Shown: in pieces, positions 1 to 30,879 of the stretch
Numbering within the stretch: the first letter of the stretch is position 1
How the letters are laid out: each line of letters opens with the position of its first letter
Virus record (IMG/VR): IMGVR_UViG_3300032677_000117
Location: 1 to 30,879 of that record
From: a virus
Direction: 5' to 3' (one strand)
DNA: 30,879 bases
Translations under genes and position numbers: made by a program
The notes under the pieces: generated by a model
The model's database searches: none
Told to the model about the DNA's origin: nothing
Seen by the model: the letters and a program-made list of their open reading frames with translations, nothing else

Positions 1-150
1 TACCGGGCCCCCTACTACTCCGAGTTCCACGGGCCCTCCATGGAGGATGTGCCCTGCGTCTGCATCAAGAAACGCTCGACCATGGCCGGCCTCTGGACCG
101 CTGTCCTCTTCGTCGCCGCCATGGCCCTGGTGGCTTGGTGCGCGTCATGA
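1..150 (+). CDS. C-terminal part of a small membrane protein (5' end outside window)
   Basis: Frame 1 is open from the first base to the TGA at 148-150, giving the last 49 residues of a protein whose start lies outside the window. The visible part has a tyrosine-rich stretch, a CVC motif, a short basic patch (IKKRS) and then a hydrophobic helix of about 20 residues (GLWTAVLFVAAMALVAW), so it probably ends in a membrane anchor. Its stop overlaps the next start as ATGA, which places it in the same operon as the replication genes. I do not recognise the family, and no function can be given. Confidence 0.6.
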   Translation, partial: YRAPYYSEFHGPSMEDVPCVCIKKRSTMAGLWTAVLFVAAMALVAWCAS

Positions 151-377
151 CCGGCGAGACGAACCTCCTCAAGGCCCTCCATGCCATCCAGGAAGCCGAC
201 GCCGCCCTGGTGACCCAGGAGCCGCGCATCGGTGATGCTGTGGCCCACCTGCGCACCGCCCGGCAAGCAATTCTGGCGGAGATGACCGAGCGACTGGTTG
301 TGGATATGCCCCCGAACTCCATGGTTCTACCGAAGTGCATTGCTGATGCCATTCGGCGCGGAGAGGCCGGGAAATGA
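147..377 (+). CDS. Small hypothetical phage protein
   Basis: A 76-residue product starts at the ATG at 147, which overlaps the previous stop (ATGA). A TTG at 135 in the same frame is possible, but the overlap is the pattern used throughout this phage. The first 50 residues (LLKALHAIQEADAALV through LRTARQAILAEM) look like two or three amphipathic helices, and the tail is short and basic. Its stop is again joined by ATGA to the HNH gene. No known family is recognised. It is likely co-expressed with the replication genes. Confidence 0.6.
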   Translation: MTGETNLLKALHAIQEADAALVTQEPRIGDAVAHLRTARQAILAEMTERLVVDMPPNSMVLPKCIADAIRRGEAGK

Positions 378-985
378 GCACACTCACACAGACCTTTCGC
401 CGACCCATTTCCCCTTCCTTGCGCGCCCTCATCATTGAACGTGATGGAAGCCAGTGCTTAATTTGTGGCTCCTTCGGGCCACTCCATATTGACCACATCA
501 TCCCCGTCTCTAAGGGCGGCCACAACACACCCGACAATCTCAGGGTCCTATGCCAAAGGTGCAATCTCGAAAAGGGCGCCGACGACTTCCATCCAAGCGA
601 GTTCGGGGCACCAGGAATTGATGAAGACTGGGGAGGAGAGGATCTTACCAACTCCATAATCTGCTGGAATGCGGGTTGGGAATGTGAGGTGATCCCGGGA
701 TCTAGGTTTGTTCCGGGCGATATTATTCTTGTCCCTTTTCCGGACAATTCAATCACGAGGCACGTCTTTACGTGGGGAGCAGGGAATCATTCTGTCGCCA
801 GTGCTCCATTCTTTGAGCGGCGCGGCCTATTGTTCCAGAAATTCGTTGAGCTAACTGTGATATATGCGGTTCCCGCTGAGCGTGTAAACAAGGTTTTTAT
901 GCGATTGGCCGAGTACCGTGGTGGGCTCTCCCGGTGGGGATGGCCGAGCGATCTTCCTGATGCTCCAAAACGGGGTGATGAATGA
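374..985 (+). CDS. HNH endonuclease with an unrecognised C-terminal domain
   Basis: The 203-residue product carries a textbook HNH fold near its N-terminus. Zinc-type cysteine pairs sit at C28/C31 and C60/C63, with the catalytic stretch IDHIIPVSKGGHN (D40, H41, H50) and N54 between them. HNH nucleases nick or cut DNA, and in phages they act as homing nucleases or in packaging. Residues from about 80 to 203 form a second region, rich in aromatic residues and beta-strand-like, that I cannot assign. The gene is visibly more AT-rich than its neighbours, which suggests separate acquisition. It sits directly before the primase gene and overlaps it as ATGA, not beside the terminase where packaging HNH proteins usually lie. 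The nuclease call is firm; the role is open. Confidence 0.85.
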   Translation: MSTLTQTFRRPISPSLRALIIERDGSQCLICGSFGPLHIDHIIPVSKGGHNTPDNLRVLCQRCNLEKGADDFHPSEFGAPGIDEDWGGEDLTNSIICWNAGWECEVIPGSRFVPGDIILVPFPDNSITRHVFTWGAGNHSVASAPFFERRGLLFQKFVELTVIYAVPAERVNKVFMRLAEYRGGLSRWGWPSDLPDAPKRGDE

Positions 986-3024
986 CCGCCGCCCCTCACC
1001 ACCGTCCGAACCCCCTGGACCAGGCACTGCGCCTCCTGTCCCTGGGGTTCTCAGTCATTCCCCTCAAGGCCCGGGACAAGCGCCCCGCCCTGGCCTCATG
1101 GAAGCCCTACCAGGAGCACCGCGCCACCGTTGACGAGGTGCGCGAGTGGTTCGACGGCGGGGTGGACCTGAACATCGGCATCGTCACGGGCGCCATCTCC
1201 GAGCTGGTGGCGGTGGACGGCGACAGCCTGGACGCCGTGAACTGGCTCCAGGCGAACCACCCGAGCCCCATGCGCACCCGCACCGGCAAAGGGAAGCACT
1301 TCTTCTTCCGCCACCCGGGCGTCACCATCAAGAACAATGTGAAGCTAGGTGGCATGGCTCTGGACGTGCGCGGCGACGGCGGCTATGTCGTGGCGCCCGG
1401 CTCGATCCATCCGAACGGCGCGATGTACGAGGAGGAGGGCAACTGGGCACCCGGCGCCACCCTCCCCCTATTCCAACCGGCCTGGCTTGGGGCCCGGGTC
1501 ACGCCCCTGCCCCGTGTGGCGCATGCTGACGGGGACAAGCGCGTGGTGGCCTACCTAGACGCCACACCGGGCGCCGTGGAAGGCCAGGGCGGCGACGTGC
1601 ACACCTTCCGGGTGGCATGCAAACTGGTCCGCGGCTTCGACCTGGGCGACCAGCAGGCACTCGAATACCTCATGGCGTGGAATTCGAAGTGCGTGCCCCC
1701 CTGGTCTGAGTCTGACCTCCTCACCAAGGTCACCAGCGCCCGGGAGAACGGGTCCGAGCCCTTCGGCTACCTCCTCGAGGCCGAGCCTCTGCGCACGGCC
1801 TACACCCCACTGGCGCCCGCCCCCACCCTGGACGAGGGGGGCGAAGTCACCCTCCAGGACGTCCTCACTCACACCAAGAACGGGACGATCAAGAAGACCC
1901 CGGGCAACCTCGCCAAGATCCTCCGGCTCGACCCCGCCTGGGGACCGGCGCTGGCCATGAACGAGATGACCCAGGCTGTCATGTTCAACAAGAAGGACGT
2001 GACTGACGCTTTCATCGACTGGGCGCAGGAGCGGATCGAGGATCATCACGGGGTGGCCTTCGGCCGTGAGGAGATGGCCTCCAAGATCATGGCCCAAGCC
2101 ATGGAGACCACCATCCACCCCGTCCGGGAGTGGCTGAAGGCCCTGCGTTGGGACGGGGAGGAGCGGATCCACCGGGTGGCCAAGGAGGTCCTCCTCGCCG
2201 AGAGCCCCCTGTCCACCCACTACCTGCGGTGCACGATGGTCGGCGCCTGCCGGCGCGTCCTGCGGCCCGGCACGAAGCTCGACACCCTTCCCGTCCTCGT
2301 TGGGAACCAGGGGCTCGGCAAGTCCACCTTCTGGCACACCCTCATCGGGGACCAGTGGTTTGGCGACAGCCCCCTGGACGTGGAATCCAAGGACGGCTTC
2401 ATGGTTATGCACCGGAATTGGTGCACCGAGCTTGCCGAGCTGGACCACACCACCGGGACCAAGGCCATCGAGCGGGTGAAGTCCTTCCTCTCCTCTTCCG
2501 AGGATGTCTACCGCCCACCCTACGGTCGCACAGCCCTGGCCTTCAAGCGCTCGGGATTCCTGGTCGGCACGACAAACCAGGAATCCTTCCTTTTTGACCC
2601 CACAGGCTCCCGGCGCTTCTGGCCGATCAACTGCACGCAGATCGACCTGGACCTCCTCAGAGACTGGCGCGAGCAGCTCTGGGCCGAGGCTATGGACTTG
2701 GAGGCCCACAAGATTCCCCACTGGCTGGACCAGACCCGGGAGAACCTGCGGGCCAAGGATGCCACCCGGTTCGAGGCGGAGGACCCCTGGGAGGAGTTGA
2801 TCCACCAGGCGGTGGAACTCATCGACAGCGCCGCCCGTCGAGCTACTCAGGAGCGACCGGCCGGCTACAGCCTGTCGGGCCTCCTCACTCACATGGGCAT
2901 CCCGGCCGCGCAGCACACGAACGCCGCCGGCCAAAGGCTCGGGAAACTCCTTCGACGGAATGGGTGGACGAGACAACTCACTGGAGAAAGAAGGGTTGCG
3001 GTATGGATTCCTCCGCAGGAATGA
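982..3024 (+). CDS. Primase-helicase: prim-pol domain plus VapE/VirE-type ATPase
   Basis: The 680-residue product is a two-part replication protein. The N-terminal 190 or so residues match the bifunctional primase/polymerase (prim-pol) type: LSLGFSVIPLKARDKRP near residue 20, the metal-binding VDGDS with D79 and D81, and VVAPGSIHPNG further on. The C-terminal half is a virulence-associated-E-like superfamily 3 type ATPase: a Walker A loop GNQGLGKST at 441-449, a following acidic segment (TELAELDH), a sensor-like GTTNQ, and an arginine-finger-like GSRRFWP at 542-548. Such proteins synthesise primers and unwind DNA at phage or satellite origins. An iteron-like repeat array begins at its stop codon, as expected if the origin is next to its initiator. 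It is translationally coupled to the HNH gene. Confidence 0.93.
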   Translation: MTAAPHHRPNPLDQALRLLSLGFSVIPLKARDKRPALASWKPYQEHRATVDEVREWFDGGVDLNIGIVTGAISELVAVDGDSLDAVNWLQANHPSPMRTRTGKGKHFFFRHPGVTIKNNVKLGGMALDVRGDGGYVVAPGSIHPNGAMYEEEGNWAPGATLPLFQPAWLGARVTPLPRVAHADGDKRVVAYLDATPGAVEGQGGDVHTFRVACKLVRGFDLGDQQALEYLMAWNSKCVPPWSESDLLTKVTSARENGSEPFGYLLEAEPLRTAYTPLAPAPTLDEGGEVTLQDVLTHTKNGTIKKTPGNLAKILRLDPAWGPALAMNEMTQAVMFNKKDVTDAFIDWAQERIEDHHGVAFGREEMASKIMAQAMETTIHPVREWLKALRWDGEERIHRVAKEVLLAESPLSTHYLRCTMVGACRRVLRPGTKLDTLPVLVGNQGLGKSTFWHTLIGDQWFGDSPLDVESKDGFMVMHRNWCTELAELDHTTGTKAIERVKSFLSSSEDVYRPPYGRTALAFKRSGFLVGTTNQESFLFDPTGSRRFWPINCTQIDLDLLRDWREQLWAEAMDLEAHKIPHWLDQTRENLRAKDATRFEAEDPWEELIHQAVELIDSAARRATQERPAGYSLSGLLTHMGIPAAQHTNAAGQRLGKLLRRNGWTRQLTGERRVAVWIPPQE

Positions 3025-3260
3025 GAGGGGTGAGAGGGGTGAGAGGGTGGTCTCCGAGAGGGGTTGGAAGTGCGCAGCTATGCCGTCTGAGAGGGGTGAG
3101 AGGCCGGAGGTCGATTTCCAATCCTCCCTTTTCTTCACTGTCTGTTTCTACGTCCTTTCTCTATATACCTCTCTCACCCCTCTCTCCTCTCTCTATCCCT
3201 TATCTCTCTAAGGAAATTTTCGGAGAGGGGTTTTCAAAACGAGAGGGGTTGGCCCCTCTC
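3023..3260. repeat. Iteron-like array of GAGAGGGGT; candidate replication origin or operator
   Basis: This segment between the primase-helicase and the VRR-NUC gene holds no gene. Exact copies of GAGAGGGGT start at 3023, 3032, 3056, 3089, 3223 and 3241. Degenerate copies start at 3041 (one G short) and 3098. Inverted copies lie at 3176-3184 (exact), 3167-3175 (one mismatch) and 3253-3260 (8 bases). Between the two groups, 3111-3222 is a pyrimidine-rich, relatively AT-rich stretch. Direct repeats beside an AT-rich stretch and a replication gene are typical of iteron origins. Binding by a regulator of the late genes is the main alternative. Confidence 0.6.
3241..3260. promoter_or_regulatory. 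Perfect 8-bp hairpin upstream of the VRR-NUC gene
   Basis: GAGAGGGG at 3241-3248 pairs perfectly with CCCCTCTC at 3253-3260 across a TTGG loop. It ends 17 bases before the ATG of the next gene and just before that gene's GAGG ribosome-binding site. It may be the last, inverted iteron pair, a leader hairpin that tunes translation, or both. It lacks a T run, so a simple terminator is unlikely. Confidence 0.55.
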
Positions 3261-3277
3261 AACCGTGAGGTGTGCCC

Positions 3278-3679
3278 ATGACTATCCCTTCCCCTGTCTG
3301 GGGCCTTGGTCTTTGCGCCCCCAAGCGCAAACGAAAGGCTCAACCCGAGAAGGCCGTTCAGCGAGCCATCCAGGACGCCTTCAGGTTGAAATTCAATATT
3401 GCCCTCGTCCATGTCGATTCCGGGGCCGCAGGGATGCGTCAGGGGCGTGCTGCGGGTCAGGGGGGCTACTCGTCCACCCCTGCAGGGTTCCCTGACCTCG
3501 TGGGGGTCGTTCCACCTTCTGGGCGTGCGATCTACATTGAGGTCAAGGCGCCTGGTGGCAAGCCCACGAATGCCCAGGTGTCCATGCTGGCGCTGCTGGT
3601 TGCCAAGGGTGCCATTGCATTCTGGGCTGACTCGGTGGTATCGGCGCTGGCTCAGTTTGAGGGACAAGTGGCGGCCTAA
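3278..3679 (+). CDS. VRR-NUC family nuclease (PD-(D/E)XK fold)
   Basis: The 133-residue product matches the small stand-alone VRR-NUC nucleases of phages. A basic N-terminus (KRKRK, 17-20) is followed by E24 in the PEKAVQRAIQDAF helix. The catalytic core is FPDLVG (D73) and IYIEVKA (E88, K90), the PD...ExK signature, with a closing helix after NAQ. These enzymes are structure-specific nucleases thought to process recombination or replication junctions before packaging. I chose the ATG at 3278 because GAGG at 3267-3270 is correctly spaced; a GTG at 3272 would add two residues. Its stop overlaps the next start as TAATG. Confidence 0.88.
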   Translation: MTIPSPVWGLGLCAPKRKRKAQPEKAVQRAIQDAFRLKFNIALVHVDSGAAGMRQGRAAGQGGYSSTPAGFPDLVGVVPPSGRAIYIEVKAPGGKPTNAQVSMLALLVAKGAIAFWADSVVSALAQFEGQVAA

Positions 3680-4245
3680 TGGGACGTCACTCCAAGCTTA
3701 CTCCCGAGCAGTGGGACGAAATTAAGCGGCGGGTGGTCGCTGGGGACTCCATGGGTGCGCTTGCGGCGGAGTTTGGCGTTTCTAAATCAAACATTTCTGG
3801 ACGGTGTTCAGAAAAGAAAGAACGAATACGAACGGTTGCAAACAAACTAGTTGAAGCAAGTAAGGCGCTTGCGGCTCTTCCTGAATCGGAACGACCGCTC
3901 GCTGTGAGGCTGGCTGATGACCTGAAGTCCATCAGCCTGAACCTGACGCGGGCCGCTAAGGCGGGCTCTGACACGGCTGCCCAGTTGGCTGAGATCGCCA
4001 ATGGGAAGGTGAAGCAGGCCCTGGGACAGGATGGCAAGGTCAACTCGGAGGTGCTGCGGGACATCGCCGCCATCACCGTGACGGCCAACCAGGCAGCACA
4101 GACGGGCACAGCCCTACTGGCTGCGAGTAAGGGCAAAGAAGCACTCCCTGAGACCCCAGAGGACGAGCCCGACTATTCCAACCTGTCCATGGAGGAACTG
4201 GACCACCTGGAGCGCTTGGAGACCAAGGCCCGGGGTATCACATGA
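3679..4245 (+). CDS. Small terminase subunit candidate (HTH DNA-binding)
   Basis: The 188-residue product begins with a helix-turn-helix type segment (LTPEQWDEIKRRVVAGD then ALAAEFGVSKSNISGR, about residues 7-42), like the DNA-recognition domain of phage small terminases. A long, mostly helical middle follows (about 50-150), suited to ring oligomerisation, and the tail is acidic (ETPEDEPDYSNLSMEELDHLE). It lies directly before the large terminase with an ATGA overlap. Small terminases bind the packaging site and load the motor. The assignment rests on HTH plus length plus position, since sequence conservation in this family is poor. Confidence 0.75.
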   Translation: MGRHSKLTPEQWDEIKRRVVAGDSMGALAAEFGVSKSNISGRCSEKKERIRTVANKLVEASKALAALPESERPLAVRLADDLKSISLNLTRAAKAGSDTAAQLAEIANGKVKQALGQDGKVNSEVLRDIAAITVTANQAAQTGTALLAASKGKEALPETPEDEPDYSNLSMEELDHLERLETKARGIT

Positions 4246-5756
4246 ACCGGTTGGACCGGATTCGCGCAGCCAAGGGGCGTCTGTCCCTCGCCGAGTTCGT
4301 CAAACAGTCCTGGCCCATCTACGAGCCCACTACACCCCTGGTCTGGAACTGGCACATCGACGTGATCTGTGACCATGTGCAGGCCCTCCTGGAGGATCGG
4401 CTGGTCAAGGACGGCCGGGTCATTCGGAACTTGATCATCAACGTGCCGCCCGGCTCCATGAAGTCCAGCATCCTGTCTGTGGCCGTGCCCGCCTGGATGT
4501 GGACGCGCAACCCGTCCTGGCGGGGCCTGTTCCTCTCTGGGAACGAGGGCGTGGCCATGCGGGACAGCATGAAGTGCCGCGACATCCTGGACAGCGACTG
4601 GTACCAGCGGCTGTTCAAGCCCTCCTGGGGGTGGTCCAAGGATCAGAATGCCAAGGGGCATTACCGGAACAGCCGGACGGGCTTCCGTAAGGCTCAGCCG
4701 GCCGGGTCGAAGATCACCGGGGACCGGGCGGACGACATGTTCGTGGATGACCCGAATGACGCCGCGGGCGGCAAGGCGGAGCGGGACCAGATCATCACCT
4801 GGTGGGATGACGCCGCATCGAACCGGCTCAACGACCTCACCACAGGGCACCGCTGCATCATCCAGCAGCGCCTGCATGAAGAGGACCTGACTGGCCATAT
4901 CCTGGAGAAGGACAAGCAGGACTGGGCCTTCCTGATCGTCCGGCAGGAGTACGAGGCGCCCCAGCCTACCGACCCGGACTTCGTGCCCACGCCGTTGGGG
5001 TGGACGGACCCCCGCACGGTGGAGGGCGAGTTGTTCTTCCCCGCACGTTTTCCGCCTGACGTGGTGGCGGCCGAGAAGCGGATCAAGGGCAGCTCGGGTT
5101 ATGCCGGCCAGCACCAGCAGCGCCCCTCGGCCAAGGAAGGCGAGATCTTCCGGCGGGGCTACGTCAAGTTCTATCGTGGCATCCCGAAGTTCACAGCCAC
5201 CTTCCTGTCGGCGGACACCGCCTTCAAGGAAAAGGAAAGCGCGGACTTCAGTGTGATTCTGGCCGCGGGCCAGTGCGAGGAGGCGGGCCACGCCGGGCTC
5301 TACCTGTTGGACCGGTGGAAAGAGCAGGCGAGCTATCCCGACCTGAAGGTTAAGGCTCGGTTGATGGGCGACCGCTGGCGGCCGGACGTGTTCCTGATCG
5401 AGGACAAGGCATCCGGCCAGTCGCTCATCCAGGAGCTCACGAACGACACCCTATTGCCCGTGCGGGCGGTCAAGGCCGACACGGACAAGGTGTCGCGGGC
5501 GAACACCTGCGCGCCGTTCTGGGAGGCGGGGAATGTCTACCTGCCGGAAGGCGCCGAATGGGTGGACGACTTCCTGAATCACCTCTACGGCTTCCCGAAG
5601 ATGGCCCACGACGATGACGTGGACGCCTTCACGCAGCTGGTGCGCTACATCGTGCTTGGCATGACCGCCCAGGGTTTTCTGGGTTGGCTTGAGGGAAAGG
5701 AGAAGGAATGCCAGACCGTCCAGACGACGAAACCCGTTTACTCAATTCAATTATGA
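4242..5756 (+). CDS. terL: Terminase large subunit (packaging ATPase and nuclease)
   Basis: The 504-residue product has both halves of a phage packaging motor. The ATPase half carries the Walker A loop NVPPGSMKSS (67-76), where the lysine is shifted as is common in TerL, and a Walker B strand MFVDDPND with D169/D170. The RNase-H-like nuclease half has three acidic clusters: FLSADTAF (D325), FLIEDKASG (E387, D388) and DDDVDAF (457-463). It cuts the concatemer and pumps DNA into the prohead through the portal. It is coupled to the small subunit by ATGA. The length is normal and all key residues are present. Confidence 0.96.
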   Translation: MNRLDRIRAAKGRLSLAEFVKQSWPIYEPTTPLVWNWHIDVICDHVQALLEDRLVKDGRVIRNLIINVPPGSMKSSILSVAVPAWMWTRNPSWRGLFLSGNEGVAMRDSMKCRDILDSDWYQRLFKPSWGWSKDQNAKGHYRNSRTGFRKAQPAGSKITGDRADDMFVDDPNDAAGGKAERDQIITWWDDAASNRLNDLTTGHRCIIQQRLHEEDLTGHILEKDKQDWAFLIVRQEYEAPQPTDPDFVPTPLGWTDPRTVEGELFFPARFPPDVVAAEKRIKGSSGYAGQHQQRPSAKEGEIFRRGYVKFYRGIPKFTATFLSADTAFKEKESADFSVILAAGQCEEAGHAGLYLLDRWKEQASYPDLKVKARLMGDRWRPDVFLIEDKASGQSLIQELTNDTLLPVRAVKADTDKVSRANTCAPFWEAGNVYLPEGAEWVDDFLNHLYGFPKMAHDDDVDAFTQLVRYIVLGMTAQGFLGWLEGKEKECQTVQTTKPVYSIQL

Positions 5757-5932
5757 GCGTGCCGGACCCGGAACAGGAGATCGACCTCCAGCCGGCCTTC
5801 ACCACCATGCGGTCCGAGCGGGTCTACCACCTGGTGAACAAGTGGCAGGACGAGGGAATTGTCGAGTACGACAGGGTGTTCTATATCGTGCGTTTAGCCA
5901 AGTTAGGGCGTCTTATGAGGGAGCCGGAATGA
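5708..5932 (+). CDS. Small hypothetical protein overlapping the terL 3' end
   Basis: Two starts are possible. The ATG at 5708 lies inside terL with a strong AAGGAG at 5697-5702 spaced five bases away, giving 74 residues. The ATG at 5753 forms an ATGA overlap with the terL stop but has no visible Shine-Dalgarno, giving 59 residues. I prefer 5708. The conserved-looking part (MRSERVYHLVNKWQDEGIVEYDRVFYIVRLAKLGRLMRE) could be a small winged-helix or similar helix-strand fold, but I do not recognise it. It is the first of a run of seven tiny coupled genes. Confidence 0.65.
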   Translation: MPDRPDDETRLLNSIMSVPDPEQEIDLQPAFTTMRSERVYHLVNKWQDEGIVEYDRVFYIVRLAKLGRLMREPE

Positions 5933-6039
5933 AAATCATCCCCATCATCCACTGGCCCGCCTACCTCAAGGCGAGCGCGACGTTCTGCGCCATCGTGGCA
6001 GGGCACTGGAAGTGCGGGACGGTGAGGGTGATTCCATGA
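5929..6039 (+). CDS. Micro-protein of 36 residues
   Basis: This short frame begins with an ATG at 5929 that overlaps the previous stop (ATGA) and ends in TGA at 6037-6039, again overlapping the next ATG. The product has a hydrophobic first half (KIIPIIHWPAYL, then ATFCAIVAG) and two cysteines, so it might touch a membrane. GAGGGAGC about ten bases upstream is a plausible ribosome-binding site. Its reality rests on the overlaps at both ends and on the ribosome-binding site, not on homology. Confidence 0.45.
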   Translation: MKIIPIIHWPAYLKASATFCAIVAGHWKCGTVRVIP

Positions 6040-6275
6040 ACTGCCCGCGCTGCAAGTGGCCCATGTTCTCTCTTGGTCCGAACCAGATCAGCAAGGATGC
6101 ATTCCTATGTATTTATTGCGGGGACACGGCTTTTTTGCTGGATGTGCCCGCTGAGCCTGAGCCCACCGCCTTCCAGGGGTTCTCCCGGTATGAAGGTTGT
6201 TGTCGCCGGGAAGCCGGACTAAAACTGGGTGCCGCCGATGCCGAGTGGTTGCATGGTGTGGGGATCAAGCCATGA
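6036..6275 (+). CDS. Small zinc-ribbon protein
   Basis: The 79-residue product carries two CxxC knuckles, CPRC at residues 3-6 and CIYC about 25 residues on, a compact zinc ribbon. More cysteines follow near residue 58 (GCCRRE). The ATG at 6036 overlaps the upstream stop as ATGA and has GAGGGTG upstream; a GTG at 6012 in frame would add eight residues. Zinc ribbons of this size in phages often bind nucleic acid or host proteins, but no specific role can be read here. It sits in the chain of micro-genes after terL. Confidence 0.7.
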   Translation: MNCPRCKWPMFSLGPNQISKDAFLCIYCGDTAFLLDVPAEPEPTAFQGFSRYEGCCRREAGLKLGAADAEWLHGVGIKP

Positions 6276-6475
6276 GCACACCTCAGCCACACCTCATTCC
6301 TCCCATGACCCACAAGGGGTTCGCCATCGGCGGCATGGTTTCCTATGACCTTCCGCCCTGCCGATACTTCCCTGTGAAGTTGTTCGAGCAGCGGAACCCG
6401 CGCTGCGCCTACTGCCAGACCCTCGTCGTCATCACTGCAGCCGTGCGCTGCCCGTCCTGTGGAGCGCCACGATGA
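6272..6475 (+). CDS. Second small zinc-ribbon protein
   Basis: The 67-residue product ends in a zinc ribbon made of CAYC and, thirteen residues on, CPSC, right at the C-terminus. The first half is proline-rich (PQPHLIPPM) and has no clear fold. The start overlaps the previous stop (ATGA), and the stop overlaps the next start in the same way. A second zinc-ribbon protein directly after the first could reflect duplication and divergence, although the cysteine layouts differ. Confidence 0.68.
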   Translation: MSTPQPHLIPPMTHKGFAIGGMVSYDLPPCRYFPVKLFEQRNPRCAYCQTLVVITAAVRCPSCGAPR

Positions 6476-6633
6476 CTCGGCCCATCTCACACCTCGGCAA
6501 GTTAAATCGACACGGGCTCAAAAAAGCCAAGATATTTCTTCGTTGGCACAGGGGTCGAGGTGGGGTCGCGCCTTTGATCTGTCAACTTTTCGAAGCTGCA
6601 CTTCGTGCCACAGGTAATCGGGTGCCACGATGA
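6472..6633 (+). CDS. Very basic 53-residue protein
   Basis: ATG at 6472 overlaps the zinc-ribbon stop, and TGA at 6631-6633 overlaps the next start. The product is strongly basic (many Arg, Lys and His: GKLNRHGLKKAKIFLRWHRGRG), which suggests nucleic-acid binding or a small inhibitor. GGAG lies about eight bases upstream. The same 11 bases, GCCACGATGAC, occur at this start and at the next gene's start (6630). The DNA is more AT-rich than its neighbours. The family is unknown, and its reality rests on the perfect chaining of both ends. Confidence 0.5.
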   Translation: MTRPISHLGKLNRHGLKKAKIFLRWHRGRGGVAPLICQLFEAALRATGNRVPR

Positions 6634-6866
6634 CCGACGACATCCTCCAAATCCTCCAGCAGCTCTGCCCTGACCTGGACGTCGAGGCCTTCCTGCTTGT
6701 GGCGGGCGGGCGGCAGTGGTACGTCCCGACCGTGCACAGCTACCGGCGGGTGCGGCGCTACAAAGCGATCATCCAGGACCGGAGGACGGATGCGCATGCG
6801 CTGGCGAAGGATTACCATGTAAGCGTCTGCACGGTCTACCGGGTATGGCGGTCGGGGGCGGCATGA
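6630..6866 (+). CDS. Small HTH protein, possible late regulator
   Basis: The 78-residue product has a helical N-terminus (DDILQILQQLCPDLDVEAFLLVAGG) and a C-terminal helix-turn-helix: residues about 50-75 read DRRTDAHALAKDYHVSVCTVYRVWRSG, the pattern of Mor-like or resolvase-type DNA-binding helices. Phage Mor/C-type activators switch on late genes, and this gene lies just before the structural genes, but it is shorter than typical Mor proteins. It is chained by ATGA on both sides. DNA binding is likely; the target is unknown. Confidence 0.68.
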   Translation: MTDDILQILQQLCPDLDVEAFLLVAGGRQWYVPTVHSYRRVRRYKAIIQDRRTDAHALAKDYHVSVCTVYRVWRSGAA

Positions 6867-7054
6867 GTTCGGAGACCATCAAGAAGGACCCGGTTGGGGA
6901 TAAGTTGACGGCTGACCATCTTCGGCGTCTCGCCGACCGTGTGGAAGCCGGCGAAATGGAGTGGGACATATCATTCGGTGGCAACGATTACCCTATGCAC
7001 ACCATCAAATTGATCCCAAGGGCCTTTTTAATCTCTGAGCAGCAATCCCTATAA
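6863..7054 (+). CDS. Small hypothetical protein, last of the micro-gene chain
   Basis: The 63-residue product starts at an ATG overlapping the HTH gene stop. It contains a charged helix (ADHLRRLADRVEAGEMEWD) followed by strand-like FGGNDYPMHTIKLIPRAF. I do not recognise a family. A 64-base gap follows before the structural genes, the first real gap since terS. That gap ends in a strong GGAGG and carries no clear promoter that I can identify. Confidence 0.6.
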   Translation: MSSETIKKDPVGDKLTADHLRRLADRVEAGEMEWDISFGGNDYPMHTIKLIPRAFLISEQQSL

Positions 7055-7118
7055 AGTTTTGTCACAGTTTGAAGGTAATGACACAAGGTGAACCCAACGC
7101 TGGTCATGGAGGTATTCC

Positions 7119-7604
7119 ATGGCCACTGTCCCGATGGTTTCCGTTGTCCTTGGTGAAGCGTTCACCGGCCCCAGCGGAACGACCTACGTCCCCAACGCCT
7201 TCGGCATCATCAACGTGAACCCCGCTGATGTGCCCTTTGCCATCCAGGCCGGCGCCGTCTTCGCCTACCTGCAGGAGGCGACCATTCCGGCCCCGACCAC
7301 GGCCGCCGCGGGCACGACCCAGGGCAACGCGGGTGCTCTGCCCGCCCTCGCTGGCAACATCTACCCCGTCAGCGGCGCGTCTGGCACGAACGGTGTGGTG
7401 TTGGCTGCGGCTGACGCCATCGTGGGCCGACAGATCCTGATCACCAACCCGGTGGCCCAGGCCCTGCTGATCTACCCGCCTGCTGGTGGCTCCGCAACCA
7501 TCAATGCGGGCGCGGCCAATGCCGCCTACACCACAGCGTCCGCCAAGGGCGCCCTGCTCACCTGCATCGTGGCTGGCGCGAACAGCCAGTGGTGCGCCCT
7601 TTAG
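7119..7604 (+). CDS. Virion-like Ala/Gly/Thr-rich protein
   Basis: The 161-residue product has no charged-helix regions and is rich in Ala, Gly, Thr and Val, with strand-forming segments (NAFGIINVNPADVPFAIQAGAVFAYL; RQILITNPVAQALLIYPPAGG). This composition is typical of phage decoration or head-associated proteins. Start: the ATG at 7119 preceded by GGAGGTATTCC. No signal peptide or membrane helix is visible. It opens a block of structural-looking genes mixed with lysis genes. A minor capsid or decoration role is my inference from composition and place. Confidence 0.65.
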   Translation: MATVPMVSVVLGEAFTGPSGTTYVPNAFGIINVNPADVPFAIQAGAVFAYLQEATIPAPTTAAAGTTQGNAGALPALAGNIYPVSGASGTNGVVLAAADAIVGRQILITNPVAQALLIYPPAGGSATINAGAANAAYTTASAKGALLTCIVAGANSQWCAL

Positions 7605-7628
7605 GTCTGCTTCCACGAGAGGTAGACC

Positions 7629-8321
7629 ATGGCCGACTTCGCGCAAGCCCTACCCTGGGTCCTCAACCATGAGGTGATCGGGTGGCCTGTCGGTGTTTCC
7701 GACGTCGCCGCGGGGATGGCGCATGTTCAGGCGTTGGGCAAGGAACACTTCTGGTTCACGGATGACCCCGATGACGCGGGCGGGGCCACGGCCTGGGGGC
7801 TGACGCTCTACTTGGCGAAGGCCTACGGAATCGGCACGGTTGATGACTTGAAGGCGATCAGCGATGAGAAGCTGGCCCAGGTCTACCGTGCCGCCTTTTG
7901 GCGCTTCGACGCGCTGGATCAGCGGGTGGCCACCAAGCTGCTCGACTTGGCGGTGAACGAGGGGCTGCATCCGGCTATCCACCTCGTCCAGGCGGTGCTC
8001 TACGGCCTCGGCGTGGAGATCACCCAGGACGGCGCCTGGGGCCCGAACACCCAGACAGCCATCCTGGCCTCCAGCCCCACGGCCATCCTGGACGGCCTGG
8101 TTGAGGAGGCCTGCGACTACTACCAGACCCGCGTGGTGAATCGGCCCCAGAGCGCGAAGTTCCTGGCGGGCTGGCTCATCCGGGCTAAAGCCTTGCCCCC
8201 TGTCGAGCCTGCGGGCTCACCTGCCCCCGGCGCTGGCGTTGCTGCCGAGCTTACCCCCAGCGCGGACGGGGGCTCCAGTCCGGCTGTGGCGATCACACCC
8301 GATGAAGGAGGGGCTGACTAA
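7629..8321 (+). CDS. Endolysin: GH108-type muramidase with peptidoglycan-binding domain
   Basis: The 230-residue product fits the GH108 (N-acetylmuramidase, secretion-activator) family that cuts the glycan chain of peptidoglycan at host lysis. The catalytic glutamate is in VLNHE (E15), and the hallmark DDPDDAGGATAWGLTL lies at 45-60. The spacing between them is about 25 residues longer than in the usual HExGY-DPxxxGG pattern, so there is an insertion. From about 100 to 180 there is a PG_binding_3-like region (LGVEITQDGAWGPNTQTAIL). The last 40 residues are a Pro/Ala/Gly-rich tail. There is no signal peptide, so it depends on the holin at 10362. The ribosome-binding site is GAGAGGTAGACC. Confidence 0.85.
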   Translation: MADFAQALPWVLNHEVIGWPVGVSDVAAGMAHVQALGKEHFWFTDDPDDAGGATAWGLTLYLAKAYGIGTVDDLKAISDEKLAQVYRAAFWRFDALDQRVATKLLDLAVNEGLHPAIHLVQAVLYGLGVEITQDGAWGPNTQTAILASSPTAILDGLVEEACDYYQTRVVNRPQSAKFLAGWLIRAKALPPVEPAGSPAPGAGVAAELTPSADGGSSPAVAITPDEGGAD

Positions 8322-8902
8322 TGACGCTCACGCTCGCCATGGCCAACCGCCAGGCCCTCCTGAACGACTACAACGCGCTCTGGGGCGCCGCCTCGCAGCT
8401 GGCCATCTTCTCCGGCACGGCGCCGACCAATGCGGACACCGCCTTCAGCGGCAACGCCATCATCGCAGCCAACCCGTTCAGCTCTACGGCGTTCGGCACG
8501 GCCACTGCGGCCACCCCCTCGGTCATCACGGCCAACTCGATCACCCAACAGAACGTCTACGCCACGGCGACGGCCACCTTCTTCCGGTCCTATGCCCAGG
8601 GCACCAGCGGCATCAGCGGGTCGTCCTTCGTGGTGGGCAACGTCTACATGGTGCAGGCGCCGGGTTCGTCCACCCTGGCGAATTACCAGAGTATCGGACT
8701 GAGCGCTGGGATCACATCCCTGGCCGCCGGCCAGATGTTCATCGCCACGGGCACGACCCTTACAGGCAGCGGCACGGCCTACCTGATGAACACGATGGAG
8801 CAGGGCACGGTCGGCACGTCAGGCGCCGACCTCAACCTGAACACCACCTCCTTGGTGGCGGGCGGCCCGCTGTCGATCACCTCGTTCACGCGGCAGATGT
8901 AG
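8321..8902 (+). CDS. Virion-associated structural protein (hypothetical)
   Basis: The 193-residue product begins with a helix (LAMANRQALLNDYNALWG) followed by SQLAIFSGTAPTNADTAFSGNAIIAANP. This resembles phage proteins of unknown function found among head or tail genes, in which an initial helix leads to a beta-rich LxIYxGxxPxxxD-type segment. The remainder is Ser/Thr/Ala/Gly-rich strands. TAATG couples it to the endolysin, and GAAGGAGGGG lies upstream. It is probably a particle component, with the exact position unknown. Confidence 0.65.
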   Translation: MTLTLAMANRQALLNDYNALWGAASQLAIFSGTAPTNADTAFSGNAIIAANPFSSTAFGTATAATPSVITANSITQQNVYATATATFFRSYAQGTSGISGSSFVVGNVYMVQAPGSSTLANYQSIGLSAGITSLAAGQMFIATGTTLTGSGTAYLMNTMEQGTVGTSGADLNLNTTSLVAGGPLSITSFTRQM

Positions 8903-8904
8903 CC

Positions 8905-9339
8905 ATGGCTCGATTCTCCCTGGGGTTCTCCACGCCAGCCGCCGCAGCCTCTGCGGCCTACGCGAACCTCATCACGGCATCGACCGAGCGGGCCTATGTT
9001 CGTGAGATCGGGCTATTCCTCAACGCCGCCACGGCCTCCAGCATCGGCCTGATCCGGCCGGCGACGGTAGGCACGGCGACATCCCCTGTGGCCGGGCAGC
9101 CGGTGGACGCCGCTGACGCCGCCGCCACTGCGACCGTGGGAACGGCCTGGTCGGCGGCTGGCACGGTCGGGTCGAACTACCTCCGCAAGATCACGCTCCC
9201 CGCCGCCATCGGCAACGGAATCATCTGGACCTTCGGCGAGCGCGACCTGGTGGTGCCCGTGTCCTCGTGCCTGTTCCTGTGGAACTACGGCGGCAGCGCC
9301 GGTTCCGTGTTGAACGGCTACATCGTGTGGGATGAGTGA
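8905..9339 (+). CDS. Virion-like structural protein (hypothetical)
   Basis: The 144-residue product begins MARFSLGFSTPAA and is beta-rich, with the segment RAYVREIGLFLNAATASSIGLIRPATVGTA resembling phage proteins that describe virion surface components. The frame is open further upstream, but the ATG at 8905 lies just after the stop of the preceding gene and gives a sensible protein. Upstream codons read out of frame through the endolysin and the 8321 gene. Its stop joins the next start as TGATG. It is likely a particle protein; the role is not known. Confidence 0.62.
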   Translation: MARFSLGFSTPAAAASAAYANLITASTERAYVREIGLFLNAATASSIGLIRPATVGTATSPVAGQPVDAADAAATATVGTAWSAAGTVGSNYLRKITLPAAIGNGIIWTFGERDLVVPVSSCLFLWNYGGSAGSVLNGYIVWDE

Positions 9340-10349
9340 TGGGCGCCAAACTTTGGCAGCAAAGCCCTAACCAGAATGTCCCGCCGATTCAGGCGGGGCA
9401 GACGTTCTCGGTGACTTTCGGGCAGAACATCCAACAGTCGGGGATTACTGGCACATCATCCGGGACCCTGGGCATCGTCACGGCAGACCTGGACACAGGA
9501 GAACTTGGTGAGGCTGGGGCCTCTTCTGCCCCGCTGGCTGTCACCGGAGCCAGTTCGGGCTCCTTCATCACACCGCTATCCGGGTCGAGCTCGGCGCTGG
9601 TCTCCCTCCTGGGGCTCGCCGCTGGGGTCCTGGTCGCCATCGGCCTATCCTCGGCTCAGGTCGCCATCCTCTCGGTCGCCACCGGGGCACAGGGTGAAGT
9701 GGGCAGCGGTTCGGGCACCCTGGCGTTCATCCCTGCTGGCACGGGCGCCCAAGGTGCGACCGGAACCGGGACAGATACCCTCGCTCTGGCTGGGTCCGCC
9801 TCTGGCAACTACGGCGCGACATCGTTCTCCGGAAGCTCTGCAGACGCCCTGGCGGTGTCCGGCGCCTCGTCTGGCGTGGTCACCCTCCAGGGAACAAGCG
9901 CCGATGCACTGGCCATCTCAGGGTCGGCTACTGGGACGCTAAAGACGGCAGGCTCCAGTTCGGGCGCCTTGGCCCTTGCACCTACCGGCACGGGCACCTT
10001 CACCCAGTCTTTCAACGGCTCCAGCTCGGACAGCCTCGCCATTCTGGCCACCGGAACAGGTGCGCATGGCGTCAAGGGCACGGGTTCCGACCTGCTGGCC
10101 TTCGGCGGGACCTCCGCTGGATCGTTCGCCGCGCCGATCAGCGGGACCAGCTCCGCGGCGTTGACGTTCACCGGGTCGGGTTCTGGTGGGGGTCTGGCAG
10201 CCATCACGGGCACCAGCGGCGGTCTGCTCGTCGTCAACGGTGGCGCCACCGGGACCTACGTCAACACGCCCGGCCAGGCCGGGCTCGTGGTTTCCAAGCC
10301 CACCAATTTCGTCACCGTCCTGCCGCCCACCCCGGGCTGGCTCGTATGA
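9339..10349 (+). CDS. Ser/Gly/Ala-rich protein with thirteen 20-23 residue repeats
   Basis: The 336-residue product is built almost entirely from one repeat of consensus G(T/S)(S/G)(S/A)xxLA(I/V/F)xxxxTG. Repeats begin near residues 38, 60, 82, 102, 122, 142, 165, 185, 205, 227, 247, 269 and 291, a spacing of 20 to 23. The first 37 residues (WQQSPNQNVPPIQAGQTFSVTFGQNI) and last 30 (VVSKPTNFVTVLPPTPGWLV) are not repeated and look like capping or attachment segments. A regular beta solenoid or fibre is the natural reading. Start: the ATG at 9339 overlapping the previous stop; a GTG at 9336 is also in frame. It is probably a virion appendage. Confidence 0.72.
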   Translation: MGAKLWQQSPNQNVPPIQAGQTFSVTFGQNIQQSGITGTSSGTLGIVTADLDTGELGEAGASSAPLAVTGASSGSFITPLSGSSSALVSLLGLAAGVLVAIGLSSAQVAILSVATGAQGEVGSGSGTLAFIPAGTGAQGATGTGTDTLALAGSASGNYGATSFSGSSADALAVSGASSGVVTLQGTSADALAISGSATGTLKTAGSSSGALALAPTGTGTFTQSFNGSSSDSLAILATGTGAHGVKGTGSDLLAFGGTSAGSFAAPISGTSSAALTFTGSGSGGGLAAITGTSGGLLVVNGGATGTYVNTPGQAGLVVSKPTNFVTVLPPTPGWLV

Positions 10350-10361
10350 GGGAGGTGCCTG

Positions 10362-10898
10362 ATGTCCTTTGACTGGAAGTCCATCGTCAAGACCGTCGCA
10401 CCGATGCTCGGCACGGCGCTCGGCGGGCCCTTCGGTGGCATCGCCGGAGCCGCCATCGCCAAGGCCCTGGGCACTCCCGACGCCAACCCCGACACCCTCA
10501 GCGCCGCCATCCAGAACGCCACGCCTGACCAGCTCGTCGCCATCAAGAAGATCGAGGATGACTTCGCCGCCCAGATGGCCCAGATGGGCTTCGCCGACAC
10601 CGAGGCCCTGGAGAAGATCGCCGCCGACGACCGCGACAGCGCCCGAAAGCGGGAGATCGCCGTCAAGGACAAGACCCCCGCCGCCGGGTTTTACATCATC
10701 ACCGTCGGGTTCTTTGTGCTCCTGGTGGCAATGATGTTCCTCCCCATCCCCGAAGCGAACAAGGCCGTCCTCTACGTGATGGTCGGCTCCCTGGGCACGG
10801 CCTGGGTTGGCTGTACGAACTACTACTACGGCAAGTCCAGCACTGATCCCGTCAAGGATCACATGCTCTACAACTCCACGCCCACGGAGGCCAAGTGA
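10362..10898 (+). CDS. Three-TM holin (GTA/prophage holin type)
   Basis: The 178-residue product has the layout of the three-transmembrane holins found in gene transfer agents and prophages. A small-residue-rich hydrophobic segment near residues 8-35 (KTVAPMLGTALGGPFGGIAGAAIAKAL) comes first. A charged helical middle (TPDQLVAIKKIEDDFAAQMAQMGF through RDSARKREIAVKD) follows. Two clear membrane helices lie at about 109-128 (FYIITVGFFVLLVAMMFL) and 135-155. Holins open the inner membrane and let the endolysin reach the wall. The ribosome-binding site is GGGAGGTGCCTG. It overlaps the next gene as GTGA. Confidence 0.82.
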   Translation: MSFDWKSIVKTVAPMLGTALGGPFGGIAGAAIAKALGTPDANPDTLSAAIQNATPDQLVAIKKIEDDFAAQMAQMGFADTEALEKIAADDRDSARKREIAVKDKTPAAGFYIITVGFFVLLVAMMFLPIPEANKAVLYVMVGSLGTAWVGCTNYYYGKSSTDPVKDHMLYNSTPTEAK

Positions 10899-11182
10899 CT
10901 CCTGGGGAATGGATCAGCGTCTGCTCGGTCTCTCTCGGGGCCTGTGGCTTGCTCTATTCGTCCCACCGGGACCTGAAGCACACGATCCAATCCCTGTTCA
11001 TCGAGCGGTTAGAGCGAATCGAGGAAGAGGACAAGCTGCGGGACGAGTGGATCCAGGACGTCCAGAACAAGGCCGATGATGTCACCGGGAAGATAAAGAT
11101 CGTTGAGTTCAGGCTCGACATGGTTGAGAAGAACTGCGGCGTCCGGCATGACCAGCACGGCTTCCCAGGCGGGGCGCTCTGA
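10895..11182 (+). CDS. Spanin-like small membrane/coiled-coil protein
   Basis: The 95-residue product starts with GTG at 10895, overlapping the holin stop. It has one N-terminal membrane helix (WISVCSVSLGACGLLYSS, about 6-23) and then a long charged coiled coil (LFIERLERIEEEDKLRDEWIQDVQNKADDVTGKIKIVEFRL). That is the inner-membrane spanin (Rz) layout, and position after the holin fits. No separate outer-membrane Rz1-like frame is seen inside or after it, so another type of small lysis accessory or holin-associated protein is possible. It couples to the portal gene by TGATG. Confidence 0.6.
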   Translation: MTPGEWISVCSVSLGACGLLYSSHRDLKHTIQSLFIERLERIEEEDKLRDEWIQDVQNKADDVTGKIKIVEFRLDMVEKNCGVRHDQHGFPGGAL

Positions 11183-13503
11183 TGGCCACCCCCCTCCTCT
11201 CCGGCACCCTGGGCGATGGCCGCGTGGTGGACGTCTCCACCATGACCCCGGCGAAGCCCCAGCCCGCCTCCCTGGTCTCCCGCGCTGCCGCCCTGGCCCG
11301 CTGGGTCTGGGATGGCACCGCCCCGGCTGAGCAGTTCTTCGGTCCCGGCACGCCCATGGTCCCCGTCGCCCCCGAAGAGGTGGCGGGCCGGATGCGGGAC
11401 TACCCCCTCACGGCGAACATGCAGTGGGCGCCCCGCTCGGAGGAGATGACCCCGTTCCAGGAGCTCTACAGCCTGGCGGACATCCACGACCTGACCCGGC
11501 TCTGCATCGAGACGCGCAAGGACCAGATGGCCGGCCAGGAGTGGACCATCCGGCTCCGCAGGGCGCCCGGCGGTAAGAAGTTCGGGGATGTGCAGGAGGA
11601 CCTGGTCAAGTTCTTCCAGTCGCCCGACAAGCGTGAGCCCTGGGAGCAGTGGCAGGGGCGGCTGCTCGAGGATCACTTCGTCGGGGACTGCGCCACGGCC
11701 TACGTTCGCCGCGACCTGAAGGGCGATGTGTGGGGCTTCGAGCCGATCCACGGCGGCACCATCACGCTCCGCCTGGACCCCTGGGGCCGGGTGCCGATGC
11801 TGGGTGAGGCCTACACCCAGATCATCAAGGGGATGCCCGCGGTGGGCTACACCCGGGACCAGTTGATCTATGCCCCGCGGCGCCCCAGGAACCACAAGGG
11901 CTACGGCCTGTCTTGCGTCGAGCAGATCATCATCACGGTCAACCTCTGCCTGCGCCGCCAGTTCCACCAGCTCGCCTGGTACACGGACGGCTCGGCGCCC
12001 GACCTGATCATCGGCGTCCCCAAGGAGTGGAACTCCAAGGAGATCATCAAGCTCGAGGCCCACTGGGAGAGCCTGTTCCGCGGCAACAGCCAGCAGCGCC
12101 GCGGGCGGCCCCTGCTGATCCCCGGTGGGAACGAGTGCAAGTTCGAGAACACGAAGAAGGACCCGCTCAAGGACGAGTTCGATGAGTGGCTGGCTCGCGT
12201 GGTCTGCTACGCCTTCAGCCTGCCGCCCACCCCGTTCGTCAAGATGATGAACCGTGGCACCGCGGAGACCGCCCAGGAGACCGCTCAGAAGGAGGGCCTG
12301 GTCCCCCTGAAGAAGTGGTGGAAGTCCATCGTGGACGACATGCTCGTCCGGATGGGCCGCCCGGAGTGCGAGTTCGCCTGGACTGACCAGGAGGCGCTTG
12401 ATCCGCTGGTTCGGGCCCAGGTCAACAACATCAACCTCGCCAACGGCACGGTGAAGCGCAACGAGGTCCGCGACAGCCTGGGGCTGGACGCGCTCCCCGA
12501 CGACGCCATCCCGACCCTGCCCGAGGCCCAGGCTCTGGCTGCCCTGGTGACGGCTGGGATCCTGGATGCAGCTGCCGCCGCCGAGAAGCTGGGCCTCCCC
12601 AAGCCCACGCCGCCCACGCCGAAGCCGGACCCCCTTTCCCCGCCCCCCGGAGCCGCCTCCGACCCCCAAGGCCAGGCCCAGCCTGCGTCCACTGATAAGC
12701 AGCCCCCCGCGGCGGGGAAACCTAAGCAACCGGCCCTCTCCCAGTCCTCGGGGCGCTCAGCCGAGAAGATGGCCAAGAACCGGAAGGCTCTGCCCAGCCG
12801 CAACCGGGAAGACCTGCTCCGGATGGAGGCTTCCTACACCCTGAAGGCGGCCAAGGAACTGGACCGGATCCGCAAGGCAGCCATCTCCCGGGTTCGGGCT
12901 ACCGAACACAAGCTGGCGAAGGCCCCCGGCGAACCCATCGCCAACATCGTCACCGACGAGGACTTCAACCGCTTCCGGGCGCTCCTGCAGGCTCAGGCCC
13001 TGGACCTCTACCAGGGCGGGGCGGCGGCAGCCGGTCAGACCCTGAACGCCACGGACGCCATGCTCAAGCTGGCGAACGAGCGGGGCATCGCCTGGGCCGA
13101 AGCCCACGCCGCCGAGCAGATCGTGGGGATCAGCCAGACCACCAAGGACGGTGTGCGGGAGCTAGTCGAGCAGGCCATGACCGAGGGCTGGTCCAACAAC
13201 CGCCTGGCCGACGCCTTGGACGAGGCCTACGAGTTCAGCCCCGACCGGGCCGAGGTAATTTCCCGCACCGAATCTGCCATGGCTGATCTCAAGGGGAACA
13301 TGGAGATCAGCAAGGAGGCCGGCGTCGAGCGGGTCCAGTGGCTCACGGCCGAGGCGGATGCCTGCGACCAGTGCGACGACCTGGACGGGAAGGAGGCCCC
13401 GGTAGACGGCGCCTTCGATGACGGCACCCCCGCGGATGACGTGGCCCACCCGAATTGCCGGTGTGACCGAATTGCAGTCCTTCCTGAAGAAAGCGAGGAG
13501 TAA
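11182..13503 (+). CDS. Portal protein fused to a Mu gpF-like head morphogenesis domain
   Basis: The 773-residue product joins two usual head genes. Residues 1 to about 430 are an HK97-type portal: the stem and wing region with LADIHDLTRLCIETRKDQMAGQEW, PRRPRNHKGYGLSCVEQIIITVN, and a late SLPPTPFVKMMNRGTAETAQET helix. A proline-rich linker runs at about 470-530. The C-terminal 230 residues are a Mu gpF/SPP1 gp7-type domain with RAEVISRTESAMA, CDQCDDLDG and HPNCRC at 756-761. The dodecameric portal is the DNA entry gate, and gpF-like proteins enter the head and help assembly or DNA ejection. There is no stop or start between them, so one chain carries both. Confidence 0.92.
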   Translation: MATPLLSGTLGDGRVVDVSTMTPAKPQPASLVSRAAALARWVWDGTAPAEQFFGPGTPMVPVAPEEVAGRMRDYPLTANMQWAPRSEEMTPFQELYSLADIHDLTRLCIETRKDQMAGQEWTIRLRRAPGGKKFGDVQEDLVKFFQSPDKREPWEQWQGRLLEDHFVGDCATAYVRRDLKGDVWGFEPIHGGTITLRLDPWGRVPMLGEAYTQIIKGMPAVGYTRDQLIYAPRRPRNHKGYGLSCVEQIIITVNLCLRRQFHQLAWYTDGSAPDLIIGVPKEWNSKEIIKLEAHWESLFRGNSQQRRGRPLLIPGGNECKFENTKKDPLKDEFDEWLARVVCYAFSLPPTPFVKMMNRGTAETAQETAQKEGLVPLKKWWKSIVDDMLVRMGRPECEFAWTDQEALDPLVRAQVNNINLANGTVKRNEVRDSLGLDALPDDAIPTLPEAQALAALVTAGILDAAAAAEKLGLPKPTPPTPKPDPLSPPPGAASDPQGQAQPASTDKQPPAAGKPKQPALSQSSGRSAEKMAKNRKALPSRNREDLLRMEASYTLKAAKELDRIRKAAISRVRATEHKLAKAPGEPIANIVTDEDFNRFRALLQAQALDLYQGGAAAAGQTLNATDAMLKLANERGIAWAEAHAAEQIVGISQTTKDGVRELVEQAMTEGWSNNRLADALDEAYEFSPDRAEVISRTESAMADLKGNMEISKEAGVERVQWLTAEADACDQCDDLDGKEAPVDGAFDDGTPADDVAHPNCRCDRIAVLPEESEE

Positions 13504-13977
13504 ATGGCCCAAGCAGATGATGGCTTCCTTCGAGTCTGGCACCGTGGCATGGGCCCGGGCGCCGGCGTGCCCCAGCCCAAGGCTGTGGGCGCCCCTCTAA
13601 CCGCGATTGGCGTGTCTTCCTGGGCGAAGATCACGGACGCGCCCAACGCCTACTTCGCCCAGCTCACCGGCACGTCCGGGGCGGTGACTGCCACCTGTCA
13701 CTTCGAGTTCGGGGACGACATCCCGGGCCTGCCGATGGGCAACCAGAACGCCGTCGCTCCGGCTGGCATGGGGACGGCCATCAGCCTCACTGGCACGGGC
13801 GCCGGTGTAGCCGCCGCAGGTCCCCCGGCCTCCAGCGCCTTGGTTGGCCTCGGAATGTTCGGCGCGGACGCCTCAGTGAGCCCCTTGGTGCCCTGGAAGT
13901 ACGTCCGCCTGAACGTAACGGCCATCTCCGGCACCGGGGCCCAGGTGGCTGGCTTCCAGACGATGGGTGGCGCCTGA
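13504..13977 (+). CDS. Small structural-like protein (hypothetical)
   Basis: The 157-residue product is Gly/Ala/Thr/Val-rich with strand-like segments (ITDAPNAYFAQLTGTSGAVTATCHFEFGDDIPG; WKYVRLNVTAISGTGAQVAGFQTMGG). This pattern resembles phage proteins predicted to be beta-sandwich virion components. GCGAGGAGTAA is the ribosome-binding site, and the ATG follows the portal stop directly. It lies between the portal and protease genes, so a head role is likely. I do not recognise the family. Confidence 0.6.
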   Translation: MAQADDGFLRVWHRGMGPGAGVPQPKAVGAPLTAIGVSSWAKITDAPNAYFAQLTGTSGAVTATCHFEFGDDIPGLPMGNQNAVAPAGMGTAISLTGTGAGVAAAGPPASSALVGLGMFGADASVSPLVPWKYVRLNVTAISGTGAQVAGFQTMGGA

Positions 13978-14183
13978 TGCCGCTACCGGTCATCACCTCC
14001 GCCACCTCCTCCTGCGTCTACGAGATGTGCGAGCAGAGCGGACACGCCGTCTGCAAGACGTTCGCGGCCTACTACGCCCGGCTCTGCGGGGCGGCCCAGG
14101 CGGCGGTGACCAACCCCAGCGGCGACAACCTGGCGGCGCTCCAGGACGTCCTGAACGAGAACGAAGCGCTCCACTACGACTGA
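13977..14183 (+). CDS. Small cysteine-containing hypothetical protein
   Basis: The 68-residue product is coupled by TGATG to the gene before it. It is helical and carries four cysteines in the first 40 residues (SSCVYEMCEQSGHAVCK then ARLCGAA), with an Asn/Leu-rich C-terminal helix. The cysteines do not form a clear zinc site because their spacing is irregular. No function is recognised. It belongs to the head gene cluster by position. Confidence 0.55.
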   Translation: MPLPVITSATSSCVYEMCEQSGHAVCKTFAAYYARLCGAAQAAVTNPSGDNLAALQDVLNENEALHYD

Positions 14184-14190
14184 GGAAACC

Positions 14191-14424
14191 ATGCCACGAG
14201 GTATTCAAGTTCCAGTGACTATCGGCTTCGACCGCCACAAGGCCATCGGCATGCTGCGGGTGGATGCCGACTCCCTGCCCGCTGAGGGAAACTTCGTGTT
14301 CTCCGTGCGGGGGAGGGTCACGCCCCGGGGTGGGGTCAAGAAGTTCGAGCTGGAGGAGGTCTCCGTTCTGTCGGACTCGGACTTCCAAAAGGTCCTGGAT
14401 TCCAAGAAGAAAGGAGGCAAGTGA
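14191..14424 (+). CDS. Small hypothetical protein in the head cluster
   Basis: The 77-residue product looks like a compact beta-barrel: alternating strands QVPVTIGFDRHKAIGMLRVD, GNFVFSVRGRVTPRG and KKFELEEVSVLSD, then a lysine-rich tail (KKKGGK). GAGGAAACC precedes the ATG at 14191. Its stop overlaps the protease start as TGATG. No family is recognised. Confidence 0.58.
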   Translation: MPRGIQVPVTIGFDRHKAIGMLRVDADSLPAEGNFVFSVRGRVTPRGGVKKFELEEVSVLSDSDFQKVLDSKKKGGK

Positions 14425-15782
14425 TGCCAGACGCCGTCACCTACAAGGCGCTCAAGGAGGCGGGCAGCGCTGCGGCCTTGGCTAAGGCCCGCTTCAACAT
14501 GTTCGCCACCTTCACCAAGGCCGAGGAGCAGGACGACGGCTCGATCATCGTGTCCGGCCTCTGCTCCAGTGAGACCAAGGACAGCGACGGCGAGGTCATC
14601 CTGGCCAGCGCCATCAAGGCCGCCATCCCGGAATACATGCAGTGGGCGAACGTGCGCGAGATGCACAGCAATATCGCCGCCGGGAAGGCCCTGTCGATCC
14701 ACGTCAACGACGCCGGGGAGACCGAGTTCGAGGCCCGCATCATCAACTCCGAGACCGTCAAGAAGGTCAAGGAGGGGGTACTCCAGGGCTTCAGCATCGG
14801 CGGGCGCAAGGTCAAGTACGATCCCACCGACCGGCACATCATCACCGGGATCAGCCTCTCCGAGGTTTCCGTGGTGGACCGGCCCGCCAACCCGGACTGC
14901 CGGTTCCAGATCGCCAAGTTCGACGGCACCGAGGCCCAGAAGTCCATGTTCACCGTGGGCAGCCTGGCCCAGATGCTCCAGGAGATCGGCTGGATGTGCC
15001 AGTCCCTCCAGGCCGAGGCCGAGATGGAGGGCGACAACTCCACCATGCCCGCGAAGCTGCGCGAGTGGCTGTCCATGGGCGTCGAGGTGTTCGGCGAGCT
15101 CACCGAGGAGGAGACCCAGGAGCTCATGGTCTCCGCCGCGGGGCCAGAAGGAATGCCCCTGCGCGGGGCTGAAAGCAAGGCTGCCAAGGCCTTGAAAGCC
15201 CACCTGCTCAAGCGATGGGAATCCCACCCACACGGCCAACCGGCCGTCTTATTGGAGGCCGACATGGCCGATGAACTCAAGAAAGCGGCCAAGGACGACG
15301 TTTCCAAGGCCTGGAAGGACCTGGAGGATGCCCACAAGGCGCACAAGGATGCCTCCGACGCGGTGAAGTCCCTTAAGGACGACGCCAGCAAGGACGACTG
15401 CAGCAAGGCGATGAAGGACGTCGAAGCGGCCCACAAAGCCCACAAGGACGCCTGCGATGCCCACAAGAACGCCTGCGGCAAGGCCGTGAAGGCGATCCTG
15501 GGCAGCGTCAAGGACGACGCCAGCAAGGATGACAGCTCGAAGGCCGAGGAGATCGGCAACCTGCGGAAGTCCGTGGCCGACCAGGGCGCCGCCCTGGCTG
15601 AGCTCAAGGAACTGCTCACCAAGGCGCTGTCGGCCCCCGCCGCTTCCCCCCTGGAGCTCGCCCTGGCCAAGGCGCAGGGCAAGGAAAACCTGCTCCCCGG
15701 CTCCGAGCCCAGCACGGAGGAGCTCGACCCCAAGGACCCACTCTACGACATGAAGAAGGCCATGAGGACGCCTCTGCAGTAA
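14424..15782 (+). CDS. Prohead serine protease (XkdF/HK97-type) with C-terminal scaffold domain
   Basis: The 452-residue product starts at the ATG at 14424 after AAGGAGGCAAGTG; a GTG one codon earlier is possible. Residues to about 170 form the prohead protease: FATFTKAEEQDDGSIIVSGLCSSE, catalytic His in VREMHSN (H81), catalytic Ser in LQGFSIGG (S124), and the family's LSEVSVVDRPANPDC. A helical middle (about 175-275) leads to a Lys/Asp/Ala-rich C-terminus (from 281) with repeated KDDASKDD and AHKAHKDA units, a likely coiled-coil scaffold. The protease cleaves scaffold and capsid during head maturation. The scaffold appears to have its own internal start (separate entry). It is upstream of the capsid gene, as expected. 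Confidence 0.88.
   Translation: MPDAVTYKALKEAGSAAALAKARFNMFATFTKAEEQDDGSIIVSGLCSSETKDSDGEVILASAIKAAIPEYMQWANVREMHSNIAAGKALSIHVNDAGETEFEARIINSETVKKVKEGVLQGFSIGGRKVKYDPTDRHIITGISLSEVSVVDRPANPDCRFQIAKFDGTEAQKSMFTVGSLAQMLQEIGWMCQSLQAEAEMEGDNSTMPAKLREWLSMGVEVFGELTEEETQELMVSAAGPEGMPLRGAESKAAKALKAHLLKRWESHPHGQPAVLLEADMADELKKAAKDDVSKAWKDLEDAHKAHKDASDAVKSLKDDASKDDCSKAMKDVEAAHKAHKDACDAHKNACGKAVKAILGSVKDDASKDDSSKAEEIGNLRKSVADQGAALAELKELLTKALSAPAASPLELALAKAQGKENLLPGSEPSTEELDPKDPLYDMKKAMRTPLQ
15264..15782 (+). CDS. Probable nested scaffold protein (internal in-frame start)
   Basis: Inside the protease gene and in the same frame, ATG at 15264 is preceded by GGAGG at 15254-15258 with a five-base spacer, a better ribosome-binding site than most genes here have. 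The product would be 172 residues, exactly the Lys/Asp/Ala-rich helical part with the KDDASKDD and AHKAHKDA repeats and no protease residues. Scaffolds made from an internal start in the protease gene are known, as in lambda C/Nu3. That the SD lies precisely at the domain border is what I rely on. No biochemical evidence can be read here. Confidence 0.6.
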   Translation: MADELKKAAKDDVSKAWKDLEDAHKAHKDASDAVKSLKDDASKDDCSKAMKDVEAAHKAHKDACDAHKNACGKAVKAILGSVKDDASKDDSSKAEEIGNLRKSVADQGAALAELKELLTKALSAPAASPLELALAKAQGKENLLPGSEPSTEELDPKDPLYDMKKAMRTPLQ

Positions 15783-15816
15783 TAGCCCTTCCCACCCCTC
15801 CTTTCGGAGAAAGACA

Positions 15817-17316
15817 ATGGATCTCACCTACGAAACCCTGGACCTGCTTCGGTCCATCCGCAAGAACGACACGGGCGGCCGTGGCGACCTGCTCGCCAAG
15901 TCCGGCATCAGCCAGTCCACTGGCCTGGTCTTCTACGACCTGCAGGTCCCGTCCGAGAAGGCCATCCCCCTCATCACCCCCCTGCGGCTGAAGATCCCCC
16001 GCCGCCCGGGCCGTGGTGACACGTCCCACCGCTGGAAGGCGATCACCGCGCTGGATCTGACGACCACCGCGGAAGTGGGTGAAGGCCATCGCGGGGCGGC
16101 CATCAACACGACCGTCACCCCCTTGTCCGCCGCCTACGCCGGGATCGGCCTTGAGAACCCGGTGACCTGGGAAGCGCGGTACGCCTCCCAGAACTTCGAG
16201 GACGTGCGCGCCACTGCCATGCAGCTGGCCGTCTACGACCTCCAGCAGAAGGAAGAGTGGCAGCTCATCGGCGGGATGCAGACCCAGGGCCTCGGCCAGT
16301 GCGGGACTGTGACCCTCGCCAACAGCTCCACCGGCACCGTCGCCTCCGGGACCTACTACGTCCAGGTCGTGCCGATGACCCTGTTCGGCTACAAGAACAT
16401 CGGCGCCGCCGCCTCCGCCATCACCCCCCAGGTCGCCAGCCGGTCCAACACAGACGGCACGACCGACACCATCAACATGGGCTACGGCATCGCCTCGGCC
16501 TCCCAGACCGTGGTCATGTCCGACTCGGTGCACGCCATCACCGCCACCTGGGCCTCCGTCCCCGGCGCCGTGGCCTACGCCGTCTACGCGGGCCTCTCTG
16601 GCGCGATCAAGTTCCAGACCGTCGTGACCGCCCCCACCTGGACCACCACCACGACCCCGCTGACCACCGGCCAGAACATCACCGCCTGGACCAGCACGAA
16701 CGACTACAGCTTCAACAACCAGACCCAGCAGGGCTGCACCGTCAACAGCTACAGCGGCCTCCTGAACTACGCCGCCGCCTACGCCAGCAACGGGATGTAT
16801 TTCTACGACGCCGCGGGCACCAGCTTCACGTCCGACGGTGAGGGCGGGGTCACCCAGATCACCAACATGCTGGTCAGCATGTTCAACAACTACAAGCTCG
16901 GACCCACGGACCTCTGGGTGAACGCCACCCAGGGCATCCAGATCCGCAACCTCTGCTCCGCCAACGGCAGCCAGCCCCTGGTGCGCATGGTAGGCGACGG
17001 CTCTCTCGACAGCAAGAAGTTCGTCGCGGGCTACCAGATCCCCGACCTGCTCAACCCGTTCCCCACGGTGGAGCAGTCCATTGCCGTCCACGTCCACCCC
17101 GACATCCCCGCCGGCACGGTGCTCGCCACCTCCAGCCGCCTGCCCTACCAGGTCCAGCAGCTGCAGGACGGCCCCATCGTGGTCCGCGAGCGGCAGCCCT
17201 ACTACGGCATCGAATGGCCGCAGTACAAGCGCTTGCATGAGATGGGCATCTACTGCGACGCCAACCTCGAGCTGCACTTCGCTCCTGCGTTCGGCATCAT
17301 CCAGGGCCTCGTTTAG
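15817..17316 (+). CDS. Major capsid protein with an apparent Ig/FN3-like insertion
   Basis: The 499-residue product follows the protease/scaffold gene and precedes the connector gene, the standard place for the capsid gene. N- and C-terminal parts (1-160; about 300-499) have capsid-like composition, with segments such as LENPVTWEARYASQNFEDVRATAMQLAVYDLQQKEEW and a C-terminal YYGIEWPQYKRLHEMGIYCDANLEL. From about 163 to 290 lies a Thr/Val/Ala-rich stretch with ITATWASVPGAVAYAVYAG, the W...A..Y.VY pattern of fibronectin-III-like domains. This would be a surface-exposed insert. The ribosome-binding site is GGAGAAAGAC. The call rests on position, size and composition because capsid sequences diverge strongly. 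Confidence 0.85.
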   Translation: MDLTYETLDLLRSIRKNDTGGRGDLLAKSGISQSTGLVFYDLQVPSEKAIPLITPLRLKIPRRPGRGDTSHRWKAITALDLTTTAEVGEGHRGAAINTTVTPLSAAYAGIGLENPVTWEARYASQNFEDVRATAMQLAVYDLQQKEEWQLIGGMQTQGLGQCGTVTLANSSTGTVASGTYYVQVVPMTLFGYKNIGAAASAITPQVASRSNTDGTTDTINMGYGIASASQTVVMSDSVHAITATWASVPGAVAYAVYAGLSGAIKFQTVVTAPTWTTTTTPLTTGQNITAWTSTNDYSFNNQTQQGCTVNSYSGLLNYAAAYASNGMYFYDAAGTSFTSDGEGGVTQITNMLVSMFNNYKLGPTDLWVNATQGIQIRNLCSANGSQPLVRMVGDGSLDSKKFVAGYQIPDLLNPFPTVEQSIAVHVHPDIPAGTVLATSSRLPYQVQQLQDGPIVVRERQPYYGIEWPQYKRLHEMGIYCDANLELHFAPAFGIIQGLV

Positions 17317-17345
17317 ACCCTGGTCTGTGAAGAAGGGAGGACAGC

Positions 17346-17927
17346 ATGGCAGCGAACGATATGGCGGCTCTGGCGGACGTGAAAACGTACCTGAACGAGA
17401 CGACCAGCAACAGCGACGCCATGTTGTCCGCCCTGATCACGTCAGTTTCCACCATGATCCAGGACTTCACGGACAACCCGATCCTGTCGGCCACCTACGA
17501 CTGGTTCTTCTCGGGTTGGGGCAGCAAGACCGTGGTGGTGCCCTACGGCCCCGCCACCATCAACTCCGTGAACATCGACGGCATCAGCATCCCGCTGGTG
17601 ACGCCTGGATCGAACCCATACCCGCTCTACGGCTACACCTTCGACCCCCTGCGCCAGGAGATTCGCCTGGCCGGGTGCCACTTCACCAAGGGGGAGCAGA
17701 ACTGCGAAGTGAACTACACCGCAGGCTACGCCAACATCGCCGCGATCCCGATGGACCTGCAGTATGCCGTCTGGGCCCTGGTGGGTTGGATCTTTCGCAA
17801 CCGGAACCGGCAGGGCAAGTCCTCCGAGTCCGTCGGCGGGCGCATGACGGCGGCCTACTTGGCCACCTGGGCGCCTGCGGACGTGGTTCTGATCCTGGAG
17901 CACTACACCCGGAGGAATGTCGGATGA
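17346..17927 (+). CDS. Head-tail connector (gp6-like)
   Basis: The 193-residue product resembles the HK97 gp6/gp15-type adaptor that rings the portal and closes the head after packaging. The N-terminus has the typical LADVKTYLNETTSNSDAMLSALITSVSTMIQDFTDNPIL helices. A beta-rich middle (VVVPYGPATINSVNIDGISIPLV; CEVNYTAGYANIAAIPMDLQYAVWALVGWIF) and a C-terminal helix follow. The GYA.IP.D...A motif is characteristic. AAGGGAGG precedes the ATG. It overlaps the next gene as ATGA. Confidence 0.85.
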   Translation: MAANDMAALADVKTYLNETTSNSDAMLSALITSVSTMIQDFTDNPILSATYDWFFSGWGSKTVVVPYGPATINSVNIDGISIPLVTPGSNPYPLYGYTFDPLRQEIRLAGCHFTKGEQNCEVNYTAGYANIAAIPMDLQYAVWALVGWIFRNRNRQGKSSESVGGRMTAAYLATWAPADVVLILEHYTRRNVG

Positions 17928-18490
17928 TCGCTGCCGAACTGGTGGGTGCCGAGCGTGTTCTCTCCTTCATGGAGCGGCTGCCCGAGCAGTCCAAGGACAG
18001 CATGAAGCGGGCCATTCTCCGGCTGGCAGTCATGCTCCAGAACTACGTCAAGGACAGCGAACTCACTGGCCAGGCCCTGCACGTCCGCACCGGCCGGCTG
18101 CGGCGGTCTATCACCGCCAAGGCCACCGAGGAAGGCACCACCTACGCCGGGATCGTGGGGACCAACGTCGTCTACGCCCGGATCAATGAGTTCGGCGGGC
18201 AGACCAGGCCCCATGAGATCCGCCCGGTTCGGGCACGGGCTCTCCTGTTCGCCAGGGGTGGCTTCATCGGCCCCATGGAGAGCATGAGGACCCAGGGCGG
18301 GCGATACGCCAAGGGTAAGAAGGCGGCCATCTCTCGCGCCATCGGCGATGGCTCTATGCAGTTCGCCCGGGTCGTCCGTCACCCCGGCTCCAAGATCCCC
18401 GAGCGGTCCTTCCTCCGTTCCGCCCTGGCGGCCCTCACCCCTGAGATCCGAGCCGGGATCGAAGCGGCGCTGAAGGAGGCCATCCGATGA
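17924..18490 (+). CDS. HK97 gp10-like neck/tail-completion protein
   Basis: The 188-residue product matches the HK97 gp10 family. It has a helical N-terminus (ERVLSFMERLPEQSKDSMKRAILRLAVMLQNYVKD), then LHVRTGRLRRSI, YAGIVGTNVVYARINEFGG, and the C-terminal HPGSKIPERSFLRSAL motif. Proteins of this family link the connector to the tail. The start chosen is the ATG at 17924 in ATGA overlap with the connector gene; the frame stays open far upstream, but that part overlaps the capsid and connector genes and is not coding. The stop overlaps the next start. Confidence 0.88.
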   Translation: MIAAELVGAERVLSFMERLPEQSKDSMKRAILRLAVMLQNYVKDSELTGQALHVRTGRLRRSITAKATEEGTTYAGIVGTNVVYARINEFGGQTRPHEIRPVRARALLFARGGFIGPMESMRTQGGRYAKGKKAAISRAIGDGSMQFARVVRHPGSKIPERSFLRSALAALTPEIRAGIEAALKEAIR

Positions 18491-18966
18491 GCCTCACCTA
18501 CACCGCCGAAGGCATCGCCTCCGCCCTGTTCTCCCAGCTTCAGACCATCTCCGGCCTGAAGTATTCCAGCCGGGTCCTCAAGACCATCGGCGAATGCTCC
18601 TCTGAGGACATGCCCGCCCTGTTCCAGACCATGGGGGACCACACCCCCATCAACGACGCCAGCGGCCTGCCCACGGGGTGGAAGTACGAATACATCATCT
18701 ACTGCTACCTGCACAACAGCGACGCCCAGGCTGTCCCGCCCATCGCCCCCTCCACGGTGCTCAACACCTTCCTGGAGGCCATCAAGGCGGCCCTCCTGCC
18801 CACCGTGACCGCAGGCCCGCCGGGCTTCCCTGGCACGGTCCAGGTCCTGGGGGACACCTCCGGGCGGATCCGCCATGCCTGGATCTCCGGGCCGGTCTGG
18901 TCCGACGAGGGTCTGCTGGGCGACTCGCTGTTCCTGATCTTCCCCGTCGAAGTCGAAGTCCGCTAA
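18487..18966 (+). CDS. Tail terminator candidate
   Basis: The 159-residue product follows the gp10-like gene and precedes the tail tube, the usual place for the terminator that caps the tail (lambda gpU-like). It begins with a helix (AEGIASALFSQLQTISGLKYSSRVL) and continues with strands and YEYIIYCYLHN, VLNTFLEAIKAALLP and a final strand DSLFLIFPVEVEVR, a layout common in this family (alpha/beta, about 130-160 residues). Its sequence is not strongly conserved, so position is the main support. It starts in ATGA overlap. Confidence 0.72.
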   Translation: MSLTYTAEGIASALFSQLQTISGLKYSSRVLKTIGECSSEDMPALFQTMGDHTPINDASGLPTGWKYEYIIYCYLHNSDAQAVPPIAPSTVLNTFLEAIKAALLPTVTAGPPGFPGTVQVLGDTSGRIRHAWISGPVWSDEGLLGDSLFLIFPVEVEVR

Positions 18967-18976
18967 AGGAGGCCCT

Positions 18977-19240
18977 ATGGCCGAAGAAACCGAACCTGCA
19001 ACCCCGGCCCCGGAGCCCACCCTGGTGGAACGTCTCGAGGCTGACGTCGAAGAGGTGAAGGCGGCCGTCGAGGCCGTGCCTGCCGAGGCTGACGCCAAGG
19101 TCGCCCAGATCCACGCCCACTTCGACGCCTTCAGGGAGGAGGTGCGGGCCAACGTCTCCGCGCTGATCCCCACCGTCGCCCACAACACGCTCATGTCCTT
19201 CGTGGAGTCCCTCCGCGCCAAGGTCCTGAGTCTTCTGTAG
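18977..19240 (+). CDS. Small Glu/Ala-rich helical protein (hypothetical)
   Basis: The 87-residue product starts at the ATG at 18977 behind AAAGGAGGCCCT, a strong site. The first 15 residues are Pro/Glu/Thr-rich and the rest is one or two amphipathic helices (LVERLEADVEEVKAAVEAVPAEADAKVAQIHAHFDAFREEVRANVSAL) ending in LRAKVLSLL. It sits between the terminator and the tube protein, where tail genes are normally adjacent. The family is unknown; a helical assembly factor or regulator is possible. Confidence 0.6.
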   Translation: MAEETEPATPAPEPTLVERLEADVEEVKAAVEAVPAEADAKVAQIHAHFDAFREEVRANVSALIPTVAHNTLMSFVESLRAKVLSLL

Positions 19241-19249
19241 GAGCCCATC

Positions 19250-19990
19250 ATGGGCCAGATTGTCAATTTCGGCGTGGGGTTCCTCACCGCCATCGTGGGC
19301 TCCCAGCCTATCCCCATCGGCGTCCTCAAGGACGTCAGCATCGACCTGTCCTACACCATGAAGTCCCTGACGGGGCAGAGCCAGTTCCCGCTCGACATCG
19401 CCCGGGGAGAGGGCAAGCTGACCGGCAAGGCCACCTTCGCCACCGTCAACAGCCTGCTCCTGGCCCAGCTCACCAGCGGCGCCACCACGGCGGCCGGCAA
19501 CGTTCAGGGTATCTATCTGGAAGGCCCCGCCACCCCGAGCAGCAACACCATCACCGCCGTCCACGGCGCCACCTTCAAGACCGACCTCGGCGTCTGGGAC
19601 AGCACCGCCCAGAAGTGGCTGACCTGGGTCGCTTCCGGCCCCGTGACGGGGCAGTATTCGGTGGTCACCTCCACCGGCGTCTACACCTTCGCGGCGGCGG
19701 ACGCCACCCACCTGATGGCCCTCTGCTACTCGTGGACCGTCGCGTCCACCGGCGTCACCGTCAGCCTGGCCAACCAGCTGATGGGCACGAACACCTACTT
19801 CCAGCTCGCCCTGTTCGAGAACTACAGCACCAGCCCCATCGGCGGCCAGATGGGCATCATGCTGCCCAACGTGGTGCTCTCCAAGATGAGCCTGGGCTTC
19901 AAGAACTCGGACTTCACCAGCGACGCCGTGGACTTCGAGGCCTGCCAGAACCTGGCCGGCCAGATTTACTACGCCTACACCAGCGTCTAG
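19250..19990 (+). CDS. Major tail (tube) protein
   Basis: The 246-residue product lies between the terminator and the tail chaperone genes, where siphoviruses place the tube protein. The start GQIVNFGVGFLTAIVG, the segment IGVLKDVSIDLSYTMKSLTGQSQFPLDIARGEGKLTGKATFATV, and the C-terminal SKMSLGFKNSDFTSDAVDFEACQN are typical of tube proteins, with a beta-rich body. The middle (about 85-190) is longer than a minimal tube fold, perhaps an Ig-like or surface loop. AGGAGCCCATC is the ribosome-binding site. It forms the hexameric rings of the tail. Confidence 0.85.
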   Translation: MGQIVNFGVGFLTAIVGSQPIPIGVLKDVSIDLSYTMKSLTGQSQFPLDIARGEGKLTGKATFATVNSLLLAQLTSGATTAAGNVQGIYLEGPATPSSNTITAVHGATFKTDLGVWDSTAQKWLTWVASGPVTGQYSVVTSTGVYTFAAADATHLMALCYSWTVASTGVTVSLANQLMGTNTYFQLALFENYSTSPIGGQMGIMLPNVVLSKMSLGFKNSDFTSDAVDFEACQNLAGQIYYAYTSV

Positions 19991-19998
19991 GAGCCTTC

Positions 19999-20286
19999 AT
20001 GGCCACCTTCAAGATCAACGTCAACGGCTCCGAGGTCGTCCTGCCGCCCCTCACCTACGGGGCGGTCAAGGCGAACAAGGAGATCATCGACCGCTTCGAG
20101 ACCAAGGACCTCGGTTACGACGACCGGATCGCGGCAGCCGCCGCCTTCCTCTCGCTGTCGGCCCCCGGCACCGACTTCGACGCGGCGGTTCCCCTCGACA
20201 TCCTGAACGCCTCCCGGGATGTCCATGCCGCGACGTTCTTCAGCCCGGAAGGGTTCGCCCCAGTTCAGCAAGTTCCGAACCCCTGA
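19999..20286 (+). CDS. Tail assembly chaperone, short form (gpG-like)
   Basis: The 95-residue product (ATG at 19999 after TAGGAGCCTTC) sits right after the tube gene and before the tape measure, exactly where gpG-like chaperones lie. Its sequence (FKINVNGSEVVLPPLTYGAVKANKEIIDRF; DDRIAAAAAFLSLSAPGTDFDAAVPLDILNASRDVHAATFF) is typical of these short helical chaperones. It ends in CCC TGA at 20281-20286. The -1 frame is open across this point and continues for 72 residues to the tape-measure gene, so a small fraction is probably made as a longer gpGT. Confidence 0.82.
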   Translation: MATFKINVNGSEVVLPPLTYGAVKANKEIIDRFETKDLGYDDRIAAAAAFLSLSAPGTDFDAAVPLDILNASRDVHAATFFSPEGFAPVQQVPNP

Positions 20287-20293
20287 ACTGGGG
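20258..20293 (+). promoter_or_regulatory. Perfect 11-bp hairpin spanning the gpG stop; frameshift element candidate
   Basis: CCCCAGTTCAG at 20258-20268 pairs perfectly with CTGAACTGGGG at 20283-20293 across a 14-base loop. The stop codon of the short chaperone lies at 20284-20286 inside the second arm, and a C CCC TGA run at 20280-20286 lets a proline tRNA re-pair in the -1 frame. There is no T run, so it is not a simple terminator. A role in frameshifting is inferred from placement. Confidence 0.6.
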
Positions 20294-20501
20294 CCGACTC
20301 TCCGGTCTCATCGTCACGACCACGGGGTGGACCATGCGCGAGCTGGACGCCACGCCCTGGCCTGAAGTGGCGGACCTGCTCGCCTACTGGTCCCAGAACC
20401 CGCCGCTCCACCTGATGGTCAAGGCCTACCTCGGGTTCAAGCCCAAGCGGGATGACGAAATGATCACGCCCACCCAGATGATGCAGCAGCTCCAGGGATA
20501 G
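20283..20501 (+). CDS. gpT-like extension of the tail chaperone (-1 frame)
   Basis: The frame that is -1 to the short chaperone runs from about 20283 to the TAG at 20499-20501. It encodes LNWGRLSGLIVTTTGWTMRELDATPWPEVADLLAYWSQNPPLHLMVKAYLGFKPK and a short tail. The RELDATPW / PPLHLMVKAYLGFK pattern and the 72-residue size fit the T part of lambda-type G-GT chaperones, which is expressed only by ribosomes that slip back one base. An ATG at 20334 behind GGGGTGG could allow separate translation. The slippery site is not canonical: C CCC TGA is my best candidate. The long form would be about 165 residues. Confidence 0.72.
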   Translation: MNWGRLSGLIVTTTGWTMRELDATPWPEVADLLAYWSQNPPLHLMVKAYLGFKPKRDDEMITPTQMMQQLQG

Positions 20502-20503
20502 TG

Positions 20504-22507
20504 ATGAGCGACCAAGAGGTCCAAGTCAAGATCAGCGCCGACGTCCAGAGTCTCCTCCAGGGGATGAAGGACGCCCAGGAACATGTCGCCAATGCCACGG
20601 AGGGCATGAAGGGCGACCTGGGGGCGCTGGTCGAGTCCTTCGAGAAGCTGGGCCCTGCTGCGCTGGCGATGGGGGCGGTCGGCATCGCCATGGAAGGCCT
20701 CAAGGAAGGGGCCGCCTCTGTCATGGAGGCGGTGAAGTCCACGGACGAGCTGGCCCGGTCGTTCGAGACGTTGCACATGCGCACGGGTGCCTCCTACGAG
20801 GACCTCACCGTCTACAAGAACGCCATGGTGCTCTCTGGCGGGTCCATGGAGGACTTCAGCGCCCTCCTGACTGGCCTATCCCGGAAGATGGCCCAGAACA
20901 GCGACATCTACATCGCCAACGGCATCGCCGCGGATAAGGCCGCGCTCCAGCATCAGGATCTGATGACCACCCTGGCCAAGTCGGTCCAGGTGATCGCGGC
21001 CGTCGAGGACCCGGGCCGGCGGGCGGAACTGGCCATCTCCCTTCTGGGCGGCCGGGCCCAGGCCATGCTGCCCCAGATCATGCGCATGAACGAGGTGATC
21101 GAGAAGGATGGCGTGGAGGGCCTCAAGAAGCTCGGCGCCACCATTGACGATGCGGCCGTGAACAAGATGAAGGCCCTGGAACACGCCACTGGAGAATTGA
21201 AACTACAGATCGAGGCCGTGGATCAGAAGATGGCCGAGTCAGGGCGGGGGTTCGCCACCTGGGGGCTCCAGGCTTCGCTTGCATGGAAACAGCTCGTGGA
21301 CGCCGCAACCTCGTCCAATTCCATTCTGAGGATGATCCCTGGCGTCACAGAACTCCTTGCTGCCGGCGGCCAGGGCAGCCATGCCCCGGCTCTGACCACG
21401 AAGGAGGGCGGGGCCCCGGCTTTCAGCGCGGGCGGATCCGCCCCCAAGGTCGGCCAGACCCAGCAGGAACTCGATGCCGCCAAGGCCGCCGCCGCCCAGC
21501 GGATCCAACTGGCCCAGATGTCCGCCCAGGAGGAACTGAAGGCCAAGATCGATTCCATCAACGCCCAGGTGGCTGCGGACAAGCACCTGGTGGACATGGA
21601 TGCACTGGACTATGACGAGATGATCTCCAACGCCAAGGCCGCGGCACTGGAGACCTGGGAGGCCCAGCAGGAGACCGGGAACAAGGAGATCGCCCTGGCG
21701 CAGGGCAACGCCGTGCAGATCGCCACCATCCGGGCGCGGATGGCCGACGAGGAGCGGGCCTACCAGAAGACCGTCCAGGGACTGGACGACCAAGCCGAGA
21801 AGCACTGGCTGGAAGGTATCCAGGCGGAAGAAAAAGAAGATCGGAGACAAGAGCAGAGCCGGATAGCGATCAACATCGAGATCCAAAAGGACATCGAGAA
21901 GAACCAGAAGAAGCGGCTCGAAGGCGAGATGAGGATCCTAGACCAGATGACCAGCGGCTGGGACGGGGCCATCCAGAAGATGCTCCACGGCCAGATGAGC
22001 CTGAAGGATGGGGTGATCGGGGCTGCACGACAGATGGAGAACCAGGTCGAGAAGTCCATCATCAACATGGGCCTGCAGTGGGGAAAGTACTTCATCCTGC
22101 AGCAGATCGAGGGCGACAAGGCCCACATGACCCAGGTCATGACCAACGCCAAGAGCGCCGCGGCTGCCGCCTGGAACGCCACGGTCGGTATCCCCTTCAT
22201 CGGGCCGGTGCTGGCCCCGGTTGCCGCCGCGGCTTCCTTCGCGGGTGTCATGGCCTTTGCCGAGGGCGGATGGGACCGGGTGCCCTCTGACCAAGTGGCG
22301 ATGATCCACAAGAACGAGATGGTGCTCCCGGCGAACATCGCCAACCCGCTGCGTGAAAGCCTGGCTGGTGGCGGGAATCTTGGCGGCGGCAACCACATCC
22401 ATATCCACGCCATGGACAGCCAGTCCTTCACCCAGGCGCTGAAGAACAACACCGGCGGCCTGATGGAAGTCCTAGGCGGCGTCATGCGCAACGGACGACG
22501 ATCATGA
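20504..22507 (+). CDS. Tail tape measure protein
   Basis: The 667-residue product starts at the ATG at 20504, just after the chaperone stop; a GTG one codon earlier is possible. It is highly helical. The first 130 residues include AATEGMKGDL-like coils and LAMGAVGIAMEGLKEGAASVMEAV. Then come long Ala/Gln/Lys coiled coils (AKAAAAQRIQLAQMSAQEELKAKIDSINAQVAADK; RARMADEERAYQKTVQGLDDQAEK). Near 555-590 lies a hydrophobic stretch (GIPFIGPVLAPVAAAASFAGVMAF) then a Gly-rich C-terminus. Tape measures set tail length and go through the tube into the host. At 667 residues it predicts a tail of about 100 nm if the usual 1.5 angstrom per residue rule applies. Confidence 0.9.
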   Translation: MSDQEVQVKISADVQSLLQGMKDAQEHVANATEGMKGDLGALVESFEKLGPAALAMGAVGIAMEGLKEGAASVMEAVKSTDELARSFETLHMRTGASYEDLTVYKNAMVLSGGSMEDFSALLTGLSRKMAQNSDIYIANGIAADKAALQHQDLMTTLAKSVQVIAAVEDPGRRAELAISLLGGRAQAMLPQIMRMNEVIEKDGVEGLKKLGATIDDAAVNKMKALEHATGELKLQIEAVDQKMAESGRGFATWGLQASLAWKQLVDAATSSNSILRMIPGVTELLAAGGQGSHAPALTTKEGGAPAFSAGGSAPKVGQTQQELDAAKAAAAQRIQLAQMSAQEELKAKIDSINAQVAADKHLVDMDALDYDEMISNAKAAALETWEAQQETGNKEIALAQGNAVQIATIRARMADEERAYQKTVQGLDDQAEKHWLEGIQAEEKEDRRQEQSRIAINIEIQKDIEKNQKKRLEGEMRILDQMTSGWDGAIQKMLHGQMSLKDGVIGAARQMENQVEKSIINMGLQWGKYFILQQIEGDKAHMTQVMTNAKSAAAAAWNATVGIPFIGPVLAPVAAAASFAGVMAFAEGGWDRVPSDQVAMIHKNEMVLPANIANPLRESLAGGGNLGGGNHIHIHAMDSQSFTQALKNNTGGLMEVLGGVMRNGRRS

Positions 22508-23106
22508 CCGCCATCTTCCCCGCCCTCCCAGGCATCGGCATCGCGGTGAAGCGCACGCCGGTCTTCTCGACGCTGGTCCAGACGAGCATCAGCGGGAAGG
22601 AGACCCGGGCGGCCTTCCAGTCCATCCCGCGCTGGAAATACTCGATCCCTCTCAATTTCGCCCGAATGACCGGCTTCAGCCCGAACACGGCCACGAACGA
22701 GATGGCGACCATCCTCTCGTCCTTCATGACGGCGATGGGGCAGCTCAACTACTTCGACTTCACGGACCCGTACAGCAACATGCAACTCGGCATCACCCCC
22801 ATTGCCGCGGGCACTGGCCTCGCGGGGCAGACCACACAGCTCCTGGACATCGAGGGGTACCCCATCTATGACCTGAACGGGACGCCCAGCCTCTACGTGA
22901 ACGGCACGCTTAAGACTGTGACGACCGACTACACCGTCAGCAACGGCCTGGTCACCTGGGTCACCAACCCGGGGAATGGGCTGGCCATCACCTGGGCCGG
23001 AGGCTACTACCGGCGTTGCCGCTTCGACATGGACGAGTTCGAGCTCGAGCAGATCGTCAACCTGTGCTGGGGCAACGGCACCATCAAGCTAATCAGCCTC
23101 AAATGA
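22504..23106 (+). CDS. Distal tail protein, DUF2460 family (RcGTA gp12-like)
   Basis: The 200-residue product has the DUF2460 pattern: FPALPGIGIAVKRTPVFSTLVQTSISGKETRA near the start, IPLNFARM, FMTAMGQLNYFDFTDPYSN in the middle, and CRFDMDEFELEQIVNLCWG at the end. In gene transfer agents and siphophages this protein forms the hexameric ring at the tail end, between tube and tip. It is coupled to the tape measure by ATGA and to the next gene in the same way. It opens a four-gene tip block in the same order as RcGTA gp12 to gp15. Confidence 0.9.
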   Translation: MTAIFPALPGIGIAVKRTPVFSTLVQTSISGKETRAAFQSIPRWKYSIPLNFARMTGFSPNTATNEMATILSSFMTAMGQLNYFDFTDPYSNMQLGITPIAAGTGLAGQTTQLLDIEGYPIYDLNGTPSLYVNGTLKTVTTDYTVSNGLVTWVTNPGNGLAITWAGGYYRRCRFDMDEFELEQIVNLCWGNGTIKLISLK

Positions 23107-24002
23107 GAGCCGCGTCTGGATCTCTCATCTCCGCACTGGCCAACAACGCCGTGTTCCTCGTGGCGAATTGCTACACGATCACGCTTTCGGCGGCCATGGG
23201 TGGCACGGTCTACCGCTGGACCAGCTGCGACCAGAGCCTCACGGTGGGCGGCCGGACCTTCACCTGCCAGGACGACCAGTCCACATCCCAGCCCGGCATC
23301 AAGCGCGGCCCGATCCGGCATGCCCGGGGCAAGGAGGTCCAGACCTGCGAGATCACCCTGACCTCTGGGCAGACCGTCCAGATGGGAGGGGTGAGTTTGC
23401 CCTTGTTCGCTCACAACGGAGGGTTCGACGGTGCGCAGGTCCTAGTGGAGTGGGTGCCGATGGGCCCGGGCGGCTGGGGTGATACGAGTCTCGGGTCCGT
23501 GGTCCTGTTCCAGGGCAATGTGGCCAATGTGAACCCAACCACCACCACGGTGGTCCTGGAGGTCAAGGACTTCAAGGAGCTCCTGATCAACCAGATGCCC
23601 CGCACGGTGTTCCAGAGCAGCTGTAGCAACGCCTTCGGAGACGCGAACTGCGGCAAGTCCCTGGCGGGCCTCACGGTCAGCAGCTCGATCACCAGCGGGC
23701 CCTCCACGACGGGCTTCACTGCGAGCGGGCTGGGGCAGGCCACAGGCTATTTCAACCTCGGCACATTGACCATGACCTCCGGCGCAGCTTCCGGGGCCAC
23801 GCGGGCCATCTCCACCTTCACCAGCGGCGGCGCCATCGTCCTAGTGACGCCGCTGCCCGCCGCACCCTCAAACGGGGACACCTTCACCATCACGCCCGGC
23901 TGCGATAAGCAGTGGACCACCTGCAACACGAAATACAGCAACTCGACCCGGTATCGCGGCTGTCCTTGGGTGCCCCCTCCTGAGACCACGGTGACGGGAT
24001 GA
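23103..24002 (+). CDS. Tail hub protein, DUF2163 family (RcGTA gp13-like)
   Basis: The 299-residue product has the DUF2163/BR0599-type pattern. The N-terminus begins MRAASGSLISALANN and ends its first domain near residue 165 (VLEVKDFKELLINQMPRTVFQSSCSN). The C-terminus has the conserved TITPGCDKQWTTCNTKYSN followed by YRGCPWVPPP. Cysteines at 174, 183, 267, 274 and 287 are suitably placed for a metal or iron-sulphur site. Related hub proteins (for instance lambda gpL) are known to hold an iron-sulphur cluster. The start is the ATG at 23103 in ATGA overlap; the frame is open further upstream, but that part overlaps the DUF2460 gene. Confidence 0.9.
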   Translation: MRAASGSLISALANNAVFLVANCYTITLSAAMGGTVYRWTSCDQSLTVGGRTFTCQDDQSTSQPGIKRGPIRHARGKEVQTCEITLTSGQTVQMGGVSLPLFAHNGGFDGAQVLVEWVPMGPGGWGDTSLGSVVLFQGNVANVNPTTTTVVLEVKDFKELLINQMPRTVFQSSCSNAFGDANCGKSLAGLTVSSSITSGPSTTGFTASGLGQATGYFNLGTLTMTSGAASGATRAISTFTSGGAIVLVTPLPAAPSNGDTFTITPGCDKQWTTCNTKYSNSTRYRGCPWVPPPETTVTG

Positions 24003-24487
24003 ACGCGGATCTGATGCAAGCGGCGCATGAGCAGATCGCGCACCTCGATGTGGTGGAGCGCGTAGAACGGTTGGCCGTGGTCCAGGAGGCCATGACCTGG
24101 CTGGGAACCCCCTACCTCCACCAAGGACGGGTCCGTGGCGCTGGCGTGGATTGCGGCCAGTTTCTTGAACTGGTGTTCGAGGGTGCCGGGGTGATCCAGC
24201 CCACCAAGATCGAGGATTATCCCCACGACTGGCACCTGCACCGCTCCGAGGAGCGCTACCTGGAGACGGTCGAGCGAGTGGCCCACCGGGTGGACCGGGC
24301 CCCCCTGCCCGGGGACATCATCCTCTACCGCTTCGACAAGGCAATTTCCCACGGCGCCATTGTGATCGAGTGGCCCCGACACATCATCCATGCCTATATC
24401 CGGTTGGGGGTGATCCTGGACGATGCCGAGCGCAACCATGTCCTGCGGGGCGCCCAACAGGGCGTCTGGTCTGTGTGGGGTGCCTGA
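23999..24487 (+). CDS. NlpC/P60-type tail peptidase (RcGTA gp14-like)
   Basis: The 162-residue product has the cysteine peptidase triad pattern of the NlpC/P60 family. The nucleophile is in GVDCGQFLELVF (C52), preceded by WLGTPYLHQGRVRGAGV; the first His is in ISHGAIVI (H118), and a possible third polar residue is H131. Such enzymes cut peptide cross-links in peptidoglycan during DNA entry. It is coupled to the hub gene by ATGA and to the next by TGATG. The length is normal for the phage form. Confidence 0.88.
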   Translation: MNADLMQAAHEQIAHLDVVERVERLAVVQEAMTWLGTPYLHQGRVRGAGVDCGQFLELVFEGAGVIQPTKIEDYPHDWHLHRSEERYLETVERVAHRVDRAPLPGDIILYRFDKAISHGAIVIEWPRHIIHAYIRLGVILDDAERNHVLRGAQQGVWSVWGA

Positions 24488-26535
24488 TGGGCGGCCGGCA
24501 CAACCAGTCCCAGGTGGACCAGCAGATCGCAGGCATCCAGGTCCAAACGAGTATCTACGGGTCCTGCCTGCCCCTGGTCTACGGCACCACCCGGATCACG
24601 GGCAACCTGATCTTCGCGCCCCCCAGCGGGTTCATCGCCACGCCCCACACCACGACCCAGGGCAGTGGCAAGGGCGGCGGCGGGGGCAGCTCGTCCAGCA
24701 CCACGTACACCTACAGCGCCTTTGCGATTATCGCCCTGTGCGAGGGGCCCATCTCCAGCATCAACCAGGTCTGGAGCGCGGGGGCCCTGGGCAGCCTGTC
24801 GGGCTACGGCTTCACGTTCACAGCCACCGGCACGCGCCCCCAGACGCCCTGGGCGACCCTGACGAGCAACTACCCAACCCAGGCCGCGCCCTACAGTGGC
24901 TTTGCCTACGTGGCCAGCGCTGCGCTGCCCTTGAGCAACAGCGCCAGCATCCCGAACTTCGGGTTCGAGGTGATCTCGTTCTATGCCTCGGTCCAGGACC
25001 CGCTGGCCCTGGCCGCCTATGACGCCCTGCCCAGCGACATCATCACGGACTTTCTGACCAACGCGAACTACGGCGCGGGCTGGCTCACCAGTCAGATCGA
25101 CGTGGCCGGCATGACCACCGGGGCGGCCTCCTACAAAACCTACTGCGGGGCCTGCGGCTTCGTTCTGTCGCCTTCCTTCGATACCCAGAAGAACGCCGGG
25201 GACCACCTGCAGGACGTTCTTGACGCCACGAACTCCGAGATCATCAGCCATTCCACGGCGACCGGGATGGTGCTCCAGGTGCTGCCCTATGGCGACGTCC
25301 CGGTCAGCGCGAACGGCTACAGCTACGTTCCGAACACCACACCGATCTACAACCTGGGCTACGACGACTTCATCACTAACGGGGCGAAGGACCCGGTCAA
25401 GATCACCCGCGACAGCACCCAGGACATCTTCAACTGCGTCCCGGTGGAGTACCTGGACCGGCTTCTGGCCTACAACGTGAACGTGATGCAGATGCCGGAT
25501 CCGGTGTCCGTGGCGCTCATCGGCCAGAAGAACGACACGGCGAAGAGCTTGCACTGCATCTGCCGCGCCTCCGTGGCCTCGCAGATCAGCCTGATTCTGA
25601 GCCAGAAGAACGTCTACATCCGCAACGGCTACGTCTTCAACCTGGGCCTGAAGTACATGCTCCTGGAAGCCATGGACCTGGTGAACATCACCGATCCCAT
25701 CATCGGCTTCACCAACAAGACCATTCGCATCGTCTCCCTGGACATCCCCGGCGAGGACAACGAAGCGGCCGGCATGACCTTCACCTGCGAGGAGTGGCCA
25801 TTCGGTGTGGCCAGCGCCGCCCTCTACACTGCGCAGACTCCCGCGGGCACGTCACCCAACGTGAACGTGGACCCGGGCGCCTGCGCCGCCCCGCTGATCT
25901 TCACGTCGCCCTCGCTATTCGCCGCGGTGCCCGGGGGTGCCGAGGTCTGCGTCCTCACAACCGGCGGCTCGAACTGGGGCACCGGGGACGTGTACGGTTC
26001 CGCCTCCGGGAGCAGCTACGGCAAGGTCGGGAGCATCACCGCGCCGGGGCGCTATGGCACCCTGACGGCCACGTTGCCTACCTGGGGCGGTGGAATGGCC
26101 CAGGACAACACGAACACCCTCTCGGTGGTCCTGCCGAATGGCGGCACGCTCTCAAGCATCGACCTCGCCAGCGCCCAGAACGGGCTGAACCTGCTCTGGG
26201 TGGACGGGGAGATGATCAGCTTCCAAACGGCCACCCTGACGAGTGCGAACCACTACAACCTGACTGGTCTCTTCCGGGGGCTCTACGGGACCACGATCAG
26301 CGCGCACAGTTCCGGCGCGTCTTGGGGGCGGTGCGATTCCGCCATGTTCCGGTACGAACTTCAGCCGGGCCAGGTGGGCGTCCTGTCCTACCTGAAGATC
26401 CTCAGCTTCAACCTCTGGGGCGGCGGCGGGCGTGTGCTGTCGAGCGAGACGCCGTACTCGTTCACGCCAGCGGCGCAGGCTCTCCCTGTTCCATACAGTG
26501 TTGTCCTTCAAATTGCTTCTACTCCATTCATTTAG
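24487..26535 (+). CDS. Tail tip / central hub protein (RcGTA gp15-like, Phage_tail_3 type)
   Basis: The 682-residue product starts at the ATG at 24487 in TGATG overlap with the peptidase gene. Its first 120 residues have QSQVDQQIAGIQVQTSIYGSCLPLVYGTTRITGNLIFAP, a common start of these hub proteins (the VYGTxRxxGNLI motif). A Gly/Ser-rich segment (GSGKGGGGGSSSS) and YSAFAIIALCEGPI follow. The middle covers a baseplate-hub region (about 150-470) with NCVPVEYLDRLLAYN. The C-terminal part (about 500-682) is beta-rich. It is shorter than the 1200-residue RcGTA gp15, so it lacks the TIM-barrel part. It contacts the host or positions fibres. Confidence 0.82.
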   Translation: MGGRHNQSQVDQQIAGIQVQTSIYGSCLPLVYGTTRITGNLIFAPPSGFIATPHTTTQGSGKGGGGGSSSSTTYTYSAFAIIALCEGPISSINQVWSAGALGSLSGYGFTFTATGTRPQTPWATLTSNYPTQAAPYSGFAYVASAALPLSNSASIPNFGFEVISFYASVQDPLALAAYDALPSDIITDFLTNANYGAGWLTSQIDVAGMTTGAASYKTYCGACGFVLSPSFDTQKNAGDHLQDVLDATNSEIISHSTATGMVLQVLPYGDVPVSANGYSYVPNTTPIYNLGYDDFITNGAKDPVKITRDSTQDIFNCVPVEYLDRLLAYNVNVMQMPDPVSVALIGQKNDTAKSLHCICRASVASQISLILSQKNVYIRNGYVFNLGLKYMLLEAMDLVNITDPIIGFTNKTIRIVSLDIPGEDNEAAGMTFTCEEWPFGVASAALYTAQTPAGTSPNVNVDPGACAAPLIFTSPSLFAAVPGGAEVCVLTTGGSNWGTGDVYGSASGSSYGKVGSITAPGRYGTLTATLPTWGGGMAQDNTNTLSVVLPNGGTLSSIDLASAQNGLNLLWVDGEMISFQTATLTSANHYNLTGLFRGLYGTTISAHSSGASWGRCDSAMFRYELQPGQVGVLSYLKILSFNLWGGGGRVLSSETPYSFTPAAQALPVPYSVVLQIASTPFI

Positions 26536-26542
26536 GTGATTC

Positions 26543-26836
26543 ATGCGACCTTCCGGAATTGATGCGGGTGGCGGCGGGGTGAGCGGTGGTGGCTCGCCTG
26601 GATATTTCGGGCTGCAGTACCTCTATGTGACGTGGTTGTGGCCAACGAATGTGCAGAACCCCGCGGGCGGCTTCGATGTGGTTTTCTATACTGGAACTGA
26701 TCCGACAAACACGAATAACTATGTTTTTGCGCCCGTTGATCACTGCGAGCCTACGGATCGTCAGTTTCAGCGGCCATGCGCTCCCGGTGCATCTCTGGCG
26801 GGAGTCAATGTCGCCGTGAGGGCTGTGTATGCCTAA
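26543..26836 (+). CDS. Small tail-fibre-associated protein (hypothetical)
   Basis: The 97-residue product has a Gly-rich N-terminus (GIDAGGGGVSGGGSPG) and a beta-rich remainder (LQYLYVTWLWPTNVQNPAGGFDVVFYTGTDPTN; NVAVRAVYA) resembling one fibronectin-III-like domain. GGTGATTC precedes the ATG, a modest site. Its last codons overlap the fibre gene start by eight bases. The DNA here is less GC-rich than the preceding gene. It probably links the hub to the fibre. Confidence 0.6.
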   Translation: MRPSGIDAGGGGVSGGGSPGYFGLQYLYVTWLWPTNVQNPAGGFDVVFYTGTDPTNTNNYVFAPVDHCEPTDRQFQRPCAPGASLAGVNVAVRAVYA

Positions 26837-29204
26837 GTCCGCATGGGTGGGAACCTCATCTAGTTTGGCGCTGCCGTCAAGCACCACGCCGCTGGCTCCG
26901 GGTTCCGCTGTAGCCACCGCCTCCTGGGGTTCCATCACCGGCTCCTCCGCCCAGGCTTCACCGGGTGGTGGGTGGAGCACGGCGGCGAGTTTTGGTTCCA
27001 ACGCCGTCTCCATGGGTGCGCTCACGGCGACGAGTGCCGCACTTGGCTATAGTTCATACTTGACGGGAAGTCCCAGCGAAGGTCTGCACATCAATGGCGG
27101 GGCAGGTTCGTCATACTTCCTTACGATAGTCGACCCCACCAATTCCTACTACATGCTCACGGCTTCGTCCGTGGCGGGGAGCGGTAATCAGGTGTGGAGC
27201 TTCCGTGGGAACGCCGTCTCCATGGGTGCGCTCACGGCGACGGTAGGGGCGTTTGGCTCTGGTTATATCTCATTAACAAATAGTATTGCCCTTACGACTG
27301 GCGGCCTCAACAACCTTGGAATCCAGACCGCATCCGGCCTCACCAAGATCGGGATGCTGAACTCGTCTTATTGCCACTACGACACGGCAGCATCCTCAGG
27401 AAATTACTTCTACCAGTCCATCACCGGGGCCGCCAACCTTTCCATCACGGGGGAATCACAACTTACAGGTGTGGTGAACCTTAGCAACGGTATCTTTATG
27501 AACCGTGGAGGGGCCAGCACACCAGGGATCAACTGGTATTCGCGAGGCTATACCGCTTGGCAGGAATATATGGGCCCTGCGGGAGTTTCGGGGCAGGGCT
27601 GGGCTTGGAATATCACTCCCCCTTCGGGAACCTATGTAACCACCTGGGCACTTCGGTCGTTTATTGAAAATGTAAATGGCTATGGTTGGACCTGGGAGAG
27701 CGCAGCTAACGGAAGCACAACTCCCAGCATCGTAGCTGAACTCTCCAGCTATAGCGGGAACTTCAGGACTATCGGCGGCGCAATTTTCGGTGGTGGAGCC
27801 ACACTCACAACTGGGTACCCCCTTTGGCAGACCTTCAACTACCTTGGCTCGGCGCTCTGGTGTACCGCGCATGTTATGGGCCAGGACACCGGCTCCAGCC
27901 AGGGGGCAGCGCGAATCCGCACAGCCTACACCGGCGCGAACCTCACGACAGGCTATTCCAACTTTGTGATCGACCTCGCCACGAATACCTGTGCCTACGG
28001 CACAGACCCGAGTGGATTATCCTTCACCCAGGCGTTTGCGATTGACGGCTATTCCCGCGCCGCCTACGTCAACGGCTCGATGGTCCTAACAATCGGGAAT
28101 GTCGGGCTCAACGCTGCCACACTCCAAGCTGCGGTTGCCAACGCTACCGCGCCCATGATCGGAACAGACGCGCAGATGCGGGCCTACGCGGTACCGGGCG
28201 GTTACCAGCCGTATTGGTATGCCACGGATGATGTGAATACGAATGATGGCACGATGGGAGCCTTGTATCAGTACATCACCGGCACCGGGTGGACCTACGT
28301 CAACCAACCACAAGCCTACTTCCCGAAGGTAACGGCTGGCGTGATCTCTGCTGGTGCCATCGGTGCAGCAGCCCTGAACGCTACCATCGTCATGACCTCG
28401 GTGATCAACTCGACCGGCTACTACACCGGGACATCCAGTGCCGCGCCCTATGGGTTCAAGCTGAGTGGAAGCGCCTTCTCGGTGAACTGCTGGAACGGGG
28501 ACTCCACGGGGACCTACGCTTCCAGTGGAAAAACAGTGTTCGCGGAGTTCGGCGCTGGGGTTTCCATCGGTGGATTCTACCTCGGGGACCTCGCCCTGGG
28601 GAGGCTCGTCAACGCGGGTTACAAGACGTATTCCCCCGGCACCTACTCATGGGTCTGCCCTCCGGGGATCTACCAGGTGGAAGTCACCCTAGTCGGAGGC
28701 GGAGGCTCGGGGTGCAAGGACTCATCAAACCCGGCTGGCGGTGGTGGCGGCGGGATGCTGCGCTACATTTCCAGCGTCACTCCGGGGACCACCTACACCG
28801 TGGTCTGCGGTTCGGGTGGCGCGGGTGTCAGCGGTGGCACGGGGAACGCGGGGGGCAACTCCACATTTAACGGGCTCACGGCCTACGGTGGCTCTGCCGG
28901 TGTCTCGGGTGCTGGCGGCTACGGTGGCGGGGCCGGGACCATGGGCTCCATGTCATCCGGGAACGGCACCCTGGCGATGTCCGCCGTGGGGGCGTTCTAC
29001 CTTGTGTGCGCACAGGGAGCCATGGGGGGCAGCGGGGGCACCACATACCCCGGCAGCACCCAGTGGCAGAGCGGGAACAGCCAGGTCGTTTATGGCGGCG
29101 GAACCTCTCCGGCTGGTCCCAGCTACGGGAACGGCAGCGATGGGCGCACCGCAAGCGGATCAACCCTCGCAGGAAGCACGGGACTCGTCATTCTTCGTTG
29201 GTAA
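26829..29204 (+). CDS. Tail fibre / receptor-binding protein with Gly-rich tip
   Basis: The 791-residue product is a large, low-complexity, beta-rich fibre. The N-terminal 500 residues are Ser/Ala/Thr/Gly-rich with many aromatic residues and repeated SMGALTAT elements (residues 58-68 and 128-138). The last 190 residues contain YKTYSPGTYSWVCPPGIYQVEVTLVGGGGSG, then long glycine runs (GGGGGGM, GGAGVSGGTGNAGG, GGYGGGAGTMG, GGSGGTTYPG), the hallmark of Gly-rich adhesins at fibre tips. Its GC content is lower than that of the head genes, consistent with frequent exchange. It starts within the previous gene (ATG at 26829). Host-range role inferred. Confidence 0.82.
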   Translation: MPKSAWVGTSSSLALPSSTTPLAPGSAVATASWGSITGSSAQASPGGGWSTAASFGSNAVSMGALTATSAALGYSSYLTGSPSEGLHINGGAGSSYFLTIVDPTNSYYMLTASSVAGSGNQVWSFRGNAVSMGALTATVGAFGSGYISLTNSIALTTGGLNNLGIQTASGLTKIGMLNSSYCHYDTAASSGNYFYQSITGAANLSITGESQLTGVVNLSNGIFMNRGGASTPGINWYSRGYTAWQEYMGPAGVSGQGWAWNITPPSGTYVTTWALRSFIENVNGYGWTWESAANGSTTPSIVAELSSYSGNFRTIGGAIFGGGATLTTGYPLWQTFNYLGSALWCTAHVMGQDTGSSQGAARIRTAYTGANLTTGYSNFVIDLATNTCAYGTDPSGLSFTQAFAIDGYSRAAYVNGSMVLTIGNVGLNAATLQAAVANATAPMIGTDAQMRAYAVPGGYQPYWYATDDVNTNDGTMGALYQYITGTGWTYVNQPQAYFPKVTAGVISAGAIGAAALNATIVMTSVINSTGYYTGTSSAAPYGFKLSGSAFSVNCWNGDSTGTYASSGKTVFAEFGAGVSIGGFYLGDLALGRLVNAGYKTYSPGTYSWVCPPGIYQVEVTLVGGGGSGCKDSSNPAGGGGGGMLRYISSVTPGTTYTVVCGSGGAGVSGGTGNAGGNSTFNGLTAYGGSAGVSGAGGYGGGAGTMGSMSSGNGTLAMSAVGAFYLVCAQGAMGGSGGTTYPGSTQWQSGNSQVVYGGGTSPAGPSYGNGSDGRTASGSTLAGSTGLVILRW
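27000..27242 (+). repeat. 33-bp perfect in-frame direct repeat inside the fibre gene
   Basis: The same 33 bases occur at 27000-27032 and 27210-27242, 210 bases (70 codons) apart, encoding NAVSMGALTAT twice. The bases are identical even at third codon positions, so the duplication or exchange is recent. It may mark the edges of a modular fibre repeat, or a recombination site for fibre swapping. Confidence 0.7.
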
Positions 29205-29240
29205 TTCAACCGGGCCATCGCGCCCGTTCATGGAGGCCAC

Positions 29241-29615
29241 ATGGCCGTTTCACTCCCAGGCTCAACAGCCTCCCTCGCCAGCGAGTATGCGGCGACGAAC
29301 ATTTCCTTCAATCGGTCCATGGTGCCCGACAGCAACGGCCACCTGGTCGCTTCGTTCTCCGCTTCCGTGTCCTATGCGCGGACGGACTATGTGGTGGACG
29401 GGAACGGCAACAAACTAAACATCGTTCAGCGGACGGTGTTCCCCAACGCAACCCCCGGTCCCGACCCCTATCAGGGAAACATCTTCCTTCAGGGCGCTTC
29501 CCTGGCCCCCCTCGCCGCCACCGTCCCGGCTGTGGACCTGCTGGATGCCATCGCAAACATGGCCGACAGCCTGATCCACGACGATCTCATTTCCCGCAAG
29601 ATCCTTTCCGCTTAG
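29241..29615 (+). CDS. Small fibre-region protein (hypothetical)
   Basis: The 124-residue product starts at ATG 29241 behind GGAGGCCAC. The sequence is Ser/Ala/Val-rich (SLPGSTASLASEYAATNISFNRSMVPDSNGHLVASFSASVSYARTDYVV) with a C-terminal helix (VDLLDAIANMADSLIHDDLISRK). It has no known family. It follows the fibre gene and could be a fibre assembly or structural component. Confidence 0.6.
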   Translation: MAVSLPGSTASLASEYAATNISFNRSMVPDSNGHLVASFSASVSYARTDYVVDGNGNKLNIVQRTVFPNATPGPDPYQGNIFLQGASLAPLAATVPAVDLLDAIANMADSLIHDDLISRKILSA

Positions 29616-29624
29616 GAGCGCACC

Positions 29625-29810
29625 ATGGACCAGATCATCGCTTCCGACCTCACCCTGTTCGCTGACGCCCAAGCTGCGCTCCAGGCAGCGCAGACCACCG
29701 TTCAGTTCGTCAGCAACCACCTGACTAAGACCTATTCCCTAACCCCCCAGGACCAGGTGGACCTGAAAACCGGCGTCATCACCCGCCCCGCTCCCGAGCC
29801 GGCAGCGTGA
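29625..29810 (+). CDS. Small hypothetical protein
   Basis: The 61-residue product starts at ATG 29625 behind TAGGAGCGCACC. The first 40 residues are helical and Ala/Gln-rich (DLTLFADAQAALQAAQTTVQFVSNHL); the end is proline-rich. It resembles short phage proteins of unknown role that lie near the tail-end genes. Its stop overlaps the next gene as GTGA. Confidence 0.55.
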   Translation: MDQIIASDLTLFADAQAALQAAQTTVQFVSNHLTKTYSLTPQDQVDLKTGVITRPAPEPAA

Positions 29811-30235
29811 ACACCGGGGACCTGGTACTGTTCCGGGGGCACGGGCCGTTTGACTGGTTCATCAGGCTATGGACCAGATCCGCGTGGGCGCACTGCGGAC
29901 TCGTATGGGTCTGCGAAGGCATCCCCCTGGTCATCGAGGCCCAGTATTCGGGCGGCGTCAGCGTTCACGCCCTCGCCAACCGGATGGCGGACGATCCGTT
30001 CATCACGCCATCCGGGAGGGCCATGAACCTCCCGCTGGCCCTCCAGCACTTCGGGGACTGGTACAGCCTAAAAAATGCAGTGGACGCCGGGCTAGGCTAT
30101 CCACTGCATCACGCGGGGTGGGAGTGCGCGCAGTTCGCGGCGTTCCTGCTGGGAATGGATATGGCTGAGGACTGGACGCCTCAGTCGCTACTGGATGAAC
30201 TGACGCCCTCGGGGGGTCATGCCGGGGGCAATTAG
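29807..30235 (+). CDS. Permuted NlpC/P60-like peptidase (YiiX-type)
   Basis: The 142-residue product starts with GTG at 29807 in GTGA overlap. Its order is that of the circularly permuted papain-like NlpC/P60 (YaeF/YiiX) family: first GDLVLFRGHGPFDWFIRLWTRSAWAHCGLVW with the catalytic His at H29, then the Cys in GWECAQFAAFLLG (C107). E44 in VIEAQYSGG may be the third residue. These enzymes act on peptide, or in some cases lipid, bonds. It is the last gene of the late strand. It may be a lysis helper or a peptidoglycan editor. No signal peptide is seen. Confidence 0.72.
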   Translation: MNTGDLVLFRGHGPFDWFIRLWTRSAWAHCGLVWVCEGIPLVIEAQYSGGVSVHALANRMADDPFITPSGRAMNLPLALQHFGDWYSLKNAVDAGLGYPLHHAGWECAQFAAFLLGMDMAEDWTPQSLLDELTPSGGHAGGN

Positions 30236-30592
30236 GATGGCCTGGGGCAGCTTCCTGACGGTGCGACCATCGTTGTCCGTGGTGGTGGCCGTGAAAGCGA
30301 TCTCCCAGCCGTAGTCCGAGCCGGTGGGGGGCACAAGCGAGGCTTCGCCCTTCCCGGTGATCCGGTTATCGTTCCAGTCGCGCACCCAGGCGCGGGGGCC
30401 GACCAGATGAACATTCTGGACGATGAGTTTCCCCGGCTGCTGGAGTGTGACGGTGGAAGCCCACTTGGAAACGGCCTGGTCCATCTGGATCTGTGTCGGG
30501 GCGGGGCCGATGTCCACACCAGCGGGGATGACGGTGGTGGGGCCGCAGGCCATGAGCGCGGCGGAAGCGAGGATGAGCGCGTAAACCTTCAT
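30188..30592 (-). CDS. Small lipoprotein, likely prophage moron
   Basis: The 134-residue product is on the opposite strand to all other phage genes. It has a signal peptide (MKVYALILASAAL) ending in the lipobox LMAC with cysteine at residue 16; the following Gly does not act as an inner-membrane retention signal, so an outer-membrane location is likely. The mature part is beta-rich (VQNVHLVGPRAWVRDWNDNRITGKGEASLVPP; GWEIAFTATTTDNDGRTVRKLP). The ribosome-binding site AGAGGGGG lies just upstream. Its 3' end overlaps the peptidase gene by 48 bases (convergent). A lone antisense lipoprotein at the prophage edge is the usual place for lysogenic conversion or superinfection-exclusion genes; that role is inferred. 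Confidence 0.75.
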   Translation of the reverse strand: MKVYALILASAALMACGPTTVIPAGVDIGPAPTQIQMDQAVSKWASTVTLQQPGKLIVQNVHLVGPRAWVRDWNDNRITGKGEASLVPPTGSDYGWEIAFTATTTDNDGRTVRKLPQAILIAPGMTPRGRQFIQ

Positions 30593-30638
30593 TGTTCCCC
30601 CTCTAGGGAATGGCGGGGCACACGGTCCCCGACCGTTG

Positions 30639-30734
30639 GAAAACGGGTTGTGTAGCAGTTGTGCAAATGCCCCTGAAAACGGGCGGCAAATAAGCGGAAA
30701 ATATCAGACAAGAAGCAAGAGAAGGCAAAACGGG
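30639..30734. repeat. Three AAAACGGG repeats near the tRNA
   Basis: AAAACGGG occurs at 30640-30647, 30676-30683 and 30727-30734 in a 177-base stretch with no gene. The first two copies share a longer GAAAACGGG. Short repeats spaced by tens of bases near an attachment site can be integrase arm sites or regulator sites. Nothing else is seen in this stretch apart from the lipoprotein leader and the terminator. Confidence 0.45.
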
Positions 30735-30766
30735 AAGGCCCGTAAACCTTGCGGCTACGGGCCTTC
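30734..30766 (-). terminator. Terminator hairpin beside tRNA-Lys
   Basis: GAAGGCCCGTA at 30734-30744 and TACGGGCCTTC at 30756-30766 form a perfect 11-bp stem with an 11-base loop. Read on the - strand, the tRNA transcript runs into it and then meets CCCGTTTT. Read on the + strand it is followed by CTTTT, so it may work in both directions and insulate the tRNA from the prophage. Confidence 0.8.
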
Positions 30767-30769
30767 TTT

Positions 30770-30846
30770 TGGTGGTCCCTCCCGGACTCGAACCGGGGAC
30801 CCTCTGATTAAGAGTCAGATGCTCTAACCAGCTGAGCTAAGGGACC
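30770..30846 (-). tRNA. tRNA-Lys (anticodon CTT)
   Basis: The complement of 30770-30846 folds as a full cloverleaf of 77 bases. The acceptor arms GGTCCCT and AGGGACC pair perfectly, the D arm is GCTC/GAGC, the anticodon stem is TCTGA/TCAGA, and the loop CTCTTAA carries CTT at 30812-30810. The T arm is CCCGG/CCGGG with TTCGAGT, and CCA is encoded at the end. It carries lysine to AAG codons. Its 3' end faces the prophage, which suggests the phage integrated into its 3' half and rebuilt it. Confidence 0.96.
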
Positions 30847-30879
30847 ACGAGAAGAAGAGTCTATCAGGGAAGCCCCGGA

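What the first reader, a model, noticed from the sequence alone, without database searches (positions are those of the whole stretch)
30188..30592. Lone antisense lipoprotein at the prophage edge
It is the only protein gene on the - strand, has its own ribosome-binding site, overlaps the last late gene tail-to-tail, and has a lipobox. Outer-membrane lipoproteins in this position often change the lysogen's surface and block superinfection. The mature part is unlike any family I recognise.
Basis: partly seen in the sequence, partly recalled or inferred. Interest (0 to 1): 0.5.

Follow-up and report, generated by a model that had tools for sequence, protein, structure and literature searches.

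The report
Second envelope lipoprotein of a prophage
A small gene at one end of a bacterial virus's known sequence encodes a probable membrane-anchored protein, a strongly changed copy of another one encoded beside the same virus's dormancy switch, so it may alter or guard the host cell while the virus lies dormant.

Summary
The gene is real. Window 30188-30592 (-) encodes 134 aa with a lipoprotein signal peptide, phage-like codon usage and its own SD-like site. A second contig of the same phage (100% identical over window 1-13015, 99.8% to 23427) extends 6951 bp further left. It carries a paralogue, P0002 (37% identical), 51 nt behind a CI-like repressor and before a terminator-like hairpin. 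P0002 matches a widespread phage and plasmid protein family of unknown function (PHROG 2320). Members occur as annotated 'possible moron', as lone antisense genes, beside an integrase, and behind HTH proteins on the same strand (12 of 50 records; 1.04 expected at random). The window's protein kept the N-terminal part but lost 8 of the family's 12 most conserved residues, so libraries show no family for it. Best reading: a lysogenic-conversion envelope lipoprotein, a diverged paralogue of one encoded with the repressor. Superinfection exclusion is the likeliest single job, unproven; the defence library PADLOC shows no match. 'Outer membrane' is not established (host unknown). 'Only - strand gene' holds for the window, not for the phage, whose left arm has a - strand module. 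The 'prophage edge' is probable (tRNA-Lys; integrase near the other known end), but no att repeat was found.

The parts
30188..30592 (-). Lipoprotein gene (P0001, 134 aa), diverged paralogue of repressor-linked lipoprotein P0002
   Evidence: ORF; codon usage; 37% identity to P0002, E 3e-26; 0 of 2000 shuffles reach its score against the family profile
30545..30592 (-). Type II signal peptide up to and including Cys16 (lipobox LMAC)
   Evidence: Read from the translation; Cys16 lies at the invariant Cys column of the family alignments
30597..30603 (-). Shine-Dalgarno-like GAGGGGG, 4 nt before the ATG
   Evidence: Read from the sequence
30604..30725 (-). Presumed promoter region of the lipoprotein gene; 120-bp windows here have GC 0.50-0.56 against 0.64 for the window
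   Evidence: Composition. Against: no sigma-70 consensus at 9 of 12. No repressor operator nearby. Inference
30726..30771 (.). Hairpin between tRNA-Lys and the lipoprotein gene, possible bidirectional terminator
   Evidence: - strand -25.7 kcal/mol, z -4.85, 0 of 200 shuffles as good; + strand z -2.0, 10 of 200 as good. The consensus scan found one other terminator-like site at 30743-30730 (-), no more than the 0.8 expected by chance
30770..30846 (-). tRNA-Lys (CTT), possible attachment-site side
   Evidence: ARAGORN; Rfam RF00005, 72.7 bits, 30773-30846
29807..30235 (+). Last late gene (142 aa; PHROG 1128 E 3e-13, weakly C92/YiiX-like), overlaps the lipoprotein gene tail-to-tail by 48 bp

Best explanation
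A temperate phage carries two related exported lipoproteins in two places typical of accessory genes. P0002, in the left arm, lies in one transcription unit with the CI-like repressor and is therefore probably made in the lysogen. P0001, the window's gene, is a stand-alone antisense gene at the far end of the late genes, separated by a hairpin from the tRNA beside it and without the repressor operator found in the left arm. Both would be exported, cut before Cys16, lipidated and held at a membrane surface by an N-terminal tether, carrying a small domain of one helix on a beta sheet. Most likely P0001 is a lysogenic-conversion protein acting at the envelope, and its likeliest job is to hinder entry of other phages, with a specificity different from that of P0002 because its conserved C-terminal pattern was replaced. 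Shown: the gene, its lipobox, the paralogy, P0002's place behind the repressor, the family's contexts, the loss of the signature. Inferred: expression, location, lipidation, exclusion activity.
For: Paralogy; family profile 16.4 bits against at most 10.3 for 2000 shuffles of the mature part (12.5 against 10.7 with P0002 left out of the profile); BLAST to L055 and L054 at E about 1e-6 in a set of 46. Same phage. P0002 51 nt behind the repressor ORF and before a terminator-like site at L037 5166-5186; operator-like repeats overlap the two predicted promoters. Family contexts: ES18 gp20 annotated 'possible moron'; SEN5_30 between ogr and integrase, opposite to both; Gordonia phage Dorito gp16, lone antisense; L054, opposite to its flanking ORFs as I read them; related phage L055 with HTH gene then lipoprotein. 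HTH_3 protein on the same strand within 1.5 kb upstream in 12 of 50 records, 9 of these 12 over Pfam's cut-off, against 1.04 at random. Integrase in 27 of 50. Models of P0001 and P0002 share one helix on a beta sheet. Precedent: the lipoprotein Ltp of TP-J34 lies in the lysogeny module two genes behind CI, is transcribed in the prophage and prevents DNA injection (PMC3952083, passages); bstA is transcribed from the cI promoter and an antisense ST64B gene from its own promoter (PMC7067206, passages).
Against: No expression data. No consensus promoter before P0001. No PADLOC match for P0001, P0002 or three relatives. No function for any family member was met in the searches made. P0001 lost 8 of the 12 most conserved family residues, which could mean decay. 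Several phage relatives used for context are weak matches to P0002 (ES18 E 0.09, Dorito E 0.9) and rest on the shared motif. Some relatives lie on the same strand as their neighbours, in structural or early gene runs. P0001 and P0002 lie on two metagenome contigs, so their presence in one genome is inferred. Only 1 of 26 records of related phages holds a homologue of P0001, though many are short fragments.
Confidence: 0.45

Rival explanations
1. Lysogenic-conversion lipoprotein that helps the host in some other way (envelope stability, grazing or stress resistance, as lambda Bor does for serum resistance) and has nothing to do with other phages.
For: Same anatomy. P0002 also finds plasmid proteins, for example on a 4.5-kb plasmid whose seven listed genes are not phage structural genes. 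No PADLOC match.
Against: The repressor-linked place of P0002 is used by an exclusion gene in another phage (Ltp), though also by genes of other kinds.
Confidence: 0.3
2. A duplicate on its way out: P0001 is a decaying paralogue with little function.
For: Loss of D52, S55, N90, A91, K92, N93, Y98 and G100 (P0002 numbering) of the family signature; uneven divergence, 58% identity in residues 17-54, 22% in 55-72, 34% in the last 38 aligned residues.
Against: Intact 134-codon frame, strong codon bias, kept signal peptide and Cys. AlphaFold2 model with mean pLDDT 79.7, though the alignment given to it was the intact family.
Confidence: 0.13
3. A late gene acting during lytic growth, such as a receptor-blocking lipoprotein of the T5 Llp kind that protects progeny phage.
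For: It lies at the end of the late genes and has no repressor operator nearby.
Against: It is on the strand opposite to the late genes and separated from the tRNA side by a hairpin.
Confidence: 0.08
4. A host gene just outside the prophage.
For: It is next to a tRNA-Lys and no att repeat has been found, so the exact phage end is unknown.
Against: Its nearest relative found is in the same phage, with a 60-nt stretch at 78% DNA identity; it overlaps a phage gene by 48 bp; the tRNA 3' end faces it, so a phage integrated at that end would contain it.
Confidence: 0.04

Closest known systems
PHROG 2320 / 35631 proteins and their relatives (e.g. SEN5_30, P106B_46, KPP56652_14, ES18 gp20)
   Same: Lipobox, size, N-terminal part, accessory-type positions in several phages
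   Different: P0001 lacks the LKDPxSA and NAKNxYGGYxG signature and is not hit by the PHROG profile; P0002 is. That the named phage proteins are themselves PHROG 2320 members was not tested; they align with P0002
Ltp superinfection-exclusion lipoprotein of Streptococcus phage TP-J34
   Same: Lipid-anchored; gene in the lysogeny module behind CI, a place like that of P0002 (PMC3952083, passages)
   Different: Gram-positive host; one gene lies between CI and ltp; no sequence comparison was made; P0001 lies in another place
lambda Bor, N15/phi80 Cor, T5 Llp (recalled)
   Same: Small phage proteins acting at the envelope
   Different: P0001 matched no Pfam, PHROGs or NCBIfam model at E up to 1; sequences were not compared directly

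Membership tests
PHROG 2320-type phage lipoprotein family | Lipobox with Cys at the family's invariant column | tested here: met
   Cys16 invariant in alignments of 10 and 55 sequences
PHROG 2320-type phage lipoprotein family | Signature LKDPxSA ... NAKNxYGGYxG | tested here: not met
   P0001 keeps 4 of the 12 most conserved residues (C16, L50, P53, G96 in P0002 numbering)
PHROG 2320-type phage lipoprotein family | Match to the PHROG profile | tested here: not met
   0 families at E up to 1 for P0001; no match in the window at E up to 10; P0002 E 3.5e-15
PHROG 2320-type phage lipoprotein family | Homology to a member | tested here: met
   37% to P0002, E 3e-26; own family profile above all 2000 shuffles
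Superinfection-exclusion lipoprotein (works like) | Lipid-anchored exported protein | tested here: inconclusive
   Lipobox by sequence only
Superinfection-exclusion lipoprotein (works like) | Expressed in the lysogen | not testable with these tools
   Inferred for P0002 from its place behind the repressor; open for P0001
Superinfection-exclusion lipoprotein (works like) | Blocks phage adsorption or DNA entry | not testable with these tools
   Needs plating and adsorption tests; PADLOC library negative
Phage moron (accessory gene) | Own transcription unit, strand opposite to neighbours, dispensable | tested here: inconclusive
   Opposite strand and a hairpin on the tRNA side shown; promoter not found; dispensability not testable
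NTF2/cystatin-like fold | Structural match well above background | tested here: inconclusive
   VIA-align best Z 5.7, rmsd 3.7 over 84 (P0001) and 5.4, rmsd 3.5 over 78 (P0002); Foldseek no match at E up to 0.001

The most novel reading that the evidence does not exclude
The phage runs a two-lipoprotein envelope system. The repressor-linked copy marks or shields the lysogen, and the fast-diverging copy at the other arm is a specificity-switched or antagonistic partner: it excludes different phages, or releases the block for the phage's own progeny. Duplication and re-targeting of this widespread lipoprotein family would then be a route to new exclusion specificities.
Probability: 0.1. Interest if true: 0.6.

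Novelty: new variant of a known kind. Interest (0 to 1): 0.36.

Why it matters
The family behind it is widespread (184 relatives of P0002 among the first 600 pattern matches in one virus collection, a capped list; phage and plasmid records), yet nothing I searched gives it a function. Its repeated position behind repressor-like genes and as a lone antisense gene suggests that it acts in lysogens. A phage with two diverged copies offers a compact, testable case for what the conserved NAKN-YGGY part does, and for whether changing it changes which phages are kept out.

Tried and rejected
Chance ORF: rejected on codon usage and homology, not on length. Structured RNA: at Rfam's gathering scores only the tRNA is found in 29800-30879. 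Library identification of P0001: Pfam, PHROGs, NCBIfam, PADLOC, PDB sequences (best E 0.24), phages, plasmids, and pattern scans of viral and genome contigs all negative. The profile scan led by P0001 returned only P0002's contig. Host or att site: a tRNA 45-mer gave 0 matches in viral contigs; no shared 11-mer between window 30591-30879 and the 700 bases at G026's left end, and no tRNA in L037, though G026 may stop short of the att site; genome scans with P0001 and with the phage gene 15817-17316 gave nothing, so the host is unknown. Fold matches: no Foldseek match at E up to 0.001 for P0001 in PDB or viral models, nor for P0002 in PDB; VIA-align Z of 5.7 and 5.4 at best, to NTF2-like, cystatin-like and VirB8-like domains among others, lies within the stated background. 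Family-profile hits in PDB sequences to eL29 (E 5e-4), a putative hemolysin (E 0.02) and spackle (E 0.27) were judged by me to be unrelated or too weak. Repressor operator upstream of P0001: none; one 3-mismatch site at 26137 is at chance level. A second copy in other phages: 3 of 50 records gave a second match, one a 29-position piece, one at E 0.003, one (G074, E 1.5e-10) plausible. Papers: seven searches; no listing pointed to work on this family, but only listings and abstract beginnings were seen, plus passages of three papers (PMC3952083, PMC7067206, PMC10883804).

Full report
What is there. The ORF at 30188-30592 (-) is as described: 134 aa, ATG, SD-like GAGGGGG four bases upstream, signal peptide MKVYALILASAALMA followed by Cys16, and a 48-bp tail-to-tail overlap with the + strand ORF 29807-30235. 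Length is no argument in this 64% GC window, where 29 ORFs of this length or more, this one included, are listed on the - strand. Coding is supported by codon-position GC (0.61, 0.50, 0.84) and by a codon-usage score of +0.49 bits per codon, the only positive one among six frames of 30236-30592.

Surroundings. A tRNA-Lys (CTT) lies at 30770-30846 on the same strand, upstream of the gene. Between them a hairpin of -25.7 kcal/mol forms on the - strand (z -4.85, 0 of 200 shuffles as good) and, less outstandingly, on the + strand (z -2.0, 10 of 200 as good). It may stop transcription from either side; the consensus scan did not list it and found one other terminator-like site (30743-30730, -), no more than chance. 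The 120-bp windows covering 30580-30819 have 50-56% GC, which suits a promoter, but no sigma-70 consensus at 9 of 12 was found in 29800-30879. Promoter position is therefore inference.

The same phage continues on another contig. Scanning virus contigs with the tail gene 23016-24002 gave 26 records. One of the 26, G026, holds a homologue of the lipoprotein. G026 is the same phage: it matches window 1-3028 and 3016-13015 at 100% and 13016-23427 at 99.8%, and runs 6951 bp beyond the window's left end. In that stretch (locus L037, whose + strand is the phage's - strand) lie: a weakly matched HTH gene pointing towards the lytic genes (3939-4160, -; best E 4e-5); a CI-like HTH repressor in the opposite direction (ORF 3966-4727, a plausible ATG at 4245; HTH_3 E 4e-8); the lipoprotein P0002 (4779-5144, +), 51 nt behind it, with a small overlapping ORF (4558-4782) without matches; a terminator-like site (5166-5186); then Sak4-like, YqaJ-like exonuclease and tyrosine integrase genes. 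An inverted repeat read by eye at 4173-4189 (AATAGCG-N3-CGCTATT) recurs at 5226-5242 with 2 mismatches; a third site, 9332-9348 with 3 mismatches, lies inside the integrase ORF. Shuffles of the locus gave 0.10 sites on average and never three (0 of 200), but the pattern was taken from the first site. The first two overlap the only two promoter-like sites found there (2 against 0.7 in shuffles), one towards the lytic genes and one towards the recombination-integrase genes. The repressor-P0002 unit thus resembles lambda cI-rexAB (recalled), and P0002 should be made in the lysogen. No such operator lies near P0001. That P0001 and P0002 are in one genome rests on identity between two metagenome contigs; it is very likely but not seen on one molecule.

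Relationship. P0001 and P0002 are 37% identical over 123 alignment columns (E 3e-26), with one 60-nt stretch at 78% DNA identity. P0002 matches PHROG 2320 (E 3.5e-15) and 35631 (E 1.6e-7), both of unknown function, and weakly finds mostly hypothetical proteins in 34 phage and 27 plasmid records at E up to 1 (20 rows of each were seen). A scan with an alignment of these gave 184 relatives among the first 600 pattern matches; 80 were kept. In 60 of 62 proteins read from them a lipobox was recognised; the choice of start codon favoured a lipobox, so this is an upper figure. The most conserved residues are C16, L50, D52, P53, S55, N90, A91, K92, N93, G96, Y98, G100 of P0002 (leaving out M1). P0001 keeps four of the twelve (C16, L50, P53, G96): NAKN has become TTTD and YGGYTG has become DGRTVR, without a frameshift that I could see. 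Identity is 38% in the signal peptide, 58% over residues 17-54, 22% over 55-72 and 34% over the last 38 aligned residues. Even so P0001 scores 16.4 bits on the family profile, 12.5 if P0002 is left out, against best shuffles of 10.3 and 10.7 in 2000; the match without P0002 covers residues 1-66. PADLOC has no match for P0001, P0002 or three relatives.

What the family's places say. ES18 gp20 is annotated 'possible moron' between putative terminators. SEN5_30 sits between ogr and integrase on the strand opposite to both. Dorito gp16 is a lone antisense gene between tail genes; it carries a variant of the motif. L054 lies opposite to its flanking ORFs as I read them, one of them an AntA-type antirepressor. 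In KPP5665-2 it lies among tail genes on the same strand, in P106B behind DNA-replication genes on the same strand, in Medea1 on the tail-gene strand next to regulator-like genes, in R656 between two opposite genes near a putative endolysin. So it is not tied to one module. Some of these matches to P0002 are weak (ES18 E 0.09, R656 E 0.07, Dorito E 0.9). In 50 records (of the 80 loci, near-duplicates dropped by me) an HTH_3 protein lies on the same strand within 1.5 kb upstream in 12, of which 9 are over Pfam's cut-off, against a mean of 1.04 and a maximum of 6 in 5000 random placements; 10 remain without G026 and G028. The records are not independent of each other. Integrase was found in 27 of 50, many records being fragments.

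Structure. AlphaFold2 gives P0001 a signal helix, one helix (34-47) and four strands (55-63, 68-71, 92-105, 111-121), mean pLDDT 79.7, pTM 0.67, with weak stretches at 71-90 and at the C-terminus. P0002 comes out alike: helices 7-14 and 34-49, strands 57-70, 79-90, 102-108, mean pLDDT 84.7, pTM 0.73. No confident relative was found by fold. Both models find helix-on-sheet domains of NTF2-like, cystatin-like and VirB8-like type among their best rows, at Z up to 5.7 and 5.4, within the stated background.

How it probably works. Exported, cut before Cys16, lipidated, and held at a membrane surface with a small globular domain: inferred from sequence and models. Being antisense to the late genes and without the repressor operator, it is probably made in the lysogen: inferred. 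The closest worked example in position and chemistry that I saw is Ltp of TP-J34: a lipoprotein in the lysogeny module, two genes behind CI, transcribed in the prophage, which prevents DNA injection, though with rather weak activity on the host species' own phages (PMC3952083, passages). Salmonella prophages show both kinds of place in use: bstA transcribed from the cI promoter, and an antisense gene of ST64B with its own promoter (PMC7067206, passages). Superinfection exclusion is therefore my likeliest single function (about 0.45), followed by some other lysogenic-conversion function (about 0.3).

Verdict. By the signature and profile tests it should not be filed as a PHROG 2320 member; it is a paralogue that has left the family's core pattern.

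Noticed in passing
L037 4173-4189 and 5226-5242: Two operator-like inverted repeats over the predicted lytic-side and recombination-side promoters: a lambda-like switch in this phage.
   Followed up: partly
window 7629-8321: Endolysin-like gene (PHROG 315) between the terminase and portal genes, which struck me as an unusual place.
   Followed up: no
window 29807-30235: Last late gene matches PHROG 1128 (E 3e-13) and weakly C92/YiiX permuted papain-like proteins, below their cut-offs.
   Followed up: no
window 3018-3045 and 3171-3198: GA-rich inverted repeat, 28 nt, 86% complementary, 125 nt apart, at the end of the primase/helicase gene.
   Followed up: no
window 15305-15544: Repeats rich in Lys, Asp and Ala codons inside a head-protease-like gene.
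   Followed up: no
window from about 26500: Nucleotide similarity to related phages largely ends after the tail gene, at the tail-fibre genes.
   Followed up: no
L015 7090-8214: In a related phage an integrase gene follows the tail-fibre region on the same contig, as expected if the right end of such phages adjoins the integrase end.
   Followed up: partly
L133 2815-3243: Mycobacterium prophage prophiGD25-1 gp68, beside a polymorphic-toxin immunity gene, carries the family signature.
   Followed up: no
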